Source: Sulfuricella sp. (lineage in GTDB: Bacteria; Pseudomonadota; Gammaproteobacteria; Burkholderiales; Sulfuricellaceae). From it: 64,000 bases of DNA. Both the position numbers and the translations under genes were made by a program. Shown piece by piece: positions 1-64,000 of the stretch. How positions within the stretch are numbered: position 1 is the first letter of the stretch; every line of letters begins with the position of its first letter. Under the pieces are notes generated by a model. That model was not told the DNA's origin and ran no database searches. It saw nothing but the letters and a program-made list of their open reading frames with translations. The stretch spans positions 1 through 64,000 of the forward strand of contig JAHFRP010000002.1 in NCBI GenBank assembly GCA_023266195.1, written 5' to 3'.

Positions 1-62
1 TGGATCAGGCTATCGCCAAGGCGGAGGAGAGTGGGGAATATACTGATGAGGTCAACAGGTAA
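1..62 (+). CDS. C-terminal end of an unknown protein (partial)
   Basis: The frame open at the left edge ends at the TAA at 60-62 and reads DQAIAKAEESGEYTDEVNR. The charged, helical tail with an AEESGEYTDE stretch resembles the C-termini of small antitoxin-like or RHH proteins, but only 19 residues are visible, so no family can be claimed. It precedes a region of mobile-element debris and may itself belong to an accessory gene. Confidence 0.4.
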   Translation, partial: DQAIAKAEESGEYTDEVNR

Positions 63-272
63 TCCGCTGTTCCATGGAACTAACCCAGTCGAGTCAAGAC
101 GGTCATGGCCGGACGCTTACCAGAAGAACGTCAACGAGCAGTGCGTCAATAACAAGCTACAGATCGGCAAACCGATTGGTCGCTTCCTGCCGCCCTTCAA
201 TCAATGCCAGTCATTTGCATACGGTACAGTCAATAGCTGCCGGACTGGCCCGCAACAACCGGCGCAGTAGCC

Positions 273-515
273 ATGTGGAAATTGATTCCCTGGCGCCTCG
301 TGTTCGTGATGGTCTGCTTGCTCTTGGCTGCTCTTCTCGCGATCGGACAGGCTGTTACCTTCGCATGGCTTTCGTCATTCCCAGAGCGTGCGTCCCAGCT
401 CGCATCGCTGGAAGTGAAGTTCTGGAGCTATATGGCGATTGCGGCAGCCTTGGTGGTTATCGACTTGGGACTGCTTGTTCGTATGGTGCGACAAATCAAA
501 GCGAAGCGCCGCTGA
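273..515 (+). CDS. Small two-helix membrane protein
   Basis: An 80-residue protein with two clear hydrophobic segments, about residues 8-32 (VFVMVCLLLAALLAIG) and 50-70 (YMAIAAALVVIDLGLLV), and a basic tail ending KAKRR, consistent with an inner-membrane protein with both ends in the cytoplasm. I do not recognise the family. There is no good ribosome binding site before the ATG. Its stop lies directly against a group II intron remnant in the same frame, so it could be a truncated gene. It sits in a degraded region, which lowers confidence. Confidence 0.45.
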   Translation: MWKLIPWRLVFVMVCLLLAALLAIGQAVTFAWLSSFPERASQLASLEVKFWSYMAIAAALVVIDLGLLVRMVRQIKAKRR

Positions 516-765
516 GGCGGCCCTTCGTTCGTTGCACGCCGACTACTTCCGACACGCTGGCTGATGCGCAAGTACAAACGTCTGGCTCGGCATAAAACGC
601 GAGCCCGACAAGCCCTCGGGCGACTTGCGCAGAAGTTTCCAGAGGCCTTCTGGCACTGGGGGTTGGGATGTGTGCCCAAGGCTGGATGATGGGAGCCGGA
701 TGAGTCGAGAGGCTCACGTCCGGTTTTGCGAGGGGCCGCAGGTGAAATTCCTGCGGTCTACTCAC
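516..765 (+). mobile_element. Group II intron remnant: maturase tail plus domains V and VI
   Basis: The frame from about 516 to the TGA at 687-689 encodes RWLMRKYKRLARHKTRARQ and FPEAFWHWG, the typical C-terminal tail of group II intron reverse transcriptase/maturases. It is followed at 693-726 by a structure with all marks of intron domain V and at 736-756 by a domain VI-like stem, ending near CTACTCAC at 765. The RT catalytic domain, domains I-IV and the 5' splice site are missing: only the 3' end survives. The intron lies immediately before an IS3-type transposase frame, its likely target gene. Most of the intron has been deleted, so it cannot splice or move. Confidence 0.75.
693..756 (+). 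ncRNA. Group II intron domains V and VI
   Basis: Domain V at 693-726 begins GAGCCGGA, which pairs with TCCGGTTT; it carries the AGC triad, an upper stem TGAGTC/GGCTCA closed by a GAGA tetraloop and a two-base CG bulge. Domain VI follows as the perfect stem CCGCAGG (736-742) / CCTGCGG (750-756) with an A-rich loop. This spacing and the short CTACTCAC tail are typical of bacterial introns. The upstream domains are absent, so this is a fossil structure. Confidence 0.75.
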
Positions 766-1148
766 CCCTACATCCCGATGAAACGCGGCTTCGTGTATTT
801 GTTCGCCGTCATGGACTGGGCCAGCCGCCGGGTTCTGTCGTGGCGCATGTCCAATACGCTGACCACGGACTTCTGTATTGAGGCGGTACAGGAGGCGATC
901 AGCCGTTACGGCAGGCCGGACATCTTCAACACCGACCAAGGCTGCCAGTTCACCAGCCTGGAATTCACCGGGCTGCTGAAAGACAACGGCATTCAGGTCA
1001 GCATGGATGGCAAGGCTGCTGGCGGGACAATGTGTTCGTGGAACGATTATGGCGGAGCATTAAATACGAAGAGGTCTACCTGCGAGCTTACGACAGCGTC
1101 AGTATCGCCAAGAGCGGATTGGGGAAATACATCACCAGATATAACCAG
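766..1148 (+). pseudogene. IS3-family transposase (OrfB, rve/DDE) fragment, frameshifted
   Basis: The frame reads YIPMKRGFVYLFAVMDWASR, then FNTDQGCQFTS, the rve integrase core of IS3-type OrfB transposases with the second catalytic Asp region. Around 1013-1016 one base is lost: the normal MDGKGCWRDNVFVERLW sequence breaks and continues in the next frame from 1032 as FVERLWRSIKYEEVYL, which contains the DDE glutamate region. The reading stops matching after YITRYNQ at 1148, where the expected RPHSSL end is replaced by unrelated DNA. The 5' part is missing because an intron remnant abuts it. Clearly dead. Confidence 0.85.
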
Positions 1149-1445
1149 CTCTCCATTCGCGGTTTCGTTTTTTTGGGCGGCTTCTTCGGCGGAAAGCCGG
1201 ATCGGCTCGAACTCGAGGGCTCCGACCTCCCGCAACTCCCGAAAAATGGAGCGCAGCCGTGTTTTCCCGGTTCGGGTGATGCGCTCTAGCGCCCCTGACC
1301 GAATTCGCCAATCGCGCGGAAGATCCCACAAAAACGCGAAAAAGCCTCGCGCAGCCAAGGAAATGCGAGCGTCCCGCAAAACCGCCCTTTTTTGTGGGAC
1401 TGAAAAATTCGTTTCTGCGTCGCGCCGAAAAGAAATTTCACTCAT
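1149..1445 (-). pseudogene. Truncated helix-turn-helix protein of an older integrated element
   Basis: From the ATG at 1445 the protein begins MSEISFRRDAETNFSVPQKR and continues through AARGFFAFLW and SGALERITRTGKTRLRSIFR, the winged-helix/HTH pattern found in accessory proteins of plasmids and integrative elements. At about residue 99 the sequence runs into the antisense of the IS3 transposase, so its original C-terminus has been lost by the junction near 1148. Its start overlaps the stop of the AlpA-like gene by four bases, showing the two formed an operon. Function as a DNA-binding or replication accessory protein is inference. Confidence 0.55.
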
Positions 1446-1801
1446 GCCACACCGCCTTTTGCTGCGCCGTGTGCCTCTTCCTTCACCCGCCGTGGCCGAC
1501 CTCGCCCACGTTTTTCGGCTTGCCCGAGTTTAGCGGGTGTTGCGGCAGTCGGTTGGGTTTTGTCCGCAGGAAACGGGCTTGGCGCAAGACTTGCCAGCCA
1601 AACCGCCACGTCAATCAGTCGCGCGCAGCGCGCTCCGCCAATTTTGACGGTGTGGAACGGCAACGTGCCGGCGCATGCCTTATTTCGCGCCGTCTGGCGC
1701 GCCATGCCAAGAACTGGCGCGAGTTTTTGGACCGGCGCAACGATCGCGCCATCAAAAAAAATTTGCAACAGCTCAAGCTGTTGACGAACTTGAAAATCCA
1801 T
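1442..1801 (-). CDS. AlpA/PrtN-like DNA-binding protein of the relic element
   Basis: The ATG at 1801, preceded by an AAGG-type site, gives a 119-residue protein. Residues 15-60 (IVAPVQKLAPVLGMARQTAR followed by GTLPFHTVKIG) look like a helix-turn-helix of the AlpA, pyocin-activator PrtN or excisionase kind, followed by a Trp-containing VAVWLASLA segment and a basic Lys/Arg/Ala tail. A gene of the same kind occupies the same place in the intact element to the right (17413-17796). An upstream ATG at 1843 exists but has a poorer start context. Role as excision or replication regulator is inferred from position. Confidence 0.55.
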   Translation of the reverse strand: MDFQVRQQLELLQIFFDGAIVAPVQKLAPVLGMARQTARNKACAGTLPFHTVKIGGARCARLIDVAVWLASLAPSPFPADKTQPTAATPAKLGQAEKRGRGRPRRVKEEAHGAAKGGVA

Positions 1802-2167
1802 GACCTTTTTCTCCGCGAAAAAAAGGCCTCTCCACCGCCGCAACTTGCGCTGCCCGGGATTCCAGGCAGGCCGCAGGTGGCCAAGCGAGCCGGTGGGCTG
1901 CGAAATGCGGCTTGCGCCGCCCGCCCCGAGCGCACGAAAACCGGGCGGTTTTTTTTAAGGCTTCTTTTTGCGCTGGAGCGCCCGGCGAGCTACCGGCATT
2001 CCGAAAATATTACCGGTTTTCAATTTTTGAACCGGCCAAAAATAACTACGATTTTTACGCTTATTTTTTGGGAGACTGCCACGAAGAGAAAAACTACCGG
2101 ATGCATTTCGAGGGTTTTTGGTCCGCGGGGGACAAAATGGGGACAGGAAAGCCGGTATGAATTGGTA
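1802..2167. other. Non-coding right end of the relic element
   Basis: No convincing gene is visible between the AlpA-like gene and the 11-bp repeat array. The stretch is GC-rich to about 1950 and then clearly AT-richer. It contains a GC stem followed by eight T (ACCGGGCGGTTTTTTTT near 1939) that could end transcription on the plus strand, and a diverged repeat-like ACAAAATGGGGACAG near 2132-2146. Confidence 0.4.
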
Positions 2168-2266
2168 AAAACGGGGACAAAACGGGGACAAAACGGGGAC
2201 AAAACGGGGACAAAACGGGGACAAAACGGGGACAAAACGGGGACAAAACGGGGACAAAACGGGGAC
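2168..2266. repeat. Nine perfect tandem copies of an 11-bp repeat
   Basis: AAAACGGGGAC is repeated nine times without a single change, ending just before AGTGAAAGG. A diverged copy lies upstream near 2132-2146. Eleven bases is close to one DNA helical turn, so a protein binding each unit would line up on one face. Related GGGCACAAAACG motifs occur at both ends of the intact element (2479-2493 and 18078-18160), which suggests recombinase or excisionase arm sites. Function is inferred. Confidence 0.85.
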
Positions 2267-2321
2267 AGTGAAAGGCCGAAAAACGGATTTTTGCTTGGTT
2301 TTGCGGTGGCGCCTGAAAAAT

Positions 2322-2346
2322 AAAAACCGCCTAAGCGGCGGTTTTT
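2322..2346 (-). terminator. Copy of the tRNA-His terminator at the left junction
   Basis: AAAAACCGCC / GGCGGTTTTT form a 10-bp stem around TAAGC. A nearly identical hairpin, differing in the loop, lies next to the intact tRNA-His at 18201-18225. It is part of the longer homology that extends outward from the att core, so it came with an element end or is the original chromosomal copy. Confidence 0.75.
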
Positions 2347-2354
2347 ATTAAAGT

Positions 2355-2407
2355 TTTTTGGGGTGGCTGATGGGGCTCGAACCCACGACAACCGGAATCA
2401 CAATCCG
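2355..2407. repeat. Left attachment site (tRNA-His 3' fragment)
   Basis: These 53 bases are identical to 18234-18286 and correspond to the 3' half of tRNA-His, from the encoded CCA end to the anticodon arm (CAATCCG). After 2407 the sequence diverges into element DNA, 100 bp before the integrase start. It is a truncated tRNA copy and not a functional tRNA: the D arm and acceptor 5' strand are missing. Confidence 0.9.
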
Positions 2408-2509
2408 AAACTGGTATTTTCTGAAACCACGTATTGACGCGGGTTACAGGGCGATTTACACTGATCGAAATTGATTTCGGGCACAAAACGGTCACAGTGA
2501 GGGTCGAAA

Positions 2510-3499
2510 ATGGCGAGTTTCAGACAGCGAAAATCGGGTTACTGGCAGGCGATAATCCGGCGCGAGAATCATCCGCAGCAGTCGAAAACGTTTGCGTTGC
2601 GAGTCGATGCGGAACGCTGGGCTCGCGATATAGAGAATAAAATGGATCGCGGGGTTTTTGTGTCCACCGTTGAGGCCGAATCAACAACCCTCGCTAACGC
2701 GCTGGAACGGTACGAGCGCGAGGTTTCGCGGCAGAAGAAGGGGTATGAGCAGGAGCGCTACCGGATCCGCGCCTGGGCGGTTCTTGACCTCGCTAAGAAG
2801 TCGTTGGCGGGGTTGCGGGGGGCGGACTTCGCGAAATACCGGGATGATCGTCTGACACTCGTTTCGCCGGCGACCGTGCGCCTGGAGCTGGCGCTGATCT
2901 CCCACGTTTTCGCGATCGCGAATAAGGAGTGGGGGATCCCAGTCGCGAACCCCGTTGCCAATATCCGTTTGCCGCGCGTTGCAAATGCGCGGGAACGGCG
3001 ATTGGAGCCGGCCGAAGAGACCGCTCTATTAAAGGAGCTGGAAGCGCCGGCCGGCGACCGGTCGAACATCTGGATCCGGCCGGTCATTGTACTGGCCCTA
3101 GAGACCGCCATGCGGCAGGGCGAGCTGTTATCGTTGCGGTGGGAAAACGTTGATCTCCGGCGCCGCACCGCGCGGCTGCCGGACACAAAAAACGGGACGG
3201 CGCGTGATGTGCCGTTGTCTAACCGTGCCGTGGCGGTATTAGAGGCACTACCGCGGTCGATCGACGGGCGAGTATTCGCGACCACCGAGAGCGCGTTGAA
3301 ACAGTCCTGGGTTCGTGCCGTGAAGAGGGCGGAGATAGAGGGGCTGCATTTCCATGATCTCCGCCACGAAGCGACCAGCAGGCTCGCGGAAAAGCTGGCA
3401 CTTCATGAGTTAATGAAAGTCACCGGGCATAAAGACACTCGCATGCTTGCGCGGTATTATCATCCGCGAGCCGAAGATCTAGCGAAGAAGCTGGGCTAA
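2510..3499 (+). CDS. int: Site-specific tyrosine recombinase (integrase)
   Basis: A 329-residue phage-type integrase. The N-terminal part (residues 1-60, MASFRQRKSGYWQAIIRR) is a short arm-binding-like beta region, followed by a core-binding domain to about residue 150. The catalytic domain shows the expected residues: Arg in TAMRQGELLSL, Lys in DTKNGTARDVPL, the HDLRHEA box, His in TGHKDTRM and the nucleophile Tyr in LARYYHPRA. It is full length and lies 100 bp from the left att repeat, pointing inward, as usual for elements in tRNA genes. It would catalyse insertion and excision at tRNA-His. GGGCACAAAACGGTCAC just before the gene may be an arm site. Confidence 0.95.
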   Translation: MASFRQRKSGYWQAIIRRENHPQQSKTFALRVDAERWARDIENKMDRGVFVSTVEAESTTLANALERYEREVSRQKKGYEQERYRIRAWAVLDLAKKSLAGLRGADFAKYRDDRLTLVSPATVRLELALISHVFAIANKEWGIPVANPVANIRLPRVANARERRLEPAEETALLKELEAPAGDRSNIWIRPVIVLALETAMRQGELLSLRWENVDLRRRTARLPDTKNGTARDVPLSNRAVAVLEALPRSIDGRVFATTESALKQSWVRAVKRAEIEGLHFHDLRHEATSRLAEKLALHELMKVTGHKDTRMLARYYHPRAEDLAKKLG

Positions 3500-3605
3500 A
3501 GTCCTCCAACAACCTGCGTCGGTCTTAGATAGAGTGATATCATTCACCGTTGCTAAAACACATCTGTAGTTATAAACCCGCCACGATGATATACAATCGT
3601 ATATA

Positions 3606-3992
3606 ATGCATATTGACCTGCATATTCATGCGAAAGAGGATTTGCTTGAGATCCGTGCTGTAAGCCCGACTGATGCAGCCTCAATTATGGCTGCTTTAGC
3701 GCAGGTCGAGGCCGATCCCAAAGCCGCCGACAAGTTGACTACCTACGGGGAAAATCAACTGGGAACAGCAAGACTGGGTGTAAAACGGTGGCAGGCCATT
3801 AAAGGGGCAGCTGAACTTTGGCGGTTTCGTGCCTTTGACTGCCCGGCTACGAATTACAGGGTAATTTACGGTTACCATTGGCAAACCAGACAGATTTGCG
3901 TGCTGGCCGTGGTTCACAAAGAGGAATTTGATTATGACGATCTCGACAGCGACATTGCAACGCGAATCATTACTGATTGGCGCAACATCTAA
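3606..3992 (+). CDS. RelE/HigB-type toxin
   Basis: A 128-residue protein with the RelE/ParE-fold pattern: a helical N-terminus with IMAALAQVEADPKAADKL, then LWRFRAFDCPATNYRVIYGY and QICVLAVVHKEEFDYDD near the C-terminus. HigB-like members of this family cut ribosome-bound mRNA; that activity is family knowledge and not shown here. The next gene overlaps it by 58 bases and encodes an XRE HTH protein, giving the toxin-first order typical of HigBA. AT-rich promoter-like DNA with TATATAAT lies directly before the ATG. It probably stabilises the element in the host. Confidence 0.75.
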   Translation: MHIDLHIHAKEDLLEIRAVSPTDAASIMAALAQVEADPKAADKLTTYGENQLGTARLGVKRWQAIKGAAELWRFRAFDCPATNYRVIYGYHWQTRQICVLAVVHKEEFDYDDLDSDIATRIITDWRNI

Positions 3993-4386
3993 CCAGCCTG
4001 TTGCACCAGCTGCGGACATCGTTTATCGGGAATTTGGGCCTTCGCGCCCACTTCCACTTCAAAACACAACCAGCCTGTCGTCGCTGATCGACGAATTTGA
4101 GGTCGATCCCGCAATGGCGGCACACCTTGCCAATGCTCGCCGTAATTTAGCGGCGAGCATGTATGCGGATGAACTAGAAACGCTCAGTGCGGTGCGTCTT
4201 GCTGCCGGCCTCTCGCAGGCGCAGCTGGCCGTTCTTGCTCAAACAACACAGCCCTATATTGCAAGAATTGAGCGTGGAAAATTAGATCCGAGCACAGACA
4301 TGATCGCCCGTATCGCGCAAGCGCTCGGTACGAGTGAAGACGCGACTTTCCGTGCCATCAGATTACAAAGAAGCGCTCGTGGATAA
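3934..4386 (+). CDS. HigA-type XRE antitoxin
   Basis: The 150-residue product has a variable N-terminus and a Cro/C1-type HTH at about residues 85-140 (RLAAGLSQAQLAVLAQTTQP, then IARIERGKLDPSTDMIARIA). It partners the preceding toxin, whose 3' end it overlaps. The ATG at 3934 is chosen because GAGG sits about ten bases upstream inside the toxin gene; a TTG at 3928 is possible. Family knowledge: the antitoxin neutralises the toxin and represses the shared promoter through the HTH. Confidence 0.8.
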   Translation: MTISTATLQRESLLIGATSNQPVAPAADIVYREFGPSRPLPLQNTTSLSSLIDEFEVDPAMAAHLANARRNLAASMYADELETLSAVRLAAGLSQAQLAVLAQTTQPYIARIERGKLDPSTDMIARIAQALGTSEDATFRAIRLQRSARG

Positions 4387-4390
4387 CCCA

Positions 4391-4837
4391 ATGGATAGCG
4401 TTCGTTTGGTTATCGCGCAATTTTGTGATGATATCCGGCATGAGGTTGGTAACAAGTTTTCATTCATGGGCTGCTACAGCGATGAAATGATCCTCGACAA
4501 GCTACCCACTGTACTCCCTAAGCTTTGTGCGCGTGTTCAGGTAATGACGCCTGTAGACCGTCCTTTTGCGCGCCTGACGATTCGCGCAAACCTTAATGGC
4601 GACTGTCTCGCAGAAATAGAGATGCCGATAACTTCTGAGCTAAAGGAGTCATATCAACGTAAGGCACCGAAAGCGGATCTTGGACGGCTGTCGATACAGG
4701 CAATGATAGTAATCTCGCCTTTAGTCGTCTCGGAAGAATGTAGGCTCAACATCGAAGCCGAAACAGAAGATGGTATTACACAAGGAAGCTATCTCCTTAT
4801 CAGAGAGAGCAAACCCGACGACTCGCCGATGATTTAA
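4391..4837 (+). CDS. DUF6941-like hypothetical protein
   Basis: A 148-residue soluble protein starting MDSVRLVIAQFCDDIRHEVG, with FSFMGCYSDEMILDKLPTVL and a beta-rich middle. This layout resembles DUF6941 proteins, small proteins of unknown function common in accessory regions; I am not certain of the assignment. A longer version from a GTG at 4334 would overlap the antitoxin gene, and the ATG at 4391 just after the antitoxin stop is more likely. Its last bases overlap the end of the converging gene at 4834. Possibly cotranscribed with the toxin-antitoxin pair. Confidence 0.6.
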   Translation: MDSVRLVIAQFCDDIRHEVGNKFSFMGCYSDEMILDKLPTVLPKLCARVQVMTPVDRPFARLTIRANLNGDCLAEIEMPITSELKESYQRKAPKADLGRLSIQAMIVISPLVVSEECRLNIEAETEDGITQGSYLLIRESKPDDSPMI

Positions 4838-5091
4838 TCCCGCCGCCGAACATAAGCTTCCGGCAAATGAGTAACGATGATCGGGATCGTGAAAATCGCC
4901 ACACCGACAACAATCAGCAAGCTGATAGCGGTCCAGATCGCCATTAACCGCCGCCCGGTAATCCAGTACCCCCAGGCCAGTTTCGGCATCGTGATAAGCC
5001 CCGGCAAGATATCGGCCTGATTTTTTTTCCAGTCCGTTGCTGCCATCTGCGCAGCGGTCATGGATCTCAGCTGTTTGTATGTCAGTTTCAT
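4834..5091 (-). CDS. Small membrane protein of the element
   Basis: 85 residues beginning MKLTYKQLRSMTAAQMAATD, with one or two hydrophobic helices at about 40-75 (IWTAISLLIVVGVAIFTIPIIV) and a basic end YVRRRD. The N-terminal amphipathic part is soluble. It starts four bases after the stop of the DUF6573-like gene, so the two are cotranscribed. Family not recognised. Small membrane proteins of this kind are common in conjugation regions, but no function can be read from the sequence. Confidence 0.6.
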   Translation of the reverse strand: MKLTYKQLRSMTAAQMAATDWKKNQADILPGLITMPKLAWGYWITGRRLMAIWTAISLLIVVGVAIFTIPIIVTHLPEAYVRRRD

Positions 5092-5094
5092 TTT

Positions 5095-5577
5095 TCAGTC
5101 CTCGTTTTTCATCATAATCGTAATCGTCAATTCCCCCGCATCGCCAGGGCCGGCAATCATTTTTAAGGTTACCAGCCGCGGCATGCGCCCGCGGCCGCCG
5201 CGTGGCACCCGGCGAAGTTGAAACAGGGTTTCGCTGCCTCCCCGGCGCGCTGCCAGGTGCGCCATCCAGATCACGTCCCACAACCTGCCAGCCTCGTCCT
5301 GGTACGTCTGCCGGTCGGTGTCCTGGTCGGACCACTCAACGCAGTCGGACCAGACCGCCCGCGTAATCGCGACCGGACAGCGGAATCCGGCTTCCTTGCC
5401 GGGTTGGGTTACGTCGATCAGCTCGCCGTCGGCCAAGGCCTGGGCGCGGGTGTAGGTGTGGATCGGGGTGCCGAAAATCGAGGGGTTTGGGGTTTGGGTG
5501 CCTGCTCTTTGGTGGGCCTCGCGGGGCGCGACCGAAGGGGTCGCGGTGTTGGTGTTGTCCGGGTTTTGATCTGCCAT
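5095..5577 (-). CDS. DUF6573-like protein
   Basis: 160 residues. After a polar N-terminus the sequence IHTYTRAQALADGELIDVTQ matches the signature start of DUF6573 proteins, followed by a conserved FRCPVAITRAVWSDCV and a Trp-rich ...RLWDVIWMAHLAARR. The C-terminus is beta-rich (LVTLKMIAGPGDAGELTIT). Such proteins are carried by plasmids and integrative elements of proteobacteria; their role is unknown. It is soluble and lacks a signal peptide. It is first gene of a two-gene minus-strand unit with the small membrane protein. Confidence 0.7.
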   Translation of the reverse strand: MADQNPDNTNTATPSVAPREAHQRAGTQTPNPSIFGTPIHTYTRAQALADGELIDVTQPGKEAGFRCPVAITRAVWSDCVEWSDQDTDRQTYQDEAGRLWDVIWMAHLAARRGGSETLFQLRRVPRGGRGRMPRLVTLKMIAGPGDAGELTITIMMKNED

Positions 5578-5583
5578 GATTTA

Positions 5584-5831
5584 TCCTTTCGTTTATCGTT
5601 TACCTGCTCTTCGGAGCCGCCTCACGAAGTTTCATGCAGCAGGGGGCGGGTAGGCGGTGAGCAAATGGGCGTGACAGACGGGGCTGTAGGGATTGAGCAT
5701 TACCGCCGCCGGCAAAGCCGGCAAGGATAAGGCGCAGATCCCCCGGCTGGCGCGGCTGTTTGCGCTTTTCACCGACTGCCCCCTGCTGCATGAATTGGGC
5801 GGCTCCGAAAAGCAGGTGAACGATGAAAGGA
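5584..5831. repeat. Large imperfect inverted repeat, origin-like
   Basis: The arms are 5584-5650 and 5775-5831. Shared blocks are ACCTGCT, TTCGGAGCCGCC and CATGCAGCAGGGGGC (5633-5647), with their complements at 5811-5817, 5798-5809 and 5778-5792. The arms face each other across about 125 bp, a layout like the paired single-strand initiation sites of IncQ-type origins, which fits the primase of this element. The loop contains a GCCGGC-AAA-GCCGGC hairpin at 5708-5722. No gene in this 340-bp stretch looks real. Confidence 0.75.
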
Positions 5832-5863
5832 TGGGCAGATTAAAACCGCGATTCGGACAACAC

Positions 5864-5886
5864 CGCGGGCGGCAAAGCCGCCCGCG
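5864..5886. other. Perfect GC hairpin with AAA loop
   Basis: CGCGGGCGGC and GCCGCCCGCG form a 10-bp stem around AAA. A shorter hairpin with the same AAA loop lies at 5708-5722. There is no T run, so it is unlikely to be a simple terminator. Together with the neighbouring inverted repeat it suggests a folded single-strand signal. Confidence 0.6.
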
Positions 5887-5921
5887 ATCAGCCGACGCGC
5901 ACCGCGCGGCGACAAAACCTG

Positions 5922-6083
5922 TTATGTAACCGGTCCGAACCTCAGCCACCGTCTCAAAAATTCAGCATCCGCCCCCCAGGGATCCGGGCAATTTTCCAGA
6001 TGCCGCACCAAAATCCGGCGATCAGCAAACGGCCCCAGCTGGTCCAGCCGGTCAACCCACGTTGCCAATGTCATCATTTTCAT
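5922..6083 (-). CDS. Short hypothetical protein
   Basis: 53 residues starting MKMMTLATWVDRLDQLGPFA and ending FLRRWLRFGPVT. Its ATG overlaps the TGA of the preceding membrane protein gene by two bases, which fixes the start. The compact, Trp-rich soluble sequence has no recognised family. The tight overlap with a chain of minus-strand genes (8712 down to 5922) supports it being translated. Confidence 0.5.
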   Translation of the reverse strand: MKMMTLATWVDRLDQLGPFADRRILVRHLENCPDPWGADAEFLRRWLRFGPVT

Positions 6084-6343
6084 TTGACCTCCACAATCAT
6101 TTTGGTGGTGGTCGCTGGGGCGGCTGCGGGGTGGTCGCCGCACTCTTTTTCGACATCGTTGGCCCAGCCCCTGCACACGCCATCGTGCCGGTGCGGGGGC
6201 TGATCGGGGTGTATGACCTCGAAAACTATCGGTAGCACGATCAGCAGCAGCGCTGCAACGAAACCGGCTAAAAACGCGTCCTTTTTGCTGCTCGCAAATT
6301 CGACGGTGATCAGGCGATTCCAGATCATTTTGATTTTGTTCAT
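6080..6343 (-). CDS. Small single-span membrane protein
   Basis: 87 residues with one strong transmembrane segment at about 24-43 (AFLAGFVAALLLIVLPIVFE). The remainder contains HRHDGVCRGW and two Cys that could be outside the cytoplasm. Its ATG overlaps the stop of the TraY/DotA-like gene by four bases, so it is translated with it. Not recognised as a named family; by position it may assist the two mating-pore proteins. Confidence 0.6.
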   Translation of the reverse strand: MNKIKMIWNRLITVEFASSKKDAFLAGFVAALLLIVLPIVFEVIHPDQPPHRHDGVCRGWANDVEKECGDHPAAAPATTTKMIVEVK

Positions 6344-8712
6344 TTTTTTCTCCTATAAAATTCAGGTAATTGGATAGACGTGTTTTTGTTCAAGTAGTCG
6401 CGGGCCTCAGCTCGCGACATGCTGCTGGCATCGCCGCCGGCGGCATTTACTGCTGCTGACATTTTCGCGGTCGGCGCCATGTCGCCGGCGTAGACTTTCG
6501 CCGGCGCCGGCGCCGATGCTGAAGGCGTCGGTGACCGCGGGCCGGCATCCGTCATAATATCGTTGCCGCGCCCGCCGCCGCCCCAGCCGCCCATGCTCAC
6601 GCCGCCTCCGCTGGCCGCAAACCCGCCTCCGCTGGCCGCAAACCCGCCGCCGCTGGCTGCACCGCCAACAGCAGCCGCACCGCCGCCAGGGGCGCCGCCG
6701 CCAGGGGCGCCGCCGCCAGGGGCGCCGCCCATCGGCGCCGGACCGCCGACCGATTCAGCACCGCCACCGCTCTTGCCGCCCTTGCCACCGCCACCGCCGC
6801 CGCCTGACGGCATGGCCGCGAACCCTTTTATGCCGCCGGACTGGGCGGACGGGCTGACGATGCCGCCGACATATGCTAATACGTTGTCGGCAAGGTGGGC
6901 GGGCAGCCGGAAGGCCATGCCGACCACGCCGAGCAGCATCGTTGTAAGCAAAATCAGGCTGCCGACAAAACTGAGCGGGCCGAAAATTCCGCCGGCTGCG
7001 ATACCGGTGAGCGTGGGCATAAACGTACTATTGATGATCTGCAGCAGGACCTCGACCACCGGCTCGGCGAGCATCAAGCCGAGTACGAGTAACACCGGCC
7101 GCATCAGCAGCGAAATCATGAGCGAGTAGCCGGGTCTCGCGGCCCCGGCGTGGTCGTCACCTTCCGGCCATAGGTGGCTGGCGGCCCACAGCGGCGCGGC
7201 CGCCATGGCTTCCACGACATTAATAATCCAGCCCGCGACCGCGGTCAGGAATTGGGTCGCAGGGATAGCCGGAATGATGATTTTGAGTGCGATTCCGGCT
7301 GCGGACAGGGGCAGGATCAACATCCAGGTGATAATCGGTGTCAGTGCGGCTGTGCCTTCTTTTAATCCAGGAAACGCCCCTACAACGTTGATCGCGACCA
7401 GCCCCCCGATAATCGCGTCAACCGCTGTCAACACGGCGTCGCCGGTCTGCCTGATGCGCATCAGCGGGTTGATTCCGGGGGTTGTGTATGCGTCGGCAAT
7501 CGCGTTGGATAAAGCTAAAAATGGAGCCGACATTTTATGAATAACCCAGTCCCAACCCGTTCCGCCCGTCCCGTCAACCTCCGCTGGCTGCTGCCGCGAT
7601 TGCGGCGGGGTCGCCTCTTGTATAACCGCCTCCGCCAGGTTTTTCGACCACTCGAAATCCGAGCGCCAATATGGGGGCAAGGCGTTGATCGATAACGGCA
7701 AAATCGGTAGCAGCTCCGGCATTGCCTGCACAGCTAATTCCGATTTCGTCGCCTGGTCCGCCAGCCGCCACCAGTACGCGCCGGCCAGCGCCCAGCCGTC
7801 GGTTGTGGCCTGATGTGACAAGCCGTCGCGGTCGGCACGGTCGCGGACTGAATCGGATGCGATCTGTATACTGTTGGCGTATTTGTCGGCGGCTGCACGG
7901 ACGGTCACGACCGCTGCCGGGATGTCGCTGGGCGCATATTGATTCGGCGTGCCCATTTTTACAGCCAGTGGCTGCAGATCGGCGATCAGCGTGCCGAGCG
8001 CTTGTTGATGCGCCAGAGCAACGGCGTCGGCGTCGGCGTCGGTTCCGGTCAACGGATTCAGCTTGACGCCGCCGCAAATGGCTTTTCCGAACTCGTCGCC
8101 ACCCCATGCGAGCGTCATCGTTGACTCGTCCCAGTGTGGGCCGACGTGCTGCCGCTGTTCGGGGTCTTCATAATTCAACACCGCGGTGCACACCTGCGCC
8201 TGCAGTAAATGCGCGGCCAAGGGGTAGGCGTCCGGCCGGTGCGGTGCCGCGATCGTGCCCGTCCGGCTGAACCAGTCGGCGCCGGTTTGCCAGAGCGCAT
8301 CAGCGCCGCCGACGCCCTGCAGCGCAATCCACATTACCAACGCCTGGACGGCTGAATAGCCACCCGCGGTCGGCATCAGCAATGCCGAGCCGGCGGCAAA
8401 ACGGACCGGCACCCACATACTCGACCATTTCTTACCGAGCAGCTCCCCGTCGTGCGCCGTGGCCATCGTGCCGACCAGGCTGCCGTAGGCGGCCAGGGCC
8501 GTGCCGCCAAGCAAGGCGATGATGTTCAGTTTCTGGAACAGGTCGCCGGCGATGGTCGGGCTGCCGGGCAAAACCGAGCCGACCGGGCCGAAAATCTGGC
8601 TGAGCCAGACGACCGACTGGTCAGTTGCCGGCGGCGACAGGTCCACCGGCAACCCGGCAAATGCAAATGCCGGGGCCAGGGCGAGAGCGATGAAATAAAT
8701 GAGTCGGATCAT
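6340..8712 (-). CDS. DotA/TraY-family type IV secretion membrane protein
   Basis: 790 residues with a signal-like N-terminus (MIRLIYFIALALAPAFAFAG), a first membrane region near 65-130, a long soluble domain around 150-380, and several membrane helices between about 420 and 610. The C-terminus is a long Gly/Ala-rich tail (GGAPGGGAPGGGAPGGG near 670). This architecture and the sequence around QIFGPVGSVLPGSPT fit the DotA/TraY family, a polytopic inner-membrane part of I-type (Dot/Icm, IncI) conjugation machines. It follows an IcmV/TraX-like gene, the same pairing as in IncI plasmids. No other I-type pore genes exist in the window. Confidence 0.8.
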   Translation of the reverse strand: MIRLIYFIALALAPAFAFAGLPVDLSPPATDQSVVWLSQIFGPVGSVLPGSPTIAGDLFQKLNIIALLGGTALAAYGSLVGTMATAHDGELLGKKWSSMWVPVRFAAGSALLMPTAGGYSAVQALVMWIALQGVGGADALWQTGADWFSRTGTIAAPHRPDAYPLAAHLLQAQVCTAVLNYEDPEQRQHVGPHWDESTMTLAWGGDEFGKAICGGVKLNPLTGTDADADAVALAHQQALGTLIADLQPLAVKMGTPNQYAPSDIPAAVVTVRAAADKYANSIQIASDSVRDRADRDGLSHQATTDGWALAGAYWWRLADQATKSELAVQAMPELLPILPLSINALPPYWRSDFEWSKNLAEAVIQEATPPQSRQQPAEVDGTGGTGWDWVIHKMSAPFLALSNAIADAYTTPGINPLMRIRQTGDAVLTAVDAIIGGLVAINVVGAFPGLKEGTAALTPIITWMLILPLSAAGIALKIIIPAIPATQFLTAVAGWIINVVEAMAAAPLWAASHLWPEGDDHAGAARPGYSLMISLLMRPVLLVLGLMLAEPVVEVLLQIINSTFMPTLTGIAAGGIFGPLSFVGSLILLTTMLLGVVGMAFRLPAHLADNVLAYVGGIVSPSAQSGGIKGFAAMPSGGGGGGGKGGKSGGGAESVGGPAPMGGAPGGGAPGGGAPGGGAAAVGGAASGGGFAASGGGFAASGGGVSMGGWGGGGRGNDIMTDAGPRSPTPSASAPAPAKVYAGDMAPTAKMSAAVNAAGGDASSMSRAEARDYLNKNTSIQLPEFYRRKK

Positions 8713-8714
8713 GA

Positions 8715-9224
8715 TCAGTCGTCCTCATTCGGCACAACACGGCCCGGTTTCAGCGGCCCGCGCAGTCCGGAAAACCAGTTTTCGGGCCGGCGCAGCCAGA
8801 TCAAATAATTACAAAAAAACCGATTTTTGATGCGCCACGAAAAAAACGAGTACGACAAAAACATGGTTGCCATCGCCCCGGCGATCGCCAGGTGTACCGT
8901 CAAAACAGCGAAATCCGTCGGATTGCGATAAATCGCAAATGCGATCGCTGCAATGGTTGCGGCAAGGTATATATAGGCAACAAACCGGTTTTCGAATAAA
9001 CGGTCGCGCAGGTCCTCGTCGCTCACCTGCAGCCGCTCGACGGCATCGGAAAATGTTTCGTGCCGGGCATTTTCGAAATCCGGCATGTACAGTTTTTTGG
9101 TGGTCGCGGCGAGGTCGCGCACGACCTCGCTGCCACGTTTTACGGACCGCGCAGCCGATGGCAGCCCGGTCGTTTCGGCCGCAAACCGTCCGGTTTTCTG
9201 AACAAATTTCAGGATTTTTCCCAT
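8715..9224 (-). CDS. IcmV/TraX-like type IV secretion protein
   Basis: 169 residues: a basic N-terminus (MGKILKFVQKTGRFAAETTG), a soluble stretch with DLRDRLFENRFVAYIYLA, then two hydrophobic segments at about 85-103 and 107-128, and a C-terminal RIKNRFFCNYLIWLRRPENW. This size, the two membrane helices and the position immediately before a DotA/TraY gene match IcmV of Dot/Icm systems and TraX of IncI plasmids. The similarity is by architecture and context, so the call is moderate. It would act in the inner membrane with the next protein. Confidence 0.65.
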   Translation of the reverse strand: MGKILKFVQKTGRFAAETTGLPSAARSVKRGSEVVRDLAATTKKLYMPDFENARHETFSDAVERLQVSDEDLRDRLFENRFVAYIYLAATIAAIAFAIYRNPTDFAVLTVHLAIAGAMATMFLSYSFFSWRIKNRFFCNYLIWLRRPENWFSGLRGPLKPGRVVPNEDD

Positions 9225-9237
9225 TTCGTGCCGACTC

Positions 9238-9600
9238 CTAGTTCAAAAAATCGGATATGAGAGCGTCGAACCGACGCTCCGCCGCCGGGCTGGTGGACGG
9301 GAGCACGCCGACCAGCAGGCCGGACAAAGCGGGGTGATTGATTTGAGAGGGGTGCTGGCAGACCAGGATCAGTTTTTTATCCAGCTGCCGAGCGGTCTCG
9401 ACGACCGCGATTAGCCCCTCCGGCGTCAGCGCCGGCGCTTCATCGATGACCAGCACATCGGCATCAAAAAACCCGTCCGGCAGCCGCGGGCCGGTGGCGA
9501 TCGCAACGCCGCCACGGGATTCGGCAAAAGCGGAAATCAGACGGGTTTTGCCAACACCGATTTGTCCGGCAAGAATCATTACGTTTTTGTTTGCATTCAT
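9238..9600 (-). CDS. Small P-loop ATPase
   Basis: The ATG at 9600, with GGAGA ten bases upstream, gives 120 residues. Residues 6-20 carry a Walker A motif (LAGQIGVGKTRLI), residues 57-64 a Walker B (DADVLVIDEAP), and LDKKLILVCQHPSQ looks like a sensor strand. It is much shorter than ordinary AAA proteins and seems to be a minimal P-loop domain. It sits between the relaxase and the TraX-like gene, all on the minus strand, so a role in DNA processing or pore assembly is plausible, but I do not recognise a named family. Confidence 0.65.
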   Translation of the reverse strand: MNANKNVMILAGQIGVGKTRLISAFAESRGGVAIATGPRLPDGFFDADVLVIDEAPALTPEGLIAVVETARQLDKKLILVCQHPSQINHPALSGLLVGVLPSTSPAAERRFDALISDFLN

Positions 9601-9625
9601 TTTTGGTTCTCCTGGTGGTTTAAGA

Positions 9626-10501
9626 TTACATTTCAACTTCTTGATTGCGCTGCTTTTTGTGCTTCTGCTGCTGGTCTTGCTGTTGTTGCTGTTTCATCAG
9701 GTCGCGGGCCAGTTTTCCGGCGCCACTGATTACAGTTGCCGCGGCTGCGGTTGCGGTCGGGGCGGCTTGCTGGGCCTGGCGGTCGTTGAGTTGAGATAAC
9801 AGGTTCCGGGCCGAATATTCGCGGCCGAGTTCAGAACCCTTTACCGGTGCGTGACCGTCGGCCTGGAATTTCAAGCCGGTCAGTACGCCGTCGCGGTTTC
9901 GGAATTCCTTGATTTCGATACCGTCGGCTTTCATCCGGTTTTTGAAATCGGACCAGTTTTTTGCTGAGTCCAGGTGCTTATCGACTTTCCCCCGGATTTC
10001 TGCGATCAGGCCGGCGCTGGCCTGTTTTTCCTGGCCACGACCGCATTGATGCAATCCGTATTTGGTTTCGATCGCGCGGCACGACTGCACAGCGCGGCGG
10101 TAGTCACCGATCTGCTCGCGGGCCAGGTGCCGGTCCAGGTCAACCCGATTTACTGTGATGTGGATGTGATCATGTTCGCGGTCGGTGTGTCGGACTGCGC
10201 ACCACTGGTGTTTGTCTGGATCCAGCCCCTGATCGGTTAAGAAGTCACGTGCAACCTCGTTCCAGCGCTCGTCGCTCAGTTTTCCGTCCTCGTGTGCAGC
10301 GGACAAGGCGAATCTCAACACCGGTTTCTTTACGTCGTCCCGGCTCACTGCTTCAAATTCGGCGGCCAGTGATTTCACATCCGTCCCAGCCATGTTTCCA
10401 CCGATCAACTCGGCCCGGTGCGGTTTACCGGATTTGCCAGGCCCGAAGTCGTAATCGAGCGCGGCCCGAAAACCAGAACCCTTGCTGATCTTCACAATCA
10501 T
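9626..10501 (-). CDS. mobA: MOBP-type relaxase (MobA/NikB-like)
   Basis: 291 residues. The N-terminal relaxase domain (1-170) shows the catalytic Tyr region near LDYDFGPGKSG, and the three-His metal motif appears as HTDREHDHIHITVNRVD near residue 110. The C-terminal part is helical and ends in a Gln/Lys-rich tail (QQQQQDQQQKHKKQ). Family knowledge: such enzymes nick oriT and stay bound to the 5' end during transfer. It overlaps mobC by four bases. The protein is short, without a primase or helicase domain; a separate primase gene is present elsewhere in the element. Confidence 0.9.
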   Translation of the reverse strand: MIVKISKGSGFRAALDYDFGPGKSGKPHRAELIGGNMAGTDVKSLAAEFEAVSRDDVKKPVLRFALSAAHEDGKLSDERWNEVARDFLTDQGLDPDKHQWCAVRHTDREHDHIHITVNRVDLDRHLAREQIGDYRRAVQSCRAIETKYGLHQCGRGQEKQASAGLIAEIRGKVDKHLDSAKNWSDFKNRMKADGIEIKEFRNRDGVLTGLKFQADGHAPVKGSELGREYSARNLLSQLNDRQAQQAAPTATAAAATVISGAGKLARDLMKQQQQQDQQQKHKKQRNQEVEM

Positions 10502-10812
10502 TTTCCGGCACCCATCACGGCCAGGCGCACGTCGGCGACACGGGTATTCAGCGCGGCGATCGTGTCAGCCAGATCCCTGATATCGATTTGGTTATGCCCG
10601 TGGAGCCGGTGCGCGATCTGGTTGAGATTACTGCCGACCCGAGCTAGATCCGCATACAGCCGGCGATTGACCGGCGGGACTGGCGGCGTGACGCGCAGGC
10701 CCAGGGCGGCAGCGACGGCGAACCGGCCCGGTTTCATACCGGCAGCGTTCGCGAGCTTGTTTAATGCGGCGGCCTCGTTTTCCGAGATCCGGGCGAATAG
10801 TACATTTTTCAT
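10498..10812 (-). CDS. mobC: Relaxosome accessory protein MobC
   Basis: 104 residues. The N-terminal VLFARISENEAAALNKLANA and the central YADLARVGSNLNQIAHRLHG are the hallmarks of MobC-type ribbon-helix-helix relaxosome proteins, which help open oriT for the relaxase. It overlaps the relaxase start by four bases, giving a mobC-mobA operon. An AT-rich stretch (ATATATATAG) lies directly upstream and may contain the promoter. Confidence 0.85.
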   Translation of the reverse strand: MKNVLFARISENEAAALNKLANAAGMKPGRFAVAAALGLRVTPPVPPVNRRLYADLARVGSNLNQIAHRLHGHNQIDIRDLADTIAALNTRVADVRLAVMGAGK

Positions 10813-11208
10813 ATATATATAGACTCCATAAAATTGGTGATTGCGTTTGCCTAGTATCTTAGGCGGCCGCTATCATGTCAAATATCGTTCAGCGTCAACG
10901 TGTTAAAAATCGATAGTATTTAATCAGGTTTTGTGATTACGGGGATTTTTCGGCATCCTAAGAAATCGCTGATCGCTAGTATCCGCGCGGCTTGTAGCTG
11001 GATCGAAAATATTTTTACGGTGACATTAAATAATTTTCGGTAGCGGGGTGTTGCGCTTCGTTACTGAGATAGCGATATGGGAAATATATTTCATGCCGTC
11101 GGCACATATTGGCAACTGCTGTTCAGTGAGTAATGGCGAGTGTTTCCGGCTGTTTTAAGGTTGCCTGATTGTTGCCGCCATGGGAAATATGTTGCGCTAA
11201 AATAACTG
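10813..11208. other. AT-richer intergenic control region
   Basis: No gene is visible between mobC and the divergent regulator. The region has two copies of CTAGTATC (10851-10858 and 10975-10982), the small inverted repeat GCCTA-GTATCT-TAGGC, a CATCCTA motif near 10951 reminiscent of nic regions, and two copies of ATGGGAAATAT (11077-11087, 11180-11190). It is a candidate for mobCA promoters and possibly part of oriT, but nothing here is decisive. Confidence 0.4.
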
Positions 11209-11257
11209 TTGTCATTTTTGGTGACAGTCACTATAATTAAATTATTGTGACGGTCAC
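11209..11257 (+). promoter_or_regulatory. Sigma-70 promoter with two palindromic operators
   Basis: TTGTCA (11209-11214) and TATAAT (11232-11237) are separated by 17 bp, close to ideal. GTGACAGTCAC (11221-11231) lies between them and GTGACGGTCAC (11247-11257) just downstream. A third copy, GTGACTGTCAC, is at 11538-11548 across the stop of the gene this promoter drives. The placement would let a bound regulator block the polymerase, so autoregulation by the adjacent gene product is likely. Confidence 0.75.
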
Positions 11258-11271
11258 TTGAAAGGAATGAA

Positions 11272-11541
11272 ATGAAGCAGGCAGAAGACAAGCGTACTTA
11301 TGAGTTGATCCCGACTCGTCGGGGTCGTGGTCGGCCGGCAACCGGCGAAGCTCGGACGCCGGCGGAACGGAAAAGGGATCAGCGGGAACGGGATCGGGAG
11401 TTGATTTTCGGTGCGAACACCGACGAGGCGCGGCTGACCGAGACCGGTTTGATTGAGGCGATCGGTTTGCCGGCGAAATTCTCGGAACTCTCAAAAGCGG
11501 CTTGGCTTGAACTCGGTCGGCGGCGTGGGTGGTTGCCGTGA
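11272..11541 (+). CDS. Probable plasmid-type transcription regulator
   Basis: 89 residues, strongly basic in the first half (PTRRGRGRPATGEARTPAER with an AT-hook-like RGRGRPA) and ending LSKAAWLELGRRRGWLP. It is preceded by AAGGAATGAA and by a strong promoter with palindromic operators. Small proteins with this layout occur in control regions of mobilizable plasmids. I do not recognise a named family; DNA binding is inferred from composition and from the operators flanking the gene on both sides. Confidence 0.6.
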   Translation: MKQAEDKRTYELIPTRRGRGRPATGEARTPAERKRDQRERDRELIFGANTDEARLTETGLIEAIGLPAKFSELSKAAWLELGRRRGWLP

Positions 11542-11571
11542 CTGTCACGTTTATTTAGCCGGTCGGTCTCG

Positions 11572-11627
11572 TTGTCGTGTGCGACAACGATTGATCTGTT
11601 TCGATTCCCGGTTGTCGCTGGCGACAA
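11572..11627. promoter_or_regulatory. Pair of TTGTCG-N4-CGACAA palindromes
   Basis: Two 16-bp palindromes, 11572-11587 with spacer TGTG and 11612-11627 with spacer CTGG, have centres 40 bp apart, close to four helical turns. Identical half sites and matched spacing suggest cooperative binding by a dimeric regulator or relaxosome protein. They can also form cruciform hairpins. Confidence 0.65.
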
Positions 11628-11726
11628 TCCGGGGATCGGATCGATCACCCCGTCGCCAGGTTCACCGGCGCCGGATCCTGGGCGCAGCCCGGAACCCAAT
11701 AACTGAGCCGAAGGCGATGGCAACCT

Positions 11727-11770
11727 GCTCCCCGCTTGCGGGAGCCTACACTTGCTATCTACCTTCCTGA
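11727..11770 (+). other. Candidate oriT (hairpin plus nic-like sequence)
   Basis: A hairpin GCTCCCCGC-TT-GCGGGAGC with one bulged C (11727-11745) is followed by CCTACACTTGCTATC and then CTTCCTGA. In IncP-type origins a CCCGC/GCGGG hairpin is followed by CCTACTTCACCTATCCTG with the nick after the last G. Order and wording are similar, and the element encodes a MOBP relaxase. The exact nick site is not certain, since CTATCTACC does not match the consensus end. Confidence 0.45.
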
Positions 11771-11877
11771 TTCCTTACGTTTTGCGCGCATCGTCTGTCC
11801 TTTCCTTCCGAAACCCGCATGGATCAGGTCTTTTCGGTCTGTCCTTAGTACCGGTAACACTGTTTGTTTTGCGGACC

Positions 11878-12235
11878 GGACACACCGGGTGGACACACCG
11901 GGACACACCGGGACACATCGGCGGTGGACACACCGGGCCGTCACGGCACGGTGAACCCCGACTGGCCCCACAGGCCAGGCGGCTGACCGAACGGCGAGCG
12001 CGTAGCGCCAGTGAGGTTGGGGTTGCGGTGGACACACCGGGCCGTCACGGCACGGTGAACCCCGACTGGCCCCACAGGCCAGGCGGCTGACCGAACGGCG
12101 AGCGCGTAGCGCCAGTGAGGTTGGGGTTGCGGTGGACACACCGGGCCGTCACGGCACGGTGAACCCCGACTGGCCCCACAGGCCAGGCGGCTGACCGAAC
12201 GGCGAGCGCGTAGCGCCAGTGAGGTTGGGGTTGCG
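11878..12235. repeat. Iteron-like repeats and three 104-bp direct repeats
   Basis: GGACACACCGGG occurs at 11878, 11891, 11901, in a variant at 11911, and at 11926. The last of these begins the first of three 104-bp units at 11924-12027, 12028-12131 and 12132-12235, which look identical. Each unit also holds the small inverted repeat CTGGCC-CCACA-GGCCAG and a GGCG...CGCC stem. No spacers separate the units, so this is not a CRISPR array. The array ends six bases before the stop of the coupling protein gene. A partition, origin or transfer site is plausible. Confidence 0.9.
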
Positions 12236-12241
12236 GACAAA

Positions 12242-14743
12242 TCACTCTTCGGCCTCCTGTAAAATCCTAGATACCGTTTTAGTCGAGATACCAGCCAGCG
12301 CGGCGATGGCCGAGTTCGTGATCGGTTCACCTCTCCGCGTCAGCTCCGCCCGCGCGGCCGCGATTTTATCCATGCTCTCCGCACGCCGGCGCCTGGCTGA
12401 TGCGACGCCAGCGGCAAGGGCGGCCGGCTGGGTCGGCCCGGCCGCTTCCGCAACCTTTTCGACAACACTCAGGATCTGCGTAACCGGTTCGATATCGATG
12501 CCAGTCAACCCGGAAATCTGGTCCTCGATCATGTTTTCGACCTCATCCTGTACGATTTCATCAACAATCTCGTCACCTTCCGGCACCCCGGAAACCCGCG
12601 CCGATGCTGGGTCTCGATCGTCTGTCCGGTCGGTGTTACAGGTAGCATCCGGTAGGGCATCGGACCAGTCTGGCAGCGGGTCGGTTTGTGTTACTTGTCC
12701 GGTCTGTTCGGTTTCGGTCGTGCAAGCCAGCTCCGGGTCGGTGAACATTGCCATTGCTGGATCGGCGTCGTCTGTCCGGTCGGCGTTACCGGTACTGTCG
12801 GCGGTGGCGGTGGCGTCGGCGGGTTCGCTGCCGGCCCAAGGGTCGTCCGGGTCGGCGGCGGCGAAGGGGTCGATTTCGGTCGTCTGTCCGGTCGCGTCTG
12901 GCGCGGTTGTGTGTGTTACAGGTTGCTCGGAGACCGGCGCGGATGCTGGGTTTGCGTCGTCTGTCCGGTCAGCTAAATCTGTAGAAAGGCTGGCACCGAG
13001 AACCGGGGTTAAATCCGGTTCGGATGCGATGACCTGAGGCGCGTTCAGCCCCTTAATGTGCCCGAAACGCAGGTTTTTAACATACGCCGCGCGGTGTTCC
13101 TGCACGTCGATGAACGGTATAAAAAGCCGGAACGGATTTTTAAGTCCATCAACGATTAGGCGGCAGCCGCCGGCCCTTTTATCAGCGCCGAGTCGTTCGA
13201 GTTCAACTCGGTCAACAAGAAATTTTTCGCCTTCTTGCCATGATCTCGAAACCGATTCACGACCATCAGCGGACTGCGTAACACTTTCCTTGAGCTCGTT
13301 GAATTTGTGTTTTCCTAAGTTTTTTTCCACAAAACTCAAGTCGCCATCGCCCTGGATACCACCATAGATTTTGAGTCCGAGGCTTGAAAACCATGAATTC
13401 AGCATGTTAATGCCGTAGGTTTCGATAAGCTGACCGGGTGATTGGGTCGCGCCGATAACGCTACACGCTTTCGACCGCCCCAGGTCGATAAAAACACTGA
13501 ATGAATCCATTTTCGGCAGCTGAAAAAACTCGTCAAGGACCATGCAGTTGTTGCGGGTTTTCGACTCACCGATATCAGATGATTTGGTGTACTGAGCCAA
13601 CAAATTTATGATCCCAGCCGCAAATGCGGTGCTGGTCGAATTGTAAACGGGGTGCAATTGCATGATTACAATCTTGTTTTTCACGTTTGCAGCATCGACC
13701 GACCACCATTTTTTGAATGAAAACGTGCCGGGTCGGTCGCCCCAGCCGGTCGCGATCTCGAAGATCGGAGCCAAATAAGCATGCAAATTTATCATGATGC
13801 TTTGCGTGGTCTTGCTTTCCGGGTCACGCAGACTTTCGAGGGCGGGCGGATAATAGATTTCCGCGTTTGTTTTCTGTTCTTCAAGCGGTTTCGTGCATTC
13901 GCGATACAGATCCGCCCACGTCCACGTTCCCGGTTTTTCATCGATCAACCGGCACATGTTCCCGATTCCGATGCCGCGCGCCGCGTTCGACCACATCGGA
14001 TCATTCGAGGCCGGGACGGCGGCGGCGAAGAACTCAACAGCATGCGCGCGCTCGGAAATATCTTCCGCGATCGCCCACACCTCGCCGGCATGCCATGGCG
14101 CGATAATGAGCGGTTTTGTTTCGGGTGGCATCGATTGCGAAAAATCGCCCTTCGGTCCATCCAAAAACAGCAATTTATAGTCTTTGCGATCAATCAGTTG
14201 CCGGACGATCGACCAAATTGTTTGCGTTTTTCCGGAGCCTGTTGCACCGAAAATGAAAAAACTTTTAAGGAATTTTTCTTTCGGGATCGGTGTTTTGCCG
14301 AGGAACAAGAAACCGGCTTTTTTCCCGAATTCGGCTTCGACTTCGAGCTTCGCCTCAGCATCCGAAATCAGCATTTTCTGATCCGGCTGAATGCGTTTGT
14401 CATCTTGGGTTTTTGAGGTATACAGAAATATCCATGCGGCGGCGATGGTGGCGGGGATCAGGGGGGCGTAGAGGCGGACCGCGACAATGTATGAGAGGCC
14501 AGCGTCGGTAAGCCGACCGAGCCATTCGCGGTAAATCCATGCAGTTGCTGAGTTGGGCATAAGCCAGTCGGCGACCATCGACTTTATGAGCCAGGTGGCC
14601 GGCATAGGAATGGCGGGCAAGTAAGGCAAGTCTCGCCAGAGCAGCCAGAAAACGGCTGCTGCGACGATGAAAAAAGCGGTCGCGGTCGAGTACCAGACGT
14701 CGGGCCAGTTGATGTCGGCGCCGGGGGTTTTAAGAGATGACAT
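12242..14743 (-). CDS. VirD4/TraD-type coupling protein with HTH tail
   Basis: 833 residues. Two membrane segments lie at about 22-40 and 88-106; the ATPase domain has Walker A FIFGATGSGKTQTIWS near 165 and Walker B CMVLDEFFQLP near 405, as in TraD/TrwB/VirD4 proteins that feed DNA to the secretion channel. After about residue 590 comes an acidic, Thr/Asp/Pro-rich region with three imperfect repeats around DRTDD(A/R)(N/D)PA, then a C-terminal HTH-like EPITNSAIAALAGISTKTVS. The tail is unusual for the family. It lies downstream of the primase gene, 12 bp away, on the same strand. Confidence 0.9.
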   Translation of the reverse strand: MSSLKTPGADINWPDVWYSTATAFFIVAAAVFWLLWRDLPYLPAIPMPATWLIKSMVADWLMPNSATAWIYREWLGRLTDAGLSYIVAVRLYAPLIPATIAAAWIFLYTSKTQDDKRIQPDQKMLISDAEAKLEVEAEFGKKAGFLFLGKTPIPKEKFLKSFFIFGATGSGKTQTIWSIVRQLIDRKDYKLLFLDGPKGDFSQSMPPETKPLIIAPWHAGEVWAIAEDISERAHAVEFFAAAVPASNDPMWSNAARGIGIGNMCRLIDEKPGTWTWADLYRECTKPLEEQKTNAEIYYPPALESLRDPESKTTQSIMINLHAYLAPIFEIATGWGDRPGTFSFKKWWSVDAANVKNKIVIMQLHPVYNSTSTAFAAGIINLLAQYTKSSDIGESKTRNNCMVLDEFFQLPKMDSFSVFIDLGRSKACSVIGATQSPGQLIETYGINMLNSWFSSLGLKIYGGIQGDGDLSFVEKNLGKHKFNELKESVTQSADGRESVSRSWQEGEKFLVDRVELERLGADKRAGGCRLIVDGLKNPFRLFIPFIDVQEHRAAYVKNLRFGHIKGLNAPQVIASEPDLTPVLGASLSTDLADRTDDANPASAPVSEQPVTHTTAPDATGQTTEIDPFAAADPDDPWAGSEPADATATADSTGNADRTDDADPAMAMFTDPELACTTETEQTGQVTQTDPLPDWSDALPDATCNTDRTDDRDPASARVSGVPEGDEIVDEIVQDEVENMIEDQISGLTGIDIEPVTQILSVVEKVAEAAGPTQPAALAAGVASARRRRAESMDKIAAARAELTRRGEPITNSAIAALAGISTKTVSRILQEAEE

Positions 14744-14755
14744 TGTATTTTCTCC

Positions 14756-15574
14756 TCACCACAGATTTTTTCTGGCGTTGCTGACGGTCAGTTCCGCGTA
14801 TCGGCGGGCCTCTGCTACCGTTTTACGTTTATCGCGGGCGACGGCGCGATCGGTGATTTTGTTGATAATCGATTCGTCCTGTTCGCCGCGGCGCAGCGAA
14901 TGACATGCAAACGCAAACTCACGCTCGGACTCTGAGCCGCCACCGCAACCCAGAGAGACCACACCCCCCCCTTGGGGGGAAGAGGGAACCCCCACAGCGG
15001 GGGATGAGTGTTGCTTTACCCCTCCGGCCAGCAGATGCGCTGGGTCGAACCGCCGCGCGCGGCTGGTTGAGTCATTGATGAAATCGGTCCAGCAGTCACG
15101 GCCCGGTTTTTTATTGCGAAACCCTGGCAACCGTCCCCATTTATCGCCAGCAGTACTGGCGGGGTCGGCGTTGCCGGCCAGCAGGGTGACCAGTTGGGAC
15201 TGCACGGCAAACCGCTCGGGAGTGGTCAGCGACCGGTCAGCGAGCAGGCGGATCTGGCAATTGCGGGGACTGGTCTCGACGATGAGGGCGGCATATTTTC
15301 CGGCGATCCCATGCGCAATAGCCGTCGGGACATCGTCAAGAAACAGCCAGGGGTGCGGCTCTCGTGGCGATGGGCGGATGTAGATGTTTGCGTTTTTCTG
15401 TGCATTCTGCCACCTCGCCCAGCTCATCAATTTTGTGTAATCAGTGGGCAGTGGACGCGGAAACATGGGGTTCTCATCCGGTCGCCCGATATTTTTAATA
15501 ACACCGAGATCTAGTTCGCCGCAGTTTTTCAGTAGAGCATCAATCATCGCAATAGCTTGAGTTTCGGGTCTCAT
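14756..15574 (-). CDS. RepB-type plasmid primase
   Basis: 272 residues resembling the RepB primase family of IncQ-like plasmids: NIYIRPSPREPHPWLFLDDV, then CQIRLLADRSLTTPERFAVQ, and GDKWGRLPGFRNKKPGRDCW, which contains the conserved GxxRxPGFxNxK block. A Gly/Pro/Ser linker at about 195-220 is encoded by a run of C and G that is repeated in inverse upstream of the gene. The C-terminal 50 residues form a helical domain (RRGEQDESIINKITDRAVAR). Family knowledge: such primases start synthesis at specific single-strand sites. It follows repC on the minus strand. Confidence 0.8.
   Translation of the reverse strand: MRPETQAIAMIDALLKNCGELDLGVIKNIGRPDENPMFPRPLPTDYTKLMSWARWQNAQKNANIYIRPSPREPHPWLFLDDVPTAIAHGIAGKYAALIVETSPRNCQIRLLADRSLTTPERFAVQSQLVTLLAGNADPASTAGDKWGRLPGFRNKKPGRDCWTDFINDSTSRARRFDPAHLLAGGVKQHSSPAVGVPSSPQGGGVVSLGCGGGSESEREFAFACHSLRRGEQDESIINKITDRAVARDKRKTVAEARRYAELTVSNARKNLW
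14956..14985. repeat. C/G-run inverted repeat, copy inside the primase gene
   Basis: This 30-base stretch, AGACCACA then eight C, TT, six G and AAGAGG, is the inverted partner of 15581-15612. In the primase frame it encodes the Ser-Pro-Gln-Gly-Gly-Gly linker. The arms enclose most of the primase coding sequence including its start codon. Confidence 0.8.
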
Positions 15575-15580
15575 GGTTTT

Positions 15581-15612
15581 CCTCTTCCCCCCAAGGGGGG
15601 GGGGTGTGGTCT
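15581..15612. repeat. C/G-run inverted repeat, copy upstream of the primase gene
   Basis: The inverse of 14956-14985 with ten instead of eight bases in the long run. It lies just before the primase ATG at 15574 and includes part of its translation start region (AGAGGAAAACC on the minus strand). Slippage in these runs could alter spacing. Confidence 0.8.
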
Positions 15613-15698
15613 TTATTGGGTTTCGGTCGGCAGGACCGCGCCACAGCGCGGGACCTGACCGCTACATCTGTAGGATCTGATATATCTGATCCGCCCAG

Positions 15699-15781
15699 GT
15701 CATTGCTGCACGCTCCGGGTCAATGCTGCACGCGATCGGGTCATTGCTGCACGCGATCGGGTCAATGCTGCACGCTCTACC
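15699..15781. repeat. Four iterons, candidate oriV
   Basis: GTCAWTGCTGCACGC is repeated four times starting at 15699, 15719, 15740 and 15761, a period of 20-21 bp, alternating CATT and CAAT. Twenty to 22-bp iterons bound by RepC are the core of IncQ-type origins. Here they form the 3' end of the repC-like gene itself, encoding the repeated RAALTRS/RAAMTRS tail. An AT-rich stretch (GATATATCTGAT) is next to them. Confidence 0.8.
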
Positions 15782-16521
15782 CGGTTAACCCGGTCGCCGT
15801 CGATCTCTATGCCGATCTCGGCCAGCGCGTCAGCGTCAGCCCGTAGCTCGTGGCGGCGGTGCCGTAGGTTTGTGTCACTGAGATCCCCGGCAACCGCCTT
15901 AACCAACACATCTAGCCTCCAGCCGCCAGGCGGCGACCTGTGCGTGAGCGCGTGCCGGGCGACGGCCTGGCTGATGCCGTGCTGCAACCGTGCGATCGCA
16001 CTAGGATCGCGATGCACATGGAAATCGCGCTCCATTAGCTCTATGAGCCCGCGCCCCAACACAACACGCCACATTTTTCGTTCGCCGCCCAGCGGGTTCG
16101 GGCGCGTTATCAGCTCGCCGCCAGCTGTGCGGGCCTCGACAACCTCATCTATCAAATGACCATGTGCAGTAAACTCGCGCGGCTTCGTTACCGTGATTTT
16201 CACGTAGACACGCATCAGATCACGCAACAAATCCGCCATTTGTCTTCCGCCTGTGATCCCAGCGACTCTCCGCACGCGAGCCGGATCGACCAGCAATTTG
16301 ATTCGTCCATCAACCTCTCCCCATTTTTCGGAGCAGAACATGATTGCCTCCATCATATCGGCGTGCGTTTGCCCGATTTTCCCCTCGACCACCACGCGGC
16401 CGAATTGCGTTTCGGACTCCTGCCTGATTTCGACCGGCCGGCGAGTCGGTTGGTACAGCCGGATTCGATGCTGCGACAGCGTCGTTGTCGGCACCACATT
16501 TTTTTTAGAAGTCAGCGTCAT
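15700..16521 (-). CDS. repC: RepC-type replication initiator
   Basis: 273 residues. The sequence RVVVEGKIGQTHADMMEAIM, then LRDLMRVYVKITVTKPREFT and KMWRVVLGRGLIELMERDFH, reads as the winged-helix initiator fold of IncQ RepC/TrfA-like proteins that bind iterons. The last 25 residues are a repeated ALTRSRA pattern because the gene's 3' end is made of the iterons. It starts 17 bases inside the end of the upstream helicase gene, giving a repA-repC overlap as in IncQ operons. The call rests on fold pattern, partners and iterons together. Confidence 0.8.
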   Translation of the reverse strand: MTLTSKKNVVPTTTLSQHRIRLYQPTRRPVEIRQESETQFGRVVVEGKIGQTHADMMEAIMFCSEKWGEVDGRIKLLVDPARVRRVAGITGGRQMADLLRDLMRVYVKITVTKPREFTAHGHLIDEVVEARTAGGELITRPNPLGGERKMWRVVLGRGLIELMERDFHVHRDPSAIARLQHGISQAVARHALTHRSPPGGWRLDVLVKAVAGDLSDTNLRHRRHELRADADALAEIGIEIDGDRVNRVERAALTRSRAAMTRSRAALTRSVQQ

Positions 16522-17416
16522 TCGGCGGCACCCCCTTCACTTCCTTCTTCGCGCCCGACCAGCCGCTGCTGACCTTGAACATTTCCTCAAACCTCAGCAG
16601 TCCGCCCGGCAATTTGTGCAGCCAGCGCGCTGCCGTCGGCGGTGCATAGTTCGCTTTGACCTGCGCAACCCGGATCCAAAACCCAGCCAAATCCGGATCG
16701 ATCTTGTAATCCTCCTTATCTTTTTTCCTCGGCGGTGTGAGGTTTACCTGCCACCGAACCGCAGTCGTCAGGCTCGACGCACCGCGAGCTGCAGCCCAGT
16801 TGTCGCCGTCCTCACTGGCGCCCGCCTTGGAAAAATGGTGTAGCAGGATAATGGTGCAGCCGGTGATCCGGCAGATTTCCTGACACACGATCATCAGCAT
16901 GGTCATCGCTCCATTGTCGATTTCATCTGCGTCATGCAAAAACGCTAGCGGGTCGAGAAGAGCCAGACGATAACCGGCGGCATGAGCCAGCAGCCCCTCG
17001 AAAAACGGACCACGGACCAGGCCGGAATTGGTTTTTGTCAGCAGGCGCAGATCGAAACCCGCGCCGGTGCGAATGTCAGCCAGGTCATCAAATGCCTCGA
17101 TTTCGATCGGCGACATAGTCTGTTTTAGCAACCAGAGCCGGTTTTCTAGGATCTGAACCGGATCCTCCCCGGCGATCACCAGCACCCGCCCGCGAGCGGG
17201 GGCCGGCCACAGGCCGCCAGCCACCGGAACGCCGCATGCGATGGCCTGGGCGATATGTAGAGCCAGGAACGATTTTCCAACCGCGCCGGTGCCGCAAATC
17301 ATGCCGACAGTGCCTGCCAGCAGGCCAGGCAGGACGAAATCGAGAGTAGGCGGGGCGGTGAGTGCCCCCATGGTGACGCGAGGGAAATCGAGCGACGGAA
17401 TAGATTGCTGATTCAT
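16505..17416 (-). CDS. repA: RepA-type replicative helicase
   Basis: 303 residues of the RecA/DnaB-like hexameric helicase class used by IncQ plasmids. Walker A is ICGTGAVGKSFLALHIAQ near residue 40, an acidic strand GRVLVIAGEDP follows near 80, Walker B-like YRLALLDPLAFLHDADE near 140, and GCTIILLHHFSKAG near 185 is the DnaB-like H motif with Gln/His replaced by His-His. Length is close to RSF1010 RepA. It starts four bases before the end of the AlpA-like gene and overlaps repC, so the three are one operon. Confidence 0.88.
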   Translation of the reverse strand: MNQQSIPSLDFPRVTMGALTAPPTLDFVLPGLLAGTVGMICGTGAVGKSFLALHIAQAIACGVPVAGGLWPAPARGRVLVIAGEDPVQILENRLWLLKQTMSPIEIEAFDDLADIRTGAGFDLRLLTKTNSGLVRGPFFEGLLAHAAGYRLALLDPLAFLHDADEIDNGAMTMLMIVCQEICRITGCTIILLHHFSKAGASEDGDNWAAARGASSLTTAVRWQVNLTPPRKKDKEDYKIDPDLAGFWIRVAQVKANYAPPTAARWLHKLPGGLLRFEEMFKVSSGWSGAKKEVKGVPPNDADF

Positions 17417-17796
17417 TTCGCACCCCCGTTACGACGAGCGCGCAATTCCGCGACCGTGGTCCGCATTTTTTCGGCGGTCGTTTTTTCCTCGTTCGTATAC
17501 CGTCCGGCGCGGGCACGGCCGGTGGTCGTGGGGGCTGGTGCCGGAACCGGCGCCGGGAGCGTTTCTTTTTTTCGGTAAGTGCGTTGGTCGTTAAGCCAGT
17601 CCAGAAGGTCGGCGAGCACCCACAAAACGCGGCGACCGCGAGCAGCCGGCTCAGGGAACCCTTTCAAGAGCGGGCTCAGAGTCTGACGGTAAACGTGGCG
17701 TCTAAGAATCGAATACGACACGCCAGAAACGGCCGTCGCTATATCCCAGGTGACACGAGAGAGGGGGTGCAGTGCAGAAATAGATGGCGAGTTCAC
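17413..17796 (-). CDS. AlpA-like helix-turn-helix protein
   Basis: A GTG at 17796 preceded by AGGAG eight bases upstream gives 127 residues; the longer frame to 17994 lacks such a signal. The sequence VTWDIATAVSGVSYSILRRH followed by VYRQTLSPLLKG and ...RRVLWVLADLLDWLNDQ is a winged HTH of the AlpA/excisionase type; the tail is Lys/Arg-rich. It is the first gene of the repA-repC operon. The gene at 1442-1801 holds the same place in the relic element. Function as replication or excision regulator is inferred. Confidence 0.6.
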   Translation of the reverse strand: MNSPSISALHPLSRVTWDIATAVSGVSYSILRRHVYRQTLSPLLKGFPEPAARGRRVLWVLADLLDWLNDQRTYRKKETLPAPVPAPAPTTTGRARAGRYTNEEKTTAEKMRTTVAELRARRNGGAK

Positions 17797-18199
17797 GCGC
17801 AAATCTCCTAAAAACAGAGTTTGCTGCGCGCGATCCCGCCGTGAGGGACTCGAAACGCTGCCGGCGCAGATTCCGGCTAGCGTGATGCAGTTTAGGGACC
17901 CTACGCCGCAGGCGGCTCGGGTTTCGCCTTCACCGCCTGTTTTACCCCCATGATTCGCGGGTTTGGGGCAGGCGGTGCAAACTGCACCTGGCACTGTGCC
18001 CCGGCTCGTTGCCGGCGGCGTTCGTCAATGCCAAATTAAGTATGTCCTGATCGTAGCCAAATTGTCAAACGTTTTTTTTGGGCACAAAACGGTCGCATAC
18101 AAAAGGGGCACAGTGCGGGCACAAAACGGGCACAAAACGGTCACACTCGGGCACAGTAATTGTGCCCAATAGCTGTTTTCTGTAGGTATAGCAGGAAAT
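17797..18199. other. Right end of the element, arm-site-like repeats
   Basis: No gene is visible. GC-rich DNA with several small inverted repeats (17860-18010) gives way to a cluster of GGGCACAAAACG-type motifs between 18078 and 18160: GGGCACAAAACGGTC, GGGGCACAGTGC, GGGCACAAAACGGG, GCACAAAACGGTCACAC and GGGCACAG. The same GGGCACAAAACGGTCAC stands at 2479-2495 by the integrase, so these are probably integrase or excisionase arm sites. Confidence 0.6.
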
Positions 18200-18226
18200 A
18201 AAAAACCGCCTAAGTGGCGGTTTTTA
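18200..18226 (-). terminator. tRNA-His terminator
   Basis: AAAAACCGCC (18201-18210) and GGCGGTTTTT (18216-18225) pair around TAAGT. On the minus strand the stem ends in a T run just beyond the tRNA-His 3' end. The near copy at 2322-2346 shows it is included in the homology of the element ends, so integration restores both tRNA and terminator. Confidence 0.85.
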
Positions 18227-18233
18227 TTGAGAA

Positions 18234-18286
18234 TTTTTGGGGTGGCTGATGGGGCTCGAACCCACGACAACCGGAATCACAATCCG
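18234..18286. repeat. Right attachment site within tRNA-His
   Basis: This 53-base stretch is identical to 2355-2407 and covers the 3' half of the intact tRNA-His. Left of it is element DNA; right of it the tRNA 5' half and the chromosome continue. The crossover must lie within this block. Confidence 0.9.
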
Positions 18287-18314
18287 GGACTCTACCAACT
18301 GAGCTACAGCCACC
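18238..18314 (-). tRNA. tRNA-His (GTG)
   Basis: The minus strand folds into a complete tRNA with encoded CCA. The anticodon loop TTGTGAT carries GTG, the T arm has GTTCGAG, and the extra G at the 5' end typical of tRNA-His is present. Its 3' half is the attachment site of the element. Confidence 0.95.
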
Positions 18315-18350
18315 ACTGATGAAACTGATAAACCATTATACAGACCAAAC

Positions 18351-18427
18351 TGGCCTGCCCGACAGGAATCGAACCTGTAACCCCCAGCTTAGAAGGCTGG
18401 TGCTCTATCCGGTTGAGCTACGGGCAG
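18351..18427 (-). tRNA. tRNA-Arg (TCT)
   Basis: A complete cloverleaf on the minus strand: acceptor CTGCCCG / CGGGCAG, anticodon loop CTTCTAA with TCT, T loop GTTCGATTCC, encoded CCA. It lies 36 bp from tRNA-His and 16 bp from tRNA-Pro in the same direction, so the three are one transcript. Confidence 0.95.
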
Positions 18428-18443
18428 ATTGTCGGACAAATCC

Positions 18444-18520
18444 TGGTCGGGGTGGAGAGATTCGAACTCCCGACATCCTGGTCCCAAACCAGGCGCGCTA
18501 CCAGGCTACGCTACACCCCG
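18444..18520 (-). tRNA. tRNA-Pro (TGG)
   Basis: A complete cloverleaf on the minus strand with acceptor CGGGGTG / CACCCCG, anticodon loop TTTGGGA giving TGG, T loop GTTCGAATC and encoded CCA. First gene of the Pro-Arg-His tRNA cluster. Confidence 0.95.
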
Positions 18521-18590
18521 AAGAGGACCGGATTCTACTAGGCTTGCCGAAAAAGGTCAAATGTCGTCCACTATGGAGGCATCGATTAAA

Positions 18591-18660
18591 CGTTATTCCT
18601 GCGAAGACGAGAATCTGGATGTCACTGAAAATACGGGATTCCCGCTTTCGCGAGAATGAC
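18591..18660. repeat. Dispersed inverted-repeat unit
   Basis: The two ends, GTTATTCCTGCGAAGACGAG and ATTCCCGCTTTCGCGAGAAT, are degenerate inverted copies of the widespread ATTCCCGCGAAGGCGGGAAT type repeat. The unit of about 70 bp lies between the tRNA cluster and the arsenic operon and codes for nothing obvious. Confidence 0.55.
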
Positions 18661-18748
18661 AAAGTTGGAACTAATCGGCACTTCCCCTGCAAAGTATAGA
18701 TTTCGGTTGGTCTGACCGTGGCCGGGAATCGCCGGAATCCAGAACTAT

Positions 18749-18777
18749 TTGTATATATACGATATGGCGTATATAAT
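18749..18777 (+). promoter_or_regulatory. ars promoter with ArsR operator
   Basis: TTGTAT (18749-18754) and TATAAT (18772-18777) are separated by 17 bp. Overlapping both is the inverted repeat TATATACG (18754-18761) / CGTATATA (18768-18775). A repressor bound here would shut the promoter. The arsR start codon follows at 18786. Confidence 0.8.
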
Positions 18778-18785
18778 CGAGGCTC

Positions 18786-19133
18786 ATGTTCAACGAGCAG
18801 ACATTTTTCGATACGCTTTCCGACGAGACGCGGCGGCGCCTGCTGGTGCTGCTGATGAAGGAGGGAGAGCTTTGCGTGTGCGAGCTGTTTTGCGCGCTGG
18901 CCACGTCCCAGCCCAAGGTTTCGCGCCACCTCGGGGTGATGCGCGAGGCCGGTCTGCTCGGCGTCAGGCGTGAAGGCACCTGGGTGTTTTACCGGATGCA
19001 TCCGCAGCTGCCGCTGTGGGCGTACAGGGTGCTGGAAGCGCTGGTTCAGGGTACGGCGTCGTCCGCGGCATATGCCGAGGACACCGGGCGCCTGGAAGCG
19101 ATGGCTAACCGTCCCGCACGTTGTTGTACGTGA
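18786..19133 (+). CDS. arsR: ArsR-family arsenite-responsive repressor
   Basis: 115 residues with a winged HTH. The DNA-recognition part is TSQPKVSRHLGVMREAGLL, and the helix ELCVCELFCAL carries the Cys-Val-Cys arsenite-binding motif of classical ArsR proteins. The C-terminus ends ARCCT with two more Cys. It lies directly after a promoter with a matching inverted repeat, so it represses its own operon until As(III) or Sb(III) is bound. First gene of a long plus-strand ars operon. Confidence 0.92.
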   Translation: MFNEQTFFDTLSDETRRRLLVLLMKEGELCVCELFCALATSQPKVSRHLGVMREAGLLGVRREGTWVFYRMHPQLPLWAYRVLEALVQGTASSAAYAEDTGRLEAMANRPARCCT

Positions 19134-19148
19134 CGCTTGTGTTTGTTG

Positions 19149-19180
19149 ATATGCGTTTGCATATATATGCAAGCGCATAT
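19149..19180 (+). promoter_or_regulatory. 32-bp palindrome before the arsP-like gene
   Basis: Sixteen-base arms ATATGCGTTTGCATAT / ATATGCAAGCGCATAT pair with a single G-T mismatch. It stands between arsR and the permease gene, 20 bp before the ATG. Likely a second regulator site or mRNA hairpin that sets arsR level apart from the downstream genes. Confidence 0.75.
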
Positions 19181-19200
19181 CATTGGAGATAACCCCCATC

Positions 19201-20160
19201 ATGTTTGAAGCGCTGGCTGACTGGTTGGTTTATCGTCTGGCGGGGATGCGGGGGTCGCCTCTGGGCGACGCGCTGCATTTCTTCGTGATGGATGTGGCCA
19301 AGATCATGGTGTTGCTGACCCTGGTCATCTACCTCATGGGCCTGCTGCGCGCCCTGCTCAAGCCGGAAAAAGTGCGCGAATTCATCCGCGACCGGGGCAA
19401 CGTTTCGAGCCGCTTCATGGCGGTGGGCCTAGGGGCGGTGACGCCGTTCTGCTCCTGTTCGTCGGTGCCTTTGTTCATCGGTTTCGTCGAGGCCGGCATT
19501 CCTCTTGGGGTGACGCTGTCGTTCCTGATCGCCAGCCCGATGGTGAACGAGGTGGCGGTGGTGGTGCTGGCGTCGGTGATCGGCTGGAAAATGACGGCGA
19601 TTTACGTGGCGACCGGCCTGTCGGTGGCGCTGCTCGGCGGCTTCGTGCTGGAGCGGTTCCACCCTGAGCAATGGGTCGAAGACTATGTATGGAAAATCCA
19701 CATGGGGCAGATGCCGGCCATGGAGGAAGACCGTTCCATCAAGGCCCGCCATGAGTATGCCGTGGGTCAGGTCAGGGAAATAGTCGGGCGCATCTGGAAG
19801 TTCGTGTTGATCGGCGTCGGCGTCGGCTCCTTCATGCACGGCTACGTGCCGAAAGACCTGATCGTCGGCATTGCCGGCAACGGCAGCCTGCTGTCGGTGA
19901 TCGGCGCCGTGCTGATCGGCGTGCCGCTGTATTCCGACGCGGTGGGCATCATCCCCGTCGCCGAGGTGCTGCTGCACAAGGGCGTGCCGCTCGGCACCGT
20001 GCTGGCGTTCATGATGGCGGTGGTGGCGCTGTCGCTGCCGGAGATGCTGATTTTGCGCAAGGTGGCGAAATGGCCGCTGCTGGCGCTGTTTGCCGGCTAC
20101 CTGGCGATGGCGTTCGTCGCGGTCGGCGCGTTCTTCAATTACCTGGGAGTCGCTTCATGA
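19201..20160 (+). CDS. arsP: ArsP-like permease
   Basis: The ATG at 19201 follows GGAGAT; an upstream TTG at 19183 is less likely. The 319-residue protein has about eight membrane helices and the motif VTPFCSCSSVPLFIGFVEAG near 75, the TPFCSCSS signature of the ArsP/DUF318 permease family. Known ArsP members export trivalent organoarsenicals such as methylarsenite. ILIASPMVNE- and IPVAEVLLHKGVPLGT-type repeats in both halves fit an inverted duplicated fold. The stop overlaps the next start. Confidence 0.88.
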   Translation: MFEALADWLVYRLAGMRGSPLGDALHFFVMDVAKIMVLLTLVIYLMGLLRALLKPEKVREFIRDRGNVSSRFMAVGLGAVTPFCSCSSVPLFIGFVEAGIPLGVTLSFLIASPMVNEVAVVVLASVIGWKMTAIYVATGLSVALLGGFVLERFHPEQWVEDYVWKIHMGQMPAMEEDRSIKARHEYAVGQVREIVGRIWKFVLIGVGVGSFMHGYVPKDLIVGIAGNGSLLSVIGAVLIGVPLYSDAVGIIPVAEVLLHKGVPLGTVLAFMMAVVALSLPEMLILRKVAKWPLLALFAGYLAMAFVAVGAFFNYLGVAS

Positions 20161-20459
20161 GCAACGAATTGCATCCTTCCGTTGTGGCGCTGGTTTCGCT
20201 CGCCGCCAATATCGCGGCCAACCACCCCAAACAGGGCTTGTGCCAGATGGATAAACTGAAACAATACGGCGTGGCGCAGGAGCAGATCGATCTGGTGGTG
20301 GAAATCGCCCGTCATATCCGCGACGAGGCGGCGCAGGCTCTCGACGCGCGCTTCGACGAGGCGTGCCGGAAGGATATGGCAAGCGAGAAGCTGTCCGCCA
20401 TCGGTGTTGCGGAAGGCGTTTGCTGCACGCCGACGCCCGGCGGAAAATCCTGTTGTTGA
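20157..20459 (+). CDS. Small Cys-tailed protein of the ars operon
   Basis: 100 residues starting MSNELHPSVVALVSLAANIA; the ATG overlaps the stop of the permease gene. The body is helical (QIDLVVEIARHIRDEAAQAL) and the tail contains GVCCTPTPGGKSCC, two Cys-Cys pairs, with a further Cys at CRKDM. I do not know a named family. The vicinal Cys at the end suggest soft-metal or arsenite binding, perhaps as a chaperone to the exporters; this is inference from composition and place. Confidence 0.7.
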   Translation: MSNELHPSVVALVSLAANIAANHPKQGLCQMDKLKQYGVAQEQIDLVVEIARHIRDEAAQALDARFDEACRKDMASEKLSAIGVAEGVCCTPTPGGKSCC

Positions 20460-20521
20460 GTGTGTTTGCGAGGCTATCCCGGAAGCCCTGATCCGGGAAG
20501 TTGAAAATGGAGAAAGAAGCA

Positions 20522-20791
20522 ATGAAACAAATCAAGATCCTGGGCAGCGGCTGCGCCAATTGCGAAACCACGGCGAAGCTGATCGAGGAGGTGGCCACGG
20601 CCAAGGGCGTGCAGGTCAGCCTGGAAAAAGTCACCGACATGGCGGCGATCCTGGGCTATGGCGTGATGTCCACCCCCGGCGTGGTGATCGACGGCAAGGT
20701 CGTGCATTCGGGCAGCGTGCCGAGCAAGGTCATGATCGACCTGTGGCTGTCCGCGCCGACCGAGTGCTGCGGCTGCTGCGGCAAGGGGTGA
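20522..20791 (+). CDS. Thioredoxin-fold protein with CANC motif
   Basis: 89 residues starting MKQIKILGSGCANCETTAKL, with a Cys-Ala-Asn-Cys redox site near residue 11 and the cis-Pro region MSTPGVVIDGKVVHSG. It belongs to the small redox-active disulfide (thioredoxin-like, family 2) proteins. The end ECCGCCGKG has four Cys. The ATG at 20522 is preceded by GGAGA; an ATG at 20507 overlaps that site and is unlikely. It lies between the Cys-tailed protein and arsC, so it may supply electrons to the arsenate reductase or handle arsenite. Confidence 0.82.
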   Translation: MKQIKILGSGCANCETTAKLIEEVATAKGVQVSLEKVTDMAAILGYGVMSTPGVVIDGKVVHSGSVPSKVMIDLWLSAPTECCGCCGKG

Positions 20792-20796
20792 GCGGC

Positions 20797-21213
20797 ATGG
20801 CGAAAACCGTATTGATTCTGTGCACCGGCAACTCGTGCCGCAGCCAGATGGCGGAAGCCCTGGTCAACCACGATCTCGGCCCGCGGGTGCGGGCGATTTC
20901 CGCCGGCACACGGCCCCAGCCGAAGGTCGCGGACGGCGCCGTCGCCGCGCTGAAACTGGCCGGCCTGCCCACCGATGGGCTTTATCCCAAGGACGTGGAC
21001 AGCGTGATGAACGAACCCATCGACCTGGTGGTGACGGTGTGCGACAACGCCAGGGAAACCTGCCCGGTGTTTCCCAGGGCGATTCCTGCCATCCACATGC
21101 CGTTCCACGATCCGCATGGCGAACCGCTGGAAAGTTTTGTCCGGGTGCGGGATGATATCCGGGCGAGACTGCTGCCCGAACTGGCGAGGCGATTCGGCCT
21201 GGAAACCGCATGA
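20797..21213 (+). CDS. arsC: Arsenate reductase, low-molecular-weight phosphatase type
   Basis: 138 residues. The N-terminal VLILCTGNSCRSQMAEALVN contains the CX5R-type phosphatase loop, and the redox Cys pair characteristic of thioredoxin-coupled ArsC appears at VTVCDNARETCPVFP near residue 85. HMPFHDPHGEP near the end carries the catalytic Asp. It reduces arsenate to arsenite for export by ArsB. It starts five bases after the thioredoxin-like gene. Confidence 0.93.
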   Translation: MAKTVLILCTGNSCRSQMAEALVNHDLGPRVRAISAGTRPQPKVADGAVAALKLAGLPTDGLYPKDVDSVMNEPIDLVVTVCDNARETCPVFPRAIPAIHMPFHDPHGEPLESFVRVRDDIRARLLPELARRFGLETA

Positions 21214-21286
21214 TGCGGCAAACGGTTGACGCCCAGTGGCAACACGGTATCGACATGCAAAAATAGAGAAAGAGATCAATAAGCAG

Positions 21287-22237
21287 ATGACGGATCACCA
21301 CGCCAACGACCACAGTCATTCCCACGAACATTCTCATGCTCATCACCACGACCACGCGCCCGCCAGCTTCGGACGCGCCTTCGCGGTCGGTATCTCCCTT
21401 AACATCGCTTTCGTCCTGGCGGAAGTGATTTACGGCCTGAAAGCGCAGTCGTTGGCGCTGCTGTCCGATGCCGGCCACAATCTGGGCGACGTGTTGAGTC
21501 TGCTGCTGTCGTGGGGGGCGATCGCGCTCTCGCAGCGGCGGCCGTCGAGCCGGTTCACCTACGGCTTGCGCGGTTCAACGATCCTGGCGGCGCTGTTCAA
21601 TGCCGCCTTGCTGCTGGCGGTGATGGGCGGAATCGCCTGGGAAGCGATGCATCGCATCGTCAACCCGGTCGCTGTGGAGGGCGGGGTGGTCATCGGCGTG
21701 GCCGCGCTGGGCGTGGCGATCAACACCGCGACGGCGCTGCTGTTCATGGCTGGGAGAAAGCGCGACCTGAACATCCGCGCGGCTTTTCAGCACATGGCGG
21801 CGGACGCCGCGATCTCTTTCGGCGTGGTTCTGGCCGGCGTCGGCATCGTGTATTCCGGGTGGCTCTGGCTCGACCCGGCCGTCAGCCTGGTGCTGGTCGG
21901 TGCGGTCATACTCGGCACCTGGGGTTTGCTGCGCGATGCGGCGAATCTCGCGCTGCACGCGGTGCCCGCCGGGGTCGAACCGGCTGAGGTGCGCACGTAT
22001 CTCGCCGGCTTGCCAGGAGTCAGCCAAGTGCACGACCTGCACATCTGGGGCATGAGCACCACCGAGAGCGCGTTGACCGTCCACCTGGTGATGCCGGCCG
22101 GCTACCCCGGCGACGCCTATATCTGCGAGATCGCGCGCAGCCTGCACAATCGCTTCCATATCGGCCATCCGACCATCCAGGTGGAAACCGGCGACCCGAA
22201 CCACCCCTGCGTCCTTGAGCCGGATCACGTGGTTTAA
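21287..22237 (+). CDS. Cation diffusion facilitator (CzcD/ZitB-like)
   Basis: 316 residues. The His-rich N-terminus (HSHEHSHAHHHDHAP) is followed by six membrane helices and the CDF signatures SLALLSDAGHNLGDVLSLLL (helix II, with the Asp of the metal site) and HMAADAAISFGVVLAG (helix V, HxxxD). The cytoplasmic C-terminal domain contains VHDLHIWGMSTTESALTVHL. It exports Zn2+, Cd2+ or Co2+ by proton exchange. Its place within an arsenic operon is unusual but matches multi-metal resistance clusters. Confidence 0.92.
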   Translation: MTDHHANDHSHSHEHSHAHHHDHAPASFGRAFAVGISLNIAFVLAEVIYGLKAQSLALLSDAGHNLGDVLSLLLSWGAIALSQRRPSSRFTYGLRGSTILAALFNAALLLAVMGGIAWEAMHRIVNPVAVEGGVVIGVAALGVAINTATALLFMAGRKRDLNIRAAFQHMAADAAISFGVVLAGVGIVYSGWLWLDPAVSLVLVGAVILGTWGLLRDAANLALHAVPAGVEPAEVRTYLAGLPGVSQVHDLHIWGMSTTESALTVHLVMPAGYPGDAYICEIARSLHNRFHIGHPTIQVETGDPNHPCVLEPDHVV

Positions 22238-23327
22238 ATCCAAAGTGATCGATTTCCGCTTCCAGCGATATGCCCTGCTTGCGCTGCTGGCGGCTGCCCT
22301 GTTCGGGGTGAGCTCGCCGCTGGCCAAGCTCCTGCTGGGCAGCGCGTCGCCCGTCATGCTGGCGGGACTGCTTTACCTGGGGAGCGGGCTGGGCCTGCTG
22401 ATCGCTCATGGGGCGAAAATAATCGTTTTCCCCGATGCGCTGTCCGGCCGAAACGAATCCGGGCTGCGCGGCAGCGATTACGCTTGGCTGGCGGGCTCCG
22501 TGGCGGCCGGCGGCGTGGCGGCTCCGGTGCTGTTGTTGTGGGGGTTGAGCGGCAGTCCCGCCTCGTCGGCGTCCCTGTTGCTGAACCTGGAAGGCGTCCT
22601 GACGACGCTGCTCGCGGCGGCGCTTTTCCGCGAAGCGGTGGGGCGGCGCGTCTGGCTGGGTTCCTTCCTGATGCTGACGGGCGGCCTGGCGCTCGCCTAC
22701 GATCCCGATGCCGCCTACGCCTTCTCGCCAAGCCTGCTGGCCATTGCCGGCGCCTGCCTGATGTGGGCGCTGGACAACAACCTGACCCGCAATATCTCGA
22801 CCGGCAACCCGATGACCATCGCCATGGTCAAGGGGCTTGCCGCAGGAACGGTCAACCTCGGCCTGGGATTTGCCGGTGGGGCTGGGTTGCCGCAGCCCGG
22901 GCCGTTGGCGGGCGCGTTGCTGCTGGGGGCATTCAGCTACGGCGTCAGCCTGGTCCTGTTCATCCATGCCCTGCGCCACCTGGGCAGCGCGCGCACCGCC
23001 GCCCATTTCGGCACCGCGCCATTTCTCGGCGCGGCGGTGTCCATCCTGCTGCTCGGCGAACCGCTCAGCGCCGCGTTCGCGCTGGCCGCTCTCCTGATGC
23101 TGGCGGCAACGATCGTGGTGCTGACCGAGCGGCATGGGCATGAGCATATCCATGAGCACCTCGAGCATGCGCACCGCCATATTCACGATGCCCATCATCA
23201 GCACGAGCATGACGGTAGCGAGGGCCCGGAGCCGCATGCCCATCTCCACGTCCATGAACCCATGATGCACTCCCACCCCCATCTGCCGGATGTGCACCAT
23301 CGCCATCGCCATGACGGAGCGCCGTAG
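22215..23327 (+). CDS. EamA/DMT-family exporter with His-rich tail
   Basis: About ten membrane helices (two EamA repeats, roughly 20-150 and 165-300) followed by a cytoplasmic or periplasmic tail of some 65 residues with more than twenty His (HGHEHIHEHLEHAHRHIHD and others). The DMT fold exports small metabolites or ions; the tail suggests metal binding. A TTG at 22215 overlaps the CDF gene; a GTG at 22245 just after the CDF stop is another possible start. It ends directly against arsB. Confidence 0.8.
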   Translation: MSRITWFKSKVIDFRFQRYALLALLAAALFGVSSPLAKLLLGSASPVMLAGLLYLGSGLGLLIAHGAKIIVFPDALSGRNESGLRGSDYAWLAGSVAAGGVAAPVLLLWGLSGSPASSASLLLNLEGVLTTLLAAALFREAVGRRVWLGSFLMLTGGLALAYDPDAAYAFSPSLLAIAGACLMWALDNNLTRNISTGNPMTIAMVKGLAAGTVNLGLGFAGGAGLPQPGPLAGALLLGAFSYGVSLVLFIHALRHLGSARTAAHFGTAPFLGAAVSILLLGEPLSAAFALAALLMLAATIVVLTERHGHEHIHEHLEHAHRHIHDAHHQHEHDGSEGPEPHAHLHVHEPMMHSHPHLPDVHHRHRHDGAP

Positions 23328-24641
<1,314 letters not shown>

Positions 24642-24654
24642 AAAGGAATCCGCC

Positions 24655-25845
24655 ATGCTGAAGGCTTTGTTCGCGCTGCCCTCCACGGTCTGGCTGCTCG
24701 GCCTGGTGAGTTTCTTCAACGATGCGGCGAGCGATCTGGTTTATCCCCTTGTGCCGCTTTACCTGGCTTCGGTGCTGATGGCCGGGCCGAAGGCGCTGGG
24801 CCTGATCGAAGGCGTCGCCGAGGCGACCGGCAGCCTGCTCAAGCTGTTTGGCGGCGTGATGGCCGACCGGATGCGCACTACAAAATACTGGGTGGTGGGC
24901 GGCTACAGCCTCGCCGCGCTGAGCCGCCCGCTGATCGCCCTGGCGAGCGCCTGGCCGGTGGTGCTGGTGCTGCGCTTCGCCGACCGGGCCGGCAAGGGCC
25001 TGCGCACCTCGCCCCGCGACGCCATGCTGGCGCTCTGCGTGGCGCCGAACCAGCGCGGCCTGGCGTTCGGATTTCACCGCGCCATGGACAACGCCGGCGC
25101 GGTGGCCGGGCCGCTGCTCGCGGCCTGGATGCTGTCGCGCGGCATGCCGATCCGCGAAATTTTGCTGTGGACTTTGCTGCCGGGGGTCGTCACGGTCGGC
25201 TTGGCGCTCTCGATCCGCGAACCCCAGCGCGAGATGCCGCAGCACAAGTCGGCCTTCAGCTGGACGCTGCACGGCTTTCCGCCCGCATTCAAGCGCTATC
25301 TCGCGGTGCTGGCGCTGTTTACGCTGGGCAACTCGTCCAACATGTTCCTGCTCTTGCGCGCCAGGGACATGGGGATGCCGGAATTCCAGGTGCCGCTGCT
25401 GTGGGCGCTGGTGTCGTTCACCGCCATGCTGTTTTCCACGCCGCTGTCGGCGCTGTCCGACCGCCTTGGCCGAACCCGGCTGATCGTCGGCGGCTGGCTG
25501 GTTTACGGCCTGTTCTATCTGCTGCTCGGCCTGAACGGGCACAACCTGTGGCTGCTATGGCCGCTGTTCGCCTTCTACGGTCTGTTCATGGCCGCCACCG
25601 AGGGTGCGGAAAAGGCCCTGGTGGCCGACCTTGCCCCGAAGGAACTGCTCGGCACCGCCTATGGCTGGTTCAACCTGACCGCCGGCGTCATGCTGCTGCC
25701 GGCTTCGCTGTCGTTCGGCTGGCTTTGGCAGGCGTTGAGCCCGGCCGCCGCCTTCGGATTTGCCGCCGGATGCGCCATGCTGGCCGCCGCGCTGCTAAAA
25801 TTCTGGGTGCCGTCACGAAGTGTTCACGCATCTGGTACATACTGA
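24655..25845 (+). CDS. MFS exporter of the ars operon
   Basis: 396 residues with twelve predicted helices. The MFS loop motif appears as GGVMADRMRTTKYWVVGGYS near 60 and again as LSDRLGRTRLIVGGWLVYG near 265. The ATG at 24655 follows AAAAGGAATCC. Major facilitators in ars operons export arsenite or organoarsenicals (ArsK, ArsJ), but the sequence does not look like classical ArsJ, so the substrate is open. The enolase gene follows 30 bp later. Confidence 0.8.
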   Translation: MLKALFALPSTVWLLGLVSFFNDAASDLVYPLVPLYLASVLMAGPKALGLIEGVAEATGSLLKLFGGVMADRMRTTKYWVVGGYSLAALSRPLIALASAWPVVLVLRFADRAGKGLRTSPRDAMLALCVAPNQRGLAFGFHRAMDNAGAVAGPLLAAWMLSRGMPIREILLWTLLPGVVTVGLALSIREPQREMPQHKSAFSWTLHGFPPAFKRYLAVLALFTLGNSSNMFLLLRARDMGMPEFQVPLLWALVSFTAMLFSTPLSALSDRLGRTRLIVGGWLVYGLFYLLLGLNGHNLWLLWPLFAFYGLFMAATEGAEKALVADLAPKELLGTAYGWFNLTAGVMLLPASLSFGWLWQALSPAAAFGFAAGCAMLAAALLKFWVPSRSVHASGTY

Positions 25846-25875
25846 GGCATTATCGAAACCGAAAGGAAAACGGCC

Positions 25876-27141
25876 ATGTTCCCACGCATCCAATCCATCG
25901 ACGCCCTGGAAATCCTCGATTCGCGCGGCAATCCGACCGTGCGGGTCAATCTCCGCCTGGACGACGGCACCGTCGCAACCGCGTCGGTTCCCTCAGGCGC
26001 CTCCACCGGGGAACACGAGGCGGTGGAGCTGCGCGACGGCGACAAGAAGCGCTACGGCGGCAAGGGCGTGTTGCAGGCGGTGGCCAACGTCAACGACCTG
26101 ATCGCGCCGGCGCTGATCGGCCAGGACCCGCGTCGCCAAGCCCAAATCGACCTGCTCATGATCGAACTGGACGGCACGCCGAACAAGGCCAAACTGGGCG
26201 CCAATGCGATCCTTGGCGTGTCGCAGGCGGTCGCCCGCGCCGCCGCCCAGGCCAGCGGACTGCCGCTTTACGCCTACCTGGGCGGGGCGGGCGCCGTGCA
26301 CATTCCGGTGCCGATGATGAATGTGCTGAACGGCGGCAAGCACGCCGATTCCGGTATGGATTTCCAGGAATTCATGATTTTCCCGCTCGGCGCGCCGAAT
26401 TTCGCCGAAGCGCTGCGCTTCGGTGCCGAGACTTTTCATGCCCTGAAGAAAATACTCGCCGAACGGGGCTACGCCACCAGCGTCGGCGACGAGGGCGGCT
26501 TCGCGCCGCAGGTGAAGAGCAACGACGAAGCCTGCGAGCTGATCGTGGCGGCGATCGAGGCCGCCGGCTTCCGGCCCGGCAAGGATATCGCCATCGCCCT
26601 CGACCTGGCGGCGAGCTCGTTTTACGAGAACGGCAAATACCGCCTCACCCGCAGCGGCCAGGGCGACAAGAGCGCGTCCGAGATGACGGCCCTGCTCAGG
26701 CAGTGGGTGGAGAAATACCCCATCGTTTCCATCGAGGACGGCCTGGCCGAAAACGACTGGGAAGGCTTCCGCGAGCACACCGCCGTGCTCGGCGGAAAAA
26801 TCCAGATCGTCGGCGACGACAACCTGGTGACCAACACCAAATTCATCGCCCGCGCGATCGAGGAAAAATCCTGCAACGCCGCGCTGATCAAGCTCAACCA
26901 GATCGGCACCGTGACCGAAACCGTCGCCGCCATCCACCTGTGCCGCAAGGCCGGCTGGGGCTACGTCATTTCCCACCGCTCGGGCGAGACGGAAGACAGC
27001 TTCATGGCCGATTTCGCCGTGGCCATGGGCGGCGGGCAGATCAAGACCGGCTCGGCTTGCCGCTCGGAGCGTATCGCCAAATACAACCGGCTGCTGGAGA
27101 TCGAGCGGGAGCTGGGCAAGGCGGCGGTATTTGGACGTTGA
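25876..27141 (+). CDS. eno: Enolase, ars-operon copy
   Basis: 421 residues, full length. All active-site blocks are present: [29 protein letters not shown], the metal ligands in [22 protein letters not shown] and [10 protein letters not shown], the catalytic Lys in ALIKLNQIG, and SHRSGETED. It converts 2-phosphoglycerate to phosphoenolpyruvate. AAAGGAAAA precedes the ATG. It is the last gene of the ars operon, 30 bp after the MFS gene, and not in the usual pyrG-kdsA-eno setting, so it may be a second, specialised copy. Confidence 0.92.
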
Positions 27142-27453
27142 ATAGGGCGACAAATTGGGGAGAAGCTGTTTGACTCAGGATGCTGCCTCCCCCTGAACTG
27201 CAATGAAGCCATCCGGCAGGGTAGCTAAGTACTTTATTGGGCCCGGTAATTTGGACAAATCTGGGCGTTGGAAAAAGTCGATTTCATTTCTCTGTCGAGG
27301 TTGTCGTTATTTGCTGCCTGATGAATTATACCCGGATTATCCATTAGCTGATTCGCGGTAACATAGCTGATGTGTAATATGCGATCGTGGACTCCGGGTT
27401 CCAATGGACATTTTAAGTTTTAGTGGCCGTCCCTAATAGCAAACAGCATGAGG
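27142..27453. other. Intergenic region between enolase and fliT
   Basis: No gene, tRNA or strong hairpin is seen. The base composition is lower in GC than its neighbours. The stretch separates two convergent units (the ars operon on plus, the flagellar cluster on minus), so two terminators are expected, but none with a clear stem and T run is visible. Confidence 0.4.
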
Positions 27454-27777
27454 TCAAGCACCATATGCGTGGAGCAAGCGCTGCTCCTGGCGGAGGCTCT
27501 GCATGCTGGTTTGCAGCTGCCCCATCCAGGCTTGGGTCAGGTTGCGAATTTCGGCATCGTCGGCCAGGATTTTACCAATCAGTTCGGTTTTGCGTTGACG
27601 TGCAGCCCCATCCAGCGTCACCTCGGCATCAAGCAGTTTCATGTCGGCAATCAGTTCGCTGCATTGTTTCTCGATGCCGATCACACGGTCCCATTCTCCA
27701 TGCACAGCAGCTTCACGCATTTGCCCGGTCAGAATAGATAGCGATTCGTAATTTACAATGACTCGAGCCGAGCTCAT
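27454..27777 (-). CDS. fliT: FliT-like flagellar chaperone
   Basis: 107 residues, entirely helical: YESLSILTGQMREAAVHGEW, then IEKQCSELIADMKLLDAEVT and a long C-terminal helix. Size, helical pattern and position after fliS fit FliT, the export chaperone of the filament cap FliD, which in enterics also controls FlhDC. Sequence in this family is weakly conserved, so context carries the call. It starts four bases after the fliS stop. Confidence 0.75.
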   Translation of the reverse strand: MSSARVIVNYESLSILTGQMREAAVHGEWDRVIGIEKQCSELIADMKLLDAEVTLDGAARQRKTELIGKILADDAEIRNLTQAWMGQLQTSMQSLRQEQRLLHAYGA

Positions 27778-27781
27778 TTAC

Positions 27782-28222
27782 TTATCCCCTGGCATAGCTA
27801 CGTTGCGCATTGGCCGAGACACTTGGGGATTGCACGTTATTGGGGCGTATGCTGTCCCAGGCTCCCTTTAATTCCGTCAACAGGCGCGCCACTTCATCCA
27901 AAATCGCGGTGTCGTTTTTTAAATTGGCAGCAACCAGGCGAAGGATCATGTAGTCGTATAACGAGGACAAATTCTGCGCCAATTCACCGCCGACATTTTT
28001 ATCCAGGCTGGCGTTCAGCCCCTCGCCGATGATGGCGATAGTTCGGGAAATCGCTGCACCCTTGGCCATGTTTTCCTTGCGCAATATCCCGTTTTTTGCG
28101 TTGGCGATTTCCAGTAGCGCGCCTTGGTACAGAAGCGAAATGAGTTTGTGCGGGTCGGCGCCGATGATCTCGGATTCCAGACCGACGGTGTTGTAGGCTT
28201 TGATGGCGGCAGTTGAGTTCAT
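27782..28222 (-). CDS. fliS: Flagellin chaperone FliS
   Basis: 146 residues with the family start AAIKAYNTVGLESEIIGADP and the core PHKLISLLYQGALLEIANAK, then LASLYDYMI-type LSSLYDYMILRLVAANLKND. FliS binds the C-terminus of flagellin in the cytoplasm and keeps it from polymerising before export. Its ATG overlaps the fliD stop by four bases. Confidence 0.93.
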   Translation of the reverse strand: MNSTAAIKAYNTVGLESEIIGADPHKLISLLYQGALLEIANAKNGILRKENMAKGAAISRTIAIIGEGLNASLDKNVGGELAQNLSSLYDYMILRLVAANLKNDTAILDEVARLLTELKGAWDSIRPNNVQSPSVSANAQRSYARG

Positions 28223-29646
28223 GATGAGGTCTTGGAGAGTTGTTGGCTAAGATAGGCGCTGGTGCTATTCATGCTGCTCAACAACATGTTGAGGTTGCTG
28301 TATTGCGTAGTATATTGTTTTTGCAAGGTTGCCATCCGGACTTCCAGCCGGCTGATCTGATCGTTATAGCCTTTGATGGATGCGTTCAGGCTTTGGGTGC
28401 GCGTGTCGATCAAGCCCCCAGGGGTGAGGGTGGACTGCGCCCATGCGATCAGTCTGGTGGCAAAACCCGTTCCCGAAGTAAACAGGTTGGTTACGTCGCT
28501 GAAGTTGCTCGACATCGCACTGCTGAGTTTGCTGCTGTCCAGTTTCAGGGAGCCATCCGTCTGAAATGAGACGCCGACTTGAGAGAGCGTGGTCAGGGTG
28601 CCGCCGCTCGCAGCCGTATTAAAAACGCCGCGCAGTTGATCCATCATGAGGCGTACCGTTCCGTCACCCGATAAAGCCGGGGCCTGAGTGCCGGCGGTAG
28701 CGTAGGCGGAGCGGGACTTGAGCTGGCTGTACAAGGCGTTATAAGCATCGACAAAGCCCGATACCGCCGTGCCGATTGCCGCTGAATCATGCGCTACCGT
28801 CAGGGTGGTTGGCGCGGTTGTAAGGTTTTTTAGCGTAAGCGTGACGCCTTGTATTGCATCGGTGACGGTGTTCGAAGCGCTGGTGATCGCGATGCCGTTT
28901 ACCGTGGCGCTGGCATTTTGGGCCGCGACGGTCTGGGTCAGGTTTTGTGTGCCGGCGGGGTCGTACCCCAACAAGGCGCCCAGGGTACCATCGCCCCCGC
29001 TGGCGCTGATTTTGAGGCTATTGCTGATGCCGGAGCTTGTCGAAGACAGGGCGAGACGATAGGGGGTGCCGCTGCCGTCGTTGACGATGGTCGCGGTTAC
29101 GCCCATCTTGGCGGCATTGATTGCGTCCCTGATGCCTTGCAGCGTGTTGTTGGTACCATCGATGGTGATGCTCTTGGTGCCGCTGCCGTTGGAGGTAAAA
29201 GCGGCGCCGCTGTAAATTCCCGCAGTCAGCGTGCCGCCGCTGATGGTGCCGAAATCGAAAGTGATCGTCGTTGCCGTTCCATCGCCGATGGTGGCGGTGC
29301 TGCTGGCTTGTCCCGCTGCAACCAGGTTCTGCGACTGTGCCAGATTGGTCACACTCAGGGCATAAGTACCCGGCACCGCCGTGCTGGCGGCCGCGGCAGA
29401 AAAAACGCCGGTGTCGGACGATGTGGCGCTGTTTGCCGACAAACTGGTATTTAAACCCTGCAATGCGGTTTGAAAACTGGAAACCATTCCGCTGAGCGTG
29501 CCGAAAGACGAAATCTTGGTCTGGTAGCTGCTAATCTGGGTGTTGAGCTTGTCGATGGGTTGACGCTCGATCGCCATCAACTGCGAGACGAGGGACGCGA
29601 CATCAAGGGTGCCCGCGCTTGACGAAGCTACTGAGCTGGTTGCCAT
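28219..29646 (-). CDS. fliD: Filament cap protein FliD
   Basis: 475 residues. The N-terminal domain has DVASLVSQLMAIERQPIDKL, and the C-terminal domain SLNASIKGYNDQISRLEVRM followed by MATLQKQYTTQYSNLNMLLS, the coiled-coil legs of the cap. The variable middle is Ser/Thr/Gly-rich. FliD caps the growing filament and guides flagellin folding. It lies between flaG and fliS with a 16-bp gap upstream. Confidence 0.94.
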   Translation of the reverse strand: MATSSVASSSAGTLDVASLVSQLMAIERQPIDKLNTQISSYQTKISSFGTLSGMVSSFQTALQGLNTSLSANSATSSDTGVFSAAAASTAVPGTYALSVTNLAQSQNLVAAGQASSTATIGDGTATTITFDFGTISGGTLTAGIYSGAAFTSNGSGTKSITIDGTNNTLQGIRDAINAAKMGVTATIVNDGSGTPYRLALSSTSSGISNSLKISASGGDGTLGALLGYDPAGTQNLTQTVAAQNASATVNGIAITSASNTVTDAIQGVTLTLKNLTTAPTTLTVAHDSAAIGTAVSGFVDAYNALYSQLKSRSAYATAGTQAPALSGDGTVRLMMDQLRGVFNTAASGGTLTTLSQVGVSFQTDGSLKLDSSKLSSAMSSNFSDVTNLFTSGTGFATRLIAWAQSTLTPGGLIDTRTQSLNASIKGYNDQISRLEVRMATLQKQYTTQYSNLNMLLSSMNSTSAYLSQQLSKTSS

Positions 29647-29662
29647 GATCGGCCTCCGGAAC

Positions 29663-30010
29663 TTAAGCCTTATGCTTCAACAATAGACCCTGCTGGATCT
29701 GATCTATTTCTTGTGAAATCGCCAACGTCGCTTGCGACGGAATCTGGCAAATCAACTGGCCGGTGCTGGTGTCGATGATCTTGACCACCGCTGTTTTAGT
29801 TTGATTGTCCAAACTGAATTCCAGGCTATGGTTCGATTGCTGCAATGCTTTGTTGATTACATCCACTGCGTTCTTCAGTTGTTCGGCTGAGGGTTGCTGT
29901 TTAGGAGCAGCATGAGGCGTAGCGCCGGCAGCGACACTGGGCGCGGCGGCGCCGACACGGATGTCAGGCAGCGCGGGCTGATTCGCGAGGTTTGTATTCT
30001 GGATGATCAT
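29663..30010 (-). CDS. flaG: FlaG-family protein
   Basis: 115 residues: a disordered N-terminus, then QLKNAVDVINKALQQSNHSL, LEFSLDNQTKTAVVKIIDTS and LICQIPSQATLAISQEIDQ, the conserved FlaG core. FlaG influences filament length in polar flagella and normally sits between flagellin and fliD, as here. Confidence 0.9.
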   Translation of the reverse strand: MIIQNTNLANQPALPDIRVGAAAPSVAAGATPHAAPKQQPSAEQLKNAVDVINKALQQSNHSLEFSLDNQTKTAVVKIIDTSTGQLICQIPSQATLAISQEIDQIQQGLLLKHKA

Positions 30011-30075
30011 CCCGGATCTCCTTTACGCCAAATCCCCGACCGGTTGCCCGGCCAAGGATTTATCATATTAACTGC

Positions 30076-30792
30076 TTAACGCAACAAAGTCAGCACCGTA
30101 TTCGGCGTTTGGTTCGCTTGTGCCAGTACCGCCGTACCCGCTTGTTGCAGGATGTTGTTGCGGGTCATGCTTGCAGTTTCCGCCGCATAGTCGGTGTCCA
30201 TGATGCGGCTATACGAAGCGGACAGGTTCACCGAAGCAACCTGCATGGAGGCGACGGCGGATGCAAAAGTCGCCATGTCCGCACCGAACTTGGCACGAGA
30301 GGTCGCCACGGCGGCGATATCCGCATCGATGCCGCTAACCGTAGAGCCGGTGGCGACGGCTACCGCGGTGCCGGCGCCGGTAACCGTGCCCCCGTTCGAG
30401 TTGATCACCACGGAACCGGTGGCGGATGTCAGCCCGGCGATGCGCGAGTTTTCCGCGACAAGTGCAGTGGTTTCCGCGCCGGTAGCCGTACCGCCCAGTT
30501 GCACCGCGATTTCGCGCAGGCGCTGCAGGTTCTCGGTGATTTGGGCCGCATAGCCGTCGTTCGTCTGCGCAGTCGAAATGCCGTTATTGGCGCTGCGAAT
30601 TGCCATGTTCGTGCCGCGAATCTGGCTGTCATAGCCGGTAGCGGTGACCAGGCCGGTGGCATCATCCTTGGCACTGTTGATGCGCAGGCCGGAGGAGAGG
30701 CGCTCCTGGGCGGTTTGCAGGGCGAGAGACGATTTGTTCAGGGCGGCGCCGGCGAACAGGGAGGCAACGTTGGTGTTGATGACTTGTGCCAT
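30076..30792 (-). CDS. fliC: Flagellin, short form
   Basis: The start MAQVINTNVASLFAGAALNK at 30792 follows GGAGAAT; the frame is open further upstream but lacks that signal. The 238-residue protein has the conserved D0/D1 N-terminus (LSSGLRINSAKDDATGLVTA) and C-terminus (SRIMDTDYAAETASMTRNNI, ending NTVLTLLR). The middle, Ala/Thr/Gly-rich, is only about 60 residues, so the outer D2/D3 domains are nearly absent. Expected to be exported and polymerised into the filament. A sigma-28 promoter lies about 105 bp upstream. Confidence 0.92.
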   Translation of the reverse strand: MAQVINTNVASLFAGAALNKSSLALQTAQERLSSGLRINSAKDDATGLVTATGYDSQIRGTNMAIRSANNGISTAQTNDGYAAQITENLQRLREIAVQLGGTATGAETTALVAENSRIAGLTSATGSVVINSNGGTVTGAGTAVAVATGSTVSGIDADIAAVATSRAKFGADMATFASAVASMQVASVNLSASYSRIMDTDYAAETASMTRNNILQQAGTAVLAQANQTPNTVLTLLR

Positions 30793-30895
30793 GGTGATTC
30801 TCCTTTGATTACGGGTTGCGATAAATATGGCTTTCGGAGCCATCAACCTCGGTTCGCCTTTGGTGTCGTGAGGCACTAAACCGCTGTTAAGCTAT

Positions 30896-30922
30896 TTATC
30901 GGTTGATTGGCTTGAAACTTTA
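30896..30922 (-). promoter_or_regulatory. Sigma-28 (FliA) promoter of fliC
   Basis: Read on the minus strand, TAAA (30922-30919), a 15-bp spacer and ACCGATAA (30903-30896) match the TAAA-N15-GCCGATAA consensus with one change. It lies about 105 bp before the flagellin start. Confidence 0.85.
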
Positions 30923-31167
30923 GGGTGAAGATTTAATTTTTTTATCTTGCTCGCTTGCTGCCTGACGACAGGATGCTTGCAGATTCATTAACGATCTCAA
31001 AAGAAGAAACTTTAGCCAATATTTCATGCTTTGCCGAATATCCCTACAGAACAGGTGCGTAAGTCTGTGGTTCGATGCACCCGTAGGGCGCGGAGCGGTT
31101 CGGAGTTCACTGTCGTCGCATGTGGCGGGTATAGTGTGGAAGGAAATCTAACAAGCGGAGGGATATA
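30923..31167. other. Intergenic region upstream of fliC and the downstream plus-strand genes
   Basis: No gene is visible. The part next to the sigma-28 site is AT-rich (TTTAATTTTTTTATC). It separates the minus-strand flagellin unit from plus-strand genes starting at 31168 and must hold the promoters of the latter, though I see no clear match. Confidence 0.35.
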
Positions 31168-31398
31168 ATGCCTTTCCCTGCACCATCCAAACCCGATCCG
31201 GTTTTGATCCGTCTTTGGGCTGCTACGGAACCGGTCGGCGGTCTGGAACATTCTCTCCCTATCCAACCGGACGACAAGCGTTCGTCACTGGACAAATTCA
31301 AACGAGATAACAAGCGCAAGCCTCGCCCGGAATCGCCCAACGAAAAGCCGGAAAGCAGGCATCCCGATCCTGGCCGTAGAATCGATGACTATGCCTGA
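31168..31398 (+). CDS. Short Pro/Lys-rich hypothetical protein
   Basis: 76 residues, MPFPAPSKPDPVLIRLWAAT, then a polar stretch DDKRSSLDKFKRDNKRKPRP and an acidic-basic end PDPGRRIDDYA. GGAGGGATATA stands right before the ATG, a good ribosome binding site. Predicted disordered and soluble. No family is recognised; it lies at the head of the fliK-like unit, so a flagellar link is possible. Confidence 0.55.
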   Translation: MPFPAPSKPDPVLIRLWAATEPVGGLEHSLPIQPDDKRSSLDKFKRDNKRKPRPESPNEKPESRHPDPGRRIDDYA

Positions 31399-31463
31399 CC
31401 AGTTGGTAAAATTGGCACGGAATGATATTGTAATGCTCATTTTTCAAGCCGAGACTCGAACCT

Positions 31464-31847
31464 TTGGAATCCTTCGTCATTACCTGGCGTGAGCTGCTGA
31501 TTGGCGCGGTGCTGGTGCTGGCGGTCTACATCGCCGAGATGCTGCTCCTGATGCGCTCGGCCAAGCCACGCGGTTGGCGGGTTTGGCAAAAAGGCGCGGA
31601 GGCGCATGCCCAGAGCCGGGAATTGCAGGCTCTGGAACTGGAACTCAGCCAATTGCATCAGCAAGTCAATCTGCTGCAAACGGAAGTCGATCAGTTGAAG
31701 GCGCAGCAAGTCGCCGTGACGCCCTATACCCAGGCCATTCAGATGGCGCAGCAGGGCCTCGATGTCGGTGAAGTGGCCGCCAGTTGCGGAATCTCGCGCG
31801 GCGAGGCGGAACTGATCGTCGCCCTGCATCGCCACCCGTCATCATGA
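31464..31847 (+). CDS. DUF2802 membrane-anchored protein
   Basis: 127 residues: one membrane helix at about 11-30 (LLIGAVLVLAVYIAEMLLLM), a coiled coil at 50-85 (LELELSQLHQQVNLLQTEVD), and a C-terminal HTH-like segment with YTQAIQMAQQGLDVGEVAAS, the DUF2802 signature. Such proteins occur beside flagellar genes of many proteobacteria; function unknown. The start is a TTG at 31464 with weak context. The stop overlaps the next ATG. Confidence 0.78.
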   Translation: MESFVITWRELLIGAVLVLAVYIAEMLLLMRSAKPRGWRVWQKGAEAHAQSRELQALELELSQLHQQVNLLQTEVDQLKAQQVAVTPYTQAIQMAQQGLDVGEVAASCGISRGEAELIVALHRHPSS

Positions 31848-32896
31848 TCCATAACGACGTTTTAAATCAGCTGCAATTCCTGATCAAAACGTCGGCGCCT
31901 CCCCTGGTAGAGGTTGCGCAGACGCCGTTGGCGGAACCCCAATGGGTGCCTGGACAACGTTTGAGCGCAATGGTGTTGGCCAACCTGCCGAATGGGCGTT
32001 TCCAGGTACAGATCGGCGACCAGGTGCTGGACATGAACCTGCCCCGGAATACCCAGCCGGGCGAACAGCTCGAATTGACTTTCATTTCCAACCAGCCGCG
32101 CCTGACCTTCGTGCTCACCCGCGACCTGGCTGCCGCAGCCGCCAATGTTGCCGATGCCAAATCCCCGGTTACGCTGAGCGACACGGCGCGGTTTCTCGGC
32201 GGCCTGTTGCAGAAGATTTCGGCGCCCGAGGATGGAATGCCTACCCCGCTAACCCGGTCGTCGCCGCTGCTTCCGGCAGCCCCTGCCGATATCAGGGAGT
32301 TTTCCGGCATTTTGCGCAATGCGCTGTCCCAAAGCGGGCTGTTTTATGAGTCGCACCAGGCGCAATGGGTGGCGGGCGAACGGAAACTGGCGGATTTGCA
32401 GCAAGAGCCGCAAGCCAAGCTGCCGACAATAAATTCGGCACCGGGGGCAACGGCCGAGCCGGTGCAAAAAAACACGTCAGCCGTCGCAATGTCCGATGCG
32501 GCGTTCGCACAGGGCGCACCGAAGCTGCCGGTTCATGCCGACGCCGTGCCTTTGGTGCAACAACAGTTGCAAACGCTCGATACGCACCAGATCGTGTGGC
32601 AGGGGCAGGTCTGGCCCGGTCAGGCGATGGAATGGCGGGTAGAGGAGCGAAATGCGCGCGGCGGCAGCGCCGAAGATGTGCCCCACTGGCAGACCAGCTT
32701 GCGTCTGCAATTGCCCAGGCTGGGCGACGTTCAGGCTGCGCTGGCGATTACGCCGCAGGGTTTGCGCATCAATCTCAAGGCGGACGACGGCACGGCGGAA
32801 CTCATGAAAGGCGCGCAAGACAGCCTGCGCCGTGCCATGGAAACATCCGGTCTGCATCTGCTCGGCATGTCGGTTGAGGCGCATGAAAAATCCTGA
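31844..32896 (+). CDS. fliK: FliK-like hook-length control protein
   Basis: 350 residues. The middle is Ala/Pro-rich and disordered, as expected of a secreted ruler. The C-terminal domain has LRLQLPRLGDVQAALAITPQ, then GLRINLKADDGTAELMKGAQ and LRRAMETSGLHLLGMSV, the Flg_hook fold that switches export specificity. The ATG at 31844 overlaps the stop of the preceding gene; a longer frame upstream would overlap it fully. Shorter than many FliK proteins. Confidence 0.82.
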   Translation: MIHNDVLNQLQFLIKTSAPPLVEVAQTPLAEPQWVPGQRLSAMVLANLPNGRFQVQIGDQVLDMNLPRNTQPGEQLELTFISNQPRLTFVLTRDLAAAAANVADAKSPVTLSDTARFLGGLLQKISAPEDGMPTPLTRSSPLLPAAPADIREFSGILRNALSQSGLFYESHQAQWVAGERKLADLQQEPQAKLPTINSAPGATAEPVQKNTSAVAMSDAAFAQGAPKLPVHADAVPLVQQQLQTLDTHQIVWQGQVWPGQAMEWRVEERNARGGSAEDVPHWQTSLRLQLPRLGDVQAALAITPQGLRINLKADDGTAELMKGAQDSLRRAMETSGLHLLGMSVEAHEKS

Positions 32897-33191
32897 TGGC
32901 CAGCATCTCGCAGTGGCGCTGGCCTACAGCGCCGGCAAGGCCGCGCCGCAGGTGGTGGCGAAGGGGCGCGGTCTGCTGGCCGAAGCGATCATCGAGCGCG
33001 CCAAGGATGCCGGCATCTACGTGCACGAGTCGCCCGAACTGGTGTCGCTATTGATGCAGGTCGATCTGGACCAGCATATTCCGCCGGAGCTTTATTTTGC
33101 CGTGGCCGAGTTGCTGGCCTGGATTTATCGATTGGAAAAGGGCGACACCGAACGGCTCGCGCCACAATTGAAGCTGCCAAGCGTACCCTGA
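32883..33191 (+). CDS. FlhB C-terminal domain-like protein (FhlB)
   Basis: 102 residues similar to the cytoplasmic domain of FlhB: HLAVALAYSAGKAAPQVVAK, KGRGLLAEAIIERAKDAGIY, ESPELVSLLMQVDLDQHIPP. The autocleavage NPTH motif of full FlhB is not present (the equivalent stretch reads MKNPDGQHL). It can stand in for the FlhB C-terminus in related bacteria and often follows fliK. It overlaps the fliK-like gene by 14 bases. Confidence 0.87.
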   Translation: MKNPDGQHLAVALAYSAGKAAPQVVAKGRGLLAEAIIERAKDAGIYVHESPELVSLLMQVDLDQHIPPELYFAVAELLAWIYRLEKGDTERLAPQLKLPSVP

Positions 33192-33254
33192 GAAGTCCTG
33201 GCTGGAAAACCGATCAAGTCCGCACCTCGTTGCAAAATCGATTTACAAAAACGT

Positions 33255-33671
33255 TTACTGGATGATGAACGATTCAAAAAGCGTGTTTGCGACGCCATCT
33301 TTTTCGGTATGTTTGAGGACCTTGTTGATGGCTTGTTTGGTTTCCTCCATCAGCTTTTGCTTGCCGTCGAATGATGAGATTTGGCTTGCTTCTTTGCTGC
33401 TGAGCAAAAGAATGACTTCATGGCGAATGATGGGCATATTCGCCTTGATCGCTTCCTCCACTTCGGGCTTGGCCAGTTTCAGTGTGATGGCGACTTGAAG
33501 GTATTGGGATAATCCCAGCAAGTTGACTGTGAACGGTTCGAGTCTGGCATACAAGCCCCCACCCTCCTTGCTGCCGGATTCTGAGGCGTGCGCTCCGCTG
33601 GCGGTGAACAGGAAACCGGCGAGGATAAGGAGCAGAACTGCTGCCGCATTGATTTTTTTTGGGAATACCAT
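33255..33671 (-). CDS. fliL: FliL-like flagellar basal body protein
   Basis: 138 residues with an N-terminal signal anchor (VLLLILAGFLFTASGAHA) and the FliL core YARLEPFTVNLLGLSQYLQV, then VEEAIKANMPIIRHEVILLL and SSKEASQISSFDGKQKLMEE. FliL surrounds the stator and stabilises it at the motor. The gene stands alone on the minus strand, between the FhlB-like gene and glnD, away from fliM/fliN where fliL is usually found. Confidence 0.85.
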   Translation of the reverse strand: MVFPKKINAAAVLLLILAGFLFTASGAHASESGSKEGGGLYARLEPFTVNLLGLSQYLQVAITLKLAKPEVEEAIKANMPIIRHEVILLLSSKEASQISSFDGKQKLMEETKQAINKVLKHTEKDGVANTLFESFIIQ

Positions 33672-33756
33672 GATTTCGTCGAGCTGTCTTTGAAGTAAGG
33701 GCCGGGGCGTATTCTAATCGATATCAGGGAAATGCAGGCGGGGTTTTCGGAAATTT

Positions 33757-36321
33757 TCAGGTCTGCAACTGTTGCAGCAAGTCGGTTTCCAGGCGCAGCA
33801 CCGCGTTGGCGTTTTCGAGTTCATCGCCGGCGATCAGGAACGCATCCTCGGCGCGTTCGCCCAGCGTTGCGATCTTGGCCGTACGCAAATGGACGTGGTG
33901 TTTGAGTAGTACCTGGGCAATGCGTGACAATAGTCCTGGACGGTCCCCGGCGACGATGGACAGGACATGGTAAACCCTCTTTTCGTCCGGCCGGATGGCG
34001 ATTTCCGGCGTAATAGGGAAGTGCTTGAGATGGCGGCTCAATCGCCCTTGCAGGGGCGGTTCCAGCGGAGCGGCCTGGATCAGGCGCTGCGCCATCTCGT
34101 ATTCGACGAAACCCAGCAGGTCGCGGTACTGCGCGGAGCGGTTGGCTTCATCGAGCACCACGAAGCTGTCCAAGGCGTAGCCGTGGCGGCTGGTGTGGAT
34201 TTTCGCCTCGACGATATTGAAATCGTTACGCTCGAAAAAACTGCAAATCCGGGCGAACAGGTCGTCCCGGTCCGGCGTGTAGATCATGACCTGGATGCCT
34301 TCGCCGGCCGGGCTCAGGCGCGCTTTGACGACTGGCTGCACGGTATCGACCTTGCCGTAGAGGACGCGGCTGTGCCAGGCTATTTCCTGCGCCTCATGCC
34401 GCAGGAAATAGCTCGGCTCAAGCTTCGCCCACAATGCCTGGTGCGCGTCGCTGTCGAAAGCGTAGAGCCGGAGGATGGATAATGCGGCGGCTTGCCTGGC
34501 CTGCAAGTGGGTTTCCAGCGGCGCGGCTCCGCCGGAGAGGTGGCGCGTTGCGGCCCGGAACAGGTTTTCCAGCAGCTTGCCTTTCCAGGCATTCCACACG
34601 CTCGGGCTGGTGCCGCGAATATCGGCCACCGTCAGCAGGTAGAGTGCAACCAGATGGCGCTGATCGCGGACGCGGTCGGCAAACGCCTCGATCACGTCGG
34701 GGTCGCTCAAGTCTTGCTTCTGTGCGGTAGCCGACATCACCAGGTGGTTTTCCACCAGCCAGGCCACTATTTCAGCGTGTTCCCGGCTCAGTCCGTGCTG
34801 TTTGCAGAAGCGCAGGGCATCCCTCGCGCCCAGCGAGGAGTGGTCGCCGCCGCGCCCTTTGGCGACATCGTGGAAAAGTCCGGCCAGATAAAGCAGTTCG
34901 GGATGGTCGAAGCCGTTGATGAGCGCGCTGGCCAGCGGGTATTCGTGGGCGAATTCGGGCACGGTGAAGCGGCGCAGATTGCGCACGACCATCATGATGT
35001 GTTCGTCCACCGTGTAAACATGGAACAGGTCGTGCTGCATCTGTCCGACAATGCGCCCGAAACCCGGAATGAACCGTCCCAGGACGCCGAGCTGGTTCAT
35101 CCTGCGCAACTCGTGGGTGAGCCCGCGCGGCTCGCGCAGGATATCCATGAACATCTGCCGGTTGCGCGGCTCGCGCCGAAAGGCGGCGTTTATTTTTGGT
35201 GCCGCGCGCCACACCGCGCGCAAGGTGGCCGCGCTCATCCCGCCGAGCTCGGGGTGCCGCTGCAGAAGCAGGAAGCTTTCCAGGATGGCGCCGGGCTCGT
35301 GCTGGAATACATTGTCGTCGGTGATTTCGAGCAATCCGTTGTGGGCCTGGAAGCGTTCGTTGATCGGCGCGATCGACTGGCTGTCCGCGGGAAAAATCCG
35401 TTCCCGCAGGCTGCGCAACAGGATTTCGTTAAGCAGGCCCACCGCCTTGGCGGTGACGTAATAGCGCTGCATCAGCTGTTCGCTGGCCCTGCGCTGAGCG
35501 TTGTCGGCAAAGCCGTATTGCTCCGCGAGGGGCGACTGGTAGTCGAACAGGAGCCGGTCTTCGCGTCGCTTGGCGAGGTAATGCAGCCGGATGCGCAGGT
35601 TCTCCACGAAAAGCTCGTGGCGCCTGATCTGCCGCGCTTCCTGCGCGGTGACGACGGAGGCGGCCGCCAGTTGTTGCCACGAGTTGCCCAGGCCGACGGA
35701 GCGGCTCACCCACAGGACGGTTTGCAGGTCCCTCAGGCCACCGGGGCTTTCCTTCAGGTTGGGTTCGAGGTTGTAGGCGGTGTCGTGGAAGCGGGCGTGG
35801 CGCTGCTGCTGCTCCAGCAATTTGGCCTCGAAAAATGCTCGCACATTGAGGTTTTTCCGCACGGTATCGGCAAGGTTTTGAGATAGCTGACGGTTTCCGG
35901 CCAGGAATCGCGCTTCGAGCAGATTGGTCTGGACCGTGATGTCTTTGGCTTCGTCCAGGCATTCGTCCAGCGTGCGCACGCTGTGGCCGACCTCCAGACC
36001 GATGTCCCACAACAGGCCGACGAGTTGTTCCAGCTTCTGTCCGAGCGCGTCGTCCAGCGCCGCCGGCAGCAGAATCAGCAGATCGATGTCCGAACCGGGA
36101 TAAAGCTGCTTGCGTCCGTAGCCGCCGACGGCGACCAGTGCGATCGAGGCGGGCAGGGCGGCCTGGCGCCAGACCGATTCCAGCAAGCCGTCCACCAGCC
36201 TGCTATGGCCGTGCAGCAGGGGCGGGCCGTTGCCGGTGTCGAGGTAGCTCCGGCGCAGTTCGGCCCTGCCTCGCTGGAGAACGCCGCGCCAATGCGCGGC
36301 AGTGGACGTTGCTTGATCCAT
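33757..36321 (-). CDS. glnD: PII uridylyltransferase / uridylyl-removing enzyme
   Basis: 854 residues, normal length. Nucleotidyltransferase site VAVGGYGRKQLYPGSDIDLL near 65; HD hydrolase domain with HVYTVDEHIMMVVRNLRRF near 432 and LFHDVAKGRGGDHS near 480; two C-terminal ACT domains (VMIYTPDRDDLFARICSFFE and VAGDRPGLLSRIAQVLLKH). GlnD modifies PII proteins according to glutamine level. It starts eight bases after the map stop, so the two are cotranscribed. Confidence 0.96.
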   Translation of the reverse strand: MDQATSTAAHWRGVLQRGRAELRRSYLDTGNGPPLLHGHSRLVDGLLESVWRQAALPASIALVAVGGYGRKQLYPGSDIDLLILLPAALDDALGQKLEQLVGLLWDIGLEVGHSVRTLDECLDEAKDITVQTNLLEARFLAGNRQLSQNLADTVRKNLNVRAFFEAKLLEQQQRHARFHDTAYNLEPNLKESPGGLRDLQTVLWVSRSVGLGNSWQQLAAASVVTAQEARQIRRHELFVENLRIRLHYLAKRREDRLLFDYQSPLAEQYGFADNAQRRASEQLMQRYYVTAKAVGLLNEILLRSLRERIFPADSQSIAPINERFQAHNGLLEITDDNVFQHEPGAILESFLLLQRHPELGGMSAATLRAVWRAAPKINAAFRREPRNRQMFMDILREPRGLTHELRRMNQLGVLGRFIPGFGRIVGQMQHDLFHVYTVDEHIMMVVRNLRRFTVPEFAHEYPLASALINGFDHPELLYLAGLFHDVAKGRGGDHSSLGARDALRFCKQHGLSREHAEIVAWLVENHLVMSATAQKQDLSDPDVIEAFADRVRDQRHLVALYLLTVADIRGTSPSVWNAWKGKLLENLFRAATRHLSGGAAPLETHLQARQAAALSILRLYAFDSDAHQALWAKLEPSYFLRHEAQEIAWHSRVLYGKVDTVQPVVKARLSPAGEGIQVMIYTPDRDDLFARICSFFERNDFNIVEAKIHTSRHGYALDSFVVLDEANRSAQYRDLLGFVEYEMAQRLIQAAPLEPPLQGRLSRHLKHFPITPEIAIRPDEKRVYHVLSIVAGDRPGLLSRIAQVLLKHHVHLRTAKIATLGERAEDAFLIAGDELENANAVLRLETDLLQQLQT

Positions 36322-36329
36322 CGCGGGCG

Positions 36330-37130
36330 TCAGTCGATGAAAGCAGGCTTCGGCGGCGACCCGGCGGATACGGTCAATACTTCGTAGCCCGTTTCAGTGA
36401 CCAGAACGGTATGCTCCCATTGCGCCGACAGGCTGTGATCCTTGGTGACGATGGACCAGCCGTCGCCGAGTTGGCGGATGTCGCGCTTGCCGGCGTTGAT
36501 CATCGGCTCCACCGTGAAAATCATGCCCGGAGCCAGTTCGACGCCGGTTCCCGCCTTGCCGTAGTGCAGTACCTGCGGCTCTTCGTGGAATTCCCGGCCG
36601 ATGCCGTGGCCGCAGAACTCGCGCACCACGCTGTAGCCGCGCGCCTCGGCGTGCTTCTGGATGATCTGCCCGACGTCGCCCAAATGGGCGCCCGGCTTGA
36701 TCGCCGCGATGCCGAGCCACATGCACTCGAACGTCGTTTCGCACAAGCGCCTGGCCTGGATGGACGGTTCGCCTACGTAGTACATTCGGCTGGAATCCCC
36801 GTGGAAGCCATCCTTGATGGTGGTGACATCGATATTGACGATGTCGCCGTTCTTGAGCTTTTTTTCGCTCGGCACACCGTGGCAAACCTGGTGGTTGACC
36901 GAAGTGCAGATCGATTTCGGGTAGGGGCGATGGCCCGAAGGCGCATAATTCAGCGGAGCGGGGATCGCATCCTGCACGTTCACGGTATAGTCGTGGCAGA
37001 GTTTGTCCAGCTCGTCGGTGCTGATGCCCGCTTTGACATAAGGCCCGATATAATCGAGCAATTCGGCCGCCAGCCGGCCGGCGACGCGCATTTTTTCGAT
37101 TTCTTCCGGGGTCTTGATTATGATGGACAT
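36330..37130 (-). CDS. map: Methionine aminopeptidase, type I
   Basis: 266 residues. Metal ligands are visible: the two Asp in GDIVNIDVTTIKDGFHGDSS, His in GHGIGREFHEEP, Glu in FTVEPMIN and the last Glu in QWEHTVLVTETGYEVL. It removes the initiator Met from new proteins. In many betaproteobacteria map is divergent from rpsB; here an eight-gene-sized operon separates them. Confidence 0.96.
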   Translation of the reverse strand: MSIIIKTPEEIEKMRVAGRLAAELLDYIGPYVKAGISTDELDKLCHDYTVNVQDAIPAPLNYAPSGHRPYPKSICTSVNHQVCHGVPSEKKLKNGDIVNIDVTTIKDGFHGDSSRMYYVGEPSIQARRLCETTFECMWLGIAAIKPGAHLGDVGQIIQKHAEARGYSVVREFCGHGIGREFHEEPQVLHYGKAGTGVELAPGMIFTVEPMINAGKRDIRQLGDGWSIVTKDHSLSAQWEHTVLVTETGYEVLTVSAGSPPKPAFID

Positions 37131-37260
37131 GATGAATTTGATCGGATTAAATAGCGCGTCAGTATATCAACAATTGGGTTGCATACCTTCATGCTGACTA
37201 GGGTAGGCCACGCATCGAAAGAAAACGGGAGTTTCATCCCCGTTTCCGGGATTTGACATT

Positions 37261-39642
37261 ATGAAACATAGCGGACGTAACCAGCCTTGCCCATGCGGGA
37301 GCGGGAAGAAGCACAAACAGTGCTGCTTGCAGCTGGAAAGTGAGCAGCCTGCGAGCCGCGGTCCAACGGATAGGGAAATTGCCGATGCCGTGCAGGTTGC
37401 CATCGGGCACCATCAAGCCGGACGACTGATCGAGGCGGAAGCCGTTTGTCAGCAAATCCTTCAGGTGGCCCCCAGCCATCCGGACCCTTGGCACCTTATG
37501 GGAGTGATGGCTTATCAAATAGGCATGCATGATGTCGCCGTCGAACTGATCGGCAAGGCTCTGGAGTTGGTGCCGAATTTTGCCGATGCGCACAATAACC
37601 TGGGTAACGCGCTCAAGGAACAAGGCGAGCTGGCGGAAGCCGTCGCCAGCTACCGGAAAGCCGTCTCGCTCAAGCCGGATCATGCCGAGGCACACTATAA
37701 CCTGGGCAATGCGCTCAAGGAGCAAGGGAAGTTGGCCGGGGCGGTCGCCAGCTACGAAAAAGCCATTTCGCTCAAGCCGGACTATGCCAGGGCACACAAT
37801 AACCTGGGGGATGCGTTCCAAGCGCAGGGTAAGCTGGAAGAGGCGCGCGCCAGCTATGACCGAGCCCTCGGAATCGACCCTGATTTGGCGGAGGTCCACA
37901 ACAATCTGGGCACCCTGTTCAAGGATCAAGGCAAGCCGGAAGCCGCGGTCGAGAGCTGCCAAAAAGCCATTTCACTCAAGCCGGACTTTGCCGATGCGCA
38001 TCATAATCTGGGGAATGCGTTCAAGAGCCTGGGCCGCCTGGATGAAGCAGTCGTCTGCTACCAACGGGCACTATCGATCAAGCCGGATTATGCCGAAGCA
38101 TTTTGTGATTTGGGGCTAGCACTCCAGGCCCAAGGCTGGCTGGAGGGAGCGGCCGCCTGCTACCGGCAGGCACTGTCGATCAAGCCGGATTTGGTCGAGG
38201 CGCACTGTAATCTGGGTGGGGCGCTCCTGGGTCAAGGCCGGCAGGAAGAGGCGGCCGTCTGTTGCAGGCAGGCTCTTCTGATGGAGCCGAATTACGCCGG
38301 GGCGTACAATAATTTGGGGGGCGCTCTCCTGGCTCAAGGCGAGTTGGAAGAAGCGGCCGCCAGCTACCGGCAGGCACTTTCGATCAGGCCGGATTATGCG
38401 TCGGCCTACAGCAATTTGATCTTCACCCTCGACATGATGGTTGGGGCGGACACGCCAACCCTCCAGGCCGAGCGCAAGCGCTGGAGCGAAGCTTGCGCGG
38501 CAGCCCTAAGCGGCGACCTGTCGTTTCCCAATGTTCCGGACCCGGAGCGCCGCCTGCGCATAGGTTATGTTTCCGCCGATTTCAGGATACATTCCGCGGC
38601 TTTCGTATTCGGGGCAATGCTGGTCAAGTTCGATCCCTCGTCATTTGAGGTATTCGCCTATTCCAATTCAGCCATTGAGGTCTCGCATACCCACCTATTC
38701 CAGCGAAGCGTAACCTGCTGGAGGAAGATCGTCGGCTTGTCGGACGCAGCCGTTGCCGATCTGATCCGGCAAGACGAGATCGACATCCTGGTCGACCTGT
38801 CTGGGCACTCCGCCGGCAATCGATTGCTGGTGTTCGCCAGAAAGCCGGCGCCCATCCAGATTACGGCCTGGGGGTATATCGGGGGGACCGGGATGAAGGC
38901 CATGGATGTGTTTCTGGCCGATCCGGTCGTGGTGCCGCCGGAAGAGAAGCAATATTATGCGGAGGAAGTGCGCTATTTGCCCAACGTGGTCGGCGCGTTT
39001 TTTCCCGACACTTTTCCCGCGGTCAATGCGTTGCCGGCGTTGTCGGCGCAAGGGGTGACTTTCGGTTCGTTCAACCGGTTGGCCAAAGCGTCGGATGAAG
39101 CCTTCAAGGCGTGGGCGCGGGTATTGTTGGCCACCCCCGGCAGCAGAATGGTGCTCAAAACCGTCGAACTGGATGATGCCGGCACGAGAGATCAGGTCGC
39201 CGCGCGTTTCATCGAAGCCGGGGTCGATCCCGAACGCATCACCTTGCTGGGGAAAACATCCTGGCACGATCACATGGCGGCCTTTAACCAGATCGATATC
39301 GCCCTTGATCCGTTTCCGCACGGGGGCGGAGTGACGGCGCTGGAAGGTTTGATGATGGGCATCCCGGTGGTCACGCTGCGCTGGCCGACATTGGTTGGAA
39401 GATTGTCGGCTTCGATTCTGACGACATTGGGTCTCACCGACTGGATTGCCGAGACGCCGGAGCAATATGTTGAATTAGCCGTGCGGAAGGCGCAGGATAT
39501 CGCTGCACTGGCCGCGCTGCGCGGCCAGATGCGGGAGATTTTTACCACCTCGGTCATCGGTGATCAGCAAGCCTATGTCCGGGCGGTAGAGCAGGAATAC
39601 CGGCAGCTTTGGCGGGAATACGTACAATCGAAAGGTAAGTAA
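37261..39642 (+). CDS. TPR protein with O-GlcNAc transferase-like (GT41) domain
   Basis: 793 residues. An N-terminal SEC-C zinc motif (RNQPCPCGSGKKHKQCC, residues 6-22), then about ten tetratricopeptide repeats (roughly 45-390) with the consensus AHNNLGNALKEQGELAEAVA, then a GT41 catalytic region: RIGYVSADFRIHSAAFVF, DLSGHSAGNRLLVFARKPAP, DPFPHGGGVTALEGLMMGIP. Bacterial relatives glycosylate proteins on Ser/Thr. No membrane segment. It leads a tightly packed operon with radical SAM and glycosyltransferase genes, so its target may be made or modified there. Flagellin is one candidate, given the flagellar genes nearby. Confidence 0.88.
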   Translation: MKHSGRNQPCPCGSGKKHKQCCLQLESEQPASRGPTDREIADAVQVAIGHHQAGRLIEAEAVCQQILQVAPSHPDPWHLMGVMAYQIGMHDVAVELIGKALELVPNFADAHNNLGNALKEQGELAEAVASYRKAVSLKPDHAEAHYNLGNALKEQGKLAGAVASYEKAISLKPDYARAHNNLGDAFQAQGKLEEARASYDRALGIDPDLAEVHNNLGTLFKDQGKPEAAVESCQKAISLKPDFADAHHNLGNAFKSLGRLDEAVVCYQRALSIKPDYAEAFCDLGLALQAQGWLEGAAACYRQALSIKPDLVEAHCNLGGALLGQGRQEEAAVCCRQALLMEPNYAGAYNNLGGALLAQGELEEAAASYRQALSIRPDYASAYSNLIFTLDMMVGADTPTLQAERKRWSEACAAALSGDLSFPNVPDPERRLRIGYVSADFRIHSAAFVFGAMLVKFDPSSFEVFAYSNSAIEVSHTHLFQRSVTCWRKIVGLSDAAVADLIRQDEIDILVDLSGHSAGNRLLVFARKPAPIQITAWGYIGGTGMKAMDVFLADPVVVPPEEKQYYAEEVRYLPNVVGAFFPDTFPAVNALPALSAQGVTFGSFNRLAKASDEAFKAWARVLLATPGSRMVLKTVELDDAGTRDQVAARFIEAGVDPERITLLGKTSWHDHMAAFNQIDIALDPFPHGGGVTALEGLMMGIPVVTLRWPTLVGRLSASILTTLGLTDWIAETPEQYVELAVRKAQDIAALAALRGQMREIFTTSVIGDQQAYVRAVEQEYRQLWREYVQSKGK

Positions 39643-39645
39643 CAT

Positions 39646-40812
39646 ATGGCGTTGCCCCTCTTACAGTTACCGGGTACGTTAAATTATATAGGCCTCTTTC
39701 TGACTCTTGAGTGCAATCTCAATTGCAGCTATTGCATCAACGATCCGGAACAAATGGGACGGAGGAGCGCGCTTTTTCCGATTGAAAGCAAATCGGCGCG
39801 GAAGAGCCTGACCCCCGCAGAATGGGTTGCCGCACTGCAACGCATCCCTTTTCGGCAAGATTTGCCGGTTACCTTGCAAGGGGGCGAACCGATGCTCTAT
39901 TGGGGCGGCAAAGGACTGGGCTTGATTCTGCCCGATGTTCCGCACTATTTCGACTTGCTGACCAATTTCGCGTTGAAGCCGGATGTTTTTGCCCGCAACC
40001 TCAATGGACAGCAAGCCAAATTTCAACGCAGTGCTCCTTATCCGTCGATCCGTGTCAGTTATCACGCCGATGAGATGAATCGCGCCTGGAAGGATCGCGG
40101 TTTCGAGGAACTGGTCGAGCGTTGTGAAGCGCTCAAGGACTATGGTTTCAGGGTGTCTCCCAACAAGGCGGAAAGCGATGTCGGCATCTATATGGTGGAG
40201 CATCCGAAAAATGCCGTGACGCCTGAGATGAAGGCCATTTACGAAGGGCGCGTGCCGTTCGAAGGCAAGGAGTTTCTCGGCGTCGACGAAGGGGAGTTGT
40301 ACGGCCACTATCTTTACCCATTCTCTACCGACTTGATTAGCCGGGGCATACACCCCGCCACTTTAAATTGCGAATGCCGGACGACCGAACTGTTGCTCGA
40401 CCCGATGGGTTTCGTCTGGGGATGCCATTATTTCCTCTATGAAGGCTGGAGTCACGGCGGCCCGCAGAAAGAATTCGCGGCGTTGGAGGCGAAAAAGTTC
40501 CGATTTGCCGAACACGGCGCGAGCCTTTTCGCCGGCCATTCCGTCGCCCCAGTCGGACATTTGCTCGACCCCGAATTCAGCATGGCCGATCTCGATCTCT
40601 ATCGGCCGTGCAGCCACTACGGCCGGTGTATCGGCTGCGACACCAAGATCAAGAACGACCGTTTTCAGAGCTATTACGACCGCGGCGTGCCGCATACCTC
40701 GGTCAATATCCGGAATATTGAAATGCCTTCGCATCTTTATGGGAAAATCGACAATCTCGAACGGGCGCGGCAGTTTTTCAAGCCCGATGTCGTGGACCGA
40801 GAGAACCAATGA
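39646..40812 (+). CDS. Radical SAM protein
   Basis: 388 residues. The [4Fe-4S] motif is C23-x3-C27-x2-C30 in LECNLNCSYCIND, near the N-terminus, followed by TLQGGEPMLYWGGKGLG, the glycine-rich SAM-binding strand. The C-terminal half has further Cys groups (LNCECRTTELLLDPMG, GCHYFLYEG, CSHYGRCIGCD), probably for an auxiliary cluster as in SPASM-type enzymes. No substrate family is recognised. The start follows the TPR gene after three bases (the ATG of CATATGG), and the stop overlaps the next gene. Confidence 0.85.
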   Translation: MALPLLQLPGTLNYIGLFLTLECNLNCSYCINDPEQMGRRSALFPIESKSARKSLTPAEWVAALQRIPFRQDLPVTLQGGEPMLYWGGKGLGLILPDVPHYFDLLTNFALKPDVFARNLNGQQAKFQRSAPYPSIRVSYHADEMNRAWKDRGFEELVERCEALKDYGFRVSPNKAESDVGIYMVEHPKNAVTPEMKAIYEGRVPFEGKEFLGVDEGELYGHYLYPFSTDLISRGIHPATLNCECRTTELLLDPMGFVWGCHYFLYEGWSHGGPQKEFAALEAKKFRFAEHGASLFAGHSVAPVGHLLDPEFSMADLDLYRPCSHYGRCIGCDTKIKNDRFQSYYDRGVPHTSVNIRNIEMPSHLYGKIDNLERARQFFKPDVVDRENQ

Positions 40813-41777
40813 GCCGCACTGAGCCCTTGAAAGCAGACAGCCGCAAGCGCGTTCTCATTATCAAGCCGGGATACAGCGAAACGCTGGACCCGGACGATAG
40901 CGGCATTGTCAGCCTCGGAGACATTTTGCGAACAACGGTGATCCTGCATCTGTTTCCGCCCGAGCAGTACCACGTGACGTGGCTGGTGGATCAGAAAGGT
41001 ATTTCGCTCTTGAAAGGGAATCCCTTTATCCACCGGCTGCTGGTGGTCAATCCGTTCACGCCCCACCTGCTGCTTTCCGAGTGGTTCGACATTGTCATCA
41101 ACTTCGAGAAGGAAGCCGGTATCTGCGCGGTGTCCGACCGCATTCCGGCTTGGCGGCGCTATGGTTTCAGGCTCGATCCGCAAACGCACATGGCAGTATC
41201 TTACGACCATGCCGATGAAGCGCTGAGTTTCACCACCGACCCCGAAGCAAAGCGCCACAAGGCGAAATCCTGGTCGGAGATTCTTTACGAGATGCTGGGG
41301 TACCGCTACCAGGGCCAGCCGTACGTTCTGGGCTACCAGCCGCGCTCCGGGGTCGTCCATGATGTTGGACTCAACCATCTGATAGGCGCCAAGTTTCCGC
41401 TCAAGCGCTGGCCGGAGAGCCATTGGCAGGCCTTGCACGCCGATCTGTCGCGGGACTTCGGAGTGTGCTGGCAGCAGGGCACCAACGACATCGAAGACTA
41501 CATCGAGTGGATTGCCGGTTGCCGGCTGCTGGTTACCAATGATTCGCTGGGCCTGCACATCGCGCTGGGCCTTGGCAAGCCCGTGGTGGCATTGTTCGGC
41601 CCGACCATTTCCAGCGAGGTGGACGGCCCGGGTTTGATCCGCATTACGCCGCCGTTGCCCTGGGAATGCATTCCTTGCATGAAGTCCTCCTGCATTCAGG
41701 ATACGCCGTGCATGCAACATATTTCACCCGGTTTGGTGGGCGATTCGGTCCGCAAAGCATTGGGGGATGCAGGATGA
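40809..41777 (+). CDS. Glycosyltransferase family 9 protein
   Basis: 322 residues of the heptosyltransferase type: RVLIIKPGYSETLDPDDSGI and SLGDILRTTVILHLFPPEQY at the start, the acceptor-site-like SNIL region replaced by FPLKRWPESHWQALHADLSR, and VTNDSLGLHIALGLGKPVVA near 250. The C-terminus has a four-Cys cluster (WECIPCMKSSCIQDTPCM). Such enzymes transfer heptose or related sugars from ADP- or other nucleotides. The ATG overlaps the preceding stop by four bases; its own stop overlaps the next ATG. Confidence 0.85.
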   Translation: MSRTEPLKADSRKRVLIIKPGYSETLDPDDSGIVSLGDILRTTVILHLFPPEQYHVTWLVDQKGISLLKGNPFIHRLLVVNPFTPHLLLSEWFDIVINFEKEAGICAVSDRIPAWRRYGFRLDPQTHMAVSYDHADEALSFTTDPEAKRHKAKSWSEILYEMLGYRYQGQPYVLGYQPRSGVVHDVGLNHLIGAKFPLKRWPESHWQALHADLSRDFGVCWQQGTNDIEDYIEWIAGCRLLVTNDSLGLHIALGLGKPVVALFGPTISSEVDGPGLIRITPPLPWECIPCMKSSCIQDTPCMQHISPGLVGDSVRKALGDAG

Positions 41778-42724
41778 CGACCTTCTCGCTCTTTCGCAGC
41801 ATGCTGCGCATCCGCCGTATCGAAGAGGCGATCGCGGAGCGTTACGGCGCGCAGGAGATGCGCTGCCCCGTTCACCTTTCCATCGGCCAGGAGGCCGTAG
41901 CCGTTGGCGTGTGTGCGGCGCTGCAACCGCAGGACGGCGTGTTCGGCGGCCACCGCGCCCACGCCCACTATCTTGCCAAAGGCGGCGATCTGACCGCCAT
42001 GCTGGCGGAAATTTACGGGTTGGAGAATGGTTGCTGCCGCGGAGTCGGCGGCTCCATGCACATCATCGACCTCGCCGCCGGTTTTCTCGGCGCCGTGCCT
42101 ATCGTCGGCGCCACGATCCCGCTTGCGGTTGGCGCTGCGTGGGCTGCGAAACTACGCAACGAGGACAAGGTGATCGTTGTCTTTTTCGGCGACGGCACCT
42201 TCGAGGAAGGCGTCGTGCATGAATCAATCAATTTTGCCGTCCTGCACAGGTTGCCTGTCCTGTTCGTTTGCGAGAACAACCTTTACGCCTGCTATACCCG
42301 CCTTTCCGAGCGGCAGCCGGATCGCCCCATTCACGCAATCGCCGCCGCCCATGGCTGCCGGATATTCACCGCCGAAGGCGACGACGTGGAGGCGGTGCAT
42401 GCGGCATCCCGCATGGCCGTGGCCGATTTGCGCGCGGGCGGCGCCCCGGTTTTCCTCGAATGTTCCACCTATCGCTGGCGGGAGCATTGCGGCCCGAACC
42501 AGGACGATCACCTGGGTTATCGGCCAAGCGGAGAACTGGCGAAATGGGAATCGACCTGCCCGGTAAGCCGCCTTGCGTCGACACTTTCCTCAAGCCCGGA
42601 GGGCGCGCGCCTTGTCGCTGCGGCGGAGGCCGAGATCGCCGGGGAAATCGCGTCCGCCTTCGCCGCCGCGCTTGCCAGCCCGGTACCGCAGCCAGCAGAT
42701 CTTCCAGGGTATCTGTATGCCTGA
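41774..42724 (+). CDS. Thiamine-diphosphate dehydrogenase E1, alpha-type subunit
   Basis: 316 residues. The start at 41774 overlaps the previous stop. VHLSIGQEAVAVGVCAALQP, FGGHRAHAHYLAKGGDLTAM and GGSMHIIDLAAGFLGAVPIV are E1-alpha blocks; the ThDP motif is FFGDGTFEEGVVHESINFA and FVCENNLYACYT. The phosphorylation loops of mitochondrial types are absent. With the next gene it forms an alpha2beta2 enzyme. No E2 or E3 gene is near, so the reaction may be non-oxidative decarboxylation or carboligation of a keto acid. Confidence 0.9.
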   Translation: MTTFSLFRSMLRIRRIEEAIAERYGAQEMRCPVHLSIGQEAVAVGVCAALQPQDGVFGGHRAHAHYLAKGGDLTAMLAEIYGLENGCCRGVGGSMHIIDLAAGFLGAVPIVGATIPLAVGAAWAAKLRNEDKVIVVFFGDGTFEEGVVHESINFAVLHRLPVLFVCENNLYACYTRLSERQPDRPIHAIAAAHGCRIFTAEGDDVEAVHAASRMAVADLRAGGAPVFLECSTYRWREHCGPNQDDHLGYRPSGELAKWESTCPVSRLASTLSSSPEGARLVAAAEAEIAGEIASAFAAALASPVPQPADLPGYLYA

Positions 42725-43790
42725 AATCGAGCGCCGGATCACCCAGGCCGAAGCGATTCGCGAGGCGCTCGCCCAGGCCATGGAGGAAGACGAACGCGTT
42801 ATCGTTATCGGCGAGGGCGTACCCGATCCCAAGGGGATTTTTGGGACGACCACCGGCTTGCAGCAACGGTTCGGCAAGGCGAGGGTGTTCGACAGCCCGT
42901 TGTCGGAAAACGGGATAACCGGGATTTGCGTGGGCGCCGCCATCTCCGGCATGCGACCGGTGATGGTGCACCAGCGCATCGATTTTGCGCTGCTGGCAAT
43001 GGACCAGATCGTCAATAACGCTGCCAAGTGGCACTATATGTTTGCCGGCCAGGTCAAAGTGCCGCTTGTCATCCGCGTCATCATCGGGCGCGGCTGGGGC
43101 CCTGGTCCACAGCACGCGCAGAGCTTGCAGGCTCTTTTCGCGCATATTCCCGGTCTCAAGGTGGTGATGCCGACCAGCGGTTACGATGCCAAGGGGATGC
43201 TGCTTGCGGCCATCCGCGACGACAACCCGGTTATTTTCATCGAACACCGCTGGCTGCAAGACATCGCCGACCACGTTCCGGAGGCGCCCTACATCGTACC
43301 GCTGGACCAGGCGCTGATTTGCCGCCCCGGCCAGCACGTCACCCTGGCCGCCTTCTCCTACATGACAGTCGAGGCACGCCTGGCTGCGGAGGCGTTGGCG
43401 GAGCATGGCATCGAGGTGGAGGTCGTCGATGCCCGTTCCGTACGCCCGCTCGACATGAGCACGATTGTCGAGTCGGTTCGCCGTACCGGCACACTGATCG
43501 TCGCCGACACCGCCTGGAAAACCGGCGGTATTGCCGGCGAGGTTATTGCCGGCGTTGCCGAAACAGCTTTTTCCGCCTTGAAACGGCCGCCCCTGCGCAT
43601 TTGTCTCCCGGATATCCCGGCTCCGACATCGCCGCACCTGACCCGCGGCTATTATCCCGATGCACTATATCTCGCTCGTGCCATCGCCGCTCATCTTGGT
43701 CGTAGCATCCCCGATGCCGAACTTGCCGATAGGCTTTTCCGAACGACTCCGCACGATGTGCCGCAACGTGAATTTCGTGGCCCCTTCTAG
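42717..43790 (+). CDS. Thiamine-diphosphate dehydrogenase E1, beta-type subunit
   Basis: 357 residues. ITQAEAIREALAQAMEEDER, RVFDSPLSENGITGICVGAA (with the catalytic Glu region), GRGWGPGPQHAQSLQALFAH, and the C-terminal LAAEALAEHGIEVEVVDARS are all E1-beta/transketolase-C blocks. It overlaps the alpha gene by eight bases. Family members include pyruvate, acetoin and branched-chain dehydrogenases; here no lipoyl partner is encoded. The last 40 residues are more divergent than in housekeeping enzymes. Confidence 0.9.
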   Translation: MPEIERRITQAEAIREALAQAMEEDERVIVIGEGVPDPKGIFGTTTGLQQRFGKARVFDSPLSENGITGICVGAAISGMRPVMVHQRIDFALLAMDQIVNNAAKWHYMFAGQVKVPLVIRVIIGRGWGPGPQHAQSLQALFAHIPGLKVVMPTSGYDAKGMLLAAIRDDNPVIFIEHRWLQDIADHVPEAPYIVPLDQALICRPGQHVTLAAFSYMTVEARLAAEALAEHGIEVEVVDARSVRPLDMSTIVESVRRTGTLIVADTAWKTGGIAGEVIAGVAETAFSALKRPPLRICLPDIPAPTSPHLTRGYYPDALYLARAIAAHLGRSIPDAELADRLFRTTPHDVPQREFRGPF

Positions 43791-43801
43791 GAACAGAACC
43801 A

Positions 43802-44905
43802 ATGTCAGACCGCTACGCCATCGATAGCCACAAGCTCATTTATCATCCCCAGAGAGTCGCGCAGTTCCTCGATGCCGGTGAAGAGTGGGAAAAGGCCAAA
43901 GCCGTCTACCCGCTTTATGTCGAGATGTCGCCCGTCGGTGCTTGCAACCATCGCTGCACTTTCTGCGCGGTCGATTACATTGGCTACAAACCGACTCGTC
44001 TGTCGCTGGAGGTGGCAGAACGTGCGCTCGCCGAGATGGGGGAAATGGGCGTCAAGAGCGTCATGTTCGCCGGCGAAGGAGAACCCATGCTGCACAAGGA
44101 CATCGACAGCATGGTGGTCGCGGCGGCCAAAGCCGGCATCGATACCGCAATGACGACCAATGCCTCGGTGCTGTCCGAAGCGTTCGTCGAAAGAGCCTTG
44201 CCGGTCATGTCATGGATCAAAGCCTCGGTCAACGCGGGCACAGCCGAAACTTACGCCCGCATTCACCGCACCGGGGAGCGCGACTTTCAGCGTGTGTTGG
44301 CTAATTTAAAAACGCTGGCCGAAGCCCGTCGCCAGCATGGGCATACCTGTACGATCGGCGCACAAATTTTGCTCCTCCCTGAAAATGCCGCTGAAGTTGA
44401 AACGCTTGCCCGCATCTGCCGCGACGAAATCGGGCTCGACTATCTGGTCGTCAAGCCCTATTCCCAACACAGCTTCAGCCTGACCAGGGATTATGAGGGG
44501 ATCGACTACCACAATTTCCGCAATCTGGCAGACGGTCTGAGTGCGCTGAATAGCGACAGCTTCAGCGTCATCTTCCGCGAAAACACCATGAGGAAACACG
44601 ACGATGGCGAAGAGAACCGCTATCGCAAATGCAATGCCACCCCTTTTTTCTGGGCTTACATTATGGCGACCGGCGCACTGTACGGCTGCAGCGCCTATCT
44701 GCTCGACAAACGCTTCGAGTACGGAAACATCAACGAGTCCTCGTTCAAGGAAATATGGGAAGGCGAACGGCGCCGCGAGAATTTCCATTACGTAAGGCAC
44801 GAGCTCGACATCCACGAGTGCCGCCTGAATTGCCGCATGGATGAAGTCAATCGTTACCTGGATCGATTGCTTCGCCGCGACGTCCCGCATATCAACTTCA
44901 TCTGA
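43802..44905 (+). CDS. Radical SAM/SPASM protein
   Basis: 367 residues. Cluster motif C48-x3-C52-x2-C55 in GACNHRCTFCAVD; the SAM-binding VMFAGEGEPMLHKDID follows. The SPASM-like tail holds YRKCNATPFFWAYIMA, GCSAYLLDKRFEYGNINE and HECRLNCRMDEVNRYLD, giving auxiliary-cluster Cys. It starts 11 bases after the E1-beta gene and closes the operon. Substrate unknown; a carbohydrate or peptide modification is likely given the neighbours. Confidence 0.87.
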   Translation: MSDRYAIDSHKLIYHPQRVAQFLDAGEEWEKAKAVYPLYVEMSPVGACNHRCTFCAVDYIGYKPTRLSLEVAERALAEMGEMGVKSVMFAGEGEPMLHKDIDSMVVAAAKAGIDTAMTTNASVLSEAFVERALPVMSWIKASVNAGTAETYARIHRTGERDFQRVLANLKTLAEARRQHGHTCTIGAQILLLPENAAEVETLARICRDEIGLDYLVVKPYSQHSFSLTRDYEGIDYHNFRNLADGLSALNSDSFSVIFRENTMRKHDDGEENRYRKCNATPFFWAYIMATGALYGCSAYLLDKRFEYGNINESSFKEIWEGERRRENFHYVRHELDIHECRLNCRMDEVNRYLDRLLRRDVPHINFI

Positions 44906-44963
44906 CCCGCCCCGTAAGCGAGCATTCCGGTAAGTCGCTATTGACTGGGCCGATTACTCGTTC

Positions 44964-44993
44964 TTGAGAAAATCCCCGCCGGCGTGCTAGAAT
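44964..44993 (+). promoter_or_regulatory. Probable rpsB promoter
   Basis: TTGAGA (44964-44969) and TAGAAT (44988-44993) are separated by 18 bp. It lies 133 bp before the rpsB start, leaving room for a structured leader. Another TTGACT at 44941 has no matching -10. Confidence 0.6.
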
Positions 44994-44998
44994 TGCAA

Positions 44999-45100
44999 GT
45001 TAAGTTTTCGGCCGGTCCGGCTTGAGAACTTAATATTTCGCACATCCGCTTTACGTACAGGGTGCCCGGTTCGCCGGGTGGTATCGGGCGGATGGTGGCT
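44999..45100 (+). promoter_or_regulatory. rpsB leader RNA (S2 autoregulation type)
   Basis: The transcript can form a hairpin TAAGTTTTC / GAGAACTTA (44999-45031) and then a long structure where ATCCGC (near 45045) pairs with GCGGAT (near 45090), enclosing the stem CCCGG-TTCG-CCGGG. Proteobacterial rpsB leaders bind S2 and repress rpsB-tsf. The assignment rests on position and structure, not on a covariance search. Confidence 0.5.
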
Positions 45101-45125
45101 TAACCCTTACTTTGGAGCATCAAAA

Positions 45126-45863
45126 ATGTCAGTGACCATGCGTCAGATGTTGGAAGCGGGCGTCCATTTCGGACACCAAACCCGTTACTGGAACCCCAAA
45201 ATGGCGCCGTTCATCTTCGGCGACCGCAACAAGATTCATATCATCAACCTGGAAAAAACGCTGCCGATGTACCAGGAAGCGATGAAGTTCATGCGCAAGC
45301 TGGCGACCAACAAGGGCAGCATCCTGTTTGTCGGCACCAAGCGTCAGGCGCGTGAAATCGTCAAGGAAGAAGCCGAGCGTGCCGGTTGCCATTTCGTTAA
45401 TTTCCGCTGGCTCGGCGGCATGCTGACCAACTTCAAGACGGTCAAGCAATCGATCAAGCGCCTGCAGGATCTGCAAGTAATGCTGTCGGAAGAGAATGTC
45501 GGCAAGCTGGCCAAGAAGGAAGCGCTGCTTCTGCGCCGCGAACTCGACAAGCTGGAACGCAGCCTGGGCGGCATCAAGGACATGAATGGCCTGCCCGACG
45601 TGATTTTCGTGATCGACGTCGGCCATGAAAAAGGCGCAATTACCGAAGCCAACAAACTGGGTATTCCGGTAGTCGGCGTGGTGGACTCGAACAACTCCCC
45701 GATCGGCGTGAATTACGTCATTCCCGGCAACGACGACTCCACCCAGGCGATCCGCCTGTATGCGCGAGGTGCGGCCGATGCCGTGCTGGAAGGGCGTAAC
45801 GACGTCATCCAGGAAATCGTCGGCGACGAGTTCGTCGAAGTTCCTGAACAGGCCGCGGAATAA
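45126..45863 (+). CDS. rpsB: 30S ribosomal protein S2
   Basis: 245 residues. [40 protein letters not shown] and [20 protein letters not shown] are standard S2 blocks. GGAGCATC precedes the ATG at 45126; the frame's upstream extension is leader RNA. First gene of the rpsB-tsf-pyrH-frr unit. The C-terminus is short and acidic. Confidence 0.98.
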
Positions 45864-45872
45864 CCATCCCAC

Positions 45873-45898
45873 GAAAAGGGGCGATCCAGCCCCTTTTC
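45873..45898 (+). terminator. Attenuator hairpin between rpsB and tsf
   Basis: GAAAAGGGGC and GCCCCTTTTC make a perfect 10-bp stem around GATCCA, with T residues in the 3' arm. It lies ten bases after the rpsB stop and 79 bp before tsf, so it probably reduces read-through and sets the S2 to EF-Ts ratio. Confidence 0.8.
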
Positions 45899-45976
45899 AT
45901 GCCACATTCGTTATTGGGCATACGGGCTGACGCATACGCCGCGTATGCCGATTTTGTTTATCTAAGGAGTTGAAAA

Positions 45977-46855
45977 ATGGCGGAAATCACCGCGAGCATG
46001 GTGAAGGATCTGCGCGAATCGACCGGCCTCGGCATGATGGAATGCAAAAAGGCGCTGGTTGAAGCCGACGGCGATATCAAGGCGGCCGAGGATGCGCTGC
46101 GCATCAAGAGCGGCGCCAAAGCGGGCAAGGCAGCCAGCCGCATTGCGGCCGAAGGCGTGGTGGCCAGCTTCATCAGCGCAGACCGCAAGACCGGCGCGGT
46201 CGTGGAAGTGAACTGCGAAACCGACTTCGTGGCCAAGAATGACGATTTCAAAAACTTCGCCAACGAAGTGGCGCAAGCCGTAGCGCAGCAGAACCCCGCT
46301 GACGTCGCCGCCCTGGCCGGCGTGAAGCTGGCTTCCGGCAGCACCGTTGAGGAAGTGCGCCAAGGCATCGTCATGAAGCTGGGCGAGAACACGACGGTGC
46401 GCCGCTTTGTCCGCTTCGAAACGGCCGGGCAGCTGGCTGCCTACCTGCATGGCACCAAGATCGGCGTGCTGGTGGATTACACCGGCGGCGACGAAGCGCT
46501 GGGCAAGGACATTGCGATGCACATCGCGGCCAGCAAACCGGTTTGTGTGTCGAAAGAACAGGTGCCGGCCGATCTGCTCGCCAAGGAGCGCGAAATTTAC
46601 ACCGCCCAGGCGGCCGAAAGCGGCAAACCCGCCAACATCGTCGAGAAGATGGTGGAAGGCCGGATTACCAAATACCTCGCCGAAGTTACCCTGCTTGGCC
46701 AGCAATTCGTCAAGGATCCCGACATGACCGTGGAGAAGCTGCTGGCTTCCAAAGGCGCCAAGGTCAATGCCTTCCAGATGTTCGTGGTGGGCGAGGGCAT
46801 CGAGAAGCGCAGCACCGATTTCGCCGCCGAAGTGGCTGCTGCGGCAAAGGTATAA
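45977..46855 (+). CDS. tsf: Translation elongation factor Ts
   Basis: 292 residues. [20 protein letters not shown] and the following [19 protein letters not shown] are the UBA-like N-terminal domain; the core has [20 protein letters not shown], which contains the TDFV motif contacting EF-Tu. EF-Ts recycles EF-Tu-GDP. AAGGAG precedes the ATG. Normal length. Confidence 0.98.
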
Positions 46856-46861
46856 ACGACG

Positions 46862-47578
46862 ATGACCACTCCCAAGTTCAAACGCATTCTCCTCAAGCTT
46901 TCCGGCGAAGCGCTGATGGGCGATGACAGCTACGGCATCAACCGCGGCGTGATCGACCGCATCGTGGCGGAAATCGGCGATGTGACTCGGCTTGGGGTGG
47001 AGGTCGCCGTGGTGATCGGCGGCGGCAATATTTTCCGCGGCGTCGCGCCCGCCGCCGCGGGCATGGATCGCGCCACCGCCGATTACATGGGGATGCTGGC
47101 GACGGTAATGAATGCGCTGGCATTGCAGGATGCCATGCGCCGCGCCGGCCTGATCGCGCGCGTGCAGTCGGCGCTGACCATCGAACAGGTGGCCGAACCC
47201 TATATTCGCGGCAAGGCGTTGCGCTACCTGGAAGAAGGCAAGATCGTGATTTTCGGCGCGGGCACCGGCAATCCATTCTTCACCACGGACACCGCGGCCG
47301 CGCTGCGTGCGGTCGAAATGGGGGCCGAGGTGGTACTGAAAGCGACCAAGGTGGACGGCGTTTATACCGCCGACCCGAAACTCGACCCGGAAGCGAAGCG
47401 TTATGATCGCCTGGACTTCGACGAGGCGATCGCAAAAAATCTCAAGGTGATGGATTCGACCGCTCTGGCGCTGTGCCGCGACCAGAGAATGCCGCTGTGC
47501 GTATTCAGCATCTTCAAGGAAGGCGCGTTGAAACGCGTGGTTCTGGGCGAAGACGAAGGCACGCTGGTCGAATGCTAG
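46862..47578 (+). CDS. pyrH: UMP kinase
   Basis: 238 residues. [40 protein letters not shown] and [20 protein letters not shown] are the amino-acid-kinase-fold UMP kinase blocks. It phosphorylates UMP to UDP, is a hexamer and is inhibited by UTP. It starts six bases after tsf. Confidence 0.98.
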
Positions 47579-47609
47579 TCAGTCGACTCTGGACAAAAAG
47601 GAATCGAAC

Positions 47610-48167
47610 ATGATTGCGGATGTTAAGAAATCAGCCGAGCAAAAAATGCAGAAAAGCCTGGAAGCCCTGCGGGTGGACCTGGGCAAGGTGCGCACCGGTC
47701 GTGCCCACACCGGCATCCTCGACCATGTGACGGTTGATTATTACGGTTCGCAGGTGCCGATCGGCCAGGTTGCCAACGTCAACCTGATCGATTCGCGCAC
47801 CATCGGCGTGACCCCCTGGGAAAAGAAAATGGTGGGCGTGGTGGAAAAAGCCATTCGCGATTCCGATTTGGGGCTTAATCCTTCCAGCCAGGGTGACCTG
47901 ATCCGTGTTCCGATGCCCGCTCTGACGGAAGAGCGCCGCCGCGACCTGATCAAGGTTGTGAGGCATGAGGCGGAAAATGCCAAGGTGGCGGTGCGCAACA
48001 TCCGGCGCGACGCGAATGGCACTTTGAAGGAGCTGGAAAAAGACAAGACCATCAGCGAGGACGACGAACGCCGCGCCGAGGATGATATCCAGAAGCTGAC
48101 CGACCGCTATGTCGCAGAAGTGGAAAAAATGCTTCAAATCAAGGAAACCGACCTGATGGCGGTTTAA
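47610..48167 (+). CDS. frr: Ribosome recycling factor
   Basis: 185 residues. [20 protein letters not shown] at the start, then [20 protein letters not shown] and [20 protein letters not shown]: the three-helix bundle of RRF with its hinge. It splits post-termination ribosomes together with EF-G. AAAGGAATCG precedes the ATG. Confidence 0.98.
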
Positions 48168-48178
48168 AAGGCGAAAAA

Positions 48179-48934
48179 GTGGCCCTGTTCAGCAGTTCCA
48201 CGCGCAGCATCCCCGAAACCGGCGATGTGCCGCGGCATATCGCCATCATCATGGACGGCAATGGGCGCTGGGCCAAGAAACGCTTCCTGCCCCGCATCGC
48301 CGGCCACAAGCGGGGTGTGGATGCGCTCCGCCATACGGTCAAGGCCTGTACCGAATTGGGGGTCGAATATCTCACGCTGTTTGCGTTCAGCAGTGAAAAC
48401 TGGCGGCGCCCGGCGGAAGAGGTGACCTTCCTGATGCAACTGTTCATGCTCGTGCTCGAACATGAAATCTCGAAACTCCACAATAACAATATCCGCCTCA
48501 AAGTCATCGGCGACCGCAGCCGCTTCGATGCCAAGCTGATCGATATGATTGAGCGCGCCGAGTCGGTGACCCAGAGCAACACTGGCCTGACTCTCACCAT
48601 TGCCGCAAATTATGGCGGGCGATGGGATCTGATCCAGGCAACTCACAGCATGCTGGCGGCGAATCCGGGTCGCGCCCTGACGTTCCAGGAAGCGGACCTT
48701 GAGCCCTATCTTTCCACCAGTTACGCCCCGGAGCCGGATTTGTTCATCCGCACTGGCGGCGAGCAGCGCATCAGTAATTTCCTGCTTTGGCAGCTGGCCT
48801 ACGCCGAGCTGTATTTCACCGACACCCTGTGGCCGGATTTCAATACGCTGGCCTTAAAGCGCGCCATCAAATCCTTCCAGCAAAGAGAGCGTCGTTTCGG
48901 CCGCACCAGCGAGCAACTGCAGAAAAATGCTTAA
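48179..48934 (+). CDS. uppS: Undecaprenyl diphosphate synthase
   Basis: 251 residues from a GTG at 48179 with AAAGG upstream. [20 protein letters not shown] carries the catalytic Asp and the diphosphate-binding [24 protein letters not shown] and [20 protein letters not shown] are also typical. It makes the C55 lipid carrier for peptidoglycan and O-antigen. The next gene overlaps its end by eight bases. Confidence 0.97.
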
Positions 48935-49730
48935 GGCGCGAGTTCTGACCGCTTTGCTGTTGTTGCCCGTGGTGCTGGCCGCGCTGTTTTTACTTCCGAG
49001 CCATTATTGGGCCTGGTCGACGCTGGCGGTGACGTTGATTGGAGCCCGCGAGTGGGCGGCCATTTCCGGCTATTCGAGGTTTCAGAGCGGACTCTACTTG
49101 TTGCTGACGCTATCGATCGGCGCCGTTCTGATGCCAGAAACCTCACGATCGATCGAGTTGCCGATCTATGTCGCGGCGGCACTGTTCTGGATTGTCCTGG
49201 CGCCTTTATGGCTGCGCAACAAATGGCAGGGGAGGTCGCCGGTTATCATGGCACTAACTGGCTGGCTGATCCTGATTCCCACGTGGCTGGCTCTGGTCAG
49301 GCTGCGTGAGATCAGCCCCGGCTTGTTGTTGGGGCTGGTGATGGTGGTGTGGATTGCGGATAGCGCCGCCTATTTTGCCGGCCGTCGATTCGGCAAACAC
49401 AAGCTTGCTCCGTCCATCAGCCCGGGGAAAAGCTGGGAAGGGGTGGCGGGTGGGTTTCTTGGTGTGTCGCTGTATGGGATAGCGTGGGCGGCATGGGATG
49501 ATTCGGCTGCGCCGTTCAGATCCGGCTTGCCGGGCGGCTTGTTGCTGCTATGGCTGCTTACGGTGTTCAGTATCCTAGGCGATTTGTTCGAATCCTGGAT
49601 GAAGCGCGTGGCGGGGCTGAAGGATAGCGGCCGATTGCTGCCCGGCCACGGCGGCATACTGGATCGCATCGATGCTTTGACGGCGGCGCTACCTATGGCC
49701 GCCGTCTGCCTCTTTCTCATCAAGTATTAA
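48927..49730 (+). CDS. cdsA: Phosphatidate cytidylyltransferase
   Basis: 267 residues with about eight membrane helices. The C-terminal signature appears as [20 protein letters not shown] and [20 protein letters not shown]. It makes CDP-diacylglycerol for phospholipid synthesis in the inner membrane. Overlaps uppS; dxr starts 15 bp later. Confidence 0.96.
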
Positions 49731-49745
49731 AACGCGATTTTACTC

Positions 49746-50939
49746 ATGTCAAAGATCCAGACCATCACTATTCTTGGCTCGACCGGCACCATTGGTATGA
49801 ACACGCTAGATGTCATTTCCCGGCATCCCGGCAAATTTCGGGTCGTGGCCTTGACCGCGAATCGCCAGGTGGAACGCATGTTCCAGCAGTGCCGACAATT
49901 TGAACCGGAATATGCCGTCATGCTCGATAGCGACAGCGCGGAAGAATTGCGGCGCAAACTCAAAGTAGCGGGGATCGGTATTGAAGTGCAGAGCGGCATC
50001 GAGGCGCTGGAGAAAGTCGCGTCGCTGCCCCAGGTCGATAGCGTGATGGCTGCGATCGTCGGCAGCGCCGGCCTGCGCCCCTCGCTGGCCGCCGCCAAGG
50101 CGGGTAAGCGAGTCCTGCTCGCCAATAAAGAAACCTTGGTAATGTCGGGCAGCTTATTCATGGATGCGGTCAGGCTGCATAATGCCACGTTATTGCCTAT
50201 TGACAGCGAACATAATGCGATTTTTCAGTCACTTCCGAGAGATTTCTCCAGTAATCTGGACGAATCTGGCGTCAAGCGTATTTTGCTGACGGCTTCGGGC
50301 GGACCTTTTCGCTTGGCGGCGCCAAACGATCTGGACCATGTGACACCGCAGCAGGCTTGCGCCCACCCGAACTGGGTGATGGGCCGGAAAATTTCAGTGG
50401 ATTCGGCCACCATGATGAACAAGGGACTGGAGGTGATCGAAGCTCGCTGGCTATTCAACGCCGATGCAGACCGAATCCACGTGGTGATTCACCCCCAGAG
50501 CGTGATCCATTCGATGGTGGAATATATCGACGGCTCGGTCTTGGCACAGCTCGGCAACCCCGACATGCGCACGCCGATAGCCTACGCGCTGGGCTTCCCG
50601 GAACGGATCGATGCGGGCGTTCCCTCGCTTGACCTGTTCAAGATTGCGCGCCTCGATTTCGAGCCTCCGGACATCGCCCGCTTCCCTTGCCTGGGCTTGG
50701 CCTACCAAGCGCTACGCCGGGGAGGAACGGCGCCTGCCATCATGAATGCGGCGAACGAGGTGGCGGTGGATGCTTTCCTTGCCGAACGCATCCCCTTCAA
50801 GGCCATTCCCGACATGATCGAACGCGTGCTGGAAAAAGAGGGCACAGTGCCTGTCGAGAGGCTGGAAGATGTGATCGACGCCGATGCCGATGCGCGTGAA
50901 ACGGCGCAGGAGTGGATGATGACGATGGGCTACGCATGA
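49746..50939 (+). CDS. dxr: 1-deoxy-D-xylulose 5-phosphate reductoisomerase
   Basis: 397 residues. NADPH-binding [20 protein letters not shown]; metal and substrate blocks [27 protein letters not shown] and [20 protein letters not shown]. It performs the first committed step of the MEP isoprenoid pathway, fitting the uppS neighbour. The stop overlaps the rseP start. Confidence 0.97.
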
Positions 50940-52303
50940 ACCTGCTATTCACCCTGGCGGCATTTGCCTTGACGCTCGGCATACTGATCGTCGTTCACGA
51001 ATTCGGCCATTATGTTGTCGCCCGCCGATGCGGTGTCCGGGTGCTGCGTTTTTCCATCGGATTTGGCAAGCCTCTGTTCATCAAGAAATTTTCGCCTTGT
51101 GGCACGGAGTGGGTATTGGCAGCTTTCCCGCTTGGCGGCTACGTCAAAATGCTGGACGAACGGGAAGAACCGGTGGCGCCCGCCGATCTTCCTTATGCAT
51201 TTAACAGCCAATCCATTTACTGTCGTAGCGCGATCGTGCTGGCCGGGCCTGTTGCGAATCTCCTGTTGGCGGTGGTCGTGTACTGGTTTCTTTTCGTTTA
51301 TGGCGTGCCGGGCATCAGGCCGATCCTGGGCGAAATTCCGCCGTCAACGCCGGCTGCTGCGGCCTCTTTTCAGCGCGGTGAAACCTTGGCCCGGATCGGC
51401 GAAAAGCCAGTAACAACCTGGCAGGATGCCCGCTGGATATTGCTGCAATATGCGGTGCAAAAGTCCACGGTGGAAATCGAAGCTCGCAATGAGCGTGGTC
51501 AGAGCGTTCTGCATCGGCTGGATTTGGGTGGCCTGACCGCTGGCGATCTGGAGCAGGATTTTCTGGGCAAGTTGGGATTGACCCACTTCCAACCGGACTT
51601 GCCGGCCAAAATCGGCAGAATATTGCCAAACAGCGTTGCGGCCAGGGCCGGTCTCCAGGTTGGCGATGAACTGGTGTCTGCGAATTCGATGCCGCTGAAG
51701 TATTGGGAGGATGTGATCCGGTCGGTTAGGCAAAGTCCGGGTTTGCCGCTGAAACTAGCCATTAGAAGGGGCGGTGACTATTTTCAGGTCGAGTTGACCC
51801 CGGATACGGTGAAGGAAAACGGGCACGCCGCAGTGGGAAAAATCGGCGCATCGCCGATGGTGGACCCGGCGATGTACGGCAGGCTGGTGACGGAAGTGCG
51901 CTACCCGGTGCACATGGCTTTCGTGCAGGCGCTCGGCAAAACCTGGGACACGTCGCTGTTCAGCCTGAAAATGCTGGGCAAGATGCTGACCGGGCAGGTT
52001 TCCTGGAAAAACGTCAGCGGCCCGATCACTATCGCGGATTATGCGGGCCAATCCGCCCACCTCGGTTGGGTGCCTTATATCAGCTTTCTGGCGCTGATCA
52101 GCATCAGTCTGGGTGTGCTCAATTTATTGCCCATCCCCTTATTGGACGGGGGGCATTTGATGTATTATATCGTCGAAATGCTCAAGGGGAGCCCGGTTTC
52201 CGAGCGAACCATGGAAATCGGGCAGCAGATCGGCATCGCCATCCTGCTGACACTGATGATTTTTGCTTTCTATAACGATATAAATCGTCTGATAACTGGC
52301 TAA
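50936..52303 (+). CDS. rseP: Site-2 protease RseP
   Basis: 455 residues from the ATG at 50936 that overlaps the dxr stop. The zinc motif HExxH is [13 protein letters not shown] near residue 22 in the first membrane helix; two PDZ domains lie at about 115-290; the [10 protein letters not shown] motif with the third ligand Asp is near 400. It cleaves anti-sigma-E in the membrane stress response. Precedes bamA as usual. Confidence 0.96.
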
Positions 52304-52310
52304 AAAAATA

Positions 52311-54626
52311 ATGAAAATCCGCTACCTACCCATGGTGCTGATGAGCTTGTATGGGGCTTCCGTCTGGGCGATTCAGCCATTTGTCATCAAGGATATCCGT
52401 GTGGAAGGTATCCAGCGCACCGAGGCCGGCACGGTATTCAGCTACCTGCCGGTCAAAGTCGGCGAGAAGCTGGACGATGAAAAAGCCGCTACGGCTATCA
52501 AAGCATTGTACGGTACCGGTTTCTTCAAAGATGTGCGGCTGGAAGTGGAAAACGACGTTCTGGTCGTCATGGTGCAGGAACGGCCGGCGATATCCCAGAT
52601 TGATTTCATCGGCATGAAAGAGTTTGACAAAACGCAGCTGAAGGAAGGGCTGAAGCAAATCGGGCTGGCCGACGGGCGTATTTTTGACAAATCCCTGCTC
52701 GATAAGGCTGAACAGGAACTGAAACGCCAGTACCTCAGCCGGGGAAAATATGCCGTCGCGATCACGACGACCGTAACGCCGCTGGAGCGCAACCGCATCG
52801 CCATCAGCTTCAATATCAATGAGGGCGAAGTGGCCAAAATCCGGCAAGTTAATATCGTCGGTAACCAGGCCTTCAAGGAAAAAGACCTGCTCGATCTTTT
52901 CGTACTCTCAACCCCCGGCTGGATGACGTGGTGGAGCAAAAACGATCAGTATTCCAAGCAGAAGCTGGCGGCCGATATCGAAACCTTGCGTTCCTATTAC
53001 ATGAACCGGGGTTATCTCGACTTCACTTTGGATTCCACCCAGGTTTCAATTTCCCCCGATAAGCAATCGATTTACATTACGCTAAATATCTCCGAGGGGC
53101 AGAAATATGCTGTTTCAGACATCAAGCTCGCCGGTGAGATGCTTGTACCGGAAGATGAGTTGCGCAAACTGATAAAGATCCAGCCTGGCGAAGTCTTTTC
53201 GCGGGAAAAATTAACCGAAGCGAATAAAGCGATCGGCGATCGATTGGGTAATGAGGGCTATGCCTTTGCCAACGTCAATGCGGTTCCTGAAATCAACAAG
53301 GAAAAACAGGAAGTAAAATTCACCTTCTTCATCGACCCTGGAAGAAGGGTATATGTACGGCGCATCAATGTGGCGGGCAACACCAAGACCAAAGATGAAG
53401 TCATCCGCCGCGAGATGCGGCAAATGGAAGGATCCTGGTATGCGGCGGACAAGGTCAGCCGCTCGCGTGTGCGGCTCGATCGGCTGGGCTATTTTTCCGA
53501 TGTCAATATCGAGACGCCCGCTGTGCCCGGAACGACCGATCAAGTGGACATGAACGTCAGCGTGACGGAAAAGCCGACCGGCAGCATTATGGCCGGCGTA
53601 GGGTTTTCCAGTTCTGAAGGGTTGATCCTCAGCGGCTCCATTTCCCAGGCCAACGTATTCGGCAGCGGCAATACCCTTTCCACTCAGATCAATTCCGGCA
53701 AGATCAACACGGTTTATTCGCTGTCTTATACCAACCCTTATTACACGGACGATGGCATTAGCCGCGGCTTTGACGTCTACAAACGCAAGACGGACGCCAC
53801 CACCTTGTCCATTTCTCCTTACCATTCGAATACTATCGGCGCCGGCGTGCGTTTCGGGGTACCACTGAACGAGATGGATTCGGTAAACTTCGGCCTGTCA
53901 ATCGAGAATACCCAACTGACTGTGTATCGGACTGGAGATGGCTCTGGCCTGGTCAGTCCCCAAAGCTATATCAATTTTGTCGATACGTTTGGCGCCACCA
54001 ATACCACTCTGCTTGGCTCGGCGGGATGGGCGCGCGATACGCGAGATAGCATTACCTATCCGACCAAAGGTTCCTTGCAGAGGGCTTTCGGCGAAATGGG
54101 GCTGCCCGGCGGCAGCATCGAATATTATAAACTATCTTATCAGTATCAATGGTTCAGGCCCTTGACCGAGGATTACACCCTGATGCTGAATGGCGAAGTG
54201 GGCACCGGAAATGGCTATGGAGGCAAGCCGTTGCCGTTCTTCAAGGGCTTTTTCGCGGGCGGCAATACCTCGGTACGCGGCTACAAGGCGTTTTCGCTCG
54301 GCCCTAAAGACGTTGACGGCAATGCGCTGGGCGGCAATCGCCGCCTGGTCGGTAACGCCGAGGTTCTGTTCCCCTTTCCTGGCATGAAGAAGGACAAGTC
54401 GTTGCGCTTGAGTGCATTTCTGGATGCAGGATCGGTTTTTGGCCCCGGGGATGTGAACAGTATGTATTCCAAGATGGGTTTCGGTGATTTGCGTTATTCA
54501 ACTGGTCTCGCCGTCAGTTGGGCCTCTCCCATGGGACCTCTGAAATTCAGTATTGCCAAACCGCTCAACGCCAAATCAGGTGACATGCCCGAGCATTTCC
54601 AGTTTATTATGGGTTCCACGTTCTAG
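52311..54626 (+). CDS. bamA: Outer membrane assembly factor BamA
   Basis: 771 residues. Signal peptide (MVLMSLYGASVWA), five POTRA domains from about 22 to 420 starting FVIKDIRVEGIQRTEAGTVF, and a C-terminal 16-strand barrel ending in MPEHFQFIMGSTF with the terminal Phe. It inserts barrel proteins into the outer membrane. Starts seven bases after rseP; weak ribosome site, so translation may be coupled. Confidence 0.97.
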   Translation: MKIRYLPMVLMSLYGASVWAIQPFVIKDIRVEGIQRTEAGTVFSYLPVKVGEKLDDEKAATAIKALYGTGFFKDVRLEVENDVLVVMVQERPAISQIDFIGMKEFDKTQLKEGLKQIGLADGRIFDKSLLDKAEQELKRQYLSRGKYAVAITTTVTPLERNRIAISFNINEGEVAKIRQVNIVGNQAFKEKDLLDLFVLSTPGWMTWWSKNDQYSKQKLAADIETLRSYYMNRGYLDFTLDSTQVSISPDKQSIYITLNISEGQKYAVSDIKLAGEMLVPEDELRKLIKIQPGEVFSREKLTEANKAIGDRLGNEGYAFANVNAVPEINKEKQEVKFTFFIDPGRRVYVRRINVAGNTKTKDEVIRREMRQMEGSWYAADKVSRSRVRLDRLGYFSDVNIETPAVPGTTDQVDMNVSVTEKPTGSIMAGVGFSSSEGLILSGSISQANVFGSGNTLSTQINSGKINTVYSLSYTNPYYTDDGISRGFDVYKRKTDATTLSISPYHSNTIGAGVRFGVPLNEMDSVNFGLSIENTQLTVYRTGDGSGLVSPQSYINFVDTFGATNTTLLGSAGWARDTRDSITYPTKGSLQRAFGEMGLPGGSIEYYKLSYQYQWFRPLTEDYTLMLNGEVGTGNGYGGKPLPFFKGFFAGGNTSVRGYKAFSLGPKDVDGNALGGNRRLVGNAEVLFPFPGMKKDKSLRLSAFLDAGSVFGPGDVNSMYSKMGFGDLRYSTGLAVSWASPMGPLKFSIAKPLNAKSGDMPEHFQFIMGSTF

Positions 54627-54647
54627 AAGCGATTTCAGGAGACCAAG

Positions 54648-55151
54648 TTGAACAAGATTGTTGCCATAGCCCTTGCCGCTACCATCATGCTGCCTCTAAC
54701 CGCGAGCGCCGATGCGGCAGAAATGAAGATCGGTTTTGTCAACACAGAGCGGGTTTTCCGCGAGGCTGCCCCCGCCGTCAAGGCACAGAAAAAACTCGAA
54801 AAAGAATTTGCGGGCCGCGAGCAGGAACTGCAAAAGATGGCGAAGCAGGCCAAGGACTTGCAAACCTACCTGGAGCGTGAAGGCGTGACGATCAGCGAGT
54901 CCGAACGGCGCAACAAGGAACGCGATCTGGCCAACTTGAACCGCGATTTCCAGCGTGCCCAGCGTGAATTCCGCGAAGATCTTAACCTGCGGCGCAACGA
55001 GGAACTGGGGGGCGTTCATGACCGCGCCAGAAAAACGATCATGGAGATTGCCGAAAAAGAAAAATTCGATTTGGTGCTGGAAGAAGCTGTTTATTTCAGC
55101 CCTCGGATCGATATTACCGACCGGGTGTTGAAGGCTTTGTCAGATAAATAA
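54648..55151 (+). CDS. skp: Periplasmic chaperone Skp/OmpH
   Basis: 167 residues from a TTG at 54648, preceded by CAGGAG. Signal peptide to about residue 24 ([16 protein letters not shown]), then [20 protein letters not shown], and long charged helices ([20 protein letters not shown]) that form the tentacles of the trimer. It guards unfolded outer membrane proteins on their way to BamA. Confidence 0.95.
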
Positions 55152-55195
55152 GGCTGAATTGCCAAACGGTAAACGAGCTCCCTTCAATTGATTCC

Positions 55196-56233
55196 ATGAT
55201 GGCCTATAGCCTGGGGGAGATCGTCGAACGGTTTGGCGGCGAACTGGTGGGCGATGCGGGTATCCGGGTCGGGCAGGTGGCGCCTCTTGCTATCGCACAG
55301 ACCGGGCACATCAGTTTCCTGGCCAATCCAAAATACCGCCGGCAACTGCTGGACACCAAGGCCGGTGCGGTGATCCTGGGGATCGCGGAGCGCGACTCGA
55401 CAGCCTTGCCGCGAATTCTTAGCGATAACCCTTACGCTTACTTCGCGAAAGTTTCGGCACTACTGAACCCTCCGCACGTCGAGCAGCCTGGCATCCATCC
55501 AACGGCCGCGATCGACGCAACGGCGGTGATTTCAGATTCAGCCTCGATCGGCGCTTTCACCTTCGTGGGTAAAGGCGCACGTGTCGGCGAGCATGCGGTC
55601 GTCGGGGCCGGTTGCCATCTCGGCGATGGTGTCGAAATCGGGGGCGATTCTCTGCTATATCCGCAAGTTGTGGTTTACCACGGCTGCATTATTGGCAAAC
55701 GCGTTATCCTGCACTCTGGCGCGGTGGTTGGTGCAGATGGATTCGGATTGGCCAATGAAAACGGCCGCTGGCTCAAGGTGCCGCAAATCGGTCGGGTGAT
55801 CATCGGCGATGACGTCGAAATCGGGGCCAACACGACGGTGGACCGCGGCGCCTTGGATGATACCGTTATCGAGGATGGCGTAAAACTCGACAACCAGATT
55901 CAAATCGCACACAACGTCCATGTCGGCGCGCATACAGCAATGGCTGGCTGTGTTGGCGTGGCGGGCAGCGCAAGGATCGGTCGGCATTGCACGGTGGGTG
56001 GTGGCGCAGTGATCCTGGGGCACTTGGAAATCGCCGATCGTGTGCATGTTTCTGCCGGCACCCTGATTACCAAATCCATTCATAAATCAGGCGAGTACAC
56101 CTCCGTGATGCCTTTTTCCGCACATCAGGATTGGCTTAAAAATGCAGCGCATTTGCGCCACCTGGATAAAATGGCGGAGAAACTGGTGGACCTGGAAAGA
56201 AAAATTGATGAACTGGAAAGGAATAAACCATGA
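55196..56233 (+). CDS. lpxD: UDP-3-O-acylglucosamine N-acyltransferase
   Basis: 345 residues. An N-terminal uridine-binding domain ([20 protein letters not shown]) and a left-handed beta helix of hexapeptide repeats from about 100 to 310. The active-site His lies in [19 protein letters not shown]. Third step of lipid A synthesis. The fabZ start overlaps its stop. An ATG three bases downstream of the first is equally possible. Confidence 0.97.
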
Positions 56234-56673
56234 GTAGCATGGATATACACGAAATTTTACAGTATCTGCCGCACCGCTACCCATTTCTCCTGGTTGATCG
56301 GGTCGTTTCGTGCGAGCCCGGGAAAAATATCGTGGCGTTGAAAAACGTGACCATCAACGAACCGTTTTTCGTCGGCCATTTTCCGCACCATCCGGTGATG
56401 CCGGGGGTGCTGATCATCGAGGCGCTGGCTCAGGCCGCGGCGATACTATCTTTCAAGACCATGGGCACTAAGCCGGACGACAAATCGGTCTACTACTTCG
56501 TCGGCATCGATGGCGCCCGTTTCAAGAAGCCGGTTTTAGCAGGCGATCAGCTTTCGCTCGAAGTGGAGATTACGCGGTCGGTCAAGGGAATCTGGAAATA
56601 TGCGGCGCGCGCCAAGGTGGACGGTGCGGTGGTGACCGAAGCGGAATTGATGTGCACGGTGAAAGCGTTGTAA
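56230..56673 (+). CDS. fabZ: 3-hydroxyacyl-ACP dehydratase FabZ
   Basis: 147 residues. [20 protein letters not shown] and [23 protein letters not shown] carry the catalytic His and Glu of the hot-dog fold. It dehydrates beta-hydroxyacyl-ACP in fatty acid synthesis and competes with LpxA/LpxD for the same acyl chains. It joins lpxA with no gap. Confidence 0.97.
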
Positions 56674-57444
56674 ATGATTCACCCGACGGCGATCATCCAC
56701 GAGGGGGCCAAGCTGGCTTCCGATGTCAGCATCGGCCCTTACTCGATTATCGGCGAGCACGTCGAGATCGAGGCGGGAACATCGGTTGGCCCGCATGTCG
56801 TGATTACCGGCCATACCCGGATCGGCCGGGACAACCAGATTTTCCAGTTTTCGTCGTTAGGTGAAATACCGCAGGACAAAAAATACCAAGGCGAAGACAC
56901 CCGGCTGGAAATCGGCGACCACAACGTGATCCGCGAATTCTGCACCTTCAATCGCGGCACCTCGCAGGATGTCGGTGTTACACGGGTGGGCAACGACAAC
57001 TGGATCATGGCTTACGTGCATCTCGCGCATGACTGCCAGATCGGCAATCACACCATTTTCGCCAACAATGCGCAGCTAGCCGGGCATGTGCATGTCGGAG
57101 ATTATGCCATTCTGGGCGGATTTACCGTGGTGCACCAGTTTTGCCGCATCGGCGGATACTGCATCACCGGCATGGGGACCATCCTGTTCAAGGATATTCC
57201 GCCCTATGTGACAGCCGCAGGACATGATGCGGCCCCCCACGGCATCAACTCGGAAGGTCTTAAGCGTCGGGGCTTTTCCAGCGAAGCCATCATGGTAATC
57301 AAGCGTGCCTACAAAACACTCTACAAATCCGGATTGACCCTGGAAGAAGCCAAGCGAGTTCTAGCCGAACAGTCGCAGTCCAACCCGGAAATCCAGTTGC
57401 TGGTCAATTTTCTCGCCAACTCCACGCGCGGGATCATTCGTTAA
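56674..57444 (+). CDS. lpxA: UDP-N-acetylglucosamine acyltransferase LpxA
   Basis: 256 residues. A hexapeptide-repeat beta helix ([20 protein letters not shown]) with the catalytic His in [20 protein letters not shown], and a C-terminal helical domain. First step of lipid A synthesis. The gene abuts the fabZ stop directly. Confidence 0.97.
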
Positions 57445-57454
57445 GCAGGTTCAA

Positions 57455-58597
57455 TTGCCCAAAATGAAAGTCGGTATTGTTGCGGGCGAAGCTTCCGGCG
57501 ATTTGCTGGGCGCCCACTTGGTCAGCGCGCTGTCGAGCCATGTTCCAGGAATAGAGTTTGTCGGTATTGGCGGCCCCAAAATGCAGGTTGCCGGAGTCCA
57601 CTCGCTGTTTCCCATGGAGAAGCTGGCGGTGCGCGGTTACGTTGAGGTGCTGCGCCATTACCGAGAAATTGTCGGCATCCGGCGCAAGCTGCTGCATCAT
57701 TTCATCGAAAATCCGCCCGATGTGTTCATCGGTATCGATGCACCGGACTTCAACCTCGAACTGGAAATTGGCCTGAAAAGTCGGAATATCCCGACTATCC
57801 ATTATGTCAGCCCATCGGTTTGGGCCTGGCGCGGCGAGCGTATTGGCAAGATTGCCCGTGCCGCGAGTCATGTGCTGGTGCTGTTTCCTTTCGAGAAAAA
57901 GATTTACGATGCGGCCGGCATAAAATCCACCTATGTCGGGCATCCGCTGGCGGATGTGCTTCCAGAAAAGCCCAGCCGTGCTGCCGCGCGTGAGCAATTG
58001 CGACTACCATCGAATACCAAGGTCATCGCGCTGCTCCCCGGGAGCCGGCAAAGCGAGTTGCATTACATGGCGAGATTGTTCGTGAAGACCGCGCGTCTAA
58101 TCGCCGCCGCCGACCCGGATGTCCATTTTCTCGTGCCGTTGGTGAGCCGCGAGACCAGAAATATGTTCGAGAAAGAACTGTATCGGGCCGAGGGCGGCGA
58201 TTTGCCGCTGACGGTCCTGTTCGGCCATGCCAATGTCGCCATGACAGCCGCTGATGTCGTGTTGGTCGCTTCTGGCACGGCGACGCTGGAAGCGGCCTTG
58301 CTGAAGTGCCCGATGGTGATTACCTATAAGATGTCCCCATTGACCTGGCGCATAATGCAGGGCAAGGCGTATCTACCTTATGTCGGGCTACCGAATATTC
58401 TGGAAGGACGCTTCATCGTTCCGGAATTGCTGCAGGACGATGCTACGCCGGAAAATCTGGCACAAGCCGTGCTCAACCTGGCAAACGATGAGTCGGCGAG
58501 GGATAAATTGTTCGATGTCTATTCCAAGCTACACCACGAACTCAGACAAAATACCGCGGAAAAAGCGGTTGAGGCAATTTTGCCTTATCTGAAATGA
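57455..58597 (+). CDS. lpxB: Lipid-A-disaccharide synthase
   Basis: 380 residues. [20 protein letters not shown] at the start, INYVSPS-like [20 protein letters not shown] in the middle and [20 protein letters not shown] near the end are LpxB blocks. A TTG at 57455 five bases after AGCAGG is the likely start; an ATG at 57464 is possible. Ends in overlap with rnhB. Confidence 0.96.
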
Positions 58598-59181
58598 ACG
58601 ACGATCAAAATCAGATTATTTGCGGTGCTGACGAAGCCGGCAGGGGGCCGCTGGCAGGCGCGGTGTATGCGGCCGCGGTGATTCTGGACGGTGCACGCCC
58701 GATCCTGGGCCTGGCCGATTCGAAAAAGCTGAGTGAAAAAAAACGCGTAAGATTGGCCGAAGAAATCAAGGAACGGGCGTTGGCCTGGGCAATCGCCAGC
58801 TCCGACGCGGAAGAAATCGACCGCATCAATATCCTGCAAGCCAGCCTGCTGGCCATGCGGCGGGCGATCGAGAGCTTGGTGCTGACGCCGTCCGAAGCGT
58901 TGATCGATGGCCTCCATTGCCCGACAATAGCCATTCCATGCCGTGCCATCGTCAAGGGGGACAGCAGCGTGGCGGAAATATCGGCCGCTTCGATCTTGGC
59001 CAAAACCGCGCGGGACGAAGAAATGTTGCGCTTGCACCTGATTTACCCGCAATATGGCTTTGATCGGCACAAGGGCTACCCTACAGCTCTGCACCTCGAA
59101 GCATTGCAGCGTCATGGCGCAAGTCAGATTCATCGCAAGAGTTTTGCGCCGGTAAAACGGGCTCTCGCATATAAGAGGTAG
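58594..59181 (+). CDS. rnhB: Ribonuclease HII
   Basis: 195 residues. [20 protein letters not shown] holds the first acidic catalytic residues, then [17 protein letters not shown] and [19 protein letters not shown] with the later ones. It removes RNA from RNA-DNA hybrids and single ribonucleotides. The ATG overlaps the lpxB stop, and it closes the lipid A operon as in many proteobacteria. Confidence 0.96.
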
Positions 59182-59194
59182 AAGGGAAGCTTAT

Positions 59195-59653
59195 ATGGGC
59201 ATTGCGATTTTCCTGCATACATTGGGCGTAGTGGTTTGGGTGGGCGGTATGTTTTTCGCCTACATGGTGCTTCGGCCGGTCGCGGCTGACCTGCTTGACC
59301 CGCCGTTGAGACTGACCTTGTGGGTCAGGGTGTTCAGCCACTTTTTCCCCTGGGTTTGGCTTTCGCTGGCGTTCATCATGTCGAGCGGGCTCTATATGAT
59401 TATGGCGCTGGGCGGATTCAAGGCGGTTGCCTGGAGCGTCCATTTGATGTTCGGGATCGGGTTGGTCATGGCCCTTGTTTTCTGCTTCGTTTATTTCGTG
59501 TCCTATGGCAAACTTGTAAAAGTAGTTGCAGTGCATGATTGGAAGCAAGGCGGCGTGGCGCTTGCCACGACGCGCAAACTGATCGGCTTCAACTTGAGTC
59601 TGGGGCTGATCAATATCGTTGTTGCAGGCATAAGCCATATGCCTGTTTGGTAA
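59195..59653 (+). CDS. CopD-like four-helix membrane protein
   Basis: 152 residues with four membrane helices; GIAIFLHTLGVVVWVGGMFF at the start and VAGISHMPVW at the end match the CopD/DUF2269-like family, with conserved His in helices 1, 3 and 4 that may bind copper or heme. FAYMVLRPVAADLL follows helix 1. Role unknown; sometimes copper handling. GAAGGGAAGC precedes the ATG. Confidence 0.75.
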   Translation: MGIAIFLHTLGVVVWVGGMFFAYMVLRPVAADLLDPPLRLTLWVRVFSHFFPWVWLSLAFIMSSGLYMIMALGGFKAVAWSVHLMFGIGLVMALVFCFVYFVSYGKLVKVVAVHDWKQGGVALATTRKLIGFNLSLGLINIVVAGISHMPVW

Positions 59654-59716
59654 ACGCGGCCTTTCTATAAAGCAACTGTCACTTGATGTTTTCAGCGCCT
59701 GGGAGAGGCCAATAAC

Positions 59717-60577
59717 ATGCTTGTCATTATCGGTTATCTGGTTGTTTCAGCCTCTGTTTTCGGAGGGTTCGCGCTTGCCGGCGGCCATCTCGCTGCTTTG
59801 CTTCAACCGGTGGAGTTGTTGATGATCGGCGGTGCGGCGGCGGGTGCGTTTTTCGTCGGCAATTCTGGGAAAGTCATCAAGGCGACGCTCAAAGCCTTGC
59901 CGACGGTTTTCAAGGGGTCTAAGTATAGCAAGGCGCTTTATCTGGAATTGTTCGCCCTGCTCTACGAAATTTTGGCGAAAGTGCGTAAGGAAGGCCTGAT
60001 GTCGATCGAGTCCGATATCGACACCCCCCATGAAAGCCCATTGTTCACCAAATATCCGAAAATCTCGGGTGACCATCACGTCATAGAGTTCCTGACCGAT
60101 TACCTGCGCATTATGGTGGGCGGCAACCTCAACGCTTTTGAGATTGAAAACCTGATGGACAATGAAATCGAGACCCACCATCATGAGGGCGAAGTGCCTG
60201 CGCAGGTGGTCGCCAAGTTGGGCGATGGCATGCCTGCCTTCGGTATCGTGGCCGCGGTGATGGGCGTGGTGCACACCATGGAATCCGTCGGTATTCCACC
60301 CGCCGAACTGGGTATTCTGATCGCGCACGCCCTGGTCGGCACGTTTTTGGGGATTCTCCTCGCCTATGGCTTTGTCGGACCGTTGTCCACCTTGCTGGAG
60401 CAGAAGCACAACGAAGGAACCAAGCTGTTTCAATGCATCAAGGTGACCTTGCTCGCCAGCTTGAACGGTTATGCGCCGCAAGTTGCCGTCGAATTCGGAC
60501 GCAAGGTACTGTATTCCACCGAGCGGCCAACCTTCACCGAGTTGGAAGACTATGTCAAGCAAAGCAAGTCCAAGTAG
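59717..60577 (+). CDS. motA: Flagellar motor stator protein MotA
   Basis: 286 residues with four membrane helices. KGSKYSKALYLELFALLYEI is the cytoplasmic loop region, VAKLGDGMPAFGIVAAVMGV and ALVGTFLGILLAYGFVGPLS contain the Pro residues of helices 3 and 4. With MotB it forms the proton-driven stator. GGGAGAGGCC precedes the ATG. Confidence 0.96.
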   Translation: MLVIIGYLVVSASVFGGFALAGGHLAALLQPVELLMIGGAAAGAFFVGNSGKVIKATLKALPTVFKGSKYSKALYLELFALLYEILAKVRKEGLMSIESDIDTPHESPLFTKYPKISGDHHVIEFLTDYLRIMVGGNLNAFEIENLMDNEIETHHHEGEVPAQVVAKLGDGMPAFGIVAAVMGVVHTMESVGIPPAELGILIAHALVGTFLGILLAYGFVGPLSTLLEQKHNEGTKLFQCIKVTLLASLNGYAPQVAVEFGRKVLYSTERPTFTELEDYVKQSKSK

Positions 60578-60610
60578 ACTCCTGCGGCTGGCGAATTTCG
60601 GGGAAATGGC

Positions 60611-61588
60611 ATGAGTGACGACTCGCAACGCCCGATTATCGTAAAACGCATCAAGAAGGGTGGACACGGCGCCCACGGCGGTGCCTGGAAAATCGCCTAC
60701 GCCGACTTCGTGACCGCGATGATGGCTTTTTTTCTGTTGATGTGGCTGCTCGGGTCCACCGCCAAAGGAGATCTCAATGGCATTGCCGAATACTTCAAAA
60801 CACCGTTGAAAGTCGCCATGGCCGGAGGGAGCGGCAGTGGCGACAGTTCCAGCGTAATTCAGGGCGGCGGCAAGGATCTGACACGCAAGGAGGGGCAGAT
60901 CCAGAAAACAGATAACCCCAAGGAGAAAAAGACTATCAACCTGCAGGCGGCAAAGGCGGAGTTTGAGAGGCAGGAGCTGAAAAAACTTCAAGGCTTGAAG
61001 GATAGGCTTGAAAAAGCAATCGAAACCAACCCGACGTTGAAACAGTTCAGGAACCAGATACTGATCGATATAACCTCAGAGGGGCTACGCATCCAGATTG
61101 TGGACGAAAAAAATCGGCCGATGTTCGATCTGGGCGGCGCGCACATGAAAAATTACACCACTCAAATCCTGCATGAAATCGGCAAAGTGTTGAACGAAGT
61201 GCCGAACCGCATCAGCCTGTCCGGCCACACCGATGCCACGCCTTATTCGTCGGGCGAGAAGAGCTACAGCAATTGGGAGCTGTCCGCCGACCGGGCGAAT
61301 TCGTCGCGGCGCGAACTGATTGCCGGCGGGATGGAAGAAGGCAAGATTTTGCGGGTGGTCGGGCTGTCTTCAGCCATCATGCTTGACAGTAAAGATCCAT
61401 TTAACCCGATTAACCGGCGTATCAGTCTGATCGTTCTGAACAAGGAAACGGAAGATGCGATCAGCCGCGGCGGCAAACCCCTCGAAGTCAGCAATCCGGA
61501 TCAGGCCGCTGTAGCGTTGGACGGCCCAGCCAAAGAAATGGTCAAAGTGAGCCATAGTGCGCCTGACGCAGGAACCAGTAAACCCTAA
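60611..61588 (+). CDS. motB: Flagellar motor stator protein MotB
   Basis: 325 residues. The single membrane helix near 30-50 contains the proton-carrying Asp (IAYADFVTAMMAFFLLMWLL), followed by a plug region and an OmpA-like peptidoglycan-binding domain with ISLSGHTDATPYSSGEKSYS and NWELSADRANSSRRELIAGG. It anchors the stator to the cell wall. A 33-bp gap separates it from motA. Confidence 0.96.
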   Translation: MSDDSQRPIIVKRIKKGGHGAHGGAWKIAYADFVTAMMAFFLLMWLLGSTAKGDLNGIAEYFKTPLKVAMAGGSGSGDSSSVIQGGGKDLTRKEGQIQKTDNPKEKKTINLQAAKAEFERQELKKLQGLKDRLEKAIETNPTLKQFRNQILIDITSEGLRIQIVDEKNRPMFDLGGAHMKNYTTQILHEIGKVLNEVPNRISLSGHTDATPYSSGEKSYSNWELSADRANSSRRELIAGGMEEGKILRVVGLSSAIMLDSKDPFNPINRRISLIVLNKETEDAISRGGKPLEVSNPDQAAVALDGPAKEMVKVSHSAPDAGTSKP

Positions 61589-62438
61589 TCCTGCTTTCTG
61601 CGACGATGCTCACGCTTTCGCGCGCGGGGCTCCCGGCCCACGGTCGAGACTGGGTACGTTGCCCCCATCCTTTCTGGCCTTGATTGCGCAGATAGCCGCC
61701 ACGCTGCTTCTCCTGATGGTGCTGGCGCCTGTTCTCGGCTCTCTGGGCGTCGATCTTGCCCTGATTTCAGGGGTTTTTGTCCAAGGCGGGCTTGCCGCTG
61801 CCATCGGCATCAGCCTCGGGCTGGCGCCCTGGTGGCTGCCGATAAACCTGCTATTTGTGCCCACTCTGGCCTGGGCACTATCTTTCAGTCTTTCTCCGGC
61901 CTGGTTCCTTGTTGCATTTTTTGTGCTGCTTCTGGCATATTGGAGTGTATTTCACAGTCAGGTTCCGCTGTATCTTTCCAGCCGCAAGGCCTGGGCTGCG
62001 GTAGCCGAATTGTTGCCGGCCGAACCCGGATTCAGCCTGCTCGATGTCGGCGCTGGTTTGGGCGGAATGCTGTATTACCTCAGCATAAGGCGCCCCGACG
62101 CGCGATTCCACGGCATGGAAATCGCGCCGCTTCCTTTTATATTGGCATGGTTGAGAAGATTGGCGAGAAGGGGAAACTACCGGGTCTGGTGGGGCGATTT
62201 CTGGAAGCATAGTCTTGCCGCCCATGATGTCGTTTACGCCTATCTTTCCCCGGTTCCCATGGCGAAGCTTTGGGTCAAGGCTTGTCGGGAAATGCCGCCA
62301 GACAGCCGTTTCATCAGCAACACCTTTCCCGTGCCCGACGCCGAGCCGGAAGAAATCGTCGAATTGGATGATTTTCACCATTCCCGGCTTTATGTTTACC
62401 GGATACCCGTCCGCCACACCCCGGATGCGACGCCATGA
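61557..62438 (+). CDS. Membrane-anchored SAM-dependent methyltransferase
   Basis: 293 residues from a GTG at 61557 overlapping motB by 32 bases. Three to four hydrophobic helices in residues 35-135 are followed by a class I methyltransferase fold: FSLLDVGAGLGGMLYYLSIR (SAM loop) near 165, then FHGMEIAPLPFILAWLRRLA and NYRVWWGDFWKHSLAAHDVV. Substrate not known. Close linkage to motAB and the signalling gene behind it may be only positional. A later start inside the overlap is possible. Confidence 0.7.
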   Translation: MRLTQEPVNPNPAFCDDAHAFARGAPGPRSRLGTLPPSFLALIAQIAATLLLLMVLAPVLGSLGVDLALISGVFVQGGLAAAIGISLGLAPWWLPINLLFVPTLAWALSFSLSPAWFLVAFFVLLLAYWSVFHSQVPLYLSSRKAWAAVAELLPAEPGFSLLDVGAGLGGMLYYLSIRRPDARFHGMEIAPLPFILAWLRRLARRGNYRVWWGDFWKHSLAAHDVVYAYLSPVPMAKLWVKACREMPPDSRFISNTFPVPDAEPEEIVELDDFHHSRLYVYRIPVRHTPDATP

Positions 62439-63892
62439 AGTCTATCGAAGAATGGCGGGGTGACCTGAAAACCTGGGAGACGCCGGTGTTGCGGCGGACC
62501 ATTACGGAACTTGGTAAGTTGGCCGCCAAGGCGGAACAGGTAAGCGCCGGCCAGATTGCCGACATCGTGCTACGCGACCCTCTGATGACGCTGAAAGTGC
62601 TGCGTCTCGTCAATGGCATGTCGCGCAGCCGCCTCAGCAACGAAATCACGACCATCGAGCATGCCGTAGTAATGATGGGGGTCGTCCCGTTTTTCAACCG
62701 TCATGCGGACCTCGCTGTCATCGAGGATAGCTTGGCTCCGGTTGCCGGCGCATTGCCGGAACTGATGCGCATTTTGAGTCGGGCGCATCATGCCGCCTGG
62801 CAGGCGCGCGACTGGGCGATACTCCATGCGGACATGAAATCCGAAGAAGTATATATCGGTGCCTTGCTCTACGACTTGGGCGAAATCGTGTTGTGGTGCC
62901 GTGCGCCCGATTTGGCCTCGCGGATATTGAAACAATCTCGGCGCAATAAAATCGGTCTGGTTGACGCGGAAAAAGCGATTCTTGGATTCGATCTGCGCGA
63001 GTTGCAATTCGCTCTTGCGGAAGCATGGAATCTGCCGGAATTGATGCGATCCTTCATGCATACCGAGGGTACGTCCAGACCGCGCATGCTGGGCGTAATC
63101 ATGGCGGCCTCAGTCGCGCGCCATGCCGAGTGGGGTTGGTACGGGGCGCAGCTTCCGGCCGATTACGAGGTGGTCGCCAACATGTTGCACACCTCGTTCG
63201 ATCAAGCCGTGTTTATCGTTCATAGCAATGCCGTCGCGGCGGCGCGCCAGTGGGAATGGTATGGAGTGCCGCCCCCAGCGGCGTGGCTGCCGATGCTGCC
63301 GGGCGAATGGCCTGCGGAACCGGACGATGAGGAAGAGCGCGCGGAGGGGAAAAACGAAACGACTGGAGCCTGTTTGATGCCGCGGACAGACGTGCTGCAA
63401 CAGATCATGGCGGAGATCTCGGCACATTTGGATGGCACATTGAATCTGCACGACATGATGTCGCTAGTGCTGAAAGGCATGCACCAGGGCATCGGCTTGA
63501 ACCGCGTGGTGTTCGCATTGATGACCGCCGACCGCCGTGCCTTGAGGGCCAAATACGTGGTTGGGGCCGAGGCGGGGTCGCCATTGCAGCAATTCAATAT
63601 CGACCTGGGCGCACCGCAACTTTTTTGCCGGCTAATGGAGAAGGTGCAGAGCCTCTGGTTTAGTGAACAAAACCGGGAGGTACTGGAGCCGATGATCCCT
63701 TTCGCGACGCAGCAAATGATCGGGCACGGCGATTTCTTTGCAATGTCGGTGTTCGTGCATGGCAAGCCGGTAGGGCTGTTCTACGCGGACCGGAAGCACG
63801 GGGAATGCAAGCTCGACGAACACAGCTATCAGGGATTCAAGGCTCTTTGCCTGCGGGCGGCGGAGGGCTTGGGGCACTTGGCGCGGAAGTAG
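62435..63892 (+). CDS. HDOD-domain signalling protein with C-terminal GAF domain
   Basis: 485 residues. The HDOD domain (about 10-215) shows IADIVLRDPLMTLKVLRLVN and TIEHAVVMMGVVPFF, with YDLGEIVLW in place of the HD motif, as usual for this non-hydrolytic family. After an acidic linker, a GAF-like domain (about 320-485) contains VLQQIMAEISAHLDGTLNLH and FAMSVFVHGKPVGLFYADRK. Such proteins take part in motility and stress signalling. The ATG overlaps the preceding stop by four bases. Confidence 0.87.
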   Translation: MKSIEEWRGDLKTWETPVLRRTITELGKLAAKAEQVSAGQIADIVLRDPLMTLKVLRLVNGMSRSRLSNEITTIEHAVVMMGVVPFFNRHADLAVIEDSLAPVAGALPELMRILSRAHHAAWQARDWAILHADMKSEEVYIGALLYDLGEIVLWCRAPDLASRILKQSRRNKIGLVDAEKAILGFDLRELQFALAEAWNLPELMRSFMHTEGTSRPRMLGVIMAASVARHAEWGWYGAQLPADYEVVANMLHTSFDQAVFIVHSNAVAAARQWEWYGVPPPAAWLPMLPGEWPAEPDDEEERAEGKNETTGACLMPRTDVLQQIMAEISAHLDGTLNLHDMMSLVLKGMHQGIGLNRVVFALMTADRRALRAKYVVGAEAGSPLQQFNIDLGAPQLFCRLMEKVQSLWFSEQNREVLEPMIPFATQQMIGHGDFFAMSVFVHGKPVGLFYADRKHGECKLDEHSYQGFKALCLRAAEGLGHLARK

Positions 63893-64000
63893 CGGTCGCG
63901 GCGACGATGAGCGCCTTCAGCGCGGTTCGTTCGCGTTCTGGCAGGATCAGTTCTTTCCGCTCCCAACATTGCATTTTCAGCCTGCCATAGAAATCTGCAT
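63837..64000 (-). CDS. C-terminal part of an unknown opposing gene (partial)
   Basis: On the minus strand a frame open to the right edge ends at the TGA at 63837-63839 and reads ADFYGRLKMQCWERKELILP, then ERERTALKALIVAATATSAP and a Pro-rich end. It overlaps the HDOD gene's end by 56 bases in the opposite direction. Composition looks protein-like, but only about 54 residues are visible and no family is recognised. Confidence 0.35.
   Translation of the reverse strand, partial: ADFYGRLKMQCWERKELILPERERTALKALIVAATATSAPSAPSPPPPAGKEP

Follow-up and report, generated by a model that had tools for sequence, protein, structure and literature searches.

The window that we analysed (64,000 nucleotides of a Sulfuricella sp. 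contig, JAHFRP010000002.1) contains six genes, all on the same strand, between map and rpsB. A short flagellin gene lies nearby. The features are:

30076-30876, minus strand: short flagellin (Flagellin_N and Flagellin_C; 238 amino acids from the ATG), the proposed target
36330-37130, minus strand: map
37171..44957, strand not assigned: inserted or replaced segment, from alignment to empty sites
37261..39642, plus strand: TPR-GT41 (SPINDLY/OGT-like), proposed flagellin O-glycosyltransferase (PF13844, 153.5 bits)
39646..40812, plus strand: rSAM1, a radical SAM enzyme carrying five additional invariant cysteines
40809..41777, plus strand: GT9 (heptosyltransferase-like) glycosyltransferase (PF01075)
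41774..42724, plus strand: E1 alpha, TPP-binding subunit (PF00676, 203 bits)
42717..43790, plus strand: E1 beta, whose C-terminal extension is conserved (PF02779 and PF02780)
43802..44905, plus strand: rSAM2, radical SAM/SPASM enzyme with a DesII-like fold
45126-45863, plus strand: rpsB

All six open reading frames of the preliminary description are present, and the near-continuous overlap that it reported holds up: the successive gaps or overlaps are +3, -4, -4, -8, and +11 bp. (We refined the starts of E1 alpha and E1 beta to 41774 and 42717; the longest frames begin earlier.) Its family assignments agree with searches of Pfam and NCBIfam profiles, which gave, in gene order, TPR and Glyco_transf_41; Radical_SAM; Glyco_transf_9; E1_dh; Transket_pyr and Transketolase_C; and Radical_SAM and SPASM. 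A promoter scan found no sigma-70-like promoter ahead of the six genes. Among the open-access papers that we searched, we found no description of this cassette.

The spacing from map to rpsB is 7995 bp in the window, as against 296-878 bp in all eight of the other genomes from the genus in which map was found. This bears out the suggestion that the genes were inserted at a conserved border. Homology to most of the empty sites stops at about 37170 and restarts at about 44958. Just downstream of the restart, at 44964-44993, is a sigma-70-like match, which is probably the promoter of rpsB. One further genome from the genus also carries the cassette.

Conserved linkage of the core genes

A survey of co-occurrence, which had been suggested as a check, found the genes linked elsewhere in Pseudomonadota, in Omnitrophota, and in the phylum to which a Geobacteraceae MAG belongs. 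In two of the searches, only genomes with radical SAM matches at E < 1e-45 were counted (8 and 30, or 38 of 582 genomes); at E of 0.001 the tallies were 48/297 and 84/285 genomes, and we excluded the weak matches as generic. Across 47 rSAM1 loci, GT9 was found in 37, rSAM2 in 30, E1 beta in 22, and a complete two-subunit TPP pair (E1 or split transketolase) in 29. Every strong match to a partner (GT9, rSAM2, E1 beta, or transketolase N) was on the same strand as rSAM1 (94 of 94), and in 26 of 36 cases no more than 200 bp lay between GT9 and rSAM1. Three rSAM1 loci had none of the partners within 16-17 kb. In a control of 315,660 bases, there was no strong match to rSAM1, GT9, rSAM2, or E1, and the sole strong match was a transketolase within the island of one of the cassette genomes (G201). 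Mirror-tree Spearman correlations were 0.41-0.85, which could reflect either co-inheritance or a species history in common.

The co-occurrence across loci speaks against each gene belonging to a separate known pathway, and we set that idea aside. The preliminary description treated the six genes as a single operon. The linkage stands, but the genes do not form one module: because GT41-fliC pairs occur without the cassette, and the core occurs without GT41 or without E1, the operon joins separable modules.

The radical SAM enzymes, GT9, and the TPP enzyme

The five additional cysteines of rSAM1 likely mark an auxiliary cluster. Among PDB sequences, rSAM1 matches 8vpo (TigE) best, across residues 4-89 only, and its fold matches are mixed: Foldseek places viperin first, with low TM-scores, while VIA-align gives DesII. 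(We considered an anti-phage viperin but set this aside, as the matches to pVip profiles are weak and cover the core domain only.) rSAM2 is nearest to DesII, a dTDP-4-amino-4,6-dideoxyglucose ammonia-lyase, both by sequence and by fold. The identity is 16-20%, and the score against the DesII model TIGR04426 is 51.8 bits, far under the cut-off of 450. By sequence, two sugar enzymes, DesII and BlsE, rank highest for rSAM2. SuiB and SkfB score close to DesII. The nearest relatives of GT9 in PDB are 3tov and heptosyltransferase II. GT9 shares the C-terminal donor-site region of the WaaF/RfaF heptosyltransferases, but it scores below the cut-off for heptosyltransferase II (47.8 vs. 134.6); four cysteines near its C terminus are conserved.

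The best NCBIfam matches of the E1 pair are to pyruvate dehydrogenase (PDH) E1 models, but these are below the cut-offs (279.7 vs. 393.85 for alpha and 307.5 vs. 321 for beta). PDH E1 beta is the nearest relative of E1 beta in PDB. In alignments, both subunits retain the motifs that we take to be TPP-binding and active-site residues, including GDG...NN in E1 alpha (aligned to human PDH E1 alpha). The C-terminal tail of E1 beta is conserved in seven sequences. The cassette in the window has no E2 or E3 gene, and its E1 beta is the only strong match to E1 beta in that genome. (In G205, an ordinary E1 lies beside a putative E2-like frame, identified by reading.) G201 lacks a cassette-type E1, but its island includes a split transketolase. 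E1 and transketolase are not strict alternatives, however: G207 has both pairs, and L153 has the E1 pair along with transketolase N. We searched for transketolase in L127, L174, and L175 and found none.

A precedent for such a pair comes from Streptomyces antibiotic clusters, where AviB1/AviB2 and Pau11/Pau12 are described as enzymes for two-carbon branches, proposed to add a pyruvate-derived two-carbon unit to a keto sugar (in passages of PMC4425429 and PMC4753412). The likeness is in enzyme type and gene context: there, a pair resembling PDH E1 alpha/beta lies among sugar genes, and the E1 pair in the window is beside GT9 and GT41 (and with GT9 at other loci). For the Gram-negative case, the corresponding passage of PMC4753412 names a single TPP-dependent flavoprotein, YerE, whereas the window has a two-subunit enzyme.

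The GT41 gene and flagellin

The first gene of the cassette matches PF13844 well above the cut-off of 25 bits and has a SEC-C motif at its N terminus. The nearest solved relatives of its glycosyltransferase domain are SPINDLY and 5djs, which we take to be the Thermobaculum OGT. The motifs GYVSADFRxH and FGSFNRLxK, whose His and Lys are presumably catalytic, are retained. The HTT loop, which we take to be part of the donor site in OGT, is absent and GGVT is at that position; SPINDLY itself also lacks HTT there. Among 19 listed GT41 frames, 10 gave no motif match, and of the nine that did, eight were of the GGV/GGM type and one (in L015) had HTT.

The flagellin gene was said to be about 6 kb away, and we measured 6384 bp from it to the first cassette gene. 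(Pfam also identifies FliD in the window, and we noticed putative flaG-, fliS-, and fliT-like frames by reading.) Flagellin is present in 10 of the 13 cassette genomes that we searched. In seven of these 10, it is on the same contig as the cassette, 1.6-33 kb away; in the other three, the cassette contig is just 14.7-23.5 kb long. A crude proximity product, from preliminary distances in just seven positive genomes with G001 left out, was about 4e-14. Six cassette genomes have GT41 next to fliC or in its vicinity, and two genomes from the genus that lack the cassette have it there as well. In G014, the cassette, with GT41-like genes, lies between two fliC genes, and in G203 it is 1.6 kb from fliC.

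Flagellin glycans known to date include O-GlcNAc and modified viosamine, as well as the nonulosonic acids of the FlmG and Maf systems. PF13844 also matches in the Caulobacter control genome, and the kinship of the window's GT41 to FlmG is at the level of this shared Pfam family; like FlmG, it is a glycosyltransferase tied to flagellin, here by gene linkage. FlmG of Caulobacter requires pseudaminic acid that is made by NeuB (according to a passage of PMC7591256). Unlike the FlmG system, the genome in the window has no strong NeuB (a weak profile match at 2e-11 is of a kind also found in the E. coli control) and carries the radical SAM/TPP module instead. So a FlmG/pseudaminic acid route is unlikely there, and we set aside ordinary nonulosonic acid/Maf glycosylation of flagellin. 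Across 12 cassette genomes, NeuB was strong in four and not in the other eight. The genome of Propionivibrio soli SG131 (L015) is among those with a strong match. PF01973, presumably the Maf domain, gave an MptE-like match in one of 13 genomes (G204), which is a weak test as no bacterial control matched PF01973. In flagellin islands of Enterobacteriaceae, GT41 genes accompany flagellin as they do in the window, in fourteen of forty-two island types by the account in PMC4875605, whose main text has no mention of radical, pyruvate dehydrogenase, transketolase, or heptosyltransferase.

Proposed pathway and alternatives

We propose that the cassette is a horizontally acquired, two-part add-on for glycosylating flagellin, in which an unusual sugar is made and then placed on flagellin; this is our preferred reading, about as likely as not. 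The gene content, the insertion, the conserved linkage, and the proximity to flagellin are observations, and from there we infer the chemistry, the sugar, the donor, and the flagellin target. In the first part (rSAM1, GT9, E1 alpha/beta, and rSAM2), the sugar would be made and passed on. Starting from an activated sugar, or from one bound in a glycan, rSAM2 might produce a keto form. Operating without E2 or E3, E1 alpha/beta might decarboxylate pyruvate (or another 2-oxo acid) and add the two-carbon unit to the keto sugar, as proposed for AviB1/AviB2, which would give a two-carbon-branched sugar. rSAM1 would carry out an additional radical step, and GT9 would transfer the sugar. In the second part, TPR-GT41 would bind flagellin in the cytosol and O-glycosylate its serines or threonines before export. 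Its donor could be the cassette's sugar itself, or a first sugar that GT9 later extends.

Alternatively, the sugar made by the core (rSAM1, GT9, the TPP pair, and rSAM2) might be destined for LPS or a polysaccharide of the cell surface; GT41 would then be an unrelated flagellin glycosyltransferase on the same transcript. GT9 families usually act on LPS, and GT41-fliC pairs do occur without the core. Furthermore, two Omnitrophota genomes that we searched have the core, with neither GT41 nor flagellin found, and putative GT2 frames and putative B12-radical-SAM frames (identified by reading) are each present in 22 of 49 core loci. However, the shared contigs of cassette and flagellin, and the arrangements in G014 and G203, do not fit well with this explanation, and we consider it rather unlikely. 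It also seems improbable that the radical SAM enzymes act on a peptide (RiPP-like, or flagellin itself) instead of a sugar. SPASM enzymes are mostly peptide maturases, and the scores of SuiB and SkfB, as well as the partial match of rSAM1 to TigE, would be consistent with this. But sugar enzymes top the ranking for rSAM2, the pairing with GT9 and TPP enzymes is repeated, and we noticed no precursor gene among frames of at least 90 amino acids. Finally, E1 alpha/beta might make an acyl or aldehyde unit for acylation (of an amino sugar, for example), or might be a 2-oxo acid enzyme from catabolism that became caught in the operon. Its top matches to PDH models, and its being optional in the cassette, would fit; the scores under the PDH cut-offs, the absence of E2 and E3, and the recurrence of E1 beta with rSAM1 argue against this, and we see only a slim chance of it.

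More broadly, and quite tentatively, flagellin glycosylation in the window may be one instance of an undescribed sugar pathway that Pseudomonadota and Omnitrophota have in common with relatives of Geobacteraceae. The sugar, extended or with a two-carbon branch, would be formed by SPASM-type radical enzymes together with a TPP enzyme of two subunits (either E1 or a split transketolase). In bacteria with flagella, the pathway would be joined to a GT41 that modifies flagellin in the cytosol, replacing nonulosonic acids where NeuB is absent. If our proposals are correct, then a transferable radical SAM/TPP sugar module would represent new donor chemistry for flagellin glycosylation, an E1-type pair for two-carbon branching would be added to the known routes to Gram-negative glycans, and there would be a testable pathway for the glycans of Omnitrophota. 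The module itself could be testable in Propionivibrio soli SG131 (L015), a named strain according to its record, whose genome has the complete core, E1 included.

The cassette and its site

The six genes at 37261..44905 lie on the same strand; the window belongs to contig 34 of the genome G000. The first encodes a TPR protein that carries a SEC-C motif and, at its C terminus, a GT41 domain. The second encodes a radical SAM enzyme (rSAM1) that has no Pfam SPASM match; its five extra cysteines are invariant in an alignment of 46. These are followed by genes for a GT9 protein, PDH-type E1 alpha and E1 beta, and a radical SAM/SPASM enzyme (rSAM2). Our checks of the frames and families agree with the six frames, families, and overlaps given in the preliminary description. 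We will refer to rSAM1, GT9, the TPP pair (E1 alpha/beta or split transketolase N/C), and rSAM2 as the core.

The cassette is an insertion at the map-rpsB border, as had been claimed. We surveyed 12 genomes of the genus and found a strong match to map in 10 of them: the window's genome, a second cassette carrier (G001), and eight others. Map and rpsB are 296–878 bp apart in all of these eight, versus 7995 bp in the window. Homology of the window to most of the empty sites ends near 37170 and resumes near 44958, and just downstream is a sigma-70-like match (44964–44993), which is probably the rpsB promoter. The stretch that was replaced holds a small gene between map and rpsB, with frames in all three congeners inspected (stretches L041, L042, and L047); the one such gene tested (from L042) matches Pfam's DsrE. 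At third codon positions, GC is 0.65–0.74 in the cassette genes, versus 0.75–0.80 in the four flanking genes measured.

The DsrE-like gene of these three congeners has an apparent signal peptide, and it is gone where the cassette sits. Elsewhere in the window is an integrative element:
2355–18286: integrative element with a direct repeat at both ends
The 53-bp repeat (2355–2407 and 18234–18286) is the 3' part of tRNA-His. Integrase, TrwB/TraD-like, and RepB-primase-like genes lie between the two copies.

Occurrence and linkage of the core

Among 200 relatives, rSAM1 has strong matches in the window's genome (G000), G001, and G014 (one further match was weak). In a sample of the class, 2 of 369 genomes have strong matches (G000 and G308), or 10 if weak matches are included. 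Scanning the genome_contigs collection with rSAM1 gave 16 loci, and 11 of these are relatives at at least 34% identity over most of the protein. GT9 and rSAM2 adjoin rSAM1 in 12 of 12 loci (G001, G014, and ten from the scan); in one stretch (L020), rSAM2 is cut by the contig's end. Leaving out weak matches, we found rSAM1 in 8 of 297 genomes from the phylum of a Geobacteraceae MAG and in 30 of 285 genomes from the Omnitrophota phylum. We added 35 stretches from these two phyla, which cover all of the strong-match genomes beyond those already gathered.

The preliminary description had proposed a survey of co-occurrence, and the cassette genes proved to be linked elsewhere. Across 47 rSAM1 loci (with the window and G001 left out), GT9 is present at 37, rSAM2 at 30, a complete TPP pair at 29, and a further radical SAM gene (rSAM3) at 14. 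E1 alpha and E1 beta are each found at 22 loci (21 as a pair), transketolase N at 9, and transketolase C at 8. All 94 strong matches to GT9, rSAM2, E1 beta, or transketolase N are on rSAM1's strand, and GT9 is under 200 bp from rSAM1 in 26 of 36 cases. A control of 315,660 bases gave a single strong match, which is the transketolase N gene of G201 (a Gallionellales MAG that carries the cassette) and is located in G201's own island. Some of the loci that lack a partner are on contigs of 3–9 kb, but at three loci (L135, L139, and L148), rSAM1 has none of these partners within 16–17 kb. The linkage claims hold, and the finding is real.

rSAM2 may be replaceable: in one of the 12 loci mentioned above (L017, 6324–6488), it is down to its last 55 residues and adjoins an rSAM3 gene.

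A variable TPP enzyme

No E1 alpha/beta is found beside the core in three stretches (L012, L014, and L016), and whole-genome searches of G201, G203, and G205 found no cassette-type E1 beta. (An E1 beta match of 321 bits in G205 adjoins an E2-like frame.) In G201, a split transketolase pair lies within the core's island in place of the cassette-type E1, along with another radical SAM gene and some frames whose likeness, by eye, is to sugar-tailoring genes. No split transketolase pair was seen in the stretches fetched from G203 and G205. Pfam hits show transketolase pairs adjoining the core in L019 and L021. Since G207 (L019) has an E1 pair besides its transketolase pair, and another stretch (L153) has an E1 pair with transketolase N, the two kinds are not strict alternatives. 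Both kinds are capable of transferring two-carbon units. Papers on the subject include one on split transketolase (PMC7661550) and one on E1 carboligation (PMC7696235).

Flagellin and the proposed role

We propose that the cassette's role is most likely the glycosylation of flagellin with an unusual sugar that is tailored by radical and TPP chemistry; both the product and the target are putative. Searches of mainly open-access papers found no description of such a system among the titles and abstract beginnings listed, whether on flagellin glycosylation, GT41/SPINDLY islands, radical SAM, and pyruvate dehydrogenase, or on radical SAM-heptosyltransferase-transketolase clusters, DesII with LPS or nucleotide sugars, and octose/transketolase.

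Flagellin_N has matches in 11 of the 13 genomes searched. We read the weaker-scoring frames of about 400–460 amino acids as FlgL instead of flagellin, which leaves flagellin in 10 of the 13 and none in G001, G208, or G209. The cassette and flagellin share a contig in seven genomes, at distances of 1.6, 3.6, 6.4, 14.6, 15.5, 24.7, and 33.3 kb; in G202, G205, and G206, the cassette's contig is too short to show nearness. In G014, two fliC genes enclose the cassette and GT41-like genes, and fliC adjoins or is near GT41 in G014, G200, G201, G204, G205, and G206. Five congeners were fetched: three show fliC, and two of these (G003 and G005), which lack the cassette, also have GT41 beside or near it, so the core and the GT41-fliC pair can occur apart. 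The flagellar locus adjoins glnD and map in the three congeners that show fliC, and the short distance in the window is therefore weak proof by itself; it is the other genomes that carry the argument for a link to flagellin.

The window's short flagellin (30076–30876, minus strand) shares 78% identity with its counterpart in G201, while the best matches to the flagellins of the three congeners are of another type. This pattern suggests that flagellin has been exchanged.

In G001, the place that fliC-flaG-fliD-fliS occupies in the window, after a fliK-like frame, is taken by a long repeat array (L049, G001:C1:56000–75999). By eye, we read this array as CRISPR-like and accompanied by cas-like frames; a true flagellin was not found in G001. 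G001 also has a B12-binding radical SAM gene (identified by Pfam) that lies reversed between two copies of GT41 (L007, 11899–13425), and one cluster of frames, read by eye as B12-radical-SAM, is present in 22 of 49 core loci. The single genome G205 has 53 matches to the GT41 profile over several contigs, and one open frame of 4629 amino acids contains several GT41 domains.
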